This document shows positions 1-38,454 of a stretch of 38,454 nucleotides of DNA, piece after piece. Positions within the stretch are counted from its first letter, which is position 1; each line of letters starts with the position of its first letter. The notes under the pieces are model-generated. The model saw nothing but the letters and a program-made list of their open reading frames with translations. It made no database searches and was not told the origin of the DNA. Both the position numbers and the translations under genes were made by a program. This DNA is from a virus. Location of the stretch: IMG/VR virus record IMGVR_UViG_3300032236_001456, positions 1 to 38,454 of that record; one strand, written 5' to 3'.

Positions 1-18
1 AAAGTTTTGGCAATAAAA

Positions 19-42
19 AAACCCCCGATTTCTCGAGGGTTT
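19..42 (-). terminator. Terminator after the major capsid gene
   Basis: A 10-bp stem (19-28 with 33-42, one G-U pair) closes a 4-base loop and on the minus strand is followed by a T-rich run. It lies just past the capsid stop codon. An identical 24-base hairpin occurs at 14021-14044. Confidence 0.85.
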
Positions 43-64
43 CTTTTTATGATACCAATTAAGA

Positions 65-1819
65 TTATCTAAAACTGTTCAAGTCGAACACTTGGATACC
101 TTGTACGTTGATAGTACCGAAGTAACGGTTGTTCACCATTTTCTTCGCGTATCTTGTCATGATACCTTTGATAGGTGTCATTGTGAACGGATTGTACATT
201 GTAGGAGTTAATTGTAAAGGTACATATGGAGCGTAGATGTAACCAGCATCCAATAATGATTTACCTTTATGTCCAATCAAGATCTTATTCGCTGGGAAGT
301 AAGGATCACGATATACTTGGTATCTTCCACCTAATGTACCGATTTTCTCAATACCCATGTTGTATTGATCTTGTTCTGGTTGTGCGTTTGAAACGTGGAA
401 ATATTCCAAGTCATCAAATACAGCTGAAACTTCTGAAGAAACAACTACCCAGTTTGCTCCACCACGTAATGTAGTTTTATGGATTTGAGCAGAAATTTGG
501 TTGATTTTTGTAACCAAAGTTTGGTTCCAGTCTTTTTGAGTGTAACCTTGTAAAGTTGCACCTGAAGTACCACCATATCTCCATTCGTTATAATCCCATT
601 TAGCTGTCCATGCTGCACCTTTACGTAAGTCACGTAAGATTTCACGGTCAACTTCTGCTGCGATTTGCTCAGACAATAAAGCTGTTAATTCAGCTTCAGC
701 GTCGATATTGTGGAATGCACTAACGTCTTGAGCCAATTCAGGAGACCATGTAGCTCTTAATTTTCTTTCAGTTACAGAAACTGTTACTGATTGTAAATCA
801 AAAGATACCTCACCGATTTGATCTTCAAATTCTAAAGTGTCATAAACACGATATGATAAAACGAAGTCAGTTAAAGCCAATCCAGAAGGTAATACTGTGT
901 TAGAGAAACCTTTAGTTGGATCGTAAGATTGTAAATCTACTTGGATATACATTGTACCTTCTTGGTCAACTGTATCTTGGTAATATTTACCTGAAGGATA
1001 GTTTGAAGTGGTCATTTTGTTACCATATTCAACGATACCTTTACCGTATTTCTGAGTTACGATATTGAAGTTACGAGAAACACCAGTGTAAGTTACTGTA
1101 GCTGAAGCTAAGAACTCTTCTGTGTCCATTGCGTTACCGTTAGGTCCGATTAATCTTCCTTCACCATCTTTAGTGAAACCAGAGATCTTAAGAATTACTG
1201 AAGATACACCTGTACCACCTGTGATATTTGATAAAGTAACATTAGATGTAGAACCGTTAGAGAAAGTTACAATGTTATTTGGGTTTAATGTAACCGCAGA
1301 AAAAGCACCTTTTGAATAATCAAAAAGACCTGTGTTAGGATCGTTACCATCACCGTTATCCATTTCATAGAAACGATCGTAAAGGTTACGTCCACCATAG
1401 TTTAATTCTGGATCTGTATCGGTTGTATTAGGGAAACCGTAAGGGTGGTTATGAGAATTGTCAATTCCACCTACAGTACTTCTATCCTGAATTTTAGGAA
1501 TGAAGTAGAATAATTTACCAATTGGTAAGTTCATAGCTTGTACAGACACGATGTCGTTAGCTAATAATTTAGAGAATACACGACGAATGATAGGGAATAC
1601 CACAGTCTCGAATGAACCAGATGAATCAGCAACAGCTGCTTCATTGATTAAATAAGATGCTTGGTTCTCATATAATTGTGCGATGTTATCTTTTTGGTGA
1701 CCTTCTAAGTTTTCTAAGAAACCTAATTCGTCCCATTTTTTGATGGTATCTTCTTTGATAACACGTAAGTGCTTAAGACCGATGTTACCTACCATACCTG
1801 ATTCTAATAATGCTCCCAT
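65..1819 (-). CDS. Major capsid protein, T4 gp23-like
   Basis: This 584-residue protein resembles T4 gp23, the major head shell protein. The strongest match is at residues 73-110, containing FPIIRRVFSKLLANDIVSVQ then MNLPIGKLFYF, which parallels the gp23 segment ending in VQPMTGPTG. The length fits the family (T4 gp23 is about 520). Residues 58-60 are I-N-E followed by A61. T4 gp21 protease cleaves gp23 after I-A-E near residue 65, so removal of a ~60-residue propeptide is likely. It is the last gene of the head block, after scaffold and protease as in T4, and ends at a strong terminator. No Shine-Dalgarno precedes the ATG; the leader is A-rich. Identity is secure, the cleavage site is inferred. 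Confidence 0.95.
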   Translation of the reverse strand: MGALLESGMVGNIGLKHLRVIKEDTIKKWDELGFLENLEGHQKDNIAQLYENQASYLINEAAVADSSGSFETVVFPIIRRVFSKLLANDIVSVQAMNLPIGKLFYFIPKIQDRSTVGGIDNSHNHPYGFPNTTDTDPELNYGGRNLYDRFYEMDNGDGNDPNTGLFDYSKGAFSAVTLNPNNIVTFSNGSTSNVTLSNITGGTGVSSVILKISGFTKDGEGRLIGPNGNAMDTEEFLASATVTYTGVSRNFNIVTQKYGKGIVEYGNKMTTSNYPSGKYYQDTVDQEGTMYIQVDLQSYDPTKGFSNTVLPSGLALTDFVLSYRVYDTLEFEDQIGEVSFDLQSVTVSVTERKLRATWSPELAQDVSAFHNIDAEAELTALLSEQIAAEVDREILRDLRKGAAWTAKWDYNEWRYGGTSGATLQGYTQKDWNQTLVTKINQISAQIHKTTLRGGANWVVVSSEVSAVFDDLEYFHVSNAQPEQDQYNMGIEKIGTLGGRYQVYRDPYFPANKILIGHKGKSLLDAGYIYAPYVPLQLTPTMYNPFTMTPIKGIMTRYAKKMVNNRYFGTINVQGIQVFDLNSFR

Positions 1820-1845
1820 TTTTGAATTGTATTTTTGTTTTTAGT

Positions 1846-3264
1846 TTATTTTATTTTACTCATCAAATCTTTCATTCTCTTAAATTGAGGATTCTCATAA
1901 GCTTTTGACTCAGCTAATACCTCTTGAGAAGATGATGTTGATGGAGTTGTAGAGATTTTTTCTGCAACTGCTTCGGTAACCGTAGTTTTACTACCTAATT
2001 CAGTTTTTATTGTATTGAACAAGCTTTTAGACTCATTTAATGAGTTAACTGTATCAAATCTCTTCAAAATGTTCAGTTTCTCTTGTTTTGTTGTTGAATG
2101 TTCTGTGAATAAACGTGTAGCGTAAGCTAAGTTTGCATTGAAAACAGCAACTTCATTAAGTTTATCCTTGAATAATACTAATGCCTTTTTATATTCAGCA
2201 TTTTGTTTTTTCAATGTTTCAACTTCTTCGTTGATTGTACCTGAACCAGCTTTGTATTTAGTTTTACTTTTTATACCAGCTCTGTTCATGTCATTTTTAT
2301 CTCCGTGTATGTTAGATTTAGTTCTAGCAGCTTCTGTTGCTTCAACTTTTTTGGCACTTTTTTCAAATGGTGCATTTTCATCTTCATGCACTTCTTTTTC
2401 AAAAGGTGCGTCTTCATCTTCATGCACTTCTTTTTCAAATGGTTCGTTTTCATCTTCATGAACATCTTTAGTCACCTTTGCTTTTTTACCAAATGGTGCG
2501 TTCTTATCTTCATGCACGTTTTTCTTAACTGTAGCCTTCTTTTCAAAAGGTGCGTCTTCAGTTTCGTTAACTTCCTTTTCAAATGGTGCGTCTTCGTCTT
2601 CATCTAACTCGATTTCGTATAATGTTTCTTCTGTAGGCATTGAACTTTCATCTGAAACACTAGATGATTCATCACTCATAGGAACTTCTTCCTCATCCAT
2701 TTCTGACTCATCTTCGTCATCTAATTTGATGATATACTCATCATCACCAACTCCGAATTCAAGTTTGTTACCGTCTTTTTTTACTACAATACCATCTTCT
2801 GGTTTCATAGCCTTGAATACTTTCATTACTTCATCATCTGAAGCGTTTGTCATATCCATAACGTCTTCACCTCCCATATCATCCATATCAGTGTCTTCTC
2901 CACCCATATCATCCATAGATGTATCGGTATCATCGGCAGCACCAAAATCGTCTGAATCGTCAGCACTTGTTTCGTCATTATCGAGGTTGTCTACATTTTC
3001 AGCATCGTCAGTATCATCAGCTTCTTCATCATCAGCTGTTTTACCTTCTTCGTCTGACATATCGTCTTTTTCCTCTTCTTCAGGTTTAGCGTCGTCTGCA
3101 GGTTGCTCGTCCACTTTTTCCTCTTCTTCCAATGATTCTTTAAGCAAGTCGCTTAGTTCTTCCTTCATAGTTGAAGCAAGTATACCTTTTGCATTTTGCT
3201 TAACAGCTTCTTCAAGTGTATTAATTTGAAGTAATGCTTGTTCTAAAATTGATTTTTCGCTCAT
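1846..3264 (-). CDS. Prohead core scaffold protein, gp22-like by position
   Basis: The 472-residue protein sits between protease and capsid genes, the place of gene 22 in T4. It is extremely acidic from residue 35 to about 220 (long Asp/Glu runs). At roughly residues 215-310 it carries six degenerate repeats around D-A-P-F-E-K, linked by V-H-E-D-E-N. The C-terminal 150 residues are helical, with NILKRFDTVNSLNESKSLF resembling the conserved tail of myovirus core proteins. Scaffolds of this type fill the prohead and are degraded by the gp21 protease. The repeat block is unusual and may vary between relatives. Assignment rests on position, charge and the C-terminal segment. Confidence 0.8.
   Translation of the reverse strand: MSEKSILEQALLQINTLEEAVKQNAKGILASTMKEELSDLLKESLEEEEKVDEQPADDAKPEEEEKDDMSDEEGKTADDEEADDTDDAENVDNLDNDETSADDSDDFGAADDTDTSMDDMGGEDTDMDDMGGEDVMDMTNASDDEVMKVFKAMKPEDGIVVKKDGNKLEFGVGDDEYIIKLDDEDESEMDEEEVPMSDESSSVSDESSMPTEETLYEIELDEDEDAPFEKEVNETEDAPFEKKATVKKNVHEDKNAPFGKKAKVTKDVHEDENEPFEKEVHEDEDAPFEKEVHEDENAPFEKSAKKVEATEAARTKSNIHGDKNDMNRAGIKSKTKYKAGSGTINEEVETLKKQNAEYKKALVLFKDKLNEVAVFNANLAYATRLFTEHSTTKQEKLNILKRFDTVNSLNESKSLFNTIKTELGSKTTVTEAVAEKISTTPSTSSSQEVLAESKAYENPQFKRMKDLMSKIK
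2350..2612 (-). repeat. Degenerate coding repeat in scaffold gene
   Basis: Six imperfect units encode D/N-A/E-P-F-E-K, separated by V-H-E-D-E-N-type linkers. Units at 2370-2460 are nearly identical in DNA (about 45-base period), the others have diverged. This suggests recent duplication within an acidic low-complexity region. Confidence 0.8.
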
Positions 3265-3288
3265 TGTGAAATTTTTGTTTTATTAACT

Positions 3289-3296
3289 TATAAATA
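3289..3296 (-). promoter_or_regulatory. Candidate late-promoter box TATTTATA upstream of scaffold
   Basis: Reads TATTTATA on the coding (minus) strand, 24 bases before the scaffold ATG. The same octamer precedes several other minus-strand genes (4051, 7412, 9243, 12966, 24266, 38042). The role as a -10 element is inferred only. Confidence 0.4.
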
Positions 3297-3350
3297 GTGC
3301 GTAAAATGAAAAAAATCTATTTTTCAATATTACTAGCAATATAAAATTGA

Positions 3351-4034
3351 TTATTTACCTAAAAAATTGTCAAGTCTACCCATTAATTTCTTCATTCTGT
3401 CGTCAACAATAGGTTTTTCTTGAACTTCCTCTTGGAATTGATCTCTCTCTGACGGATCACTAAAAACATAGGCACCAGGAGTGGATGGCGAGGATACTAA
3501 ATCAAAACAAACTAATTCAAAATCGTCTTGTACAACGTTTTCGCCTTTAACTTGTTTTAATGAACCAACACCACGTGATGATATACCTAAGGTAGCACCA
3601 TTCATTAATAACATGGCAGCTTGATCACCTTTGGTTGATACAATACCCATTTTCTTCCAACCTGGTGATGTTAATAGTTTAATTTTACCCATTAACATTT
3701 TACCATCCCACCAAGTTTCAAGGATTGAATGTGATACTCTATCTAAATCAATTAATGAAGATGAAGGGTGATTTAATTCATTCAAAGCACTACCCTTCTT
3801 TATAACTTGTTGGTACTTTTCATTTTCCCTCATAAGAAGTGCTTTCGGATATATTCTTCCGTTCTTATTTGGAGTATCGTATTTTTGTAAAACGGCATAA
3901 AGGATAAGGTCTTGTGAAAAGTCCATATCCTTCATTTCCGCGATAATATTCTTATTTTCTTTTGGAGATACATGACCGGCGTCATACTCAATTAAAATTC
4001 CACGTCCGATCTCATTGGGTCCTAATATCTTCAT
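3351..4034 (-). CDS. Prohead maturation protease, T4 gp21-like
   Basis: This 227-residue protein matches the myovirus prohead serine protease family (T4 gp21, MEROPS S80 type). Visible motifs are ELNHP with the likely catalytic His89, LDRVSH next to it, and LGISSRGVGS with the likely nucleophile Ser152 or Ser153. The early segment NGRIYPKALL is also typical. It would sit in the prohead core and, after assembly, cleave scaffold and capsid after L/I-x-E. It lies directly upstream of scaffold and capsid, as in T4 (21-22-23). A TATTTATA box lies 16 bases before the ATG. Confidence 0.93.
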   Translation of the reverse strand: MKILGPNEIGRGILIEYDAGHVSPKENKNIIAEMKDMDFSQDLILYAVLQKYDTPNKNGRIYPKALLMRENEKYQQVIKKGSALNELNHPSSSLIDLDRVSHSILETWWDGKMLMGKIKLLTSPGWKKMGIVSTKGDQAAMLLMNGATLGISSRGVGSLKQVKGENVVQDDFELVCFDLVSSPSTPGAYVFSDPSERDQFQEEVQEKPIVDDRMKKLMGRLDNFLGK

Positions 4035-4050
4035 TTATAGTTTTTAATAC

Positions 4051-4058
4051 TATAAATA
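4051..4058 (-). promoter_or_regulatory. Candidate TATTTATA box upstream of protease
   Basis: TATTTATA on the minus strand, 16 bases upstream of the protease start and followed by an A-rich leader. Same motif as at 3289 and 12966. Promoter function is inferred. Confidence 0.4.
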
Positions 4059-4071
4059 CATCAATATATAG

Positions 4072-4497
4072 TTATTTCTTACTTTTATAAAAATTGAAGA
4101 GTTTTTTATCGGATAACCCTTCATCTATAGTTTGTTCAATAATATCTTTTATTAGAATTTTTATTTCTTTTGACTTAACATCAAATTGTTTATCCACATA
4201 TAAAGTCACTTCTAAATTCATGAATGATCGTTTCTCTAATTTGATACCTTTAGTTCGGATATCCAAATCAACAATACATTGTTCTCTGAAATGTGGATTT
4301 TTAAGATTATAGATAATTTCTTTAATTTTTCTTCTTGTTTTGTAAATTAAACTATCATAATCTTCCGTTTCATTTTCGGGTTGTACCCAAGAATTTAATT
4401 TTAAATAAATGGTTTTTAGATTTTTAAAATCTACGGTACCAAAACCGATTTTTACATCATTGTAAGTTCCTAAAGGAATATACTTACCAATTTTCAT
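4072..4497 (-). CDS. Hypothetical protein in head gene block
   Basis: A 141-residue protein, not recognised. It has no signal peptide or membrane segment. It alternates predicted strands and helices: an N-terminal IPLGTYNDVKIGFG, a basic middle (YKTRRKIKEI), and a helical end (LIKDIIEQTIDEGL). It is read in the same direction as protease and scaffold, 37 bases before the protease. That placement suggests a head or core role; in T4 the small core proteins gp67 and gp68 occupy the nearby interval. No sequence match to those can be claimed. Confidence 0.6.
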   Translation of the reverse strand: MKIGKYIPLGTYNDVKIGFGTVDFKNLKTIYLKLNSWVQPENETEDYDSLIYKTRRKIKEIIYNLKNPHFREQCIVDLDIRTKGIKLEKRSFMNLEVTLYVDKQFDVKSKEIKILIKDIIEQTIDEGLSDKKLFNFYKSKK

Positions 4498-4550
4498 TAT
4501 TTTTTCATATTAATTTATTTTATGGTGTTAATAAAAAATAAATAAAATAA

Positions 4551-4582
4551 TTGTTAATTCCAAAAATATTTTAATATATTTG
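4551..4582 (+). promoter_or_regulatory. Bacteroidetes-type promoter for bS21
   Basis: TTG at 4551-4553 and TATATTTG at 4575-4582, spaced by 21 bases, match the Bacteroidetes vegetative consensus TTG / TAnnTTTG. The ATG is at 4601, so the leader would be about 12 bases. No Shine-Dalgarno is present. Confidence 0.7.
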
Positions 4583-4600
4583 TAATATATTTATCTATAT

Positions 4601-4792
4601 ATGATTATAATTGATTTATCAAAAGAAAAAACTATTGAAAGTGCATTAAGAACTTATAAAAATAAAGTTCAAAAAACTAAGCAAATTCAAAAGTTAAGAG
4701 AAAGACAAGAGTTTGTAAAACCTTCTGTTAAGAAAAGAACAGAAAGATTAAAAGCTATCTATGTTGAACAAAAAAGAAATGGACTTAGTTAA
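4601..4792 (+). CDS. rpsU: Ribosomal protein bS21
   Basis: The 63-residue product aligns along its length with bS21: MIIIDLSKEKTIESALRTYK, then LRERQEF, KPSVKKR and a C-terminal LKAIY. bS21 binds the small-subunit platform beside the 3' end of 16S rRNA. In flavobacteria bS21, with bS18 and bS6, is reported to cover the anti-Shine-Dalgarno sequence; an aromatic residue near position 54 takes part, and here residue 54 is Tyr. The gene is on the opposite strand from the surrounding head genes, has its own promoter, and ends tail to tail with the 4785-5531 gene at a shared palindromic terminator. Phage-encoded bS21 is known from other large phages. It could replace host bS21 in ribosomes; that is inference. 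Confidence 0.92.
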   Translation: MIIIDLSKEKTIESALRTYKNKVQKTKQIQKLRERQEFVKPSVKKRTERLKAIYVEQKRNGLS

Positions 4793-4800
4793 GTCCATTT
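4777..4800. terminator. Bidirectional terminator between bS21 and head gene
   Basis: A perfect 11-bp inverted repeat (4777-4787 with 4790-4800) with flanking A and T runs. It includes both stop codons: bS21 stops at 4792 and the minus-strand gene at 4785, so the two genes overlap by 8 bases inside the hairpin. Confidence 0.85.
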
Positions 4801-5531
4801 TTTAATTCATTTAATCTGTAGTAATTATATCGTGACGGATACATCTGAGTTACCTCATCTTTAACCGTATTTAATTTATTGGATAAATCCGTTTCATTAG
4901 ATTCACTTATAAGTGTAGATACTTTATCAAGTATTGATTCTTTTAATTCATTTGTTTTAGATAATAATTCTTCGTAAGGAATTGATAAAATATTTTTTAG
5001 TTCTTCTTTTTCTGATTCTGATAACGTTTGATTATAGAGTACATTAAAGTTGTTAGCCAATACCGCATTAAGGAGGGTTTCATTTGGAACTAATGTTGTT
5101 TCTTTAGATTCTTTTATTTGTTTTTTAGTTGTTAAATGTTTAACTAATTTTTGTTTAGCAATAACTTTTTTCTCAATGTTTGATAATGTATCTTTTTCAG
5201 ATAACATATCTAAAGACTCATATAAATCATTTGTTGTTACTTCTTCATCACCCAATCTTTTGTTTAAAGATTCACAAAACATATTTAAATTACTCCAATT
5301 TCCTATTGGTTCACCAAAATATGTGCTTAAACCTTCAACATATAATTTTGCAGTTTCTTTATCTGAAATGTGTTTACCTTCAATTTCTTCATAAAACAAA
5401 TACATTTCTTTAAAATCTTTGTTTTCTTTAATTGTTGATAAAATATTTTTAATCTCAGCTTTATTTTCTTTAGCGTAAGATTCAGTTAATTTATTTAATA
5501 ATTTGGTTTTAATAACCCCGAATTTGTTCAT
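4785..5531 (-). CDS. Hypothetical head/core-associated protein
   Basis: A 248-residue, mostly helical, Lys/Glu-rich protein without signal or membrane segments; not recognised. It follows the portal gene with only 2 bases between, so the two are probably translated from one message. In T4 the genes after portal are the core proteins 67 and 68. Residues 15-17 are L-T-E (after LLNK), a possible prohead-protease site, and several other L-x-E sites follow. A core or internal head role is plausible by position only. Confidence 0.65.
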   Translation of the reverse strand: MNKFGVIKTKLLNKLTESYAKENKAEIKNILSTIKENKDFKEMYLFYEEIEGKHISDKETAKLYVEGLSTYFGEPIGNWSNLNMFCESLNKRLGDEEVTTNDLYESLDMLSEKDTLSNIEKKVIAKQKLVKHLTTKKQIKESKETTLVPNETLLNAVLANNFNVLYNQTLSESEKEELKNILSIPYEELLSKTNELKESILDKVSTLISESNETDLSNKLNTVKDEVTQMYPSRYNYYRLNELKNGLN

Positions 5532-5533
5532 TT

Positions 5534-7405
5534 TTAATCGTTTAAAATATCGTTCAATTTATTTTCTATTTCATAAATATTACGTTGAGCTCTTTCCATA
5601 TCAAATAAGACATCAAAGTCTTCTTTCTCATCGCCAAGCATACTTAATATTTTTGATTTTTTTGATTTGTTTAAAATTGATTCACTTAATGGTGCTGCTC
5701 CTCCAGTTTCACCTCCACCTCCACCTGCTGGTGGTTCTACTTCACCTAAAGAAGATTCACCTCCACCACCGCCACCCATTGGTGCTGCTCCACCTCCACC
5801 TGGTGCTTCACCCGCTAATGCTCCTGATTTTTCAAGTTTCTCTCTTTCTTCTTCAGGAATACCATATTTTGCGTCAACATCATCAAACACACCTGAACGT
5901 TTTATGATATTTTGTGTATTAGTTAATTCAAAACCTATTGCTCTTTCTAAACGTTGTTGTTGTAAATCAAGTACGACTTCACTATCACTAAATCCTAAAA
6001 TATTCTTCTTTGCCCATGTATGCGAAACAGGCAAGATACCAACTTGAGATTGGTCAGAAGTCGCATCTTTGTAAAGAGTAATCTTTTCCTTCCACTGTTC
6101 AAGTCTTAACAGATCAGACTGTGCTGATGGGTTTGTTAACGATAAAGAGAAATTGTTGTATTCATCTTCCATACCTAAAAGATATAAATGAATTAATGCA
6201 ACTTTATTTAACTCTTGTATTAATGATTTTTGTATTTTATTAATTGTTCTTGCAAAACGAATATCCATTAATGCAAGATTCTTTCCATCTCCCACTACTT
6301 CTTCAAATCCTAAAAATGCTTTAGGAATACGAAGTGCCGCCAACATTTTCTTTTGAATATATTCAATGTCCGCAATTTCACCTAAGTTTTGTGCACCTGG
6401 TAATGTTTCAATTGGCATTGTTTGTGCAGCATCACGTACAGGTACAAAATAATCTTGATCTACAGCCATTTGATTGTATCTCATATCTACCTGTCCATTA
6501 CGTGGATCTGATACTGGTTGACGTTTAAATTTGTTCGCAACTTTTTGTACATAAGGTTCAATATCCTTATCATCCATATTACCAACAAATACTTTGAACA
6601 CACGTCTTTCAGGTGCTCTTGAAGTTCTATAGATTAACATTGCATCTTCGGCAAGTAAAAGTTGTTTCCAAATACGTCTAATCTTATCTAACATAGAAGT
6701 ACCATATGGTAACTTTCTATCATCACCTAATAATCTAAAGTGTGCAACTTCCCAAGCTTGAAATTCTAAATCTTTATTCTTCCATTGAAATCTTAACTCT
6801 CTTGTTGGAACTTTAACATCTCTTTGATTTGGTGTTTTAGAAGAAGCACCTTCAATTCTTTCAATTTCAATATTTGGTAACTGTTGAACACCGACAATAC
6901 CTTTTTCAGGATCAATTTTTAAATAAACAAAATTGTCACCATATTTTGACATACCACGAGCCCACATTTGTAGGTTTGTATTAATATCCATTTTGGTATG
7001 AAACAAATCTGTTAATATAGTTTTAATTCTATCTGATTCAGAATATATTGTAAGAATTTCTCCTTTCTCTGACATTGTTGTTGACTCCTCTGCGTATATG
7101 TCTAATGCGGCGGAAACTTCAGGAGTAAACTCCATAGATTCATAATCGTAATATGCTGCTAATCTATTTGGTTCGTAGTAAACTGATTGATTGTAAAGAG
7201 ATGAGTCTATTTTTGTCCATTTGTCGGCAACGTATTGACTCTGTTGAGCCTGTAACATTGCCTTTTCATATTCTTCTCTACTATCTGTTTTTAATAATTC
7301 GTTTTTATCAAAATTAAACGAAGGTGCTTGTTCCGGTTTTGTTTGCCCCGGAAAACCAAACATTTTCGTAAGTTTCTGAAAAACAGTAGGATTTTGTTGT
7401 GCCAT
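5534..7405 (-). CDS. Portal protein, T4 gp20-like
   Basis: This 623-residue protein matches the T4-type portal family, the dodecameric ring at one head vertex through which DNA is packaged. Diagnostic stretches include YYDYESMEFTPEVSAALDIY (the gp20 region on alternating subunit states), WARGMSKYGDNFVYLKI, and LPYGTSMLDKIRRIWKQLLL followed by RAPERRVFKVFVG. Residues about 525-571 are an unusual Gly/Ala/Pro-rich linker with Gly runs, followed by a ~50-residue acidic helix. That C-terminal extension is not in T4. It lies between terminase and core genes, although tail sheath and tube genes are absent from the usual T4 interval. Confidence 0.95.
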   Translation of the reverse strand: MAQQNPTVFQKLTKMFGFPGQTKPEQAPSFNFDKNELLKTDSREEYEKAMLQAQQSQYVADKWTKIDSSLYNQSVYYEPNRLAAYYDYESMEFTPEVSAALDIYAEESTTMSEKGEILTIYSESDRIKTILTDLFHTKMDINTNLQMWARGMSKYGDNFVYLKIDPEKGIVGVQQLPNIEIERIEGASSKTPNQRDVKVPTRELRFQWKNKDLEFQAWEVAHFRLLGDDRKLPYGTSMLDKIRRIWKQLLLAEDAMLIYRTSRAPERRVFKVFVGNMDDKDIEPYVQKVANKFKRQPVSDPRNGQVDMRYNQMAVDQDYFVPVRDAAQTMPIETLPGAQNLGEIADIEYIQKKMLAALRIPKAFLGFEEVVGDGKNLALMDIRFARTINKIQKSLIQELNKVALIHLYLLGMEDEYNNFSLSLTNPSAQSDLLRLEQWKEKITLYKDATSDQSQVGILPVSHTWAKKNILGFSDSEVVLDLQQQRLERAIGFELTNTQNIIKRSGVFDDVDAKYGIPEEEREKLEKSGALAGEAPGGGGAAPMGGGGGGESSLGEVEPPAGGGGGETGGAAPLSESILNKSKKSKILSMLGDEKEDFDVLFDMERAQRNIYEIENKLNDILND

Positions 7406-7411
7406 ATTCTA

Positions 7412-7419
7412 TATAAATA
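7412..7419 (-). promoter_or_regulatory. TATTTATA box just upstream of portal
   Basis: TATTTATA on the minus strand only 6 bases before the portal ATG. If it is a -10 box the message would be nearly leaderless. Another reading is that it is an A/T-rich translation signal. Confidence 0.3.
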
Positions 7420-7461
7420 CTTTTCTTTACAATATAAACTTAAATATTAGTAATAGAAAGG

Positions 7462-9237
7462 TTATTTACCTCTACCAAATAACCAATTGTACTCTCTGTA
7501 GGCGTCTCTAGATGTATTCATAGGATTGTCCCTATGGAAAATATTATCATTATCCATACCCATTGTTCCAATTTGATCAAATGCTGTACCGTAAGAGTAA
7601 TGAGCCTTCGCGGGTTCATAAGTTCTTTCTGACATTGCCCAAGATTCAATCATTGCTTTATTTCTTGAATCATTTTTTTGTAATTGATTAAAAGATATAT
7701 CACCTGCATATAATGCCATAGACATACTCATAATTGAGTCATCATGTGCACCTTTCATGTGATCTGGTCTACCATTGATATAAACAAATGTGTTTAATTC
7801 ATTTAACAATCTTGACGATCTTACTAAAAACCCTTTTCTTAATTGTTCCTCAAAGGCGGCAACAATTTGAGTTCTTTTATTGTTAAAGTTTATACCTGGT
7901 ATTTTTTCCATTGCCTTTTTGTTATACTCCCATATATTTTGAGTATTAATACCATCTATGAATAAATTTCTATAATTTAATTCTTGTAACTTTCTTGATG
8001 TTGCAACACCCATACCGCCTGTAATATCAATTACAATAAAAGCATCGTACAAAATACCCCATTTGTATGCTATGTTAGCCAAATCATCAGGAGGAATCTT
8101 ACCAATGTATTCTACAACTTGTTCTCTTTCATCAAAATCAATAATATTAATAGATGAAAAGTCTTCACTATCTCCTCTACTAACGTCAACACCCATAATA
8201 TAACGATGTCCTTGTACAGGTTCTTTCCATTGCCAAAATGTTCCTTGCATATATTTTTCTTTAGGAACACGTACCATATTTTTAGCAATATTTTCTTGTA
8301 TATCGCCAGGTATTACACCATCACCTGAACCTAAAAAGTCACACTCTAATTCTTGAGAAATTTTACGTCTATCGTATAAGAATTTTTTAGACATTTTTTC
8401 AAACCAAGATGAAAATGGTTTATATCCATTTTCTAAATGTTTGTTATAATCTTTTAATTCTAAATCATATCTTACAACTTCATCATCATTGTATTGTTCC
8501 CTATTTAACATGTAATGAACAATATCACTACATTTAACCCAACATAAATCTTTTGTATAACGTGGATCTTTAAACCATCTTAAATCTGTAATATGAAAAT
8601 CATTCATACCACGTATTGCTTGATCATAAACACCATAGTAAATTGGATCGTAACCATTTGGAGTCGAGATAAGAATAATCTTACCACCCGTTGATAACGA
8701 CGCCATAGAAGCAGCCCAAAAATCTTCACCCGCTTCAATATATGCCGCCTCGTCAAATACAAGTATTGTAGGTGTATAACCACGTAACGCATCGGGTGAT
8801 GTTGCAACCGCTTTTACCTCACAACCATTATTTAATCTAAATCTACTTTCTGAGTTTTTATCAGGTGAAAATCCTACGTTAATCCAATCAGGCCATTGTT
8901 CTAAGAAATGTCTTACCTTGTTAGCCATCTCCACTGCAGTATCACGTTTGTTTGCAATAAGCAAAACTCTTTCAGGATTTTCAGGTTTAGCAAGTTGTAA
9001 TTTCTTAGACAACCACGCTGCAGTTACTGTAGTAACCCCCGCCTGTCTATACTTTCTTGTTATGTTTTCGTTGTAATCTTCGTAGTCCTTAATTAGTTGA
9101 ATCTGATCTTCAAACAAATCCATTGGAACATACTTTTTTTGTGTATTGTCAAATGTTTGTAGATAAGTTCTTAATGCATATGGCGTGTCTTTCATAATCT
9201 TCGCCAATTCCTTCAACTGTTCAATTCTTGAATTCAT
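7462..9237 (-). CDS. Terminase large subunit, T4 gp17-like
   Basis: This 591-residue packaging motor has an ATPase and a nuclease domain. The Walker A region is RKYRQAGVTT (61-70), where the usual G-K-T lysine is replaced by Val and a Lys lies at position 62, a deviant P-loop as in some terminases. Walker B is ILVFDEA (158-164) and the coupling motif is ILISTPNG (188-195). The nuclease acidic residues are in GVDVSRGD (D351), VIDITGGMG (D404) and HDDS (D499/D500). It would dock on the portal and translocate and cut concatemeric DNA. The gene precedes the portal as in T4, but without the sheath and tube genes between. Confidence 0.95.
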   Translation of the reverse strand: MNSRIEQLKELAKIMKDTPYALRTYLQTFDNTQKKYVPMDLFEDQIQLIKDYEDYNENITRKYRQAGVTTVTAAWLSKKLQLAKPENPERVLLIANKRDTAVEMANKVRHFLEQWPDWINVGFSPDKNSESRFRLNNGCEVKAVATSPDALRGYTPTILVFDEAAYIEAGEDFWAASMASLSTGGKIILISTPNGYDPIYYGVYDQAIRGMNDFHITDLRWFKDPRYTKDLCWVKCSDIVHYMLNREQYNDDEVVRYDLELKDYNKHLENGYKPFSSWFEKMSKKFLYDRRKISQELECDFLGSGDGVIPGDIQENIAKNMVRVPKEKYMQGTFWQWKEPVQGHRYIMGVDVSRGDSEDFSSINIIDFDEREQVVEYIGKIPPDDLANIAYKWGILYDAFIVIDITGGMGVATSRKLQELNYRNLFIDGINTQNIWEYNKKAMEKIPGINFNNKRTQIVAAFEEQLRKGFLVRSSRLLNELNTFVYINGRPDHMKGAHDDSIMSMSMALYAGDISFNQLQKNDSRNKAMIESWAMSERTYEPAKAHYSYGTAFDQIGTMGMDNDNIFHRDNPMNTSRDAYREYNWLFGRGK

Positions 9238-9242
9238 ATATG

Positions 9243-9250
9243 TATAAATA
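9243..9250 (-). promoter_or_regulatory. TATTTATA box just upstream of terminase
   Basis: TATTTATA on the minus strand, 5 bases before the terminase ATG and just after the terminator of the upstream gene. A fresh promoter here would make sense, but spacing implies a very short leader. Confidence 0.35.
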
Positions 9251-9255
9251 CAAAA

Positions 9256-9278
9256 AAAGGGAGTTAAAAACTCCCTTT
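9256..9278 (-). terminator. Terminator of the 9282-10637 gene
   Basis: An 8-bp stem (9256-9263 with 9271-9278) with a 7-base loop, followed on the minus strand by a run of T. It lies between the stop codon at 9282 and the terminase start. Confidence 0.85.
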
Positions 9279-9281
9279 GTA

Positions 9282-10637
9282 TTATCTTAAGACTGGTTCA
9301 CCACCATCATCTTCATCATTTTCATCGTCATCTGACATTTCAATACCTAATCCATTTAAAAAATCTTTCAATTCATCATTTGGAGTTTCGTCACTCAAAT
9401 AATCTAAATCACTTTCAAATTCATCACCTAATTCTTCATTATTCCAAGTTCTATATAAATTATTTAATAATTCACTCATTAATCTTTTACCATTTTCAGA
9501 ACCTGATACAACTTCTTTGGCAAAAACTAAAAATTTCTTGGCAGGTAGTTTGAATATTTCAGTAATCAAATAATTTTGATATTCAATTAAATTTTCTTCA
9601 ACTAATATTTCATCAGGAAATTGTTGTCTAACTCTATCCCAAATTGCGGGTCCTAATCTCAAATCCCACATTTCCTTTTCAAGAGTATCTTCACTTTCTT
9701 TAACTTTTTGGAAAGTATCTTCATCTTCTGGTTGTCCTTGTATTGCAAAAACTTCCATTATTCCTTTAATAATCTCGTGAACACAAATTGGGAAATTTAA
9801 TGCTCTAACTTTAATTGTTGGTGGATCCGTATTTCTATCTACCTCTTCTTTACCACCAACACCACCTGGTGAATTCATCATCATTTTCATAGTTTCATCT
9901 GCCAATTGCCAATACAAAGTATCGTTTATTGACATCATAATACCATAATCATTTACTAATGTATCGGAACCCGTAATTTCTCTAATTCTTTCAGGAACTA
10001 ATTGATACATGTAGTGTCCTCTTTTTGAGGCACCTTGTATCATACTATTAATAAATCTTCTTTTAGCTTTTTCTAAATTCAATTGTTCCAAATCCGTCAT
10101 CAAATCTTCTTCAACTTCTATGTTAACTTGAGGAATTTGAGGTTCTTGTTGTTGTGGTTCTCTTTGAAAATTATCAGTATCAATTTCACCCATACCAACA
10201 ATTTTAACATCAAATTGAAAAGAACCTTCAGGAATTGCCATTTCTTTTGTTACAAGTTCTATAGCCAATTGTTCTAATTGTTCTTTATGTTGACTTTCAA
10301 TTCTAACAATGTTGTTATAAGCTTGCATCATAGTACTAGTCAAAGGACTTGACATAGCATCCATTGTCGACATTGGTTTCAATGGTTCAGTAACACCAGC
10401 TAAATGTCTTACTTTTTCTACAACTTGTCTGTATCTTTCAGATGCCAATAATTCTTGGAAATTCTTATTTGGTTCCTCACCAGTAGATGGTAATGGAACT
10501 TTTTGTAAAGGTGTTTCACCTGAAGCCAATTTTCCCGTAATATCCCCGTGAGGTCTATCTTGGGTATCAAAATCCATCGCCATTTCATTAATATTTTCTT
10601 GTACTAAAGATAATAAATTTTTCTTAGATATCCTCAT
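9282..10637 (-). CDS. Hypothetical structural-type protein
   Basis: A 451-residue protein I do not recognise. It has a short helical N-terminus ending in ENINE (an I-N-E motif like the capsid cleavage site), a Met/Gln-rich centre, a helical core (LEKAKRRFINSMIQGASKRG), and a strongly acidic tail. No signal peptide or membrane segment is seen. It is read 6 bases after the 10644-11447 gene and ends at its own terminator before the terminase. Position suggests a virion or assembly protein. Confidence 0.65.
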   Translation of the reverse strand: MRISKKNLLSLVQENINEMAMDFDTQDRPHGDITGKLASGETPLQKVPLPSTGEEPNKNFQELLASERYRQVVEKVRHLAGVTEPLKPMSTMDAMSSPLTSTMMQAYNNIVRIESQHKEQLEQLAIELVTKEMAIPEGSFQFDVKIVGMGEIDTDNFQREPQQQEPQIPQVNIEVEEDLMTDLEQLNLEKAKRRFINSMIQGASKRGHYMYQLVPERIREITGSDTLVNDYGIMMSINDTLYWQLADETMKMMMNSPGGVGGKEEVDRNTDPPTIKVRALNFPICVHEIIKGIMEVFAIQGQPEDEDTFQKVKESEDTLEKEMWDLRLGPAIWDRVRQQFPDEILVEENLIEYQNYLITEIFKLPAKKFLVFAKEVVSGSENGKRLMSELLNNLYRTWNNEELGDEFESDLDYLSDETPNDELKDFLNGLGIEMSDDDENDEDDGGEPVLR

Positions 10638-10643
10638 TTCCTA

Positions 10644-11447
10644 TTACTTTTTTTCAAATAGAGCCTTAGGATTTGGGTTAGGACCCGGACCTGGTTGATA
10701 TGGTGTTTTAGGTTTTGGACGAGTTCCTGGTTTTGTTGTTGGTTTTGGTTTTGTAGGTGCTGTTGCCGGTCCACCCATTTCTTTACTTTTTAAAGTGTCA
10801 TATGTCATAAATTCAGGAATACCGTTGTGTCCTTTTTTAACATTTGCACCATGAGTAGTTTCGGTAAGTTTAGTTTGGATGAGTTCCATAATTTCGTTTT
10901 TAGACGTAAAGCTATGAAATTTTTCATTTTCTACCAAACTTTTAACCCAATTTTTTGTTTCATCTTCCTCTCTTGTAATATTTTTCCACATTGCCGCAGC
11001 AGCTACTTTTTCACCTTTTTCTTTACTACCATATTTCTTCGCTGCTTTATCTGCAATTTTTTCAAATCCTTTTCCTTTTTTACCTATATCACCACCTTTT
11101 TTTGCCTTTTTAACTACTTCACTTTTTTTCTCTTTACTTAAACCTGCAGATGGTTTTTCTTCTTTTACTTCTTTTTTATCTTTACCCTCAATATTTTTAG
11201 ATTTTATTTCTCCTTCGTATGTTTCTATGGTTTTACCTTGTTTTTTAGCATTAGTAATTTCTTGATTATATTGTGGATTTTTTTTAGAAATCATAACTGT
11301 TTCATCAGTATTACTATTACTTGAGTCATCTTGTTCACTTAAGATTCTTTCAGATAACATATTAATTTGTTTATCTGAAAACTTAACTAATGTATTTTCT
11401 GAGAAACCTTCTTTAATTAATTTCTCTATTAATTCATTTCTTTTCAT
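10644..11447 (-). CDS. Hypothetical Lys-rich protein with Pro-rich tail
   Basis: A 267-residue protein. The N-terminal 45 residues are helical and contain ERILSE, then comes a highly basic region (about 65-135). Within it GFEKIADKAAKKYGSKEKG and VAAAAMWKN form a short motif seen in many phage and bacterial small basic proteins. The C-terminal 40 residues are Pro/Lys repeats. Its start overlaps the stop of the preceding gene (11444-11845) by 4 bases (ATGA), indicating translational coupling. The charge suggests DNA binding or an internal head protein, which is speculative. Confidence 0.6.
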   Translation of the reverse strand: MKRNELIEKLIKEGFSENTLVKFSDKQINMLSERILSEQDDSSNSNTDETVMISKKNPQYNQEITNAKKQGKTIETYEGEIKSKNIEGKDKKEVKEEKPSAGLSKEKKSEVVKKAKKGGDIGKKGKGFEKIADKAAKKYGSKEKGEKVAAAAMWKNITREEDETKNWVKSLVENEKFHSFTSKNEIMELIQTKLTETTHGANVKKGHNGIPEFMTYDTLKSKEMGGPATAPTKPKPTTKPGTRPKPKTPYQPGPGPNPNPKALFEKK

Positions 11448-11845
11448 ACGTTTTTGAATTTAATTTCTTCGTTTAATAAAACATAACCCCTCGATTTTAA
11501 CTTTTTAGTTACTGCATCAATAGATTCTGCAAATTTAAAAGTTAATCTTTCTTCGGAATTATTAAAGTCGAACTTTTCCCATGCTAAAGATATTACACCA
11601 TCCACAGCATCAATAACTCCGAAATAATCGGAGTTTTGAATAAGTTCTAATTGTAAATCGGTATCTTTCAATAAACCCACTACATCAACATATTCGACGT
11701 CAGGAGATTTAGATTGTTGACTACTTGCTGCAGGTATAACAAACCACTCGCCCATGTCAATTTCTGTACTTTCACTGAATACGAATTCGTACTGTTTTTG
11801 ACCTTTGTAATCTGAGCCGATTTCATTGACATATATTAAATGCAT
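11444..11845 (-). CDS. Hypothetical protein
   Basis: A 133-residue globular protein with no signal peptide and no recognised family. It has an N-terminal beta-rich part (MHLIYVNEIGSDYKGQKQYE, then FVFSE) and an aromatic motif GEWFVIPAASS. It sits one base after the upstream gene (stop at 11847) and overlaps the next by 4 bases, so it belongs to a coupled late operon leading to the terminase. Confidence 0.6.
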   Translation of the reverse strand: MHLIYVNEIGSDYKGQKQYEFVFSESTEIDMGEWFVIPAASSQQSKSPDVEYVDVVGLLKDTDLQLELIQNSDYFGVIDAVDGVISLAWEKFDFNNSEERLTFKFAESIDAVTKKLKSRGYVLLNEEIKFKNV

Positions 11846-11846
11846 T

Positions 11847-12932
11847 TTAGTGTTTAAAATATTTACTTAATGTTTCACCTATTGCGTTTTTTATTTCATC
11901 CAAATCAATTTCTTCTAAATGTTCTTCACCATGTGATCCAATTTCTGGACGTTTTTTTTCGTTCATATCACCATGTTCTAAATCAGCATGATTTGACATA
12001 TCGTCCGCCTCATCAGCATATTTTGATAAATCTATTTCATTGTAATCATGAGGTGTAGGAGAGTTAATGAATTCATCTAAAGAATTCATGGCGTCTTCAT
12101 TCATATCTGATTCAGGTGCTGGATGTGGAGGTAAGTCACTTGTTGTGTCGTCTGAAGATGGTTCTGAAGGTGTTTCAGTACCTCCGTCTTTTCCTTCTTC
12201 ATCTCTGTCAAATTTCTTTCCAATTTCTTCTATATCTTCATCTGATAATTTATCTAAATCAATGGCAGATATAATCATATTCAAAACATATTTGATATCA
12301 TCACTTTCCATTCTATCATGTAAATCCCTCAATTCTTGTCCTAATTTACCAGCATATTTTTGTACTTCTGCCATATAATCAGAACGTTTTGGAGGTCCTT
12401 GTTCTTCACCATCGTCTGTTGATGGTGCATCTGATGGTGTACCATCAGTTGGAGCAGAACCCATATCATCTGTAGGTGCAGCCGCATCAGGTGCAGGTGC
12501 TGAACCCATATCATCTGTAGGTGGTGCAGGAGGTGGAGGAGGAGTATCTAAAGATGGTTCAGGCATAGGAGCCTCATCTTGCATTGGTTTGTTTTGTTTT
12601 AAAACATACTTTGTTGCCTCTTGTAATTCCTCTTGTCCTTTAATAAGTTCAAGTCTTTTAAACGCCTCAGCGTAAGAAGAGAATTTGTTTTTGTTTTTCA
12701 TGTACATACCACCGATGTAATCAAGTGATTGTTCATTTAATCCTCTTTTAACATAGTACGCATCTTTTTCTTTGACGATACCATATACACCACCAACTTT
12801 TGATTCGCTTACTAATTCAGCTTTAGAAGTTGTGGTTTTCTTATTATTGTTGAAGTAGGTTAACTCAAGAATTCTTTTTAATTTCTCATCTGAGTTTAAT
12901 TTTTCACTACCAAGGGGTTTTAAATCTGCCAT
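11847..12932 (-). CDS. Hypothetical acidic Pro/Asp-rich protein
   Basis: A 361-residue protein. Residues 1-110 are globular (KLKRILELTYFNNN, then VYGIVKEKDAYYVKRGLNEQ). Residues 120-175 contain a Pro run and two copies of PTDDMGSAP. A helical part follows (LGQELRDLHDRMESDDIKYV), then another acidic low-complexity section. No signal peptide. It is the first gene of the coupled run toward the terminase, with a TATTTATA box 33 bases upstream. Function unknown; a structural or assembly role is suggested by context. Confidence 0.6.
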   Translation of the reverse strand: MADLKPLGSEKLNSDEKLKRILELTYFNNNKKTTTSKAELVSESKVGGVYGIVKEKDAYYVKRGLNEQSLDYIGGMYMKNKNKFSSYAEAFKRLELIKGQEELQEATKYVLKQNKPMQDEAPMPEPSLDTPPPPPAPPTDDMGSAPAPDAAAPTDDMGSAPTDGTPSDAPSTDDGEEQGPPKRSDYMAEVQKYAGKLGQELRDLHDRMESDDIKYVLNMIISAIDLDKLSDEDIEEIGKKFDRDEEGKDGGTETPSEPSSDDTTSDLPPHPAPESDMNEDAMNSLDEFINSPTPHDYNEIDLSKYADEADDMSNHADLEHGDMNEKKRPEIGSHGEEHLEEIDLDEIKNAIGETLSKYFKH

Positions 12933-12965
12933 TTTATAAATTGTTAGATATACTTATTCTTATCC

Positions 12966-12973
12966 TATAAATA
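12966..12973 (-). promoter_or_regulatory. Candidate TATTTATA promoter for late operon
   Basis: TATTTATA on the minus strand, 33 bases before the 12932 start, in a 69-base gene-free gap. This spacing allows a normal leader, making it the best-placed copy of the motif. Confidence 0.45.
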
Positions 12974-13001
12974 CATAGATATATAGAAAAAATAAGTATA
13001 G

Positions 13002-13745
13002 TTATTGTGTTATGGACAATTTCTTATCCGTTATATATGTTTTAAGTTTTAATAGTTTCTCAATATATCCGTTTCTTCTTAATAATTTATAGACTAGATT
13101 TTCATACGAATACTCACCTCCCGATTCTAAACCACTTTGTCTAAACTCTTTTAATTTTAATCTAAGCCCTTCTATTTTAGATTGAATATCTTCAACGTCT
13201 TTCATTTTAAGTAAACCATCAATTTTTTTAGCATACTCTTCACCTTTTTCCAATATTTTTCTATCGTCAATATTAGGCGTATCTTTTTCAGGTTTAAGTA
13301 ACCATTTATCATGTAAAATTGAATAAACACCCGAAGAAATGTGGGGTTCGTCTATATCTTGTACGTAAACTTCAACATTGTATCCTTTGATTTTAATGTC
13401 GTGTTTTTCATTCCAAACTGATTTTTTCGCATCAAAAAATTCCTTAACCAATTCAAAACGATATTCAGATTCTTTATAATCTATTAAAATATGTAAATCA
13501 ACATCAGAATAATTTGACCAGTTATAATTTGACAATGAACCAGTTAAAACAATATCATGTATAAAAAACTCAACACTAAAAGAATCAATAAAATCATCAG
13601 CAATTTCCAATAATCTTTTTCTGATATCTTCACGCATTTTATCTCCTTCAAAAATTTGTGGAGATAATTCATCTTTCGGTTTGAAAGATTTAACTATTTT
13701 CTTGTCTTTGGATTTAACCTCAGTTAATTCTTCAAAAAGACTCAT
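13002..13745 (-). CDS. Nucleotidyltransferase-fold protein
   Basis: The 247-residue protein carries the DNA polymerase beta-type nucleotidyltransferase signature: VLTGSLSNYNW followed by YSDVDLHIL, giving Gly69-Ser70 and the metal-binding pair Asp81 and Asp83. A third acidic residue may lie in YNVEVYVQD near residue 125. The C-terminal half is helical. Such proteins transfer a nucleotide to RNA, protein or small molecules; the substrate here cannot be told. The gene overlaps the stop of the KTSC gene upstream by 4 bases, so the two are co-expressed. Confidence 0.75.
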   Translation of the reverse strand: MSLFEELTEVKSKDKKIVKSFKPKDELSPQIFEGDKMREDIRKRLLEIADDFIDSFSVEFFIHDIVLTGSLSNYNWSNYSDVDLHILIDYKESEYRFELVKEFFDAKKSVWNEKHDIKIKGYNVEVYVQDIDEPHISSGVYSILHDKWLLKPEKDTPNIDDRKILEKGEEYAKKIDGLLKMKDVEDIQSKIEGLRLKLKEFRQSGLESGGEYSYENLVYKLLRRNGYIEKLLKLKTYITDKKLSITQ

Positions 13746-13987
13746 TTGATTTTCTTATATTTATGAACTTTAGCAATATTTTCGTTAAAGTGTTTTCCGT
13801 GAGATTCAGCAAGTCTAAACTTAGTGAATTTAGCCCAAGGAACTTTATTATACTCATAAATAGAGCCGTTATTAAAAGTAACGGTTAAGTCTTCGGTTTC
13901 CGTATTGAAATGTGCGGATTTTAAATTAGATGATTGGATTTCAACCATTATCATCTTACCATCAATTTTTTCTGATACTATTGCCAT
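13742..13987 (-). CDS. KTSC domain protein
   Basis: The 81-residue protein matches the KTSC family, a small beta-rich domain found in phages and bacteria. Matching parts are IQSSNLKSAHFNTETEDLTV, FNNGSIYEYNKVP, the F-x-x-A-x-S-H-G-K-H-F segment and a C-terminal VHKYKKI. Its biochemical role is unknown. The stop overlaps the nucleotidyltransferase start by 4 bases. A paralogue lies at 14055-14306, separated by a terminator. Confidence 0.85.
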   Translation of the reverse strand: MAIVSEKIDGKMIMVEIQSSNLKSAHFNTETEDLTVTFNNGSIYEYNKVPWAKFTKFRLAESHGKHFNENIAKVHKYKKIK

Positions 13988-14020
13988 ATATTAAATTATA
14001 TGTAATAAATATCAAAAAAT

Positions 14021-14044
14021 AAACCCCCGATTTCTCGAGGGTTT
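14021..14044 (-). terminator. Terminator between the two KTSC genes
   Basis: Identical in sequence to the 24-base hairpin at 19-42: 10-bp stem, loop TTTC on the plus strand, T-rich run after it on the minus strand. It follows the 14055 stop codon. Confidence 0.85.
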
Positions 14045-14054
14045 ATTTTATCTT

Positions 14055-14306
14055 TTAGATAGTTTTAACTTTTCGGAAGTTATAACTTTTTGAAATGTTC
14101 TGATTGAAGAACTTACCTTGTGATTTAGCAAGTCTAAACTTAGTGAACAATGTTGAAGGTACGTTCTTATATTCATAAATGTTTCCATTGATGAAAGATA
14201 CTCTTAGGTTTTCCTTTAGAGTGTCATAAGACGCTGCTCTTAAACTTGTAGACTTGATTGATACTTCAATCATTTTTCCGTTGATTTTTTCTTTTTTTAC
14301 TGACAT
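14055..14306 (-). CDS. KTSC domain protein (paralogue)
   Basis: An 83-residue KTSC protein about half identical to its neighbour: the start KEKINGKMIEVSIKSTSLRA parallels SEKIDGKMIMVEIQSSNLKS, and TKFRLAKSQGKFFNQNI parallels TKFRLAESHGKHFNENI. It has its own terminator, so it can be expressed separately. This looks like tandem duplication followed by divergence. Confidence 0.85.
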   Translation of the reverse strand: MSVKKEKINGKMIEVSIKSTSLRAASYDTLKENLRVSFINGNIYEYKNVPSTLFTKFRLAKSQGKFFNQNISKSYNFRKVKTI

Positions 14307-14379
14307 GGTGTTTAATTTAATACTATAAATCTACAAAATATAATTGAAATAAAAAAATTTTAAGTTAATTATTTTCATT

Positions 14380-14982
14380 TTACCCTAAAAATGTCGCCTT
14401 TTCAAATATACGTTCTAACATATTTTTAACAATATATAATGAAAAATTATCTAATTCCCTTTTCTTAAAAAATGATTTTGTATGTGGATCCCACCCTTCA
14501 ACCAATTGTAAAAAATTACCTTCCCCTTGATGACGACTACTCATATCAAATTTATAATCTTTAGGTATCTTTTTAATAAATTTCGCCGTAGCCCACCAAA
14601 AATTACCACCATAAATGTTTTCACTCCAATAAGGAATACCCATAAGACATCCTGATGTGTCATATCCACGTTTTAATGCTTCTATATGTGTCTTATAATC
14701 TTCAATCACTTCTAATTCCATATATTCTCTCCATTCAGTTCTTACCAATGTAGGATTTGATGCTCCTTTAGTGTGAATAAATAAAATAAAATCATTATCA
14801 TCATATGAATCAACATCATTTAATAATTTTATAAGTGTAAGTAATTCATTTTGATTATGTTCTACAATATTTGGATGATATGTGAAATCTTCTCTTATAA
14901 AATTATCTATTCTTTCTTTCTGTTGTTTTGCGATACTTTCACCTTCAACAAATGGCCATATGTGATGATAAATTCTAATCAT
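14380..14982 (-). CDS. Glycosyltransferase-like protein
   Basis: The 200-residue protein has a pattern shared by a group of bacterial and giant-virus sugar-transferase-like proteins: FILFIHTKGAS, then WREYMELEVI, a mid segment YDTSGCLMGI, and GGNFWWATAKFIKKIP. The family is cytoplasmic, with no signal peptide here. It could modify phage DNA, virion protein or host surface sugars, but no substrate can be inferred. It starts just beyond the Hsp20 terminator and reads toward the KTSC gene. Confidence 0.6.
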   Translation of the reverse strand: MIRIYHHIWPFVEGESIAKQQKERIDNFIREDFTYHPNIVEHNQNELLTLIKLLNDVDSYDDNDFILFIHTKGASNPTLVRTEWREYMELEVIEDYKTHIEALKRGYDTSGCLMGIPYWSENIYGGNFWWATAKFIKKIPKDYKFDMSSRHQGEGNFLQLVEGWDPHTKSFFKKRELDNFSLYIVKNMLERIFEKATFLG

Positions 14983-14998
14983 AAATTAATAATAAAAA

Positions 14999-15024
14999 AA
15001 ATCCCTTGTAAAAACAAGGGATTT
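14999..15024 (-). terminator. Terminator of hsp20
   Basis: A perfect 11-bp stem (14999-15009 with 15014-15024) with an AAAA loop on the plus strand, followed by a T run on the minus strand. Immediately past the Hsp20 stop. Confidence 0.9.
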
Positions 15025-15028
15025 AATT

Positions 15029-15391
15029 TTAGTTTAAGGAGATTAACCTTTCTAAAGCTTTCTTTTTGTCAATTGGTAAAGTCAATGTTAAAACACCGTT
15101 TTCAACTCTACCTATAATGTCCTTCTCTTTAACATCATCAGGAATGTTATAAGATTTTGTAAAATTACTTACAAATGGATTTGTGCTTTCTTCAGATTTT
15201 TCAAAAGTAATTTTTAAAATTCCTTCTTTTGTTAGAATTTTTAAATCGTCTTTTGTTAAACCTGGAACACTCATTGACAATTCATATTCGTTATCTGTTT
15301 TACGAATATTTGTTTGTGGTGTGTTAAAACGAGGAGTATCTAATACTCTGTCGATTGCCTCAAAAAATGGGTCTTTGAATAATGTTATCAT
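15029..15391 (-). CDS. Small heat shock protein (Hsp20/alpha-crystallin)
   Basis: I start this gene at the internal Met at 15391 (MITLFKDPFFEAIDRVL), giving 120 residues. The upstream in-frame extension to 15433 adds only a non-homologous stretch. The alpha-crystallin domain is clear: YELSMSVPGLTKDDLKI, a middle ILKITFEKSEE, and the signature GRVENGVLTLTLP near the end. These proteins hold unfolding proteins in a refoldable state and work with disaggregases. The gene is divergent from the ClpC-like gene across a ~155-base spacer, so the two may be co-regulated. Confidence 0.9.
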   Translation of the reverse strand: MITLFKDPFFEAIDRVLDTPRFNTPQTNIRKTDNEYELSMSVPGLTKDDLKILTKEGILKITFEKSEESTNPFVSNFTKSYNIPDDVKEKDIIGRVENGVLTLTLPIDKKKALERLISLN

Positions 15392-15493
15392 AATATATAA
15401 TTTTTTATAAAATATAATCAAATTTTTTGCCATTTGATTTTTTTAGACAATATGACATATTTTTTTAATGTGAAAAGACATTTTGTCTTCAAT

Positions 15494-15524
15494 TTGTTTT
15501 TTAGTATTATTTTGGTTATGTTTG
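15494..15524 (+). promoter_or_regulatory. Bacteroidetes-type promoter for clpC-like gene
   Basis: TTG at 15494-15496 and TATGTTTG at 15517-15524, spaced by 20 bases, with the ATG 22 bases downstream. Matches TTG / TAnnTTTG well. Confidence 0.75.
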
Positions 15525-15546
15525 TATTGAATTAAACTTATAACTT

Positions 15547-17565
15547 ATGTCAGTAGATTTTTTTGAAGATGGTCCTACCATCAACCCTAAGAAAACTAAG
15601 AAAGGTTCAAACACACCAATCTTAGATAATTTTTCAAGAGACTTAATTAAACTTGCCGAAGAAGGTAAAATTGATCCTGTCATTGGTAGAGATAAAGAAG
15701 TTAAAAGAATTGCACAAATTCTTTCACGTAAAAAGAAAAACAATGCAGTTATTGTGGGTGATGCTGGTGTAGGTAAATCTGCACTAGTTGAAAAACTTGC
15801 ACTAATGGTTGTTAAAGGTGATTGTCCTACAAATCTTTTAGATAAGAGAATTATGTCTTTAGATTTAACATCTCTTGTTGCCGGTACAAAATATCGTGGG
15901 CAATTTGAAGAACGAATTAAAGCAATATTAAATGAATTACAAGAAGCACCAAATGTAATTGTTTTTATAGATGAATTACATACAATGGTAGGTGCTGGTA
16001 ATGCGAGTGGTTCTATGGATGCTGCTAATATTTTAAAACCTGCATTAGCTAGAGGTGAAATACAAGTAATTGGTGCAACAACTTTAGATGAGTATAAAAA
16101 ATCAATTGAAAAAGATGCCGCATTGGTTAGAAGATTTCAAAAAATAATTTTAAGAGAACCTACACCTTCTGAAACAATTGAAATTTTAAAAAATCTTCAA
16201 GACTCATATGAAAATTTTCATAGAGTAAAATATGAAGATGGTGTAATTGATACAATTGTAAAATTAAGTCATCGTTATATTACTGAAAGACAATTTCCCG
16301 ATAAGGCAATAGATGTCTTGGATGAATTAGGTTCTGAAAAAAGAGTTTCAACAAGAATTCCCGAATCAATTGAAAAATTAAAAAAACAAATTGATGAAAT
16401 TAAAGAAAAGAAATTACAAGTTGTAAAACAACAAATCTACGAGCAGGCTGCCAAATTAAGAGATGAGGAAAGAAAACTATTTGAGAAGTTAGAAAAAGAA
16501 AAGGAAAATTGGGCAATCAAACAAAAAGATAATAAGGTACCGGTAACCATTGATGATGTATATGAAATAATTTCACAAATTACCGAAGTCCCGATTACTA
16601 AATTAGATACTAAAGAAACTCAAAAGTTATTAAAACTTGAAGAAACATTATCAACAAAAGTTATTGGACAAGATGAGGCAATAACTTCAATATCAAAAGC
16701 GATTAGAAGAAATCGTGTGGGAATTAAAGATGCTAATAAACCAATTGGTTCATTTATATTTTTAGGTTCTACTGGTGTTGGTAAAACTTTTTTAGCAAAA
16801 ACTTTAGCGGATATACTATTTGGTGATCAAGATAAAATTATTCGTGTTGATATGAGCGAATACATGGAGAAACATAATGTATCAAAATTAATTGGTTCAC
16901 CTCCAGGTTACGTTGGTTATGATGAAGGTGGACAATTAACTGAAAAAGTTAAGAACAATCCATTCTCAGTAATTTTATTTGATGAAATTGAAAAAGCACA
17001 TAAAGATGTATTCAATTTATTATTACAAATATTGGACGAAGGACATCTTACAGATTCTTTTGGAAGAAAAGTAAATTTCACAAACTGTCTTATTATTCTT
17101 ACCTCAAATATTGGAGCTAAACGTGTTGCTGAATTTGGTGGTGGAGTTGGATTTAGTACATCATCAAGTGAAGTACAAAAATATGAAGTAAGAAAAACTA
17201 TGATTCAAAAGGCATTAAAACAACAATTTAATCCTGAATTTTTAAATCGTATTGATGATACAATTTTATTCAACGCTTTAAATGAAGAAACTTTAAAGAA
17301 GATTATTTCTATTGAAATTAATAAACTAGTTGAAAGACTTAAAGATAAAGGTTACAAAATTACATTTGATAAAACAATTGTTGCAAGAGTTTTTGAATTG
17401 AATAATCAAGAAGAATATGGTGCACGTCCAATTAAAAGAATTATTCAAAACTTATGTGAAGATTTTTTAAGCGATGAAATACTCAAAGGTAATATTGTTG
17501 AAAATATTCCTGTGACTTTAAAATACAAAGACGAAAAACTTACGTATGTGAAAAAAATTGTATAA
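15547..17565 (+). CDS. ClpC-like AAA+ unfoldase lacking the N-domain
   Basis: This 672-residue Hsp100 ATPase has two AAA+ modules: Walker A at 71-78 (GDAGVGKS) with Walker B FIDELHT, and Walker A at about 407-414 (GSTGVGKT) with Walker B LFDEIEKAH near 475. Between them is a short coiled middle domain with a UVR-like segment (YEQAAKLRDEERKLFEKLE). V534-G535-F536 forms the loop that lets ClpC dock on ClpP. The first ~30 residues replace the ~145-residue double-repeat N-domain of bacterial ClpC, and homology starts at TPILDNFSRDL. It would therefore keep ATPase and ClpP contact but lose normal adaptor and substrate docking. It was probably captured from a host clpC. Confidence 0.93.
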   Translation: MSVDFFEDGPTINPKKTKKGSNTPILDNFSRDLIKLAEEGKIDPVIGRDKEVKRIAQILSRKKKNNAVIVGDAGVGKSALVEKLALMVVKGDCPTNLLDKRIMSLDLTSLVAGTKYRGQFEERIKAILNELQEAPNVIVFIDELHTMVGAGNASGSMDAANILKPALARGEIQVIGATTLDEYKKSIEKDAALVRRFQKIILREPTPSETIEILKNLQDSYENFHRVKYEDGVIDTIVKLSHRYITERQFPDKAIDVLDELGSEKRVSTRIPESIEKLKKQIDEIKEKKLQVVKQQIYEQAAKLRDEERKLFEKLEKEKENWAIKQKDNKVPVTIDDVYEIISQITEVPITKLDTKETQKLLKLEETLSTKVIGQDEAITSISKAIRRNRVGIKDANKPIGSFIFLGSTGVGKTFLAKTLADILFGDQDKIIRVDMSEYMEKHNVSKLIGSPPGYVGYDEGGQLTEKVKNNPFSVILFDEIEKAHKDVFNLLLQILDEGHLTDSFGRKVNFTNCLIILTSNIGAKRVAEFGGGVGFSTSSSEVQKYEVRKTMIQKALKQQFNPEFLNRIDDTILFNALNEETLKKIISIEINKLVERLKDKGYKITFDKTIVARVFELNNQEEYGARPIKRIIQNLCEDFLSDEILKGNIVENIPVTLKYKDEKLTYVKKIV

Positions 17566-17569
17566 ATAG

Positions 17570-17710
17570 TTGACTTTTTACCTAATTGATATATATTTAT
17601 ATCTCTGTAGGTTCTCTTTGTCGATTACCTTTTCGTTTTTTTCAAAAGTAAGTGGGGTTGAACCCACTGAAAGACCTTAAACCCCGACATCTCGTTGGGG
17701 TTTTTTTATT
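17570..17710 (+). ncRNA. Candidate small RNA with promoter and terminator
   Basis: A 186-base gene-free gap holds a promoter-like pair (TTG 17570-17572, TATATTTA 17592-17599, spacing 19), a hairpin at 17651-17668 and a strong terminator at 17679-17703. A transcript of about 100 bases would run from near 17606 to 17708. The alternative is simply the 3' end of the clpC message. Confidence 0.4.
17679..17703 (+). terminator. Rho-independent terminator
   Basis: A 10-bp stem (17679-17688 with 17694-17703, one G-U pair), then a T run to 17708. It ends either the clpC message or the small RNA before it. Confidence 0.85.
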
Positions 17711-17714
17711 GAAT

Positions 17715-17745
17715 TTGGTTATTAGACTAATTTTTCGTATATTTA
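17715..17745 (+). promoter_or_regulatory. Promoter for small lipoprotein
   Basis: TTG 17715-17717 and TATATTTA 17738-17745, 20-base spacing, ATG at 17752. The last base differs from the TAnnTTTG consensus. Confidence 0.55.
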
Positions 17746-17751
17746 CTTTAT

Positions 17752-17952
17752 ATGAAAAAATATACATTTATTTTAGCTCTTGGTGTTATTATGACATTAG
17801 CAGCTTGTGGTTCTGGATCTGCCACAACAGAAAAAACTGATTCAACTGCAGTATCAAGTGTTACTGATACAACACATCAAAAAGACACTACTGATTACAA
17901 GAATGAAAATGCTGCTCGTAAAGCAGAATTGAAAGATTCTACTGCAAAATAA
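17752..17952 (+). CDS. Small lipoprotein
   Basis: 66 residues with a lipoprotein signal peptide (MKKYTFILALGVIMTLAAC) whose lipobox LAAC gives Cys19. The mature part is Thr/Ser/Asp-rich and ends in a short charged helix (NENAARKAELKDSTAK). It has its own promoter and terminator, so it is a monocistronic unit between clpC and the RNA-repair genes. Likely sits in the host envelope; function unknown, perhaps superinfection exclusion or envelope alteration. Confidence 0.8.
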   Translation: MKKYTFILALGVIMTLAACGSGSATTEKTDSTAVSSVTDTTHQKDTTDYKNENAARKAELKDSTAK

Positions 17953-17958
17953 GAAATT

Positions 17959-17979
17959 GGGGTTGGATTTTCTAACCCC
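17959..17979 (+). terminator. Terminator of small lipoprotein gene
   Basis: An 8-bp stem (17959-17966 with 17972-17979) with loop ATTTT and a T run after it, just past the lipoprotein stop codon. Confidence 0.85.
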
Positions 17980-18005
17980 TATTTTTTAATCATTAAATCT
18001 CTCCT

Positions 18006-18431
18006 ATGGATACTGTTGAAAAACAAGGTGAATTAATATTATTAAGAGGATTACCCGGTTCAGGAAAATCAACATTAGCAAAAATCATATTACAAATAAG
18101 AGACACGGATGAACCTGAAGTTTTATCTGCCGATGATTTTTTTATGACTAATAACGGAACATACGAATTTGATCCTGAAAAATTAAAAGAAGCACACAAT
18201 TATTGTCAATTTAGATGTTCGGAAAGAATGAGACAACAGAAAGCAAGAATCGTTGTTGCGAATACCTTTACCCAAGAATGGGAAATGAAAATTTATTTTG
18301 ACATGGCAGAAAGATATAACTACAGAGTACACACAGTTATAGTAGAAAATAGACATGGTAGTGATAATGTACATGGTGTACCTGAAGATAAACTCCAAAA
18401 AATGAAGGAGCGTTTTGAAATAAAATTATAA
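18006..18431 (+). CDS. P-loop polynucleotide kinase-like protein
   Basis: The 141-residue protein has a Walker A motif GLPGSGKST (15-23) and the pattern of the AAA_33 / N4BP2-like kinase group: LSADDFF, HNYCQFRCSERMRQQ, a mid-chain IVVANTFTQEWE, and ENRHGSDNVHGVPEDKL. These enzymes resemble the 5'-kinase half of T4 polynucleotide kinase; there is no attached phosphatase domain. It begins a plus-strand run leading to an RNA ligase and a cREC-like protein, which makes 5' end repair of cut RNA the most likely role. Confidence 0.8.
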   Translation: MDTVEKQGELILLRGLPGSGKSTLAKIILQIRDTDEPEVLSADDFFMTNNGTYEFDPEKLKEAHNYCQFRCSERMRQQKARIVVANTFTQEWEMKIYFDMAERYNYRVHTVIVENRHGSDNVHGVPEDKLQKMKERFEIKL

Positions 18432-18432
18432 G

Positions 18433-18678
18433 ATGAGTCAATTCATTAAATCTTATTTTTTAACGACACCACAAAAAAACACAATTATGAAATTTTATTC
18501 TAATACACATAAAAATCAATGGGCGGTTTTCCCATTACCTTTTGCATATTTTTATTTTGAAACTTGTCATCCAGATTCACACGTTCCACTTTTAAAAAAT
18601 AAAATTTGTGGATTGTATTTGTCATTTAATTTTTTAAAATGGACATGGAACGTTGGATTTTTTAAACCATTAAATTAA
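18433..18678 (+). CDS. Hypothetical protein in RNA-repair operon
   Basis: An 81-residue aromatic-rich protein, not recognised. It contains KNQWAVFPLPFAYFYFE and CGLYLSFNFLKWTWNVGFF, with no clear signal peptide. It starts one base after the kinase stop, and its TAA overlaps the ligase ATG by one base (TAATG), so it is coupled to the repair enzymes. An alternative start is Met19. Confidence 0.6.
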   Translation: MSQFIKSYFLTTPQKNTIMKFYSNTHKNQWAVFPLPFAYFYFETCHPDSHVPLLKNKICGLYLSFNFLKWTWNVGFFKPLN

Positions 18679-19751
18679 TGTTAGAAATTTTAGAGAAATA
18701 TCATCAAGATGGTTTGTTACATAAACAAACACATCCTACAAAAGATTTGACTATATGGAACTATTCACCAAAAGTTCAATATGAAAGATTATGGGATGAT
18801 ATCACTATACAATGCCGTGGATTAGTTACTAATTCAAAAGGTGATATTGTTGCAAGACCATTTAAGAAATTTTTTAATTACGAAGAACATAAACCAGAAG
18901 ATATTCCAAATGAACACTATGAAGTGTTTGAAAAAATGGATGGATCTTTAGGTGTTCTTTTTAATTATGAAAATGAATGGATAATGGCAACACGTGGTTC
19001 ATTTACATCACCACAAGCAATTAAAGGAAAAGAAATTTTAGATAAAAAATATGACATTAGTTCTTTAAGAAAAGATAATACTTTATTGTTTGAGATTATC
19101 TACCCTGAAAATAGAATTGTTGTTGATTATGGGCAAGAAGAAAAATTAGTTTTGCTTGGCGGATTCCATACTGAAACTGGTATTGAAATACCATATAGTT
19201 CATTATTCTTTATGACTGAATGTGGATTTGAATTAGTTGGTCTTTGGAAGACTTGGGATGAAGATTGGAAAACTCTTCAAAAAGAAATATCAAAACAAAA
19301 TGAAGGTTATGTAGTTCGTTTTAAAAATGGTTTTCGTATGAAAATCAAAGGAGATGAATATGTAAGATTACATAAACTATTAACTAATATTTCTTCAAGA
19401 GATATATGGGAACATCTTAAAGATCAAAAATCATTAGAGGATATCATTAGTGATGTACCTGATGAATTTTATGATTGGGTTAAAAAAACTGCCATGGATT
19501 TGAACTATGCTTGTTATCAATTGAGGGAAACGGCGGGAAAGTTACATGATGGTTTTAGATATGGAAAATTTGGTGATAGAGATCCTGAACCTACAAAAAA
19601 AGAATTTGCAGAATTCGTAATGAAACAACAAGAAGTTTTAAGACCAATTATGTTTGCAATGTGGAATAAGAATAATGAAACAGTTGATAAAATAATTTGG
19701 AAAACAATAAAACCAAAATACACAAAACCATTTAAAAAAGATGAAAATTAA
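18678..19751 (+). CDS. RNA ligase, T4 Rnl1-type
   Basis: The 357-residue enzyme contains the nucleotidyltransferase motifs of ATP-dependent RNA ligases: motif I KMDGS with the adenylated Lys86, a motif III-type stretch LLFEIIYPENRIVVDY, motif IV EGYVVRF and motif V MKIKGDEYVRLHK. The spacing and the NRIV segment fit the T4 Rnl1 family rather than Rnl2. In T4, Rnl1 with polynucleotide kinase repairs tRNA cut by host anticodon nucleases. Here it lies between a kinase-like gene and a cREC-like gene, overlapping the latter by 11 bases. Confidence 0.92.
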   Translation: MLEILEKYHQDGLLHKQTHPTKDLTIWNYSPKVQYERLWDDITIQCRGLVTNSKGDIVARPFKKFFNYEEHKPEDIPNEHYEVFEKMDGSLGVLFNYENEWIMATRGSFTSPQAIKGKEILDKKYDISSLRKDNTLLFEIIYPENRIVVDYGQEEKLVLLGGFHTETGIEIPYSSLFFMTECGFELVGLWKTWDEDWKTLQKEISKQNEGYVVRFKNGFRMKIKGDEYVRLHKLLTNISSRDIWEHLKDQKSLEDIISDVPDEFYDWVKKTAMDLNYACYQLRETAGKLHDGFRYGKFGDRDPEPTKKEFAEFVMKQQEVLRPIMFAMWNKNNETVDKIIWKTIKPKYTKPFKKDEN

Positions 19752-20226
19752 TAAAAGATTGAGATTATATCTTGATGATATAAGAACTCCTGTGGACGAA
19801 GATTGGATTGTTGTAAGAAATTATGATGAATTTATTTATGAAATAAAATTACATGGATTAGATAATTTTGAGGTAATTTCTCTCGATCATGATTTGGGTG
19901 AAGGTGCAATGGTTGAATATTACACAAATGTAAAAAATAATTATATGTTAGATTATAATAACATAGAAGAAAGAACCGGTATGGATTGTTGCAGATATTT
20001 GGTTGCCGAAAGTATGAATGAAAAAATACCATTGCCTCAAATATACATCCATTCGGCAAATCCAATAGGAAGTGGAAATATGATGGGATATATTAACAAT
20101 TATTTAATGAATTGTGGTTTACCTCAAACATGTGTAAGAGTAAAAATTGAACATACAATAGAAGAACATTTTCAAATGTCTCCTGAACAAAGAAAAAAAA
20201 GATGGGATAAAAGCGAGGAAATGTAA
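19741..20226 (+). CDS. cREC-like (cyclic-phosphate-processing receiver) protein
   Basis: The 161-residue protein matches the receiver-like domain proposed to act with RNA-repair enzymes: LRLYLDDIRTP at the start, VISLDHDLGEG with conserved acidic residues, MDCCRYLVAE, then QIYIHSANPIGSGNMMGYI. Unlike a two-component receiver it has no clear phosphorylated-Asp context, and the DHD and HSAN residues suggest a catalytic pocket. The family is predicted to process 2',3'-cyclic phosphate ends. Overlap with the ligase gene and the upstream kinase make a complete end-healing and sealing set plausible. Confidence 0.75.
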   Translation: MKINKRLRLYLDDIRTPVDEDWIVVRNYDEFIYEIKLHGLDNFEVISLDHDLGEGAMVEYYTNVKNNYMLDYNNIEERTGMDCCRYLVAESMNEKIPLPQIYIHSANPIGSGNMMGYINNYLMNCGLPQTCVRVKIEHTIEEHFQMSPEQRKKRWDKSEEM

Positions 20227-20337
20227 GGAAAATATTTGATAAAAAAATCAGTATTTTTACTAAATTTTTTTTGTTTTTTATCATACTTTGTTTAACTTTA
20301 TACCCTCAGATTTTTAAACTAACTAAACTTATCCTCC

Positions 20338-20664
20338 ATGACTAACCAAAGAAAAAAATGTGCCCCTTTCATTTCACTTATTTATAAACAAAAATATATG
20401 ACTTATGATGAGTTTTATGATGAACATAAAACTGAAATCTATAAATCAATATTAGAAATTTTCAAAAAATTTAAAACTACTAGAAAAAAAAGTTTATGTT
20501 TATATCTATCGGCTAAAATACAAAGTGTAGATTGGGATACTGAATTTCATTTCCACAAAGACGAATCTATAGTTTTAAAAAGAGATTTAATGCCATATTT
20601 TGAAAAAATTGAAGATTATGAAACTTGTGATGAAATAAAAAATCTTTATAAAGAATTGACTTAA
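20338..20664 (+). CDS. Hypothetical protein
   Basis: A 108-residue, charged, mostly helical protein; not recognised. The first 20 residues may be untranslated: Met21 (MTYDEFYDEHKTEIYKSI) is an equally good start. The middle has KKSLCLYLSAKIQSVDWDTEFH. It stands alone after a 111-base gap, possibly separate from the repair operon, and ends before a terminator at 20725-20750. Confidence 0.55.
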   Translation: MTNQRKKCAPFISLIYKQKYMTYDEFYDEHKTEIYKSILEIFKKFKTTRKKSLCLYLSAKIQSVDWDTEFHFHKDESIVLKRDLMPYFEKIEDYETCDEIKNLYKELT

Positions 20665-20724
20665 TTAGAACTTTATTTTATATTAATATTGTATCAGGAG
20701 AGAGATACATTTATTTTTTGTCAT

Positions 20725-20750
20725 ATCCTCGGGGTTTCTACTTCGAGGAT
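20725..20750 (+). terminator. Terminator between convergent units
   Basis: A 7-bp stem (20725-20731 with 20744-20750) and a long T run on the plus strand. It separates the plus-strand genes from the convergent exported-protein block. Confidence 0.8.
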
Positions 20751-20754
20751 TTTT

Positions 20755-22296
20755 TTATAATACCATTCTTGAACCAATTAAGAAATTGTTTGTAAATCTT
20801 GTACCGGGCTGTGTGCTCATATTTAATTTATAATTAAAACTCATACCGAACCTTTTAGATATTTTATAATCAACACTTGTTCCTACTAAAAATCCAAAAT
20901 GTCTGTTAACTAATGTCGTACCTGCCATTGAATTATATGCCAATGGTGATGACATGGCAAAAACTTGAGGTGAGTATGTTAATTTTCTACTATAGACAAA
21001 TGGTTTAGTCCAAAAGACAACCGCTGAAGTTATATAACCTGGATCATATCCGGTTTTGTTAGTGTTACGTAATAATAAATTTATCATACCCACATTGTAT
21101 CCATATGTTCCATATTTTGGATTTGGTTTTATCCAAGTATAACTAACTAAATTCATTAAATTTCCATTCAAATATGCGGTTGTCAATCCATATGAACTTA
21201 TTGAATTTAATTTACCACCATCCATATTCATTTTTGTGTAACCACCACTCAGAGCAAATTGATTTAATGTACTCCAAATCATAGCATTAGCACTATATGA
21301 TTCATCACCCATCAACGATGATTTACTCCAACCCAAACCAAGTATCGCACTGTATTGTTTATTTTGTCCTTCTGTTGTTGTTAAATCAGAAGCAATTAAA
21401 GTTGGATTCATGGCACTTTGCTTCTTTTTTTCTTCTTTCTTTTTTTGTTGTTCTTCTTTCTTTTTTTCTTCCTCTTTTTTCTTTTCTTCTTTACTATCGG
21501 ATTTTTTTTCATCAGATTTTTTACTTTCAGATTTTGATTCTGATTTTGATTCGCTTTTACTTTCAGATTTAGTTTCCGATTTTGATTCACTTTTACTTTC
21601 AGATGAACTACTTTCCGATTTTGATTCTGATTTTTGTTCTGATGAAGATGATGAACCACTTGATTTACTTTCTCCACCTGATGAACTTGATGATGACGAT
21701 GAACTTGATGATGACGATGAACTACTTTCAGTACTACCACCTCCTGTTGTTGAACCTCCTCCTGAACTTGATGATGAACCACTAGCAGGTGGTGGTGAAG
21801 ATGATGCCGATGATGGTGGAGGTGGTGGAGCTGCCGAACTTGCGGCGGCGGATGATGCTGAACTACTTGCTGCAGAACTTGCAGAAGAAGATGCTGCTGA
21901 TGATGCGGCACCACTTGCAGCACTTGAAGCTGCCGAACTTGCGGCACTTGAAGCTGCAGAACTTGCCGCTTGTGATGCTGCAGCCGCTGCCGCTTGGGAA
22001 ACAGTATTTTGTATTGTCTGTTGTACTGTTTGACTTACGGGACATGCCAATGAATTATATGAATCGTAAGTTTTTTGTAACCACAATTGTAAAGTACCGT
22101 CCGTCGCTTGTGTTTGTGTAAATGTTTTTATTTGATTATAAAAAGAAACTACTGCATTTCCATTAACATATGTTGTTGTTGCAATTTTAACTTCACCCGT
22201 ACATTTATCAAAAAATGTTTGAGTGTAAGTAATTTGTCCATAAGATTTTAAACCTATGAATAATAAAATTAATAAAGATACAATAATTTTTTTCAT
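20755..22296 (-). CDS. Exported Ser/Ala-rich outer-membrane-like protein
   Basis: 513 residues: signal peptide (1-20, ends SYGQ), a short N-terminal domain with two Cys, then a long low-complexity region. That region is Ala/Ser blocks (about 100-165), Ser runs and Ser-Lys-Ser-Glu repeats (about 175-265), and a Glu/Lys-rich helix (to about 293). The C-terminal ~215 residues alternate aromatic and polar strands and end in SRMVL, as in small outer-membrane beta-barrels. The architecture suggests a surface anchor carrying an extended stalk, but could also be a fibrous virion-associated protein. It is the last gene of the block; its ATG overlaps the previous stop by one base. Confidence 0.65.
   Translation of the reverse strand: MKKIIVSLLILLFIGLKSYGQITYTQTFFDKCTGEVKIATTTYVNGNAVVSFYNQIKTFTQTQATDGTLQLWLQKTYDSYNSLACPVSQTVQQTIQNTVSQAAAAAASQAASSAASSAASSAASSAASGAASSAASSSASSAASSSASSAAASSAAPPPPPSSASSSPPPASGSSSSSGGGSTTGGGSTESSSSSSSSSSSSSSSSGGESKSSGSSSSSEQKSESKSESSSSESKSESKSETKSESKSESKSESKSESKKSDEKKSDSKEEKKKEEEKKKEEQQKKKEEKKKQSAMNPTLIASDLTTTEGQNKQYSAILGLGWSKSSLMGDESYSANAMIWSTLNQFALSGGYTKMNMDGGKLNSISSYGLTTAYLNGNLMNLVSYTWIKPNPKYGTYGYNVGMINLLLRNTNKTGYDPGYITSAVVFWTKPFVYSRKLTYSPQVFAMSSPLAYNSMAGTTLVNRHFGFLVGTSVDYKISKRFGMSFNYKLNMSTQPGTRFTNNFLIGSRMVL
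21420..21990 (-). repeat. Low-complexity Ser/Ala and Ser/Lys coding repeats
   Basis: Trinucleotide-like runs encoding Ala-Ser-Ser, poly-Ser and Ser-Glu-Ser-Lys units. Such DNA is prone to slippage, so length may vary between isolates. Confidence 0.85.
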
Positions 22297-23114
22297 TATT
22301 GATTATTCAAACCAATTGATATTTGATTATAATTTCTTATTGGATCCCTATCTATTTTTAATGTAAAAAATTTGAAATCTCTTAATATACCAAATTTAAA
22401 TGTTGTAAAATTTGAATTTGATTTAGGAAATGATATTCCCCCAAGTGCATCTTTACCTTGATATCTTATATCTTCGTGTCCAAAACCAATCATTCCATGA
22501 ACACCTAATTTACCAAACTTTTTACCTCCACCAAGATATAACGCACCTTGTTTAACAAAATCATTTTTACTAAGTGGAAAATCTACTTCGTTAATTCTAC
22601 CATACGGGTAAAATTGGTTTTGATCAATATCATAAGACATTGTATAATCTAAAATAAAATATCCTTTATTTCCACCAATAGCTCCCCAAAACGAAGCTTG
22701 TTTATTATTTGTGTGCCCAATTCCCGCTGTGAAATATTGAACTTTTTCTATTGTATCTCTTCTACCGTTTTCGTAGATACGAACTACACTTCTATGTCTC
22801 CATCCGTAATTATCGTACCATAAATATGGATATGGTTGATACCAACCCCAAGTTCCATAATAAAGTCCATAAGGATTCATTATAGTAGGTCTATAAGTTC
22901 TTACTAATGGTTTACCTTCAAATCTGTCACCAGGTCTAATTGGTGCAGTTTCAGTTCTCCATTTACTAACTCCATTTTGTTGTGGTACTGAAGGTGATAC
23001 TCTTGGTGATTCATATCTTTGTTGAGGTGGATTACTTCTCCAATGAGATACTTGTGATTGTAAAATGTTTGTATACATTAAAATTAATCCTGTTATTAAT
23101 AAAATCTTTTTCAT
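22296..23114 (-). CDS. Exported outer-membrane-like protein
   Basis: 272 residues with a signal peptide (MKKILLITGLILMYTNILQS). The early mature region is Arg/Pro/Tyr-rich (NPYGLYYGTWGWYQPYPYLW). The second half has repeated beta segments (GALYLGGGKKFGKLGVHGMI, then FGHEDIRY) that resemble a Bacteroidetes outer-membrane barrel, ending in GLNN plus Gln. It overlaps the PspC-like gene by 4 bases (ATGA) and the next gene by one base, so it is translated as part of the block. Function unknown. Confidence 0.65.
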   Translation of the reverse strand: MKKILLITGLILMYTNILQSQVSHWRSNPPQQRYESPRVSPSVPQQNGVSKWRTETAPIRPGDRFEGKPLVRTYRPTIMNPYGLYYGTWGWYQPYPYLWYDNYGWRHRSVVRIYENGRRDTIEKVQYFTAGIGHTNNKQASFWGAIGGNKGYFILDYTMSYDIDQNQFYPYGRINEVDFPLSKNDFVKQGALYLGGGKKFGKLGVHGMIGFGHEDIRYQGKDALGGISFPKSNSNFTTFKFGILRDFKFFTLKIDRDPIRNYNQISIGLNNQ

Positions 23115-23290
23115 ACACTTTTAGTTAAAATTGCTGTTAATAAATAACCTGTTATTATTGGGATTGGTGAAAATATTAAAAAAGTAAATAATAATCTCCA
23201 CACTAAAGGGTCAATATTTGTTTTATGACTTAAGCCACCACAAACACCAAAAAAAATTCTATCGTCATATATTCTATAAAATTTTTTCAT
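23111..23290 (-). CDS. PspC-domain membrane protein
   Basis: A 59-residue protein read from the ATG at 23290. It carries the PspC signature RIFFGVCGGLSHKTNIDP, then VWRLLFTFLIF and a hydrophobic GYLLTAIL segment. Bacterial PspC proteins are small inner-membrane proteins linked to envelope stress. The coding frame is supported by tight coupling: its ATG overlaps the stop of the Ntn-hydrolase gene by one base and its TGA overlaps the next ATG by 4 bases. Confidence 0.8.
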   Translation of the reverse strand: MKKFYRIYDDRIFFGVCGGLSHKTNIDPLVWRLLFTFLIFSPIPIITGYLLTAILTKSV

Positions 23291-24261
23291 TATGTTGGTA
23301 ATTTATTTCCTTTATCGTCATGAGTTCTTTCTCCTTCAATTTTAATTTTTATTTTAGGAGAATAACCTTTTGGTAATCTATTATCAATCCCCTCAAATTT
23401 ACCCATTTCATTATCCATTCTAACTGTCACTTCTTTCTTTTCCAAATTCATCATAATCTGTCCGACTGTTGACATATTATATTGATTTTTCATTCTATAT
23501 GGATTAAAGAACTTATTTTTATCATATTGTTCTTTCATTCTATCAATAACTTCTTGATCTGTTTTTACGTCTTTTAAATGTTCCTTTGCATATTTCATTC
23601 TCAAATGAGATGATTTCTTTTTAATACCGTGAGTATAACCTGCTTGTTCATGAGATATACCATGATTAGTCCTCACATCAACTTTTTCATCTTTACTAAA
23701 TTTATGAATAATAGGACTATCCTTACTTGTCATTTCAATAACAAATATGTTTCTTGGACTAGCAACAAACGTTTCACCTTTAACACCTACTTTCTTTTTA
23801 TCTCCAGCATCATATGATATTATTGATTTTATAATATCTCTCATTTTTGTATATGTTAATGCCTTTCTTAATTTAGCACCATCAGATGCACTTATTTTTT
23901 TTTCGGTACCATCATTTTTAATTAATGGTTTATCCTTTTTTTCTCTTTGTTTTTTTTCAATTTTATCACTTTCTTTTTCATCTTGTCTAACTAGTAAACT
24001 TGAATTGACAATTCCAAATCCATATTCATTCATACCTTCCGACCAATCCGTATCAATATCTCTCCAATATACCATTTCCACATTATCTACAATTTCGTGA
24101 ACAACTTCCATTTTAGCAACATATCCTCTATCTCTATTTTTTGCCAACACAATTCCATCATTTAAACGAACCGCAGCAATTGTACATTCTTCAATTACAT
24201 CTAATTTAGATTCTTTTAACATTTCTAAATGTTCTAATACAATTTTTTCAATCTTTTCCAT
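23290..24261 (-). CDS. Predicted Ntn hydrolase (C45/C59-like)
   Basis: The 323-residue protein has features of N-terminal-nucleophile amidohydrolases: a propeptide-like stretch of 25 residues ending E-E, then Cys26 in CTIAAVRLNDGIVLAKNRDR, with N-R-D at 42-44. Further on come MNEYGFGIVNSSLL and a VRTNHG segment followed by KKSSHLRMKY, matching the TNH and SS-x-x-R pattern of the C45 acyltransferase group. The family cleaves linear amide bonds and matures by self-cleavage before Cys. A Lys-rich insert lies around 95-130. No signal peptide, so probably cytoplasmic. The substrate is unknown. Confidence 0.65.
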   Translation of the reverse strand: MEKIEKIVLEHLEMLKESKLDVIEECTIAAVRLNDGIVLAKNRDRGYVAKMEVVHEIVDNVEMVYWRDIDTDWSEGMNEYGFGIVNSSLLVRQDEKESDKIEKKQREKKDKPLIKNDGTEKKISASDGAKLRKALTYTKMRDIIKSIISYDAGDKKKVGVKGETFVASPRNIFVIEMTSKDSPIIHKFSKDEKVDVRTNHGISHEQAGYTHGIKKKSSHLRMKYAKEHLKDVKTDQEVIDRMKEQYDKNKFFNPYRMKNQYNMSTVGQIMMNLEKKEVTVRMDNEMGKFEGIDNRLPKGYSPKIKIKIEGERTHDDKGNKLPT

Positions 24262-24265
24262 GTTA

Positions 24266-24273
24266 TATAAATA
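24266..24273 (-). promoter_or_regulatory. TATTTATA box before Ntn hydrolase gene
   Basis: TATTTATA on the minus strand in the 25-base gap between the FeoA-like terminator and the ATG at 24261. It would allow restart of transcription, with a very short leader. Confidence 0.3.
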
Positions 24274-24279
24274 TTAAAA

Positions 24280-24301
24280 AAAGGGGTTATTCTACCCCCT
24301 T
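24280..24301 (-). terminator. Terminator overlapping the FeoA-like stop codon
   Basis: A GC-rich stem (24280-24287 with 24294-24301, one mismatch) with the stop codon in the loop region, followed on the minus strand by seven T. It probably ends or attenuates the upstream part of the block. Confidence 0.65.
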
Positions 24302-24520
24302 CAAACATATTCTGTCTAATTCTTCTTGTCTAAGTGCAACTCTTGATGATGTATCTTCATTTTCAGATAGAATATTAACCACCCACAATCCTAATTTTTT
24401 GTCTTCTATTTCAATTTTTTCACCTGTTATAAATCCCATTTCCATTAATCTTAATCTAAGACACGGGGTACATTTTTCACAATTTTCAGGTTGTGGAACG
24501 TCTATTACCTCGTATTTCAT
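24287..24520 (-). CDS. FeoA-like SH3-fold protein
   Basis: The 77-residue protein resembles FeoA domains: LRLMEMGFITGEKIEIED, then WVVNILSENEDTSSRVALRQ and a final LDRICLKG, where FeoA ends in ALR-x-x-EA-x-x-I. FeoA domains regulate the FeoB iron transporter or form the C-terminal part of iron-dependent repressors. Here an added C-x-x-C-x-x-C stretch (CEKCTPC) before the domain could bind metal. No feoB is present. Its ATG overlaps the CsgG-like stop by one base. Confidence 0.65.
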   Translation of the reverse strand: MKYEVIDVPQPENCEKCTPCLRLRLMEMGFITGEKIEIEDKKLGLWVVNILSENEDTSSRVALRQEELDRICLKGVE

Positions 24521-25239
24521 TATTTGGTAAAAACACCCTTTTTAATCATTTTATCAAGAATATTTGCACAAGCAATATCTAATGCTTTTTTAGTTGCAAT
24601 TGAAATTGTTGATTGATTAAATTTAATTGGATCAACAGTTGCGTCAGATAATAAAGTTAATTCACGGTTTGTTTTTGCTTCACCTAACCCAGATGCCCCA
24701 ATTATTGTTCCTGTTTGTGCATCGGTAAATCTAACTTGAAGACCTATACGAGTTACCATATTGTCTTTAATACCGTCTTTTAAATTGATAGTTTCATCTT
24801 CTGATACTGAATAATCATATACTTCAATTTCAACAAAATAATGAGCCAAACGAATTTTTCCACGTCCATCTAATTTATCTTCAGAAATACCAGCTTGAGA
24901 TGCTTGGAATTGTTTTACCATTCTGTTCTTAATTTCCGTACGATCTTCAGTAAATTGAAATCTACCTAAATTATCAAGATATTCTAATGTAATGTTTGCC
25001 ACACCCAATCCAACACGTTTTTCTTTTAATTCGGGATACATTTCATAAGTTTCATCGTTTATACCACATTTTAGGATTTGAATTGGAACTTGCGGACCGT
25101 CATAATTCAAATAAGCTGAGATATCTTTCTTTTTTTCAAAATCCGCCTTAAATTCTTCTGTTTTAGTTCTACCTATAGTTTGGCTATTTGTAACAAGACT
25201 TACCAAACAAACTACCAATAAGATTAATAATTTTTTCAT
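24520..25239 (-). CDS. Exported CsgG-like protein
   Basis: 239 residues with a Sec signal peptide (MKKLLILLVVCLVSLVTNSQ). The pattern VGLGVANITLEYLDNLGRFQ, then VTRIGLQVRFTDAQTGTIIG, and finally STISIATKKALDIACANILD is reminiscent of CsgG-family proteins (alternating small domains and a conserved end with ATRKA). CsgG forms the outer-membrane pore for curli export. There is no lipobox Cys here, so if related it is an atypical member. It lies amid other exported genes. Recognition is by pattern only. Confidence 0.5.
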   Translation of the reverse strand: MKKLLILLVVCLVSLVTNSQTIGRTKTEEFKADFEKKKDISAYLNYDGPQVPIQILKCGINDETYEMYPELKEKRVGLGVANITLEYLDNLGRFQFTEDRTEIKNRMVKQFQASQAGISEDKLDGRGKIRLAHYFVEIEVYDYSVSEDETINLKDGIKDNMVTRIGLQVRFTDAQTGTIIGASGLGEAKTNRELTLLSDATVDPIKFNQSTISIATKKALDIACANILDKMIKKGVFTK

Positions 25240-25242
25240 AAT

Positions 25243-25458
25243 TTATTTTAATTTAGGTTCTTCATACCATATATTATTGGGATCATTTTTAAATGAACCA
25301 TCTATTTTCCACATAATTTCATTTCCTATTTTAGTTTCTAATTCAGGATTAACAACCATAGTTATCATCATAAAAATTTCAAAACTTATTGCAATTATTA
25401 CCCAAGCAAATACTAATCTAACAAAAGCACCAAATAAAAAATCTTTAATTTTACTCAT
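25243..25458 (-). CDS. Small membrane protein
   Basis: 71 residues with one hydrophobic segment (FLFGAFVRLVFAWVIIAISF, extending over FEIFMMITMVV) and a short charged tail ending EEPKLK. It lies between the holin-like genes and the CsgG-like gene with a 3-base gap to the latter. Not recognised; a lysis-related or scaffold role in the membrane is possible. Confidence 0.6.
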   Translation of the reverse strand: MSKIKDFLFGAFVRLVFAWVIIAISFEIFMMITMVVNPELETKIGNEIMWKIDGSFKNDPNNIWYEEPKLK

Positions 25459-25493
25459 AAAGTGTTTTTAATAAATATAACTTTTTTAAATAA

Positions 25494-25518
25494 AAAAGGG
25501 AGTGTTTAACTCCCTTTT
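25494..25518 (-). terminator. Terminator after holin-like gene
   Basis: A perfect 10-bp stem (25494-25503 with 25509-25518) followed on the minus strand by T-rich sequence, between the stop at 25522 and the next gene. Confidence 0.85.
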
Positions 25519-25521
25519 AAC

Positions 25522-25776
25522 TTAACCCTCAGAATCATCTTTAGGAGTATCTTTTTTACTAAATTTATCAACCGTATCGGCACCCATACCAATTGCGGTA
25601 ATAATCATCACAGCATCTACCAATTTGTCTGATGGTGCAATTTCTTTAGATGAATAACTGTTAGCTAACATTGTTATACATAAAAATAGCGCCCCAAAAA
25701 ATGCTATTACTGGTTTTACTGAAATTGCTCCTCTTTCATCTTTGAAGAGATCTATAACCCATTCTTTAAATGTCAT
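25522..25776 (-). CDS. Holin-like two-helix membrane protein
   Basis: 84 residues: an amphipathic start (MTFKEWVIDLFKDERGAIS), a transmembrane helix (VIAFFGALFLCITMLANSY), a second hydrophobic segment (LVDAVMIITAIGMGA) and a charged C-terminus (KKDTPKDDSEG). Size and topology fit small phage holins, which open the inner membrane at lysis. It has its own terminator. No endolysin is visible in the window, so the lysis assignment is tentative. Confidence 0.6.
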   Translation of the reverse strand: MTFKEWVIDLFKDERGAISVKPVIAFFGALFLCITMLANSYSSKEIAPSDKLVDAVMIITAIGMGADTVDKFSKKDTPKDDSEG

Positions 25777-25804
25777 AATTTTTGTTTTTATTTTTGTCGT
25801 TTAT

Positions 25805-26380
25805 TTATCCTTCTACGTCTTCACGTAATAGTCCACATTTTTGACACTCCTCATGCCCGTCATGATCAGAATCTCCCCACTCATGTTCACATTGTCTGTG
25901 AGCGTGATGTTCAAATTCCAATTTTTCCATTTCATGTTCATGTTTTTGTTGATTAACTTCTAATTCAAATTCTTGTTTGTTTTCAACAACCGCTAAATCT
26001 CTTGCTGCACTAGCTCCCGCAATAAATGCGTCAGGTATAATCGGAGTTGGAGGTGTATTAGTTACTTTCATATCATTTGTATTAGAAAGTGTTGTACCGT
26101 CTTCCTCATCCATTTTTTGAACTAACATTTTATCCTTATCTTGATCACTGAACCAATAATCAATAATTTTACCATACGAACCAATAAACGCACCCAATAA
26201 TAACATTAAAAGTTCTTTCCAAGCTGCAGCCATAGGAGTACCTAATGAAATAGCGGTAAAAATACCCACTATAATTAACATAAATCCTCCCAATACCATT
26301 GCAGTTATATACCATCTTCTTGCCATCACGGAATTTAATAAATCCCTAAATCCCGTATTTGGTTTTTGTTCTTCAGCCAT
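25805..26380 (-). CDS. Two-helix membrane protein with His/Cys-rich tail
   Basis: 191 residues: two hydrophobic segments (WYITAMVLGGFMLIIVGIFT and a second around LLMLLLGAFIGSYG), then a charged coiled region and a C-terminus rich in His and Cys (CEHEWGDSDHDGHEECQKCG) that could bind a metal ion. The membrane part resembles holins; the His/Cys tail is unusual. It overlaps the upstream 37-residue gene by 8 bases. Confidence 0.6.
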   Translation of the reverse strand: MAEEQKPNTGFRDLLNSVMARRWYITAMVLGGFMLIIVGIFTAISLGTPMAAAWKELLMLLLGAFIGSYGKIIDYWFSDQDKDKMLVQKMDEEDGTTLSNTNDMKVTNTPPTPIIPDAFIAGASAARDLAVVENKQEFELEVNQQKHEHEMEKLEFEHHAHRQCEHEWGDSDHDGHEECQKCGLLREDVEG

Positions 26381-26486
26381 TTTTTTCCTTTTTTGTTAAA
26401 TCCAAGGATGTTTTTATTGCCATCCCAATTATTATAATTGTAAATATTAATGTTCCAATTTGATATCCTGTTACGGCTATTACCAT
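26373..26486 (-). CDS. 37-residue membrane peptide
   Basis: Read from the ATG at 26486 (MVIAVTGYQIGTLIFTIIII, then GMAIKTSLDLTKKEKNG): one transmembrane helix and a Lys-rich tail. It overlaps the upstream stop by 7 bases and the downstream start by 8, filling an otherwise empty 99-base gap. Size and position suggest a lysis accessory or membrane regulator; too small to recognise by family. Confidence 0.55.
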   Translation of the reverse strand: MVIAVTGYQIGTLIFTIIIIGMAIKTSLDLTKKEKNG

Positions 26487-26842
26487 TTTGGATCGGCATT
26501 TTTAAATTCGTCCCCTTCTTTCTTTTTTACAGGTTTTGCAGGTTCCGCAGGTTTTGTAGCGGGAGTTGTTCCACCATTTTTATTAATAATTACAGTTTTA
26601 CCCGCCGCAGCCTGTTGTTGTGCCGGTAAATTGATATTAATTGATTGTTGAGTTTGAGGTTGTGTTTTACCGTCATCTTTTGGTTTTTGTAGGTAAGTCA
26701 TTAAAAATGCACCACCTGCAGTTACCAATGTACCAACTGTACCAATAATTGTTTTTTTCAAACCACTCATTGAACCGTCATTATGCTTTTCATTTTTAGC
26801 CATTGCGTCCTCAGGAGTTTGTTCTTTTTTTGCCTTTGCCAT
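26480..26842 (-). CDS. Membrane-anchored Lys/Pro/Gln-rich protein
   Basis: 120 residues with one hydrophobic stretch (TIIGTVGTLVTAGGAFLMTY) after a charged N-terminus and a Pro/Lys/Gln-rich extended tail. Topology resembles spanins or holin accessory proteins, anchored in the inner membrane with a flexible periplasmic tail. Not recognised by family. Confidence 0.55.
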   Translation of the reverse strand: MAKAKKEQTPEDAMAKNEKHNDGSMSGLKKTIIGTVGTLVTAGGAFLMTYLQKPKDDGKTQPQTQQSININLPAQQQAAAGKTVIINKNGGTTPATKPAEPAKPVKKKEGDEFKNADPKW

Positions 26843-26867
26843 AAAATAGTCTTTTTATATAATTATC

Positions 26868-27236
26868 TTAAATTTTATTAAAATCGGTAATCGCCAACAT
26901 ATTACCGGCAGCATCATAAATTGCGATTCTATATGCCGAACTTGGTAAAGCAGACGTATAAAGGGTTAAAATATTATCACCAGATTTAACATCAGAAGTT
27001 GATTTTGATACAACTCTGTTTGTAATGTCAGTTATTTTAACAGTTACAGTTTGAGCTGTCTGACTCTTTACATTCATTGAAACTTCAGATGTAACAAAGG
27101 TTGTTTGTAATTTTATGCCCACAGTACTTGAAATTGCCAAGTTAGGATCGATTTGTTGTTGATTTACTGCAAGAGGTACGTTTTTACTACAACCTACAAG
27201 TACGAATAAACCAATTAGGAGAGATAGTTTTTTCAT
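26868..27236 (-). CDS. Lipoprotein resembling a T9SS sorting-tail domain
   Basis: 122 residues. The signal peptide MKKLSLLIGLFVLVGC ends in a lipobox Cys16. The mature domain (VTVKITDITNRVVSKSTSDV, then GDNILTLYTS and SAYRIAIYDAAGNMLAI) has the alternating strand and turn pattern of type A C-terminal domains that target proteins to the Bacteroidetes type IX secretion system. Here it stands alone behind a lipid anchor rather than at the end of a large protein. Similar in layout to 27238-27597. Confidence 0.6.
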   Translation of the reverse strand: MKKLSLLIGLFVLVGCSKNVPLAVNQQQIDPNLAISSTVGIKLQTTFVTSEVSMNVKSQTAQTVTVKITDITNRVVSKSTSDVKSGDNILTLYTSALPSSAYRIAIYDAAGNMLAITDFNKI

Positions 27237-27237
27237 T

Positions 27238-27597
27238 TTATTTAATTGTTATTTTTGTTTTGTTTATTTGATTATTATTGTTATCCATCAACACTACCGT
27301 TAAGTAAGTTTGAGTTAATGATTTTGTATAAATGTTTAATGAATTCATTCCTGTTTTACCTGTGAATTTTTCTCTACTTACCACTTGATTTTGAATTGTA
27401 TCAATCATGGTTAAAGTATAAATTCCGCCAGATTGTAGGGTAAAATTAATTGAATCTCCATTTGACACCGTATTCATCGGATTATCAAAGAAATTAACAG
27501 TATTTGTTTTTAATTGTACGGGTGCATTTAATACTTTAGTACATGAAACTATAAAAACAACACAACACAATATTATAATTTTTACGATGTTTGTCAT
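27238..27597 (-). CDS. Lipoprotein, second T9SS-tail-like domain
   Basis: 119 residues with lipobox Cys19 (IIILCCVVFIVSC). The mature part (GGIYTLTMIDTIQNQVVSRE, then GMNSLNIYTKSL and YLTVVLMDNNNNQINKTKI) has the same strand/turn pattern as its neighbour. The two are probably divergent paralogues. The start overlaps the preceding gene's stop by 4 bases; one base separates it from the next gene. Confidence 0.6.
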   Translation of the reverse strand: MTNIVKIIILCCVVFIVSCTKVLNAPVQLKTNTVNFFDNPMNTVSNGDSINFTLQSGGIYTLTMIDTIQNQVVSREKFTGKTGMNSLNIYTKSLTQTYLTVVLMDNNNNQINKTKITIK

Positions 27598-29492
27598 ATT
27601 AATTTAATTTTAAGTTGTGTTCCACCTTGATTAACGGCATCGGTTGTTCCCACCGAAATCAAACCAAATATGTTATTTAATTTTGTTAATGTTTTGAAAG
27701 TTATTTTATACGTTGTGCTATTATCCAAAAATGTATTCCCATCACTATTCAAAGAACCAACATTTATATATGAACCTTTATCCACACCAAAATTTGTGGG
27801 ATTACCTATAGTCGTAAATTTAACGGTTGAAAATTTTAACAAACTATTATCATAATTTATTTGAAATTGGGTACCCACCACTTGTTGTGATAATGGGTTT
27901 AATGTTATTGTTACAACAACTGAATCACCAATTAATTCCGATGTAATCATTGATTGTATTTCATTACTTACAGACATTGATCTTAATGACATTGTTGTGT
28001 AACCATTAGAAGTTGGAGTTGTTGAATGTGATAAATTAACATCTCCCTTCCACGCCATTGCTAAATTCAAAGTGTCAGTTGATTTACCTGTATTGATTTC
28101 AAATGTATATGTACTATCTAATTTATTTGTAAATGTATTCCAATTAGATTTACCAATCATATCATACGTTGATTGTGGTATAATTCTTAATGTTTTACTT
28201 AATTTAAATGTATCGACTAACGATTTTACACCTGTTAAATGTTGTAAAAGTAAGAAAGCATCTCTTTCATCTAAAACACCATCATCATTTACATCTGCGT
28301 TTTGATATTGAATACCATATGTAAATTCATTTCCACTTTGGTTACCAAATAACCCGACATTTGACACTTCCTTAAATGCCAACCAAACATCGGATACTGT
28401 TACAATACTATTATATAAAGTAGTTAAATTGTTTGTAGTTGATATTGATACTGATTGTGTTTTGTATTGCATTACAGAAGCAAATGATATATCACATGTA
28501 AATGCATAATTGTCATATCCCGCATTTCTAATATATTGTGTATTAGTTGATGTACCATCTGTTAATTTTGGTAATGCAGTTGGAATCGTATAATGAGCCC
28601 AATATATATCATTTCCCACATATGTTACAGAACCTTCATACACATCCAAAATTTTAATTTGAGTAACAGTTGATGGATCAGTATTACCAAATTTTCTTAA
28701 ATCAATATAAAGTGTGTTTGTACTATTTGTTGTATTAACATAGGACCATTCAGCACCTCCCGCAACAATTACCCCTTTATTTCCATTTGACACTTTTGTA
28801 CTGTCCAATAATGTTGTTATATCCGCAGTACCTGTCGAACTTAATCCGTTAGATCCGACAGAAAATTTAGTAGCATCTAAATTTGTATTTGTATTAAAAT
28901 CAAGAAAACCTTTTTTTGTTGGTGATGCTGGTGGTGTCGAATAAACTTCATCGGCTTGAGTCGTATAACTACTCTGAGATGGTCTTTTCCATGCAACATA
29001 CATACCCCAACCACCACCCCAGTTTTGATATCTTGCCATAAATGTATAAGATTGACCAGCAACTAAGTTGATAGTCCCATAACGATATCCACCAAATCCA
29101 TGAGGACCATAAAATGATGTTACAACACTTCCATTTAAAGAAAAATCCACACCATCATCACCATCAATACCAAAAGTATATGTCCCCGTTTCTTTTGCTA
29201 CAAACCATCCTGTTACTTTAATACCAGTATAGGCACCACCATTAGGAACTCCAGATGGTTGCCAACCATTTGCAAAATATAACGTTTTTGCTGCTGTTGA
29301 TGTTCCACTTGCATAAACTTTAGCCCCTTTTGTAACATCAAACATATTAACAAAATCAGTCGCATTATTAGCATATTGTCCAGCACCATTACTAATAATA
29401 TTATATACCGTATAATTCAAATAACCCACTCCTGATTGGGAGTAGGTTACTGAAAATATTAATAAGAATAAAAACGTTAATAGTTTTTTCAT
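27594..29492 (-). CDS. Exported PA14/dockerin/cohesin-like protein
   Basis: 632 residues: signal peptide to residue 19; a PA14-like carbohydrate-binding domain at about 25-185 (YTGIKVTGWFVAKETGTYTF, then GIDGDDGVDF and LVAGQSYTFMARYQNWGGGW); a middle beta domain. At 394-424 comes a dockerin-type Ca-binding repeat (ADVNDDGVLDERDAFLLLQH then LTG). From about 500 to the end is a cohesin-like domain (VVVTITLNPLSQQVVGTQFQ then INYDNSLLKFSTV). Cohesin and dockerin normally bind each other in surface assemblies. It overlaps its paralogue (29492-31129) by one base. It may build a host-surface or virion-associated assembly. Confidence 0.7.
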   Translation of the reverse strand: MKKLLTFLFLLIFSVTYSQSGVGYLNYTVYNIISNGAGQYANNATDFVNMFDVTKGAKVYASGTSTAAKTLYFANGWQPSGVPNGGAYTGIKVTGWFVAKETGTYTFGIDGDDGVDFSLNGSVVTSFYGPHGFGGYRYGTINLVAGQSYTFMARYQNWGGGWGMYVAWKRPSQSSYTTQADEVYSTPPASPTKKGFLDFNTNTNLDATKFSVGSNGLSSTGTADITTLLDSTKVSNGNKGVIVAGGAEWSYVNTTNSTNTLYIDLRKFGNTDPSTVTQIKILDVYEGSVTYVGNDIYWAHYTIPTALPKLTDGTSTNTQYIRNAGYDNYAFTCDISFASVMQYKTQSVSISTTNNLTTLYNSIVTVSDVWLAFKEVSNVGLFGNQSGNEFTYGIQYQNADVNDDGVLDERDAFLLLQHLTGVKSLVDTFKLSKTLRIIPQSTYDMIGKSNWNTFTNKLDSTYTFEINTGKSTDTLNLAMAWKGDVNLSHSTTPTSNGYTTMSLRSMSVSNEIQSMITSELIGDSVVVTITLNPLSQQVVGTQFQINYDNSLLKFSTVKFTTIGNPTNFGVDKGSYINVGSLNSDGNTFLDNSTTYKITFKTLTKLNNIFGLISVGTTDAVNQGGTQLKIKLI

Positions 29493-31129
29493 TATTCAAC
29501 TGTTAGGTTTATTTTTTTACCATTTCCATCAACGGCATCAGCCAAAACGGTAAAGAATAAACCAGCGGTACTTGTCAAAGGTGTTGTCGGTGTAAAAATT
29601 AATTTATACGGAGTACCTTTTTTAATTCTTGCATTTTTCATTTGATCCAAAGAACCAAATGTTATTCTATTACCATTATTAGTTGAGAAATTAGTCACTG
29701 TACTTCCTGCATCAAACACGACATTAGTTAAAGTCAATTTTGTGTTATCATATTGTAATATAACTTCAATACCCGCTAAGCTATCCACAGGTAAATTTGT
29801 ATTTAAAATAACATTACCTGTTGTTGCATCTATTGAAGACGATAAACTCATAGTTACATTTTGTAATGTCGGTACAGTATATCCCATTGATGTGATTGCA
29901 TTTGATTTAATAACCATATCGGAATTTATTGATTGTCCCGCAATTGCTCCTGGTATTAAAGATGGATCACTTGAATTGGAATAATCTAAATCACCAGTAT
30001 AAGCGTATGCAAAATCTTCAGTTTGACTTGCCGATGTGATGGTAACAGTTTTATCTGTTAATATACCACTTGCCCAAGCTGATTTTTTACCATATAAGAA
30101 ACCAATTTGAGAAGCTGTTGATGATGGTAAATAAGTTTTAGTTGAAACATCAATTCCCATTACATAGGCAAATGTGTAATAAGCATCATTGTTATCAAAA
30201 ACTGTATCACCTATAGTTACATGTCCAATTGCTCTTTCTAAAGTTGGATATGTAAAGTATTTTGATGTACCATCTAAACCAACTGAAGAGATACCTAAAA
30301 ACGATTTGTAAGCATCAGATACAGTGATAATATTACTTAAATAAGATTTATTAGTTGTAGGTGTAATAATAACACCAAATTTATCACCAACTTTAGGGGT
30401 CGTAAATGAAGCTATACCTTGAGTATTAAATGAAGTTTGTGCTATTGATTGTGCTGAATAATTTATTGTACCATCATTATTAAGTGGTTGTAATATCGCT
30501 TTCAAATTTGTAATTGTTGTGTCATTTGATGGATATGCAATTCTCACATTAAATGCAGCAACACCTCCTGTTACAGTTCCCAATGATAAAGTACTTTGAG
30601 ATGTTGTAATTGGTGTAATATATGCACTATTCGCATCAATAGAATATGCAATATCTAATTTGTGAATATTTGTGTAATCTGATTTTGACAATACAATATA
30701 TTTTTGAGTGGCAACAATACCATCAATAGATGCATCGGTTCTTTGTACTGTTAATTGTCCAACATTCCAATCACTGTTTGCTGTATAAGCCCAAGGTGTT
30801 ACCAAATATTGATCATATAAACTTGTTGCAACTTTATTGTTAGCAGTACTTGCTGCGAATGAATAGTTACTCCAACTTGTGTAGAATGTTTGTGAAGAAT
30901 TACCTTGTGAGAATGTGGTGGAAAGATAAGACAATGCCTTATTGTTATATTGATATCTTAACCAAAAATAACGAGGTGTTGTTGTTCCTTTTGCAACTGT
31001 ATATTTGATTTGTATCGTATCTCCCACTTTATACGGTGCAGTTTGTACTATTGACTGATCAACAGTTAATTGTGAGAAAGCAGAAAAGGTTATTAAAAAT
31101 AACCCAATGAATGATATTATTTTTTTCAT
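29492..31129 (-). CDS. Exported cohesin-like protein, paralogue
   Basis: 545 residues: signal peptide to residue 19 (MKKIISFIGLFLITFSAFSQ). It shares with the 27594-29492 protein a middle segment: VSDAYKSFLGISSVGLDG here, VSDVWLAFKEVSNVGLFG there. A dockerin-like position near 313 is present but degenerate (TIGDTVFDNNDAYYTF), lacking a full Ca-binding loop. A GDLDYSNSSDP turn and a C-terminal cohesin-like domain (about 400-545, VSLAGIEVILQYDNTKL-like) follow. So one paralogue keeps the dockerin repeat and the other has lost it, which suits an assembly of two non-equivalent partners. Confidence 0.65.
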   Translation of the reverse strand: MKKIISFIGLFLITFSAFSQLTVDQSIVQTAPYKVGDTIQIKYTVAKGTTTPRYFWLRYQYNNKALSYLSTTFSQGNSSQTFYTSWSNYSFAASTANNKVATSLYDQYLVTPWAYTANSDWNVGQLTVQRTDASIDGIVATQKYIVLSKSDYTNIHKLDIAYSIDANSAYITPITTSQSTLSLGTVTGGVAAFNVRIAYPSNDTTITNLKAILQPLNNDGTINYSAQSIAQTSFNTQGIASFTTPKVGDKFGVIITPTTNKSYLSNIITVSDAYKSFLGISSVGLDGTSKYFTYPTLERAIGHVTIGDTVFDNNDAYYTFAYVMGIDVSTKTYLPSSTASQIGFLYGKKSAWASGILTDKTVTITSASQTEDFAYAYTGDLDYSNSSDPSLIPGAIAGQSINSDMVIKSNAITSMGYTVPTLQNVTMSLSSSIDATTGNVILNTNLPVDSLAGIEVILQYDNTKLTLTNVVFDAGSTVTNFSTNNGNRITFGSLDQMKNARIKKGTPYKLIFTPTTPLTSTAGLFFTVLADAVDGNGKKINLTVE

Positions 31130-31130
31130 A

Positions 31131-31631
31131 TTATTTTGTAAAAATTTTATTTATTAAAGACACACATGTCTTTTTTATTGATTGTGATAAAGCTTGTTGA
31201 TTAATTTCGGTACTACCTTCGTCTGTAATCAAGGTAGATGTGGATATTTCAGAACTTGATTCTTCCGCAACACCATCTTTTATTTTCTTACCGTCTTTGT
31301 TGTATAAATAACCCTTTATGATTACCAATGTTTCCTCCACGTCACTATGAAACACAGAAACATTTCTCTTAGTTTTATTTACATCAAAAAATAGGATTTC
31401 AGCTTTAAATACCAAATCGGCATCAGATTGAGTTGACACAATGTCATAATTTTTATCTTGTAAAATTTCTAAAAAGATGTTCTTACACCCGAAACCAAGA
31501 TTACGGTTTCCAGCCATTTTACCCATTATTACTTTGTTCTCAACTCCACCTAAGAATACTTTTTGGGCATTAAGTGTACCCACGAATAGTATCAAAAGAA
31601 GGGAGAGAGATACCTTCCTGATTTTTGTCAT
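31131..31631 (-). CDS. Exported hypothetical protein
   Basis: 166 residues with a Sec signal peptide (MTKIRKVSLSLLLILFVGTL then NAQ). The mature domain has VIMGKMAGNRNLGFGCKNIF, later DADLVFKAEILFFDV and a Ser/Thr-rich end. Mild resemblance in arrangement to small CsgG/LpoB-like domains, but not enough to assign. First gene of the exported-protein block; no consensus promoter is obvious upstream. Confidence 0.55.
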   Translation of the reverse strand: MTKIRKVSLSLLLILFVGTLNAQKVFLGGVENKVIMGKMAGNRNLGFGCKNIFLEILQDKNYDIVSTQSDADLVFKAEILFFDVNKTKRNVSVFHSDVEETLVIIKGYLYNKDGKKIKDGVAEESSSEISTSTLITDEGSTEINQQALSQSIKKTCVSLINKIFTK

Positions 31632-31730
31632 ATTATTAAATATCTTAAAGAGTGGAGTATTTTCTATTTTGCGAAAAAAGGATGTTAAATAATTTTAATT
31701 TTTAAAAAAATTTATATATATTTAATCATT

Positions 31731-32213
31731 ATGAGTCAAATACACCCAACTGCCGTTATCGGTGAAAACGTTATAATTGAAGATGATGTATATATAGGAC
31801 CACTATGTGTTATAGGGTATCCTGCAGAATGGAAAGGAAATGAAGGAATTGATATGGGAGTACATATTAAAAAGGGCACAAGAATAACCGGTATGGTTAC
31901 AATAGACTCTGGTGTAAACAGAAAAACCACAATTGGTGAAAATTGTTATCTAATGAAACATTCACATGTTGGACATGACGCCATTTTAGGTGATAATGTG
32001 ACTTTGTCATGTGGGGTAAAAATTGGTGGACATTCAACAATAGGTGATGGAACTAATATTGGTTTAAATGCTGTGATTCATCAAAAATTAAATATTCCGG
32101 AAGGATGTATGATAGGGGCTTCCGCATTTGTTGGTAAAAAGAGTATTTTAAAACCAAATCACAAATATGCCGGTGTTCCTGTAAAAGAAATTGGTACAAA
32201 TGAGCGACGTTAG
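31731..32213 (+). CDS. Left-handed beta-helix (hexapeptide) acyltransferase
   Basis: 160 residues of hexapeptide repeats ([LIV]-G-x4): IHPTAVIGENVIIEDDVYIG, later HVGHDAILGDNVTLSCGVKI, IGDGTNIGLNAVI, ending AGVPVKEIG. This is the LpxA/WbbJ-type acyl- or acetyltransferase fold acting on nucleotide sugars. The H-V-G-H-D segment holds the likely catalytic histidine. It overlaps a glycosyltransferase gene by 14 bases, so both probably modify a sugar on the phage or host surface. Confidence 0.85.
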   Translation: MSQIHPTAVIGENVIIEDDVYIGPLCVIGYPAEWKGNEGIDMGVHIKKGTRITGMVTIDSGVNRKTTIGENCYLMKHSHVGHDAILGDNVTLSCGVKIGGHSTIGDGTNIGLNAVIHQKLNIPEGCMIGASAFVGKKSILKPNHKYAGVPVKEIGTNERR

Positions 32214-32847
32214 ATTAACACTTAGTATGCCATGTTTTGGTAGACCTGAAAGAACAAAAAGATCAATTGAATGTATCATAAATCAAGATACAAATGGTTG
32301 GGAAGCTTTTATTATGGGGGATTGTTGTCCTCATTTTCAAAAATTAATAGATTCTGGTTATTTGGAATCAATTAAACTTGAACAAGAAAAGAAAGGTAAT
32401 ATTATCCATTATTTTAATGCTGAAGTAAATGGTGGTGGTTGTGGATACAAACTTACAAATCATGCTATTAGGAACGCATCAGGTAAGTATTTTATATTTT
32501 ATGCAAATGATGATATACTTTTACCCAATCATTTTTCCAATTATTTAGAAATTGAAAAAGAACCTGATTTAGATTTTATGTATTTTAATACATGGGTAGA
32601 TCCGACTCGTTCAATAAGAAATTCGTTTTTACAATATTGTTTAATTGGACATAGTGAAATTATAGTTAAAACTGACTTAGCAAAAGAAATTACACCCCAT
32701 AATGATAGATATGGACATGATTGGGATTTCATAAAAGAAGTAATTGAAAAAGGAAAAGGGAAAAAATCAGAATCAAATTATCTGACATATTTGGTAATGT
32801 CTCAAACTTACCCTGATAGAATAGTTACGAACGATATAATAGATTAA
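32200..32847 (+). CDS. Family 2 glycosyltransferase
   Basis: I start at the ATG at 32200 (MSDVRLTLSMPCFGRPERT), which lies inside the upstream gene; a TTG at 32191 is less likely. The 215-residue protein is GT-A type: an N-terminal Rossmann segment SMPCFGRPERTKRSIECIIN, a nucleotide-sugar and metal motif YANDDIL (a DxD variant), and a C-terminal HDWDFIKEVI. It would transfer one sugar to an unknown acceptor. Confidence 0.85.
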   Translation: MSDVRLTLSMPCFGRPERTKRSIECIINQDTNGWEAFIMGDCCPHFQKLIDSGYLESIKLEQEKKGNIIHYFNAEVNGGGCGYKLTNHAIRNASGKYFIFYANDDILLPNHFSNYLEIEKEPDLDFMYFNTWVDPTRSIRNSFLQYCLIGHSEIIVKTDLAKEITPHNDRYGHDWDFIKEVIEKGKGKKSESNYLTYLVMSQTYPDRIVTNDIID

Positions 32848-33260
32848 TAAAGAACTTGTTTGTGTTTTTTTAAAATAAAATTACCAAGATTTACTCTTGT
32901 TTCAATTTGAGGTATTGAAAATTCAACAATTTCTCTTATATCTTCTATAATTGGATTATCTTCACCTTCTAATTTTGGATTTTCTTTAAAAAAGATATAG
33001 CGATTTTTATCAAAACGTTTTTTCATATCAGCAAATGATTCTTTAAACATAATCATGTCCATCATCATTTCTTCCATGTGTAAAAGATGTGGTGATAATT
33101 TTTTATAAAGAAATGATTCATCTACCTTTTGTAGATAAGCAAGTAAAGTATATTGTTTGTATTCAAAATCAATTGGTTCATCAATATACCAAGTAATTGG
33201 GATGATATCAATCATACTCTTTATTGATAAATATTCTTTTATTTTATTTGTTATTTTCAT
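32844..33260 (-). CDS. Hypothetical protein
   Basis: 138 residues on the opposite strand, overlapping the glycosyltransferase tail by 4 bases. It is helical and charged, with a Met-rich middle (HMEEMMMDMIMF) and YIDEPIDFEYKQYTLLAYLQ. No family recognised, no signal or membrane segment. It reads away from the PhyH gene across a short divergent gap. Confidence 0.55.
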   Translation of the reverse strand: MKITNKIKEYLSIKSMIDIIPITWYIDEPIDFEYKQYTLLAYLQKVDESFLYKKLSPHLLHMEEMMMDMIMFKESFADMKKRFDKNRYIFFKENPKLEGEDNPIIEDIREIVEFSIPQIETRVNLGNFILKKHKQVLY

Positions 33261-33298
33261 TTATATGTTGTATATTAGTAACAATAAAAAATATTAAA

Positions 33299-34081
33299 AT
33301 GGGAAATTTTAAACATCTTACAGATTTGGAAGTCCAACAAATGACATTTGATTGGAGATATAGAGGATTTACCACATTAGAACTTTTAACTGAAGAAGAA
33401 TGTGATGAAATAAACGATGAACTTGAACGTTTACGTATTGAAAGAAAAGGAACTAAAACCGATGACGGGAAAGAGTGGGGTGAATGGGATCCATTCGCAT
33501 ATCCACATAAACTTTCAGAAAAACTTTGTAAATTATACGTTCATCCAAAACTTATTGAAGCGTGTGAATTCTTAATGGAAGGTGATATCATCGGAATGCA
33601 AAGTTGGGCATATTTTAAACCACCAGGACAATTAGGTAGAGATCAACATCAAAATGCTTTCTATACAGGTTGTAAACATAATGAAATTATTAATACAGCA
33701 CTTGCGTTAGATAATCATGATGACGCAAATGGTGCGGTATGGAATTATGAAGGTTCACATAGATTACCTGTTCTACCGATTGAAATAGATGAAGAAAGAG
33801 CAAAAACAAACCCTGCTTTTTGGAGAAATGAAAGAGGTAAACCTTGTATTATGCCTGAAGGACATGACTTCAAAAAAATATCAGGTGTTCTTAAAAAAGG
33901 ACAATGTGTTTTATTACACTCACATTGTGTACACGGTTCAGAACCAAATAATTCAAATAGATTCCGTAGAAATTTCTTAGGCGGATTCTTAAAGAAAGGT
34001 GCATCATTTAATGAAGGTACACATATGAAACGTGAACCAATTGATGTTTATGGTTTAAGAAAAACACTTTGGGGAGAATAA
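33299..34081 (+). CDS. PhyH-like Fe(II)/2OG oxygenase
   Basis: I start at the ATG at 33299 (MGNFKHLTDLEVQQ), giving 260 residues; the in-frame extension to 33224 is hydrophobic non-homologous sequence overlapping the divergent gene. It follows the phytanoyl-CoA dioxygenase family: YRGFTTLELLTEEECDEINDEL, SWAYFKPPGQLG, LLHSHCVHGSEPNNSNRFRR. The metal-binding HxD position reads H-Q-N (DQHQNAFY), so the carboxylate ligand seems replaced by Asn; the second His and the 2OG-binding Arg are kept. Activity may be altered. Substrate unknown. Confidence 0.8.
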   Translation: MGNFKHLTDLEVQQMTFDWRYRGFTTLELLTEEECDEINDELERLRIERKGTKTDDGKEWGEWDPFAYPHKLSEKLCKLYVHPKLIEACEFLMEGDIIGMQSWAYFKPPGQLGRDQHQNAFYTGCKHNEIINTALALDNHDDANGAVWNYEGSHRLPVLPIEIDEERAKTNPAFWRNERGKPCIMPEGHDFKKISGVLKKGQCVLLHSHCVHGSEPNNSNRFRRNFLGGFLKKGASFNEGTHMKREPIDVYGLRKTLWGE

Positions 34082-34107
34082 AAAATTAAAAATATTTTAA
34101 ACTTTTC

Positions 34108-34138
34108 TTGTTTATTTAGATACTTATTATTATCTTTG
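34108..34138 (+). promoter_or_regulatory. Promoter for the tRNA region
   Basis: TTG 34108-34110 and TATCTTTG 34131-34138, spaced by 20 bases: an excellent Bacteroidetes-type promoter. It lies before a 30-codon ORF, a terminator and then the tRNA genes. Confidence 0.75.
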
Positions 34139-34169
34139 TAAAAAGAAAGAAAAAATTAAACAAAATTCA

Positions 34170-34262
34170 ATGAGACAAATAACATATACAACGTCGCCGA
34201 TGAACCAACAAAATTGGAATGATCGTTCTATGTCCCTAAGTCTCGGAGATACACATATTTAA
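34170..34262 (+). CDS. 30-residue leader peptide ORF
   Basis: Starts with ATG 32 bases after the promoter and reads MRQITYTTSPMNQQNWNDRS then MSLSLGDTHI and stop. It is followed 22 bases later by a terminator (34284-34313). Placement before the tRNAs suggests a leader or a separate small gene. It may be only the 5' end of a small RNA. Confidence 0.4.
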   Translation: MRQITYTTSPMNQQNWNDRSMSLSLGDTHI

Positions 34263-34283
34263 GCAACGATTGCTTGTATATAG

Positions 34284-34313
34284 AAACCCTGAGACTTAAA
34301 AATCTCGGGGTTT
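34284..34313 (+). terminator. Terminator or attenuator before the tRNA genes
   Basis: An 11-bp stem (34284-34294 with 34303-34313, one G-U pair) followed by a T-rich run to 34320. The first tRNA begins at 34326, so read-through must occur or another promoter is used. Confidence 0.85.
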
Positions 34314-34325
34314 TTTGTTTTATAT

Positions 34326-34401
34326 CTAGATGTAGAGGAGTCAGGCTTTTCTCGCTGCTTTTGGAAAGCAGAACACGTTGGTTCGAATCCAGCCATCTAG
34401 A
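34326..34401 (+). tRNA. tRNA-Pro(TGG)
   Basis: Full cloverleaf. Acceptor CTAGATG pairs with CATCTAG, anticodon loop TTTGGAA between CTGCT and AGCAG, T loop TTCGAAT. CCA is not encoded. Reads codon CCA. Confidence 0.9.
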
Positions 34402-34408
34402 CAACATA

Positions 34409-34479
34409 TCCGGTTTGGTGCAAAGGTAGCATATAAGTCTCCAAAACTTCAGATGTGGGTTCAATTCCTACAACCGGTG
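34409..34479 (+). tRNA. tRNA-Trp(CCA)
   Basis: Acceptor TCCGGTT with AACCGGT (first pair mismatched), anticodon loop CTCCAAA, T arm GTGGG TTCAATT CCTAC. The weak end pair is the only oddity. Confidence 0.8.
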
Positions 34480-34484
34480 CAAAG

Positions 34485-34555
34485 TGTCCTTTAGTATAGC
34501 GGTAGTACACGTGAATTTGGATCACGTAGCTGTGGTTCAAATCCATGAGGGACAA
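34485..34555 (+). tRNA. tRNA-Gln(TTG)
   Basis: Acceptor TGTCCTT with AGGGACA, anticodon loop ATTTGGA between CGTGA and TCACG, T loop TTCAAAT. Confidence 0.9.
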
Positions 34556-34561
34556 CAAAAA

Positions 34562-34630
34562 TGCGGGGAGGAGGGTTCCCGACCAGTCTCATAAGCTGTG
34601 TTTTTCCGGTTTCGACTACCGGCCCCGCAA
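34562..34630 (+). tRNA. tRNA with CAT anticodon (Met or Ile2), degenerate D arm
   Basis: Acceptor TGCGGGG with CCCCGCA, like bacterial initiator tRNA but with a paired 1-72. Loop CTCATAA. D arm is poorly formed and T stem has T-A at the usual G53-C61 position. Which CAT tRNA it is cannot be told. Confidence 0.7.
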
Positions 34631-34662
34631 CTAAAATATATAATATGAAAAAACAACATGAC

Positions 34663-34687
34663 ATGCATTAGGTAAACCTAATAGCAT
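34663..34687 (+). promoter_or_regulatory. Hairpin covering a start codon
   Basis: ATGC-ATTAGG pairs with CCTAAT-(A)-GCAT around a TAAA loop. The ATG at 34686-34688 is in the base of the stem, so translation of the 34686 ORF could be limited by the fold. Confidence 0.45.
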
Positions 34688-34880
34688 GAAAGCAAAGAGA
34701 AAAAATGGTAAAGTTGCCAAATCAACTACTCATAACAAAGAGTATAAAATTATCACAGCACCGGACAAATATGAAGGTGATTGGGATTATGGTTGGAATT
34801 TTCATCACGGAAATTTACCAAATCATAAATGGAGAGAATTTAGAACGTGGAAACACAGTAGAAAGTCTCAATGGAAGTAA
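34686..34880 (+). CDS. Small basic Trp-rich protein
   Basis: 64 residues lying between tRNA genes. The N-terminus is basic (MKAKRKNGKVAKSTTHNKEY); the rest is rich in Trp and His (DWDYGWNFHHGNLPNHKW, then REFRTWKHSRKSQWK). Not recognised. The charge suggests nucleic-acid binding. The start codon is inside a hairpin stem. Confidence 0.6.
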   Translation: MKAKRKNGKVAKSTTHNKEYKIITAPDKYEGDWDYGWNFHHGNLPNHKWREFRTWKHSRKSQWK

Positions 34881-34884
34881 ATAA

Positions 34885-34956
34885 GGTTTCTTGGTGTAAC
34901 GGATAGCACGAAACACTACGAATGTTTTAGTAAAGGTTCAAATCCTTTAGAAACCT
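34885..34956 (+). tRNA. tRNA-Arg(ACG)
   Basis: Acceptor GGTTTCT with AGAAACC, D stem GTGT/GCAC, anticodon loop CTACGAA between AAACA and TGTTT, T arm AAAGG TTCAAAT CCTTT. An ACG anticodon needs host A-to-I editing to read all CGN codons. Confidence 0.85.
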
Positions 34957-34958
34957 CT

Positions 34959-35010
34959 GTTCACTTTATACCCCTTGTTCACGGACAGTGTTCAAACCAA
35001 TAAAGTGAAC
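34959..35010. repeat. 11-bp inverted repeat left of HNH gene
   Basis: GTTCACTTTAT (34959-34969) and ATAAAGTGAAC (35000-35010). Further GTTCAC and TGAAC half-sites lie between it and the HNH ORF, and a related palindrome is found at 35530-35547. Confidence 0.75.
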
Positions 35011-35064
35011 GTTCATAACTTTTTTTAAATGAACAGATATTTATTATGAACAAATTATTATATT

Positions 35065-35508
35065 ATGATATGTACAAAGTGTAAAATAGATAAGTCAACT
35101 GAATCATTTAGAAAAAGAAAAGATACCACATCAGGATACCAATACTGGTGTAAAGATTGTGAAAGATTCGCCAACCAAAATCGTTACATCAAAAAGTCTA
35201 AACAACCAAAAAAAGAAATTGATAAAGATAAAATTAAATTAGAAGCATTAAAAAGAATGTTAAAATATAGATATAATTTATCTTATGAAGATTATATTGG
35301 TATGTATGAGAAACAAAACCAAAATTGCTCTGTTTGTGAAAAACATTTTCAACTTGGTGGATATAGAGGACTTTATGTTGATCATTGTCATACGACGGGT
35401 AAAGTTAGAGGATTACTTTGTTCATGTTGTAATAATGGAACATATATTTTTGAGAATGAAACATTAAGAAAACGAATGTTTTCTTATTTAGGTATTGATA
35501 ATCAATAA
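35065..35508 (+). CDS. HNH / endonuclease VII-like homing nuclease
   Basis: 147 residues. A zinc-finger-like N-terminus (CTKCKID and CKDCERF) is followed by LSYEDYIGMYEKQNQNCSVC, then YVDHCHTTGKVRGLLCSCCN, the recombination-endonuclease-VII (His-Me finger) signature with catalytic D-H-x-H and paired Cys for zinc. Such genes often act as homing endonucleases in phages. It sits alone between tRNA-Arg and a small basic ORF, flanked by GTTCAC/GTGAAC palindromes, which fits a mobile insertion into the tRNA region. Confidence 0.85.
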   Translation: MICTKCKIDKSTESFRKRKDTTSGYQYWCKDCERFANQNRYIKKSKQPKKEIDKDKIKLEALKRMLKYRYNLSYEDYIGMYEKQNQNCSVCEKHFQLGGYRGLYVDHCHTTGKVRGLLCSCCNNGTYIFENETLRKRMFSYLGIDNQ

Positions 35509-35529
35509 CCTTGCACATTTTTTATTTAA

Positions 35530-35564
35530 GTTCACGATTTCGTGAACAAACAAAAAAAGTGAAC
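35530..35564. repeat. Palindrome and half-site right of HNH gene
   Basis: GTTCACGA (35530-35537) pairs with TCGTGAAC (35540-35547); a further GTGAAC is at 35559-35564. It shares the GTTCAC core with the left repeat at 34959. Followed by A and T runs, so it could also be the HNH terminator. Confidence 0.7.
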
Positions 35565-35607
35565 AAAAAAAAGATCTAGAATATTTTTTTTAATAAAAAT
35601 ATTTGTA

Positions 35608-35615
35608 TATCTTTG
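35608..35615 (+). promoter_or_regulatory. Promoter -7 box before small basic ORF and tRNAs
   Basis: TATCTTTG, a perfect TAnnTTTG match, 21 bases before the ATG at 35637. No clear TTG at the -33 position, so it may be weak or activator dependent. Confidence 0.5.
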
Positions 35616-35636
35616 TAAAACAATAAACTTTTAACT

Positions 35637-35757
35637 ATGGCTAAAACGTCAAGAAGAGTTGCAAAAAAAAGCTAGTAAAGCTTTAAGAAGTAAAAGAACA
35701 AGTAAGACTACAAAAACCCTTGCTGGTTCAGCTTTAAGACAACGTAGAAGAAAGTAA
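35637..35757 (+). CDS. Small basic protein, frame broken at an A8 run
   Basis: From the ATG the frame stops after 12 codons (TAG at 35673). Skipping one A in the run 35663-35670 restores a frame ending at 35757. The joined product would be MAKTSRRVAKKASKALRSKR, then TSKTTKTLAGSALRQRRRK, 39 very basic residues. It resembles a widespread family of small Lys/Ser proteins ending in AGSAL-x-Q. Either slippage or frameshifting makes the protein, the gene is broken, or the run was misread. It ends 3 bases before a tRNA. Confidence 0.6.
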
Positions 35758-35760
35758 TAA

Positions 35761-35833
35761 GCCTGAGTAGCTCAGTTGGTAGAGCAGCAGTTTTGTAAAC
35801 TGCCTGTCGCTAGTTCGATTCTAGTCTTAGGCT
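35761..35833 (+). tRNA. tRNA-Thr(TGT)
   Basis: Acceptor GCCTGAG with CTTAGGC, D arm GCTC/GAGC, anticodon loop TTTGTAA between GCAGT and ACTGC, T loop TTCGATT. Confidence 0.95.
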
Positions 35834-35840
35834 CTTTGAG

Positions 35841-35907
35841 ACTAATCCAAACGAGGACTTTGTCAACCAGATCAGTGAATCGGAGGTGCAATTTAAGTTG
35901 GGTTAGT
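35841..35907 (+). ncRNA. Candidate structured RNA between tRNA-Thr and tRNA-Asn
   Basis: A 67-base element closed by an 8-bp stem (ACTAATCC with GGGTTAGT). Inside are small hairpins such as GAC-TTT-GTC, GAT...ATC and CAA...TTG. No T loop, so not a tRNA. Weaker than the 35994 element. Confidence 0.4.
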
Positions 35908-35916
35908 ATCAAACAC

Positions 35917-35988
35917 GCTTTCCTAGCTCAGAGGTAGAGCACATCACTGTTAATGATGGGGTCGGGATATCGTAATTCTCGGAGAGCG
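35917..35988 (+). tRNA. tRNA-Asn(GTT) with enlarged T loop
   Basis: Acceptor GCTTTCC with GGAGAGC, D arm GCTC/GAGC, anticodon loop CTGTTAA between CATCA and TGATG. The T arm CGGGA/TCTCG closes a 9-base loop (TATCGTAAT) rather than the usual 7. Confidence 0.8.
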
Positions 35989-35993
35989 CAACG

Positions 35994-36060
35994 TAATAAT
36001 CACTCCATAGAAATATGGTAAGCGTCCGGCAGTAACACCGGAATGGCAATGTGATTATTA
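35994..36060 (+). ncRNA. Candidate three-way-junction RNA in tRNA spacer
   Basis: 67 bases closed by a perfect 10-bp stem (35994-36003 with 36051-36060). Two hairpins inside: CCATA-GAAA-TATGG with a GNRA tetraloop (36005-36018) and TCCGG...CCGGA with an 8-base loop (36025-36042). No T arm or anticodon arm. The stability and GNRA loop point to a folded RNA rather than chance. Confidence 0.6.
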
Positions 36061-36082
36061 AGAGGTAAGGAAAAGACTAAAC

Positions 36083-36163
36083 GGCCTTGTGGTGGAACGG
36101 TAGACACGTTGGTCTTAGGAACCAATGTCGTAAGACGTGAGAGTTCGAATCTCTCTGAGGTCA
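36083..36163 (+). tRNA. tRNA-Leu(TAG)
   Basis: Class II. Acceptor GGCCTTG with TGAGGTC (three wobble pairs), anticodon loop CTTAGGA between TTGGT and ACCAA, long variable arm, T arm GAGAG TTCGAAT CTCTC. Confidence 0.9.
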
Positions 36164-36168
36164 CAAAA

Positions 36169-36250
36169 TGGGATGTAGTCTAGTGGCAATGACGGAGCAC
36201 TGTAAATGCTCTCTCCTTCGAGTTCGGCGGTTCGAGTCCGTCCATCCCAA
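36169..36250 (+). tRNA. tRNA-Tyr(GTA)
   Basis: Class II. Acceptor TGGGATG with CATCCCA, anticodon loop CTGTAAA between GAGCA and TGCTC, variable arm CTC...GAG, T arm GGCGG TTCGAGT CCGTC. Confidence 0.92.
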
Positions 36251-36255
36251 CAAAA

Positions 36256-36304
36256 GGACTTTAATGGTTTATGTACAAAACCGATGTAGGTTAGTCCCAC
36301 CTAC
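36256..36304 (+). ncRNA. Two hairpins between tRNA-Tyr and tRNA(CAT)
   Basis: GGTTT-ATGTACA-AAACC (36266-36282) and GTAGGT-TAGTCCC-ACCTAC (36286-36304), both with 7-base loops; GGACT/AGTCC offers an alternative pairing. It could be a decayed tRNA or a processing element. Confidence 0.4.
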
Positions 36305-36308
36305 AATT

Positions 36309-36383
36309 GGGAATGTAGCTCAGTTGGTTAGCAGCGGTGCTCTCATAAAGCAAAGGTCTTTGGTTCAAGTCCAAACTTTCCCA
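36309..36383 (+). tRNA. tRNA with CAT anticodon (Met or Ile2)
   Basis: Acceptor GGGAATG with CTTTCCC (one mismatch), anticodon loop CTCATAA between GTGCT and AGCAA, T arm TTTGG TTCAAGT CCAAA. Elongator Met versus Ile2 cannot be decided from sequence alone. Confidence 0.82.
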
Positions 36384-36386
36384 CAA

Positions 36387-36491
36387 AAAGATTATATGAA
36401 GGGGACGATACCAAACCCAAAGAAGTCTGACTAGATAGGCGTGGTTGTGAATGGTAAATTAGCAACTAACGGCAGAATGATTATAATCTTT
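36387..36491 (+). ncRNA. Candidate structured RNA, 10-bp closing stem
   Basis: 105 bases between tRNAs, closed by AAAGATTATA (36387-36396) and TATAATCTTT (36482-36491). Inside, GTTG...CAAC and AGT-CTG-ACT can pair. No tRNA features. Confidence 0.5.
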
Positions 36492-36494
36492 AAC

Positions 36495-36568
36495 GGAGCG
36501 GTAGTTCAGTTGGTTAGAATACTACACTGTCACTGTAGGGGTCGCGAGTTCGAGTCTCGTCCGTTCCG
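36495..36568 (+). tRNA. tRNA-Asp(GTC)
   Basis: Acceptor GGAGCGG with CCGTTCC (one G-T pair), anticodon loop CTGTCAC between CTACA and TGTAG, T arm GCGAG TTCGAGT CTCGT. Confidence 0.92.
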
Positions 36569-36581
36569 CTGATTTAGTTTG

Positions 36582-36681
36582 CCCGTGGTAACAGCTTAAT
36601 GGGGAAACCTTGTAAGCTTCTATGATCAAAATCCAATCAATGTCTCACTGTTGATTGGGCTAAATGTGAGGAAAAAACGGG
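36582..36681 (+). ncRNA. Candidate three-way-junction RNA before tRNA-Ser
   Basis: 100 bases closed by CCCGT/ACGGG. Two arms inside: AGCTTA...TAAGCT (36593-36618) and a perfect 8-bp hairpin CCAATCAA...TTGATTGG (36633-36658). Same general plan as the 35994 element. Confidence 0.55.
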
Positions 36682-36686
36682 AACAT

Positions 36687-36774
36687 GGAGAGATGGCAGA
36701 GTTGGTCGATTGCGTCAGACTTGAAATCTGAAGAACGGGTAACTGTTCCGTGGGTTCGAATCCTACTCTCTCCG
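36687..36774 (+). tRNA. tRNA-Ser(TGA)
   Basis: Class II. Acceptor GGAGAGA with TCTCTCC, anticodon loop CTTGAAA between TCAGA and TCTGA, variable arm AACGGGTAACTGTT, T arm GTGGG TTCGAAT CCTAC. Confidence 0.95.
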
Positions 36775-36811
36775 CACGGGTCTTAGCCCAGAGAGAAATC
36801 TAAAATACTAA

Positions 36812-36866
36812 GTGACTAATGGAAAGACATTATTTTTTCGCGAAATGACACCTCGGAAAGACGAGG
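36812..36866 (+). ncRNA. Hairpin pair with identical GAAAGA loops
   Basis: TAATG-GAAAGA-CATTA (36817-36832) and CCTCG-GAAAGA-CGAGG (36851-36866), with TTTCGCGAAA between. Identical hexaloops on different stems suggest a shared ligand or processing site. Spacer between tRNA-Ser and the next tRNA-like gene. Confidence 0.45.
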
Positions 36867-36871
36867 AACAT

Positions 36872-36940
36872 GGGACATAGCACGTAGTGCAGCTTGAGGT
36901 TCCTAGGCTCAAGAAGGTAAGGTCGAACCTTAGTGTCCCT
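36872..36940 (+). tRNA. Degenerate tRNA-like gene, possible Arg(CCT)
   Basis: Acceptor GGGACAT with GTGTCCC is good. The D arm is GCAC/GTGC with a 3-base loop, the T arm TAAGG/CCTTA has a 5-base loop (TCGAA), and the anticodon arm CTTGAG/CTCAAG encloses TTCCTAG. If read as a 7-base loop the anticodon is CCT. Arms are shortened as in some mitochondrial tRNAs, so function is uncertain. Confidence 0.5.
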
Positions 36941-36945
36941 CAAAT

Positions 36946-37121
36946 AATCAGGTGGCGGAATGGTTAGACGCTTATTTAAGGAAATAATTCTTCGAGAAAC
37001 GGCTCAGATATGAGTGGGTTTTATTAGGAACTTAAATGGACAGGAGGTAAGTAGCTTTGTACAAGCTAGTTGGTATGACAACCACTTCTCATACATACTG
37101 GTTCAAACCCAGTCCTGATTG
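36946..37121 (+). tRNA. tRNA-like gene with ~80-nt internal insertion
   Basis: Outer parts are clearly tRNA: acceptor AATCAGG with CCTGATT, a class II D arm (GGCGGAATGGTTAGACGC), T arm ACTGG TTCAAAC CCAGT, and a variable arm GTATGA/TCATAC. Between D arm and the hairpin TAGCT-TTGTACA-AGCTA lie about 80 extra bases (36972-37051) containing a 9-bp stem (TTATTTAAG with CTTAAATGG) that encloses two smaller hairpins. Without the insert it would be a class II tRNA with anticodon GTA, but another tRNA-Tyr already exists. No group I intron core or tmRNA tag is seen. Confidence 0.55.
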
Positions 37122-37135
37122 CAGGTCGTCATTTT

Positions 37136-37315
37136 TGTCCCCCTCAATCGGGACATTTGTTTAGACGTTAAATAAACAAATTAAAAGATAATTTGGGCGT
37201 ACTTAAAAGTTTCAGCGTAGTGAAAGTAAAGTCCCTTTTGGTGAATACCGTGTTTTGGACTTCCCTCTAAACACAACTATTAAGTAGGGACAATGAGTAA
37301 ACCTTAACTCGTCCC
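37136..37315 (+). ncRNA. Multi-hairpin RNA before tRNA-Glu
   Basis: The 199-base spacer folds as TGTCCC/GGGACA (37136-37155), ATTTGTTTA/TAAACAAAT (37155-37181), TTTCA/TGAAA (37210-37225), AAGTCC/GGACTT (37229-37262) enclosing GGT-GAAT-ACC, and GGGAC-AAT-GAGT...ACTC-GTCCC (37287-37315). No ORF. The first hairpin plus T-rich tail could act as a terminator. Confidence 0.5.
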
Positions 37316-37320
37316 GAAAA

Positions 37321-37392
37321 GCTCTTGTCGACTAATGGTTAGGTCACATCCCTTTCACGGATGTAATGCGGGTTCGATCCCCGTCGAGAGTA
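37321..37392 (+). tRNA. tRNA-Glu(TTC)
   Basis: Acceptor GCTCTTG with CGAGAGT (G-T end pair), D arm GACT/GGTC, anticodon loop CTTTCAC between CATCC and GGATG, T arm GCGGG TTCGATC CCCGT. Last tRNA seen in the window. Confidence 0.93.
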
Positions 37393-37394
37393 CA

Positions 37395-38024
37395 TTATGA
37401 TGTTTTAAGTTGATGAACTTTTAATAAGTTTTCATTGTCCTTGAAACGATCTGATGTGTGACATCTATAATGATAAAAATGAGTTGGTATATTATCTTGA
37501 TTTTCAATATCAAATCTTTCACCATTACCAAGTGGAACACCCAAATCTTCAAGAAGATTACCAAGTCCAACATCATCAATTTCACCTAAATCCCATTTAT
37601 CTTTATTTTCTACAACTAAATTTAACACATCTTTTGACATTAATATACCTGCACCTGATATAAACGGTCTACCTTTGTGTAAACCTTGTACCCCACCGTA
37701 AAAATTTGTGGTAGGTTTGGTTAAAACATATTCATAAAATAATTTCTTATCAATATATGAACATGCATTTGTTCTAAAAACAAAATCAAAATCCATATCT
37801 TTTATAACTTCAAAACATTTTAAAGTTTTTAATGCCAAATTTGAATAAATGTCTGTTGCAATAACTTCAATTTTATTTCCTTCAATTTTTGTTTCACCAG
37901 TTCCATAATAATAATATACATCTATGTTTTCATGTTTAACTGAATCCCATGTTTCCAATTGTGTTTTATTAAATCTCATAAACTCATCACCAAGAGAAGA
38001 TAAAACTAAAATTAATACTTTCAT
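37395..38024 (-). CDS. Glycosyltransferase-like protein (GT31-type)
   Basis: 209 residues with a GT-A plan: MKVLILVLSSLGDEFMRFNK at the start (nucleotide-sugar Rossmann strand), FDFVFRTNACSYIDKKLFYE with a metal site region, then GGVQGLHKGRPFISGAGILM and DDVGLGNLLEDLGV with an acidic pair. Similar to beta-galactosyltransferase-like proteins of phages. It converges on the tRNA-Glu gene with only 2 bases between. It may act with the 14380 and 32200 enzymes on surface or DNA sugars. Confidence 0.75.
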   Translation of the reverse strand: MKVLILVLSSLGDEFMRFNKTQLETWDSVKHENIDVYYYYGTGETKIEGNKIEVIATDIYSNLALKTLKCFEVIKDMDFDFVFRTNACSYIDKKLFYEYVLTKPTTNFYGGVQGLHKGRPFISGAGILMSKDVLNLVVENKDKWDLGEIDDVGLGNLLEDLGVPLGNGERFDIENQDNIPTHFYHYRCHTSDRFKDNENLLKVHQLKTS

Positions 38025-38041
38025 TTTGTTAAATTTTTATT

Positions 38042-38049
38042 TATAAATA
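38042..38049 (-). promoter_or_regulatory. TATTTATA box before GT31-type gene
   Basis: TATTTATA on the minus strand, 17 bases before the ATG at 38024, in the 38-base gap to the divergent lipoprotein gene. Confidence 0.4.
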
Positions 38050-38062
38050 GAAGCAAATATTT

Positions 38063-38251
38063 ATGTTTATGAAAAAGATATTATTTTTATTATTGGTTAT
38101 TTTATCAATCAGTAGTTGTGAAATGGAACGTAAAATATATGTTCATCGTCATCCTTGGGAAAGAATGTATCATGTTCACAAATATCGAGTACCAAGTCCT
38201 TATAAAAGGTATGTTGCTCCAAGTAAAATTTACGATAAAAGAGGTTGGTAA
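38063..38251 (+). CDS. Small basic lipoprotein
   Basis: 62 residues; the better start may be the second ATG (38069). Signal peptide MKKILFLLLVILSISSC with the lipid Cys at 19 of the longer form. The mature part is rich in His, Arg and Tyr (KIYVHRHPWERMYHVHKYRV) with no recognised domain. Divergent from the glycosyltransferase-like gene across 38 bases. Probably envelope located. Confidence 0.7.
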   Translation: MFMKKILFLLLVILSISSCEMERKIYVHRHPWERMYHVHKYRVPSPYKRYVAPSKIYDKRGW

Positions 38252-38282
38252 AAATATTTTAAAAAAAACTTTAAAAAATATT

Positions 38283-38312
38283 TTGTTTTTTAAAAATCTT
38301 GTTGTATATTTG
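38283..38312 (+). promoter_or_regulatory. Promoter for the terminal structured RNA
   Basis: TTG 38283-38285 and TATATTTG 38305-38312, spacing 19: strong match to the Bacteroidetes consensus. Transcription would begin near 38318, just before a boxA-like TTCTTTGAA at 38334-38342. Confidence 0.7.
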
Positions 38313-38317
38313 TAAAA

Positions 38318-38454
38318 GAAACGAATAAAACAGTTCTTTGAATTAAAAATATTGGCCGTCTATAGTCAATAAAATAAACCACGAAAGTGGGATAAAGTGA
38401 CAAACCCTTGGTTGGGGTAAGTTGCGGATTCAGAAATGGATCTCGAGTAGACAA
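38318..38454 (+). ncRNA. Structured RNA, cut by window end
   Basis: No ORF. GTCTA (38358-38362) pairs with TAGAC (38448-38452). Inside are CCAC-GAAA-GTGG (38379-38390) and GATTCA-GAAA-TGGATC (38427-38442), both with GNRA tetraloops, and CCC...GGG around 38405-38416. A boxA-like sequence lies in the leader. It may start a second RNA gene cluster. Confidence 0.55.

Follow-up and report, generated by a model that had tools for sequence, protein, structure and literature searches.

In F. johnsoniae, the ribosomal protein bS21 hides the anti-Shine-Dalgarno (anti-SD) sequence, and ribosomes lacking bS21 initiate poorly on mRNAs without an SD (PMC9976891). McNutt et al. 2023 showed that the F. johnsoniae bS21 gene, rpsU, is autoregulated: its SD is an extended one, and ribosomes without bS21 are those that translate it best (PMC9976891). 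They expected the rpsU loop of the host to act as a counter-defense, and they discuss phage bS21 but not the leader of the phage gene (PMC9976891). On the phage side, Chen et al. 2022 described 47 genomes in which bS21 is flanked by two hypothetical families and is read in the opposite direction to TerL, portal, protease, and MCP (PMC9723584). The hosts are Bacteroidetes. Tyr54 is present in 54 of 61 phage bS21s, with an aromatic residue in the remainder, and the divergence of the phage protein falls in its N-terminal region. Expression is late, together with the structural genes, and the protein was proposed to enter ribosomes and favor phage transcripts. No bS21 was seen below about 70% TerL similarity (PMC9723584). 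Of all ribosomal proteins, bS21 is the one that phages carry most often, and the question is why.

The window analyzed here is the whole of IMGVR_UViG_3300032236_001456, a linear viral record of 38,454 bases. Its T4-like head genes lie on the minus strand, as follows: MCP gp23 (65–1819); a 472-aa gene in the scaffold position (1846–3264); the S77 prohead protease (3351–4034); a 141-aa hypothetical (4072–4497); a 248-aa hypothetical in the position of a T4 prohead core gene (4785–5531); the gp20 portal (5534–7405); and TerL, the terminase large subunit (7462–9237). Amid these, bS21 (rpsU-like; 4601–4792) is the sole plus-strand gene, divergent from the 141-aa gene and convergent with the 248-aa gene. 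For the 141-aa protein, no Pfam family scored over its cut-off and no PDB fold matched at E 0.001 or better; its AlphaFold model has a pLDDT of 75, and the nearest fold is that of an uncharacterised myovirus protein (TM 0.68). Comparison of the 248-aa protein with PHROG gave no credible match. Elsewhere in the window, 11 tRNA genes are clustered on the plus strand (34326–37393). A T4 gp63-like RNA ligase/tail fibre attachment catalyst (18678–19751, PHROG 562) adjoins a polynucleotide-kinase-like ATPase (18006–18431), and the two may be a tRNA repair pair.

The first-pass annotation had recognized a complete phage-encoded bS21, with Tyr54, opposite the head genes, and this is borne out. The 63-aa protein scores 45.6 bits against PF01165 (cut-off 27), with residues 7–54 covered. 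Counting residues directly places Tyr at position 54, and so does aligning the protein with F. johnsoniae bS21 (chain 7jil_z). The host set used for comparison consists of 80 cellular bS21 genes, those closest in sequence to that of the phage. The phage protein retains the residues invariant across these 80 genes, Tyr54 among them. Tyr54 and Lys27 are found in 40 of 40 distinct phage bS21 proteins, whereas 79 of the 80 host genes have Gly27. The class-diagnostic residues lie in the N-terminal half: the phage proteins have K8, E9, K10, R17, T18, V23, and K27 where the hosts have E/D8, G9, E10, K17, R18, F23, and G27. The bS21 frame is not a chance one, as it is kept in all related loci examined and is under purifying selection (median dN/dS 0.126). 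In a tree of 104 rows and 64 columns, the phage bS21s form one supported clade (98/99); an alignment this short settles few of the host forks, and the tree points to no host.

Close relatives of this bS21 are encoded in 286 viral stretches recovered by a first scan; 80 of these were fetched, plus two from a second scan. The order MCP–472 aa–protease–141 aa–bS21 (opposite strand)–248 aa–portal–TerL is found in all fetched relatives, as far as the contigs reach. A Flavobacterium bS21 query then gave a sister clade (L165–L184), two members of which, L183 and L167, have bS21 in the same place and orientation as the window. Their identity to the window is 60% for portal, 57% for TerL, 53% for protease, 39–40% for the 141-aa protein, and 28–30% for the 248-aa protein. 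Since bS21 is kept in a clade with 57% TerL identity, the arrangement is older than Chen et al. could see. In the window and the related loci alike, bS21 has two hypotheticals as neighbors and runs against TerL, portal, protease, and MCP. The window is a further member of the group of bS21-encoding Bacteroidota jumbo myoviruses that Chen et al. described in 2022, and one of their genomes may lie close to it. Some candidates were set aside. L185–L187 are helicase-like false matches, and L164 was excluded as an independent phage copy of a Flavobacterium gene because this viral record holds a chromosomal bS21–tyrosine recombinase–ribosome-hibernation-factor-like region. The L164 bS21 has His54, and its gene has no SD.

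To assess the SD, we paired the 16S tail GAUCACCUCCUUUCU with the 25 nt preceding each start codon. All 15 Flavobacteriaceae rpsU leaders pair at −20.1 to −21.6 kcal/mol and all 15 Cyclobacteriaceae leaders at −18.8 to −19.7 kcal/mol. In the host set as a whole, 48 of 80 leaders are at −8 kcal/mol or below, and the 32 SD-less genes are mostly from Prolixibacteraceae, with some others. Among 43 distinct phage bS21 leaders, none is at −8 kcal/mol or below, the best being −6.3. The leader in the window pairs at −0.6 kcal/mol and has nothing like the extended SD of the autoregulated rpsU; the leaders of the sister clade are also without an SD. The contrast between phage and host is unchanged across the 16S tail and leader lengths tried. 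Thus, the lack of an SD in the phage bS21 leader, set against a strong SD in many likely hosts, is a new, if small, comparative result. The other genes of the window are likewise SD-less (45 starts, best pairing −6.8 kcal/mol). In a 735-kb huge phage (LR756501.1, L198), bS21 has the SD AAAGGAGG, which pairs at −12.1 kcal/mol, unlike four other bS21 genes checked from phage records, which are without one.

Upstream of bS21, the window reads TTG-N21-TATATTTG on the plus strand. The TTG (4551–4553) is a candidate −33 element, TATATTTG (4575–4582) is a host-type −7 box (TAnnTTTG), and CCAAAAAT (4560–4567) is a block conserved upstream of bS21. A further element, TATTTATC (4588–4595), is phage-type and promoter-like, lies 5 nt before the ATG, and has one mismatch from TATTTATA, which is taken up below. 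If a host-type promoter is a −33 TTG and a −7 TAnnTTTG some 17–23 nt apart, the window has both, of which the −7 box is conserved and the −33 element mostly not. That is, of 41 distinct sequences upstream of phage bS21, 35 contain TAnnTTTG, but only 10 of these 35 have a TTG at 19–22 nt from the box. In 32 of the 35, TAYTTATH lies 3–7 nt before the bS21 ATG (shuffle mean 2.0, maximum 7). No TAnnTTTG was found upstream of the neighboring head genes, bS21 alone having the box there. In the sister clade, the leaders shown have the phage-type element and no TAnnTTTG; leaders of this clade carry TATTTATT.

The bS21 promoter region therefore appears to be a tandem one, in which a phage-type element follows a host-like −7 box. 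Such a pair would fit use by both a host-type and a phage-modified polymerase, and would also fit the late expression reported by Chen et al. On the reverse strand, CCAAAAAT reads ATTTTTGG, which may serve the divergent 141-aa gene. A general middle-promoter class of the form CCAAAAAT-TATATTTG was considered and rejected, because a search of six records gave one or two matches in each, with the CCAAAAAT form once per record, at bS21. Among the 45 genes, only one besides bS21 has TAnnTTTG in the 45 nt before its start: a Clp-type AAA+ ATPase (15547–17565), with a TTG-N20-TATGTTTG match upstream. An Hsp20 gene (15029–15433) diverges from the ATPase gene, both being proteostasis genes.

TATTTATA itself is likely a phage promoter element. 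It occurs 12 times over both strands of the window, and the 45 nt ahead of 8 gene starts contain it (shuffle mean 0.9, maximum 4): those of the 472-aa gene, protease, portal, and TerL, and of the genes at 11847–12932, 23290–24261, 37395–38024, and 38063–38251. Among distinct upstreams of the relatives, it precedes the 472-aa gene in 16 of 16, the protease in 36 of 37, the portal in 32 of 33, and TerL in 26 of 26, and it is never found before the MCP, 141-, 248-, or 451-aa genes. A literature search for TATTTATA as a published phage promoter gave no relevant paper. At the portal and TerL genes of the relatives, TATTTATA ends 3–6 nt before the ATG. It follows that, if TATTTATA is a promoter, the mRNA leaders of these genes would be very short, or near-leaderless.

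These elements bear on three earlier descriptions of the locus. bS21 was said to have its own host-type promoter, which is half right: the −7 box is there, but the −33 TTG is mostly not kept, and a TAYTTATH element precedes the ATG. It was also placed inside a head operon. bS21 does sit among head genes, but "operon" is a loose term, because the protease, portal, TerL, and 472-aa genes each have their own TATTTATA and a terminator parts the 451-aa gene from TerL. The description of the phage genes as leader-poor is plausible, from sequence, for TerL and portal.

At its 3′ end, bS21 overlaps the 248-aa gene by 8 nt within a palindrome (4774–4803, both strands). This hairpin, with T-runs on either side and both stop codons inside, is predicted to be a bidirectional terminator. 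Read either way, the palindrome codes for NGL[SN] and a stop, so that both proteins share the C-terminus NGLx. Among the relatives, it has 12 variants, with 99.4% of cells paired and two pairs changed on both sides. Chen et al. suggested that conserved C-termini help phage bS21 to replace the host protein (PMC9723584). For the last bS21 residues in the window clade, a constraint at the DNA or RNA level would account for the conservation at least as well.

We propose, with a probability of roughly 60%, that the window encodes a functional bS21 that enters host ribosomes, keeps the anti-SD hidden, and is made outside the host's SD feedback loop. The sequence-level support comprises the bS21 family, Tyr54, position, orientation, synteny, purifying selection, and the lack of an SD. 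The protein would be made late and would join host 30S subunits lacking bS21 or exchange with host bS21. Entry of a phage bS21 into E. coli ribosomes is credited to Mizuno et al. 2019 by the papers that cite it (PMC9723584, PMC9976891). Tyr54, predicted to stack on A1534 of 16S rRNA, would tuck the anti-SD away, and ribosomes would stay competent for SD-less mRNAs, including those of all phage genes seen here. As Tyr54 and the invariant residues are kept and the phage genes are SD-less, the phage bS21 is expected to support SD-independent initiation like F. johnsoniae bS21 (PMC9976891). Further, since its leader has no SD, we infer, as a new point, that its synthesis would be independent of bS21-free ribosomes and would not be throttled once ribosomes are replete.

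The first-pass annotation had suggested that the phage may secure SD-independent translation of its leader-poor genes by supplying bS21. The phage is of Bacteroidota type, Tyr54 and the host-invariant residues are kept, and there are 45 SD-less starts, all of which agree with the suggestion, but it is neither distinctive nor new, Chen et al. 2022 having put it forward for this phage group. Nearly all host genes are SD-less too, and thus supplying bS21 does not by itself favor phage mRNAs.

In SD-bearing hosts, rpsU would be turned down while phage bS21 fills the ribosomes, so that the phage protein would come to dominate. Only tentatively do we extend this to the proposal that the decoupled phage copy, translated by replete ribosomes, fills them and shuts off host rpsU, converting the ribosomes without a protease or exchange factor. 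If true, a phage copy that escapes the loop would make it work against host rpsU, a possible route to displacing host bS21. The SD-bearing bS21 of LR756501 counts against SD-decoupling. In addition, 32 of the 80 host genes have no SD, so that the phage leader could descend from such a host or be adapted to one, and the lack need not be selected, since SD-less is the default for phage genes.

Other uses of the protein have to be weighed. The phage copy may be a simple top-up: host synthesis falls late, new 30S subunits are left without bS21, and the phage protein keeps them competent, with neither selectivity nor interference with the loop. We consider this quite possible, though short of an even chance. 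SD-less mRNAs are poorly initiated by bS21-less ribosomes (PMC9976891), and the conserved residues of the phage protein are those common to hosts; however, bS21-less ribosomes should induce host rpsU, and as long as host mRNA is still present the phage supply would be partly superfluous. Selectivity is the essence of the specialized ribosome of Chen et al. 2022, in which phage bS21 replaces the host protein and an altered N-terminal helix gives a preference for phage mRNAs. The class-diagnostic residues do cluster in the N-terminal half, where Chen et al. also saw the phage proteins diverge, and in their data bS21 is expressed late along with structural genes (PMC9723584). Yet no phage-specific leader feature was found for the protein to read, the phage genes being SD-less like host genes, and the divergence may reflect drift or escape from host control. 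We find this reading rather doubtful.

The strict place of bS21 among head genes in two clades might instead hint at a use outside the ribosome, e.g., binding RNA or being packaged into virions in connection with the head genes; the packaging idea was raised by Chen et al. (PMC9723584). Such a role is very improbable, as all residues of ribosomal function, including Tyr54, are kept and position alone is uninformative on function. With a strong SD in many hosts and in 0 of 43 phage leaders, the question of why phages so often carry bS21 becomes open to a simple test with existing F. johnsoniae strains and reporters.

How, then, does the locus compare with known systems? Pelagibacter phage HTVC008M also encodes a bS21, and for its entry into E. 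coli ribosomes both PMC9723584 and PMC9976891 cite Mizuno et al. 2019 (PMC6375957). The host of that phage is of another phylum. Two queries of phage records found no cultivated Bacteroidota phage with a bS21 of the window type. Flavobacterium phage immuto (NC_055915) has the order TerL–portal–three hypotheticals–protease–scaffold-position gene–MCP, but that stretch has no annotated bS21, and the window bS21 matches nothing in the immuto genome.

The closest likeness is to clades a–e of Chen et al. (PMC9723584), with the same bS21 place and strand, Tyr54 or another aromatic residue, and a Bacteroidetes-type bS21. A related contig here is 335,630 bp, as against 293–331 kbp for their complete genomes. 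The phage bS21 arrangement and the idea of ribosome entry are thus already in print (Chen et al. 2022). What is new is the comparison of SD-less leaders, the half-conserved promoter, and the two-way terminator; promoters, bS21 leaders, and autoregulation are not mentioned in that paper (PMC9723584), and leaders and promoters are compared here. With host rpsU of the F. johnsoniae type (PMC9976891), the phage gene shares the family, the length class, Tyr54, and the common invariant residues. It differs in having no SD, whereas host rpsU is autoregulated through an extended one, and the phage protein carries K27 and other N-terminal changes.

Follow-up and report, generated by a model that had tools for sequence, protein, structure and literature searches.

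The viral stretch analysed here (the window, 38,454 nucleotides) is a T4-like fragment that carries a block of 15 ORFs at positions 20755–31631, all on the minus strand. The first-pass annotation had given these coordinates and this strand correctly but had counted sixteen genes. Its T4-like assignment was confirmed by PHROG matches to the major head protein (8e-65), portal (7e-64), large terminase (7e-37) and head protease (2e-42), and is also backed by an RNA ligase/tail-fibre-attachment family. The overlaps of 1–8 bases that it had described between the genes hold for six of the 14 junctions, which overlap by 1 or 4 bases, whereas the other eight are gaps of 1–99 bases. A convergent terminator-like stem lies at the end of the block (20725–20750); overall, scans for sigma-70 promoters and terminators performed no better than shuffles. 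The genes are the following:

31131..31631, minus strand: g166, exported protein (signal peptide) of the CsgG/PelC superfamily
29492..31129, minus strand: g545, exported protein with a C-terminal cohesin-type domain
27594..29492, minus strand: g632, exported adhesin-like protein with an N-terminal PA14 head, a dockerin-like segment and a cohesin-type C-terminus
27238..27597, minus strand: g119, lipoprotein, paralogue of g122
26868..27236, minus strand: g122, lipoprotein resembling a T9SS type A sorting domain that stands alone
26480..26842, minus strand: g120, small protein with a membrane anchor and a low-complexity tail
25805..26380, minus strand: g191, membrane protein with a TM segment
25522..25776, minus strand: g84, small membrane protein with a TM segment
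25243..25458, minus strand: g71, small membrane protein with a TM segment
24520..25239, minus strand: g239, exported CsgG/PelC-fold protein
24287..24520, minus strand: FeoA-domain gene, 77 aa, accessory (Pfam FeoA 5.5e-7)
23290..24261, minus strand: 323-aa gene, accessory, without export signal
23111..23290, minus strand: PspC-domain membrane protein, 59 aa, accessory (Pfam PspC 1.5e-15)
22296..23114, minus strand: g272, exported protein (signal peptide)
20755..22296, minus strand: g513, signal peptide and C-terminal 12-stranded outer-membrane barrel

Export signals were called by crude hydropathy and lipobox rules. By these rules, the earlier description of the genes as mostly exported, lipidated or membrane-bound stood, since 13 of the 15 carry a signal peptide, a lipobox or a helix: six signal-peptide proteins (513, 272, 239, 632, 545 and 166 aa), two lipoproteins (122 and 119 aa), four membrane proteins with clear helices (59, 71, 84 and 191 aa) and one with a weak helix (120 aa). 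The FeoA-domain and 323-aa products look cytoplasmic; to the eye, the N-terminal residues of the latter look like those of a Cys-Ntn hydrolase. Export signals or membrane helices occur in at most 2 of the 28 other genes (Fisher p = 2.6e-7). The lipobox is kept in 69 of 80 relatives of g119 and in 119 of 130 relatives of g122, and block genes with estimable dS are under purifying selection (dN/dS 0.03–0.6), which is strong in g84. The g191 protein appears holin-like by size and topology only.

Relatives of this module, similar in order and always on one strand, were found in hundreds of aquatic viral contigs belonging to three lineages, and the hosts of the module-bearing T4-like viruses are Flavobacterium-type water bacteria. 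The g239 and g513 genes occur together on one strand in every near-complete locus of the three clades (34/34, 46/46 and 36/36; g513 in 116/116), and most of these loci also contain g120 and g166, the latter in 111 of 116. Among window-like modules, g191 is present in 26/34, g272 in 15/34, the FeoA-domain gene in 7/34, the PspC-domain gene in 5/34 and the 323-aa gene in 1/34. The key gene, g239, is phage-restricted: 522 relatives were detected in viral contigs, and cellular genomes are essentially devoid of them (a single relative in 84,980 genomes, with no relative at all in another 200 genomes from the same family of bacteria). In a sample of 20 large contigs picked by the head protein alone, g239 and g513 co-occurred perfectly, in 10 of them, and the module thus behaves as an accessory unit.

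The only isolate group found to carry homologues of g120, g239, g513 and g166 together with a cohesin protein is that of Flavobacterium phage vB_FspM_immuto_2-6A, which infects Flavobacterium sp. LMO8, in gp13–gp19. Here gp17 and gp18, both annotated as hypothetical proteins, correspond to g239 and g513, respectively, and the counterparts of g545/g632 lie in gp13–gp15. In contrast to the window, immuto has its cohesin fused with a T9SS sorting domain, and its lectin is encoded by a separate gene. Our literature search found nothing relevant on immuto, or on cohesins in phages.

Neither g239 nor g166 gave a credible match in sequence searches of PDB and Pfam. The AF2 model of g239 (pLDDT 76), however, was matched by Foldseek to CsgG (4uv2, E 4.6e-7, probability 1.00) and PelC (5t0z, 6.5e-6), with TM-scores of 0.33–0.53 for CsgG chains. 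This gene is the best conserved of the block (dN/dS 0.03–0.08). CsgG and PelC carry a lipid anchor, whereas the signal peptide of g239 has no lipobox; furthermore, the predicted hairpins of g239 are short and charged, and the protein may therefore be a periplasmic ring or a regulator instead of a pore. Profile comparison by hhalign points to g166 as a distant, divergent paralogue of g239 (96.5%, E 8.9e-10), a result obtained with deeper alignments, thin ones having returned a probability of only 8.9%. Matches of g166 to cohesin SA-2 (E 0.001) were judged to be due to chance, this being a protein of eukaryotic chromosomes that has only its name in common with bacterial cohesin domains.

The g513 protein consists of a signal peptide, a conserved two-Cys N-terminal domain, a linker rich in Ala/Ser and then in Lys/Glu/Ser, and a C-terminal barrel (encoded by 20758–21417) modelled by AF2 with 12 strands and a pLDDT of 93.6. 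In Foldseek, the barrel came closest to NanC (7.3e-7) and FapF (1.2e-6), with TM-scores of up to 0.70; both are 12-stranded barrels that the score does not separate. The predicted layout of g513 recalls that of FapF, the amyloid exporter of the Pseudomonas Fap system, whose 12-stranded outer-membrane barrel is preceded by a disordered linker and an N-terminal domain (PMC5557850), but the identity with g513 is about 10%, NanC scores equally well, and g513 shows no sign of the coiled-coil that forms the N-terminal domain of FapF. The constant linkage of the genes for a CsgG-superfamily protein and a predicted outer-membrane barrel also recalls the PelBC exopolysaccharide exporter, in which a PelC ring lies beneath the PelB barrel (PMC12141448), and a PelBC chain stands at rank 50 in the Foldseek list for the g513 barrel. 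PelB, however, is 16-stranded and PelC is a lipoprotein, in contrast to the 12-stranded g513 and the lipobox-free g239.

The two large proteins, g545 and g632, are exported through Sec and are of an adhesin/scaffoldin type. The window copy of g632 matches PA14 (7.9e-11) and Dockerin (0.0014, below the curated cut-off), and its family contains Lectin_C in 30, Cohesin (E<=0.01) in 24, PA14 in 13 and LCCL in 11 of 53 members. The heads of g632, namely C-type lectin (Lectin_C), PA14 and LCCL, are exchangeable, with pairs of proteins 74% identical in their C-parts and 16% identical in their N-parts. Cohesin was detected in 19 of 38 g545 family members (E<=0.01, best 4.2e-8), the window g545 falling below this threshold, and the g545 family profile matched the scaffoldin B cohesin with an E of 0.041. 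The cohesin matches of both window copies lie below the curated cut-off, and the domain is clear in relatives.

The two lipoproteins, g119 and g122, are related to each other (hhalign 98.9%, E 2.8e-17), and g122 aligned with the CTDs that are fused in the immuto-like clade (hhalign 94.8%, E 5.5e-8). The sorting-domain match of the lipidated window g122 is below the curated cut-off, and that of a relative, L126, exceeds the Pfam Por_Secre_tail cut-off; g119 and g122 both resemble detached T9SS sorting domains. The profile of the T9SS sorting domain that the cohesin protein carries in relatives matched 10 of 13 phage records, inside the module wherever the position could be read. The membrane helix of g120 is weak in the window copy, and the C-terminal Trp is near-invariant (163 of 164 distinct homologues).

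Upstream of head genes we found a promoter-like motif, TATTTATA, which occurs in 7 of the window's 43 upstream regions (0.8 expected) and, in relatives, precedes module genes as well. Within the block, g71 is preceded by a terminator-like stem (25518–25494) and a near-match to this motif. The motif being common to head-gene and module-gene upstreams, late expression of the module is suggested.

We propose, with evenly balanced confidence, that the block is a late-expressed, phage-specific module for outer-membrane export and display. Its parts are well supported by sequence or predicted structure, and from there we infer transport and purpose. In this proposal, g239 and/or g166 would assemble as a ring at the periplasmic face of the outer membrane and act together with the g513 barrel, on the model of the PelC ring under the PelB barrel or of FapF substrate export, and g120 would link the assembly to the inner membrane, with its C-terminal tryptophan as docking end. 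The cohesin/lectin proteins would traverse the outer membrane by way of the g239/g166–g513 assembly, or together with it, and be held at the cell surface by the lipoproteins. The purpose is the weakest step: late in infection, lectin/PA14 heads might bind glycans of the host surface or of neighbouring cells, masking receptors and thereby sparing progeny from loss to debris or superinfection or, alternatively, holding cells together near the time of burst. In that case, the exchange of heads in g632 would follow host glycan diversity. More tentatively, the module could be a phage-only apparatus in which two CsgG/PelC ring proteins and the phage's own 12-stranded barrel export cohesin-bearing lectins into a surface layer or fibre, with lipoprotein anchors derived from T9SS sorting domains. 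We know of no bacterium that combines two CsgG/PelC-superfamily ring proteins, a 12-stranded barrel, cohesin-bearing lectins and sorting-domain-derived lipoproteins. The first-pass annotation had considered rebuilding of the host envelope, lysis combined with surface display, and assembly of a surface structure. Its interpretation is partly supported: the CsgG/PelC-fold proteins, the FapF/NanC-like barrel and the exported lectin/PA14/cohesin proteins fit the last option best, and nothing was found in support of envelope rebuilding.

The alternative that survives best, unlikely as we consider it, is that the adhesins are cargo of the host T9SS, which the phage mainly hijacks to coat the cell, the CsgG-fold protein and the barrel serving a separate purpose. 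In immuto-like relatives the cohesin protein indeed carries a fused type A sorting domain of the T9SS that scores above the cut-off, and the Bacteroidetes phage Cryophage encodes strain-variable, T9SS-tagged exported cargo, one with a PA14 domain; the part of that report available describes no CsgG-fold or barrel partner (PMC7468147). In the window, however, the CTD-like domain is placed on separate lipoproteins, g545 and g632 show no sorting domain in either the window clade or the L101-like clade, and the g239–g513 pair is kept where fused CTDs are absent. A role in lysis or envelope rupture, with the small membrane proteins as holins, the lipoproteins and g120 as a spanin-like pair and g239/g513 as a lysis-triggering pore, the role that has been suggested for CsgG in methylophage Melnitz (PMC9004378), is next in probability and appears quite unlikely. 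It would account for the number of small membrane proteins and the two small lipoproteins, as well as the tailed inner-membrane protein and the late-type promoter motifs, but family matches lend no support to lysis (weak spanin-like PHROG matches, with no holin or spanin match better than E 0.039), the lectin/PA14 heads and cohesins are left unexplained, the annotated endolysin of immuto lies outside the module, and the module markers are absent from related T4-like phages.

Lower still, we find it improbable that the lectin/cohesin proteins are ordinary virion parts on capsid or tail, with signals that reflect their joining the particle late, in the periplasm or when the cell lyses. Exchangeable lectin heads recall receptor-binding variability and the promoter-like motif is common to head genes, but cytoplasmic T4-type assembly has no place for signal peptides, lipoboxes or an outer-membrane barrel. 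The absence of the g239 and g513 markers from related T4-like phages, whose contigs measure 251–310 kb, also lowers the likelihood that the products are only virion parts, an outcome that the first-pass annotation had named as refuting it. A phage curli (type VIII) system as in pelagiphages is highly improbable, and true T8SS membership was rejected: such modules do occur in phages (PMC7029224, PMC9599517), and in those of pelagimyophages and podophages (CsgG–CsgF, CsgA/B) an exported protein of the CsgG fold, like g239, is likewise encoded in an operon of aquatic T4-like phages with Gram-negative hosts, but CsgG (PF03783, 0/13), CsgF and curlin-repeat profiles, which recovered the positive control HTVC008M (1.8e-54, 5.2e-17 and 1.4e-4, respectively), gave no above-cut-off match in 13 module-bearing phage records, no profile similarity to the HTVC008M CsgG was found, and the present block differs in its two CsgG-superfamily paralogues, outer-membrane barrel, lectin/cohesin proteins and CTD-like lipoproteins.

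The conserved block of exported proteins in these phages appears not to have been described earlier. The usual view of lytic tailed phages confines their contact with the outer membrane of the host to entry and bursting. If the export and display proposal is true, these phages remodel the surface that an infected cell presents to the cells and viruses around it, and CsgG-superfamily proteins with a FapF-like barrel would be a new combination among outer-membrane export systems. The module occurs commonly among viral contigs from aquatic sources and is also carried by a phage in culture; with both immuto and its Flavobacterium host in culture, the idea is directly testable.

The window, a virus fragment of 38,454 bases (IMG/VR), encodes a T4-type head protein, head protease, portal and large terminase, together with a T4-type RNA ligase/tail-fibre-attachment gene, in agreement with the T4-like assignment of the first-pass annotation. 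The block at 20755-31631, described there as sixteen overlapping genes for exported, lipidated and membrane proteins, comprises 15 ORFs, all on the minus strand. Its exported and membrane character stands, with a signal or helix in 13 of the 15: crude rules identified six signal peptides, two lipoboxes, four clear membrane helices and one weak one, leaving two cytoplasmic-looking products. The same rules were triggered by at most 2 of 28 genes outside the block (Fisher p = 2.6e-7, block versus rest), at least one of these matches being due to a doubtful start codon. The proposed overlaps of 1-8 bases were found at 6 of 14 junctions, as overlaps of 1 or 4 bases, the others being spacings of 1-99 bases. 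Compared with relatives, the block genes exhibited dN/dS values of 0.03-0.6 where dS was estimable.

Genes of the module (minus strand; g, product length in aa)
31131-31631, minus: g166, distant g239 paralogue
29492-31129, minus: g545, Cohesin in 19 of 38 relatives
27594-29492, minus: g632, PA14 (7.9e-11) plus a dockerin-like segment scoring below cut-off (E 0.0014) in the window copy
27238-27597 and 26868-27236, minus: g119 and g122, lipoproteins
26480-26842, minus: g120, conserved C-terminal tryptophan
25805-26380, 25522-25776 and 25243-25458, minus: g191, g84 and g71, small membrane proteins
24520-25239, minus: g239, predicted CsgG-like fold
24287-24520, 23290-24261 and 23111-23290, minus: FeoA-domain, 323-aa and PspC-domain genes
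22296-23114, minus: g272
20755-22296, minus: g513, predicted barrel

Searches of g239 against Pfam and PDB sequences gave no CsgG match. An AlphaFold2 model built from 53 homologues (pLDDT 76) found its best structural match in CsgG 4uv2 (E 4.6e-7, probability 1.00), followed by PelC and other superfamily members, with moderate TM-scores to CsgG chains (0.33-0.53); among viral matches, a phage protein annotated CsgG ranked top. The paralogy of g166 was supported by hhalign (96.5%, E 8.9e-10). Its lack of a lipobox, and the short, charged segments (read by eye) equivalent to the CsgG membrane hairpins, leave a PelC-like ring and a pore equally likely for g239. In g513, a 12-stranded barrel was predicted for the last 220 residues (20758-21417; pLDDT 93.6; twelve long strands plus two short additional ones). 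It is preceded by a two-cysteine domain, which is conserved, and by a linker rich in Ala/Ser and in Lys/Glu/Ser. Foldseek ranked NanC (7.3e-7) and FapF (1.2e-6) highest, with many further FapF chains matched and TM-scores up to 0.70. This layout resembles the N-terminal domain, disordered linker and barrel of FapF (PMC5557850), although shape alone cannot tell FapF from other 12-stranded barrels.

Both g632 and g545 are exported and adhesin-like. The N-terminal half of g632 in 53 relatives matched C-type lectin (30), PA14 (13) or LCCL (11) domains, and Cohesin was recognised in 24 of the 53. There are pairs whose C-parts are 74% identical and whose N-parts are 16% identical: the heads are exchanged. 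In Flavobacterium phage immuto and its relatives, the C-terminus of a cohesin protein is a T9SS type A sorting domain that scores above cut-off; in the window clade, the counterpart is carried by g122, which aligned with those fused domains (94.8%, E 5.5e-8), and its paralogue g119 (98.9%). The sorting-domain profile gave one match each in 10 of 13 phage records, above cut-off in immuto-like phages and below it in window-like and L101-like ones, the window's match being g122. The C-terminal tryptophan of g120, present in 163 of 164 distinct homologues, suggests a docking end. Separately, immuto (NC_055915, 1-34435) encodes queuosine-pathway QueC/QueD/QueE/FolE as well as a DNA guanine transglycosylase of DpdA type, a set that suggests modification of its DNA with 7-deazaguanine.

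Recognisable relatives in viral contigs numbered 522 for g239 and 40 for g545, and more distant members used as queries added further clades, one of L101-like contigs and one that includes immuto, an isolate. In every near-complete locus the module genes share one strand; g239 and g513 occurred together in 34/34, 46/46 and 36/36 loci of the three clades, g166 in 32/34, 46/46 and 33/36, and g120 in 34/34, 38/46 and 36/36, counts that measure linkage, not prevalence, because recruitment ran through g239 and g545. In window-like modules the PspC-domain (5/34), FeoA-domain (7/34) and 323-aa (1/34) genes are optional. As an independent check, 20 large contigs were picked by major head protein alone: g239 was present in 10, g513 in exactly the same 10, and neither in three contigs of 251-310 kb. 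Thus, the module is best seen as an accessory unit outside T4-type morphogenesis. Among 84,980 cellular genomes g239 occurred once, on a 12.6-kb Flavobacterium MAG contig of similar gene order (NZ_JAHEBT010000009.1), probably a phage contig that entered the MAG through binning; it was absent from another 200 genomes of the same bacterial family.

The motif TATTTATA lies upstream of 7 of 43 window genes, mostly head genes, against 0.8 expected.

3264-3300, 4034-4060, 7405-7420, 9237-9250, 12932-12975 and 24261-24275: TATTTATA, often as GTATTTATA, upstream (by 5-40 bases) of head genes on the minus strand and of some module genes

Among window-like relatives the motif stands upstream of g272 (23/41), g239 (17/76), g166 (10/56) and g71 (7/39), and its reverse complement is near-absent at these sites. 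We infer a candidate late promoter of the phage group, common to head genes and module.

Elsewhere in the window, 31731-34081, adjoining the block and mostly divergent, carries hexapeptide-repeat acyltransferase, family 2 glycosyltransferase and phytanoyl-CoA dioxygenase-like genes, possibly for surface-glycan modification. Eleven tRNA genes (34326-37393, plus strand) are interspersed with small ORFs, one resembling endonuclease VII (35065-35508). An HSP20-like chaperone gene adjoins a 672-aa ATP-dependent protease homologue (15029-17565; PHROG 3e-243), and adjacent 81- and 83-aa genes with similar N-termini (13742-14306) look like a tandem duplication.

Sequence or predicted fold shows an exported CsgG-superfamily pair, an outer-membrane barrel, exchangeable-head adhesin-like proteins and lipoproteins with a sorting-domain-like fold, all of them linked. 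Ring and barrel would export or anchor the adhesins, display would fall late in infection, and the heads would bind glycans, masking receptors or holding cells together. Related phage systems have been proposed to capture siblings (PMC7029224, PMC9599517), to control lysis (PMC9004378) or to change the surface through T9SS (PMC7468147). Masking is slightly favoured over aggregation by analogy with the CsgG- and CsgF-bearing methylophage Melnitz, for which no clumping was seen (PMC9004378). Matches to lysis families are lacking. Membership of the type VIII system was rejected: CsgG, CsgF and curlin-repeat profiles matched the positive control, Pelagibacter phage HTVC008M, but none scored above cut-off in the 13 records that carry the module, and at profile level HTVC008M CsgG resembled neither g239 nor g166. 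The module may still work in the manner of that system. No prior description of it was found in the open-access literature searched. The module is best read as a variant of phage-encoded outer-membrane export and display, a kind of system already known, with a real chance that it constitutes a distinct phage-only apparatus.

Follow-up and report, generated by a model that had tools for sequence, protein, structure and literature searches.

A probable non-decoding, tRNA-like phage RNA on a tRNA-Leu core with a structured insert

Is the locus at 36946-37121 of this phage DNA a tRNA with a new kind of insertion, a tRNA that is spliced, or a tRNA-like RNA with another job? The window, by which we mean the whole stretch of 38,454 nt analyzed here, is a 38-kb phage fragment that carries T4-like packaging genes, and the closest relatives of its large terminase are environmental viral contigs. 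A tRNA array called by ARAGORN and Rfam occupies 34326-37393 on the + strand, and the element lies in this array, flanked by tRNA-Ser and tRNA-Glu. The Bacteroidota -7 promoter element TATCTTTG occurs at 34131, before the array, and at 35608, within it, pointing to a Bacteroidota host of the phage.

The frame of the element is that of a class II, leucine-type tRNA and consists of the following parts.

36946-36952, + strand: acceptor stem, 5′ strand AATCAGG, with 7/7 pairs to 37114-37120
36953-36971, + strand: U8, G9 and the leucine-type D arm GGCGGAATGGTTAGACGC, with A14, A15 and G18G19; the D arm proper is 36954-36971
37096, + strand: U48, the Levitt partner of A15
37097-37113, + strand: T arm ACTGG-TTCAAAC-CCAGT, with 5/5 stem pairs
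37114-37121, + strand: acceptor stem, 3′ strand CCTGATT (37114-37120), and discriminator G73; CA comes next

Examined as a canonical decoding tRNA, the element has the 7-bp acceptor, the D arm, the T arm and the tertiary contacts, including that of U48, and it has no 5-bp anticodon stem with a 7-nt loop directly after the D arm. The D-arm/T-arm frame at the observed spacing has a single occurrence in the window and none in 100 shuffles. An initial annotation of this DNA had described the acceptor, D arm and T arm as good, and these results agree. D arm and T arm are separated by 125 nt, compared with 20-47 nt in normal tRNA-Leu. ARAGORN in its default run made no call at 36946-37121, and the Rfam tRNA model did not match there even at E<=10. 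The fold of the whole element taken alone is only mildly better than that of shuffles (z -1.3), so it is the tRNA frame, together with the relatives, that carries the case.

The sequence between the two arms can be assigned the following structures.

36972-36980, + strand: helix a, 5′ strand, at the expected start of the anticodon stem; pairs with 37031-37039
36982-37025, + strand: domain I, a stem AAATAA/TTTATT around two hairpins, by eye
36988-36998, + strand: domain I hairpin TTCT-TCG-AGAA, from the sequence by eye
37003-37014, + strand: domain I hairpin CTCA-GATA-TGAG, from the sequence by eye
37009-37014, + strand: possible pseudoknot strand b, TATGAG, in the loop of helix a; pairs with 37088-37093
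37031-37039, + strand: helix a, 3′ strand; pairs with 36972-36980
37044-37090, + strand: domain II, a bulged stem GAGgtAAGT/ACTTCTC around two hairpins, from the sequence by eye
37052-37068, + strand: hairpin TAGCT-TTGTACA-AGCTA, from the sequence; probably not an anticodon arm
37088-37093, + strand: possible pseudoknot strand b′, CTCATA, separated from the T stem by 3 nt, a placement as in relatives

The structured insertion of about 80 nt that had been reported, with its 9-bp stem and inner hairpins, could be located, and helix a sits in the same place as helix a of the relatives described below. The minimum free energy fold agrees with domain I just in part. Strand b competes with the hairpin at 37003-37014, domain II and strand b′ are partly exclusive pairings, and the pseudoknot bases are thereby claimed by two alternative pairings. 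The topology a b a′ b′ is present in the window, but for this lone copy the pseudoknot is not significantly stronger than in shuffles (p = 0.27).

The hairpin with the loop TTGTACA had been taken as the only canonical anticodon-like hairpin. It is present, but we do not take it as an anticodon arm, because a hairpin with a 5-bp stem, a 7-nt loop and T33 arises in 32% of dinucleotide shuffles of the insert, because its loop can close further via T32-A38 with C at position 37, and because the stem that ARAGORN builds from flanking bases when introns are allowed is mismatched. A variable arm of good quality, also claimed initially, is doubtful: 28 nt separate this hairpin from the T stem, and they hold one small hairpin, GTTG-GTATGA-CAAC.

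No close homologue of the window copy was found in 35 related phage records, nor by searches with the insert motif, with the window D-arm variant plus T arm, or with the window acceptor plus D arm. Phage relatives near the phage of the window are without the tRNA-like element, and a search with the gene 3′ of it gave no relatives. Relatives that share the leucine frame are numerous, and their counts below are minimum values. A first pattern, consisting of the leucine D arm and the T arm at long spacing, matched many viral contigs; many of these matches proved to be adjacent pairs of ordinary tRNAs and were discarded, and single interrupted frames were kept. A tighter pattern with 60-90 nt between the arms, which made no demand on acceptor pairing, matched at least 120 viral contigs as opposed to just 11 places in 84,980 species genomes. 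Among the matches listed there were 107 distinct sequences, 89 of them with 7/7 acceptor pairs, and ARAGORN called none. The acceptors of the relatives are diverse (32 different among 88) and paired (600/616 pairs Watson-Crick). The commonest is AGTCAGG/CCTGACT, and the window acceptor AATCAGG/CCTGATT equals this family acceptor with one compensatory pair at position 2-71.

A wider finder, which required acceptor pairing, yielded 135 tRNA-like RNAs for comparison with 81 ARAGORN-called tRNA-Leu. The insert is 36-137 nt long in the former (mostly 55-90 or 105-137 nt) and 20-47 nt in the latter, the two sets being partly defined by length and by the ARAGORN call; comparisons of U48, of A73 and with shuffles are independent of both. 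U48, which was not fixed by the search, is present in 131/134 relatives and in 81/81 normal tRNA-Leu, in line with the A15-U48 pair, which requires U. The discriminator, likewise not fixed by the search, is A73 in 105/134 relatives (78%) and in 80/81 normal tRNA-Leu; the window copy has G73. A canonical anticodon arm was detected in 4/134 inserts, compared with 1.7 ± 1.3 in shuffles and with 55/81 normal tRNA-Leu. The leucine-frame RNAs keep an intact tRNA core, form a family and have lost the anticodon arm. The window element resembles them in its leucine D arm, T arm, paired acceptor, U48 and long insert without a canonical anticodon arm. Several relatives score above the Rfam tRNA cut-off, at 33-43 bits, which leaves a divergent decoding tRNA as a less likely reading.

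The inserts are hypervariable, and most have no detectable relative among the 135. Where related groups exist, their helices covary. L276 and L360 share GGGATAA/TTATCCT together with GAAACTA/TAGTTTC, with four compensatory pairs; the helix GGTCTC/GAGACC of L283, L341 and L354 shows three, and the helix GGATTA/TAATCC of L157, L218 and L240 shows four. In these groups, the covarying or recurrent helices leave 0-9 nt free next to the D stem and 0-3 nt next to the T stem. We scored pseudoknots composed of a helix a near the D stem and a helix b whose first strand lies inside the loop of a and whose second strand, b′, lies at most 3 nt from the T stem. Over 105 inserts, pseudoknots were stronger than in shuffles (Wilcoxon p about 4e-10), and the commonest gap between the end of b′ and the T stem is exactly 2 nt. 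Two members have unusual architectures. L138 (6792-6575) has a second insertion in the D loop (GGCGGAAT...TTGGTAGACGC split by ~70 nt), and in L101 (8098-7915) the insert looks like a second, nested tRNA-like fold, which recalls the insert of a Lak tRNA-Thr.

We consider it unlikely that the locus is a real tRNA from which the insert is excised as a new small type of intron, leaving a tRNA with GUA or another anticodon. There is a precedent in the Lak megaphages of Prevotella, whose tRNAs contain "enigmatic introns," one of them in tRNA-Tyr(GTA) (PMC6784885), and with introns allowed ARAGORN models the window element as a tRNA-Leu(CAA) with an 81-nt intron. Moreover, the insert of L119 contains a canonical-looking UGA anticodon arm, and that of L211 a possible UAA arm with a 4-bp stem, by eye. 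However, the best exon join at the window gives a mismatched anticodon stem. In the related groups the space between D stem and T stem is filled with helices, so there is no exon room for a spliced anticodon arm, and anticodon arms are not enriched in the inserts. No intron family matched: group I and II introns, ribozymes, riboswitches and tmRNA of Rfam were unmatched at the window and at 17 loci with relatives, in keeping with the earlier statement that no group I or II intron core is visible.

The genomic context bears on a second alternative, namely that the tRNA-like fold is processing punctuation, which just lets RNase P and tRNase Z free neighboring messages or tRNAs. A tRNA lies within 300 nt of 42/135 relatives, always on the same strand, and 73/135 reside at loci without any tRNA. 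An ORF starts at most 50 nt downstream of 46/125 relatives, compared with 4/72 normal tRNA-Leu. The downstream ORFs listed look varied, which fits a cassette that is cut out of mRNAs and not a regulator of one gene. A Bacteroidota-type -7 element, TAnnTTTG, is found 10-30 nt upstream of 17/135 relatives. Punctuation would suit the many intra-operonic relatives, which begin a few nt past one gene and end 15-45 nt ahead of the next. Yet a plain tRNA would suffice for this purpose, the elaborate covarying inserts would be left unexplained, and copies in tRNA arrays, such as the four of L331, are not accounted for. We thus regard punctuation as improbable, more so than an intron. Multiple members with differing inserts also occur in L332, L157, L268, L290, L305 and L327, with two each. 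Among isolate phages, only Flavobacterium phage FL-1 (KY421186) clearly has a leucine-frame member, and a query with joined ends gave nothing but ordinary tRNA pieces among the matches listed; other named carriers are genomes of Riemerella, Christiangramia, Taibaiella, Bacteroides fluxus (insert masked), Nostoc and others. One 12-kb stretch of Lak-C1 has no leucine-frame member.

We regard it as very improbable that the tRNA frame harbors an RNA catalyst, self-cleaving or of another kind. P1 and P2 of the HDV ribozyme follow the same order a b a′ b′, and the insert measures 60-90 nt in many relatives; against this, HDV, hammerhead, twister and other ribozymes of Rfam had no match at the window or the 17 relative loci, no catalytic-core motif common to the groups is apparent by eye, and the inserts are too different for one common active site. 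Least probable of all is an accident: a tRNA in decay, debris of recombination, or two tRNA genes fused into a chimera during assembly. The location in a tRNA array and the lack of a close homologue of the window copy speak for this, but both the acceptor stem and the T stem are perfect, the core positions for tertiary contacts are intact, and the element belongs to a family in which acceptor changes are compensatory and 131/134 members have U48.

We therefore favor, with a probability of roughly 0.62, that the element is a non-decoding, tRNA-like phage RNA built on a class II tRNA-Leu core into which a fast-evolving working domain is inserted. Of the three options raised at the outset, it is this last one, a tRNA-like RNA with another job, that is best supported, because anticodon arms are not enriched in the inserts. 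The acceptor, D and T features of tRNA are read by RNase P, by 3′-end enzymes and by elongation factor Tu (EF-Tu), and leucyl-tRNA synthetase (LeuRS) can dispense with the anticodon in E. coli. Features read by processing enzymes, EF-Tu and LeuRS are kept and the part read by the ribosome is gone, which argues for a non-decoding tRNA-like RNA. The RNA that we propose retains the complete core, with G18G19 and the A15-U48 and U54-A58 pairs in addition to the acceptor stem and the D and T arms. In place of the anticodon and variable arms it has a structured domain that evolves fast; among relatives this is typically an H-type pseudoknot, order a b a′ b′, with b′ ending about 2 nt ahead of the T stem. 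The element would be transcribed in the tRNA array, and relatives presumably also inside operons or from their own promoter. RNase P and tRNA 3′-end enzymes could then excise the RNA, reading the acceptor/T half. The tRNA core would protect the RNA and may allow binding of LeuRS and EF-Tu, and the inserted domain would work in trans. Charging with leucine is plausible for copies with A73 and less plausible for the window copy, as its G73 discriminator argues against it. A function as tRNA mimic or decoy in the conflict between phage and host over tRNAs is the function that we tentatively prefer, though perhaps at well short of even odds.

It is about an even chance that these RNAs represent a widespread, undescribed phage RNA class, in which the whole tRNA-Leu core is kept and the anticodon and variable arms are traded for hypervariable, pseudoknotted effector domains acting in trans as mimics or decoys against host defense or translation. 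Judged from their sequences, the leucine-frame RNAs look like a class that cannot serve as ordinary tRNA. Like canonical tRNA-Leu, they have the acceptor, the D and T arms and U48, and in most cases A73; they differ from it by the missing anticodon arm and the longer insert between D and T arms. The tRNA-like domain of tmRNA likewise retains acceptor and T arm and has its anticodon arm replaced by a pseudoknotted extension. By contrast, the leucine-frame RNAs have a full D arm, an insert of 60-140 nt and no tag reading frame shown, and their 3-70 pair is not the alanine G-U; ARAGORN made no tmRNA call at the window, and Rfam tmRNA matched neither there nor at the 17 relative loci. Bacterial YrlA and Y RNAs are tRNA-mimicking, non-coding RNAs with a tRNA-like module, and are similar in this respect. 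The window is unmatched by YrlA, and where L322 and L282 gave weak YrlA matches, these fall on ordinary tRNAs called there and not on the tRNA-like element. The tRNA cluster of phage T4 contains the small stable RNAs C and D, whose job is unknown, and which are comparable, by description alone, as small stable RNAs inside a phage tRNA cluster. The Lak tRNAs belong to phages of a Bacteroidota host and have long, unexplained inserts of no known intron family, which were read as introns of decoding tRNAs, one of which has insert-free versions (Devoto et al. 2019, PMC6784885). The window element and its relatives differ in their leucine frame without an anticodon arm and in the covarying helices of the insert. 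A review of non-canonical tRNAs mentions neither phage nor pseudoknot (PMC7609411), and we found no description of such RNAs in the open literature, a scope that largely leaves out subscription papers and preprints.

Leucine-frame RNAs escape ARAGORN, and with Rfam they either escape as well or are labeled plain tRNA. Should they prove stable and non-decoding, phages would be using the tRNA body as a platform on which RNA domains evolve fast, and some of the "tRNA introns" of phages may be other things. Whether RNA mimics, besides extra tRNAs, serve phages in conflicts over tRNA biology becomes a testable question.

Related modules were seen outside the leucine frame. A recurrence of the L157/L159 module in Proteus phage Brookers has a different frame, with ends that form a longer stem, and was not counted as tRNA-like; the core of this Brookers leader RNA is homologous to the L157/L159 insert. 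L239 (1466-1668), L244, L245 and L247 are leader RNAs of Proteus, Enterobacter and Providencia phages, with a common closing stem and swapped cores. A small hairpin with a GGAAAGAC or GTGAAAGTC loop (CTCGGAAAGACGAG) lies just upstream of the members in L178, L248, L116, L121 and L255, and a hairpin of this type also occurs at 36850-36866 of the window.

The tRNA array of the window contains further unusual features. The ORF at 35065-35508 encodes zinc-finger-like cysteines and by eye resembles an HNH/endonuclease VII homing enzyme. A conserved small basic ORF (MAKTSRRVAKK...) at 35638-35757 is interrupted by an A8 run followed by TAG, which is either a frameshift site or a homopolymer error. 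The inter-tRNA stretch 36386-36492 has a 10-bp closing stem (z -2.9) and no relative was found for it; the stretch 37121-37320 is 82% conserved in L237. Directly upstream of the element, at 36872-36938, lies a cloverleaf-shaped RNA with GGGACA/TGTCCC ends, three arms and degenerate loops (a 3-nt D loop, a 5-nt T loop and a 9-nt anticodon-like loop). A structured RNA closed by CCCGT/ACGGG at 36580-36682 has 3 relatives with compensatory changes and takes a different place in the array order of other phages. At 34562-34633 lies a tRNA that ARAGORN does not call; its anticodon loop has CAT, its D arm is short and odd, and it has 3 relatives, 5 compensatory pairs and 0 broken pairs. The structured RNA between tRNA genes at 35838-35910 is conserved in 15 related sequences from phages, in which 4 of its pairs show compensatory changes, and a three-way-junction RNA with a CCGGCAGTAACACCGG hairpin at 35993-36064 (z -4.1) has 8 relatives and 5 compensatory pairs.
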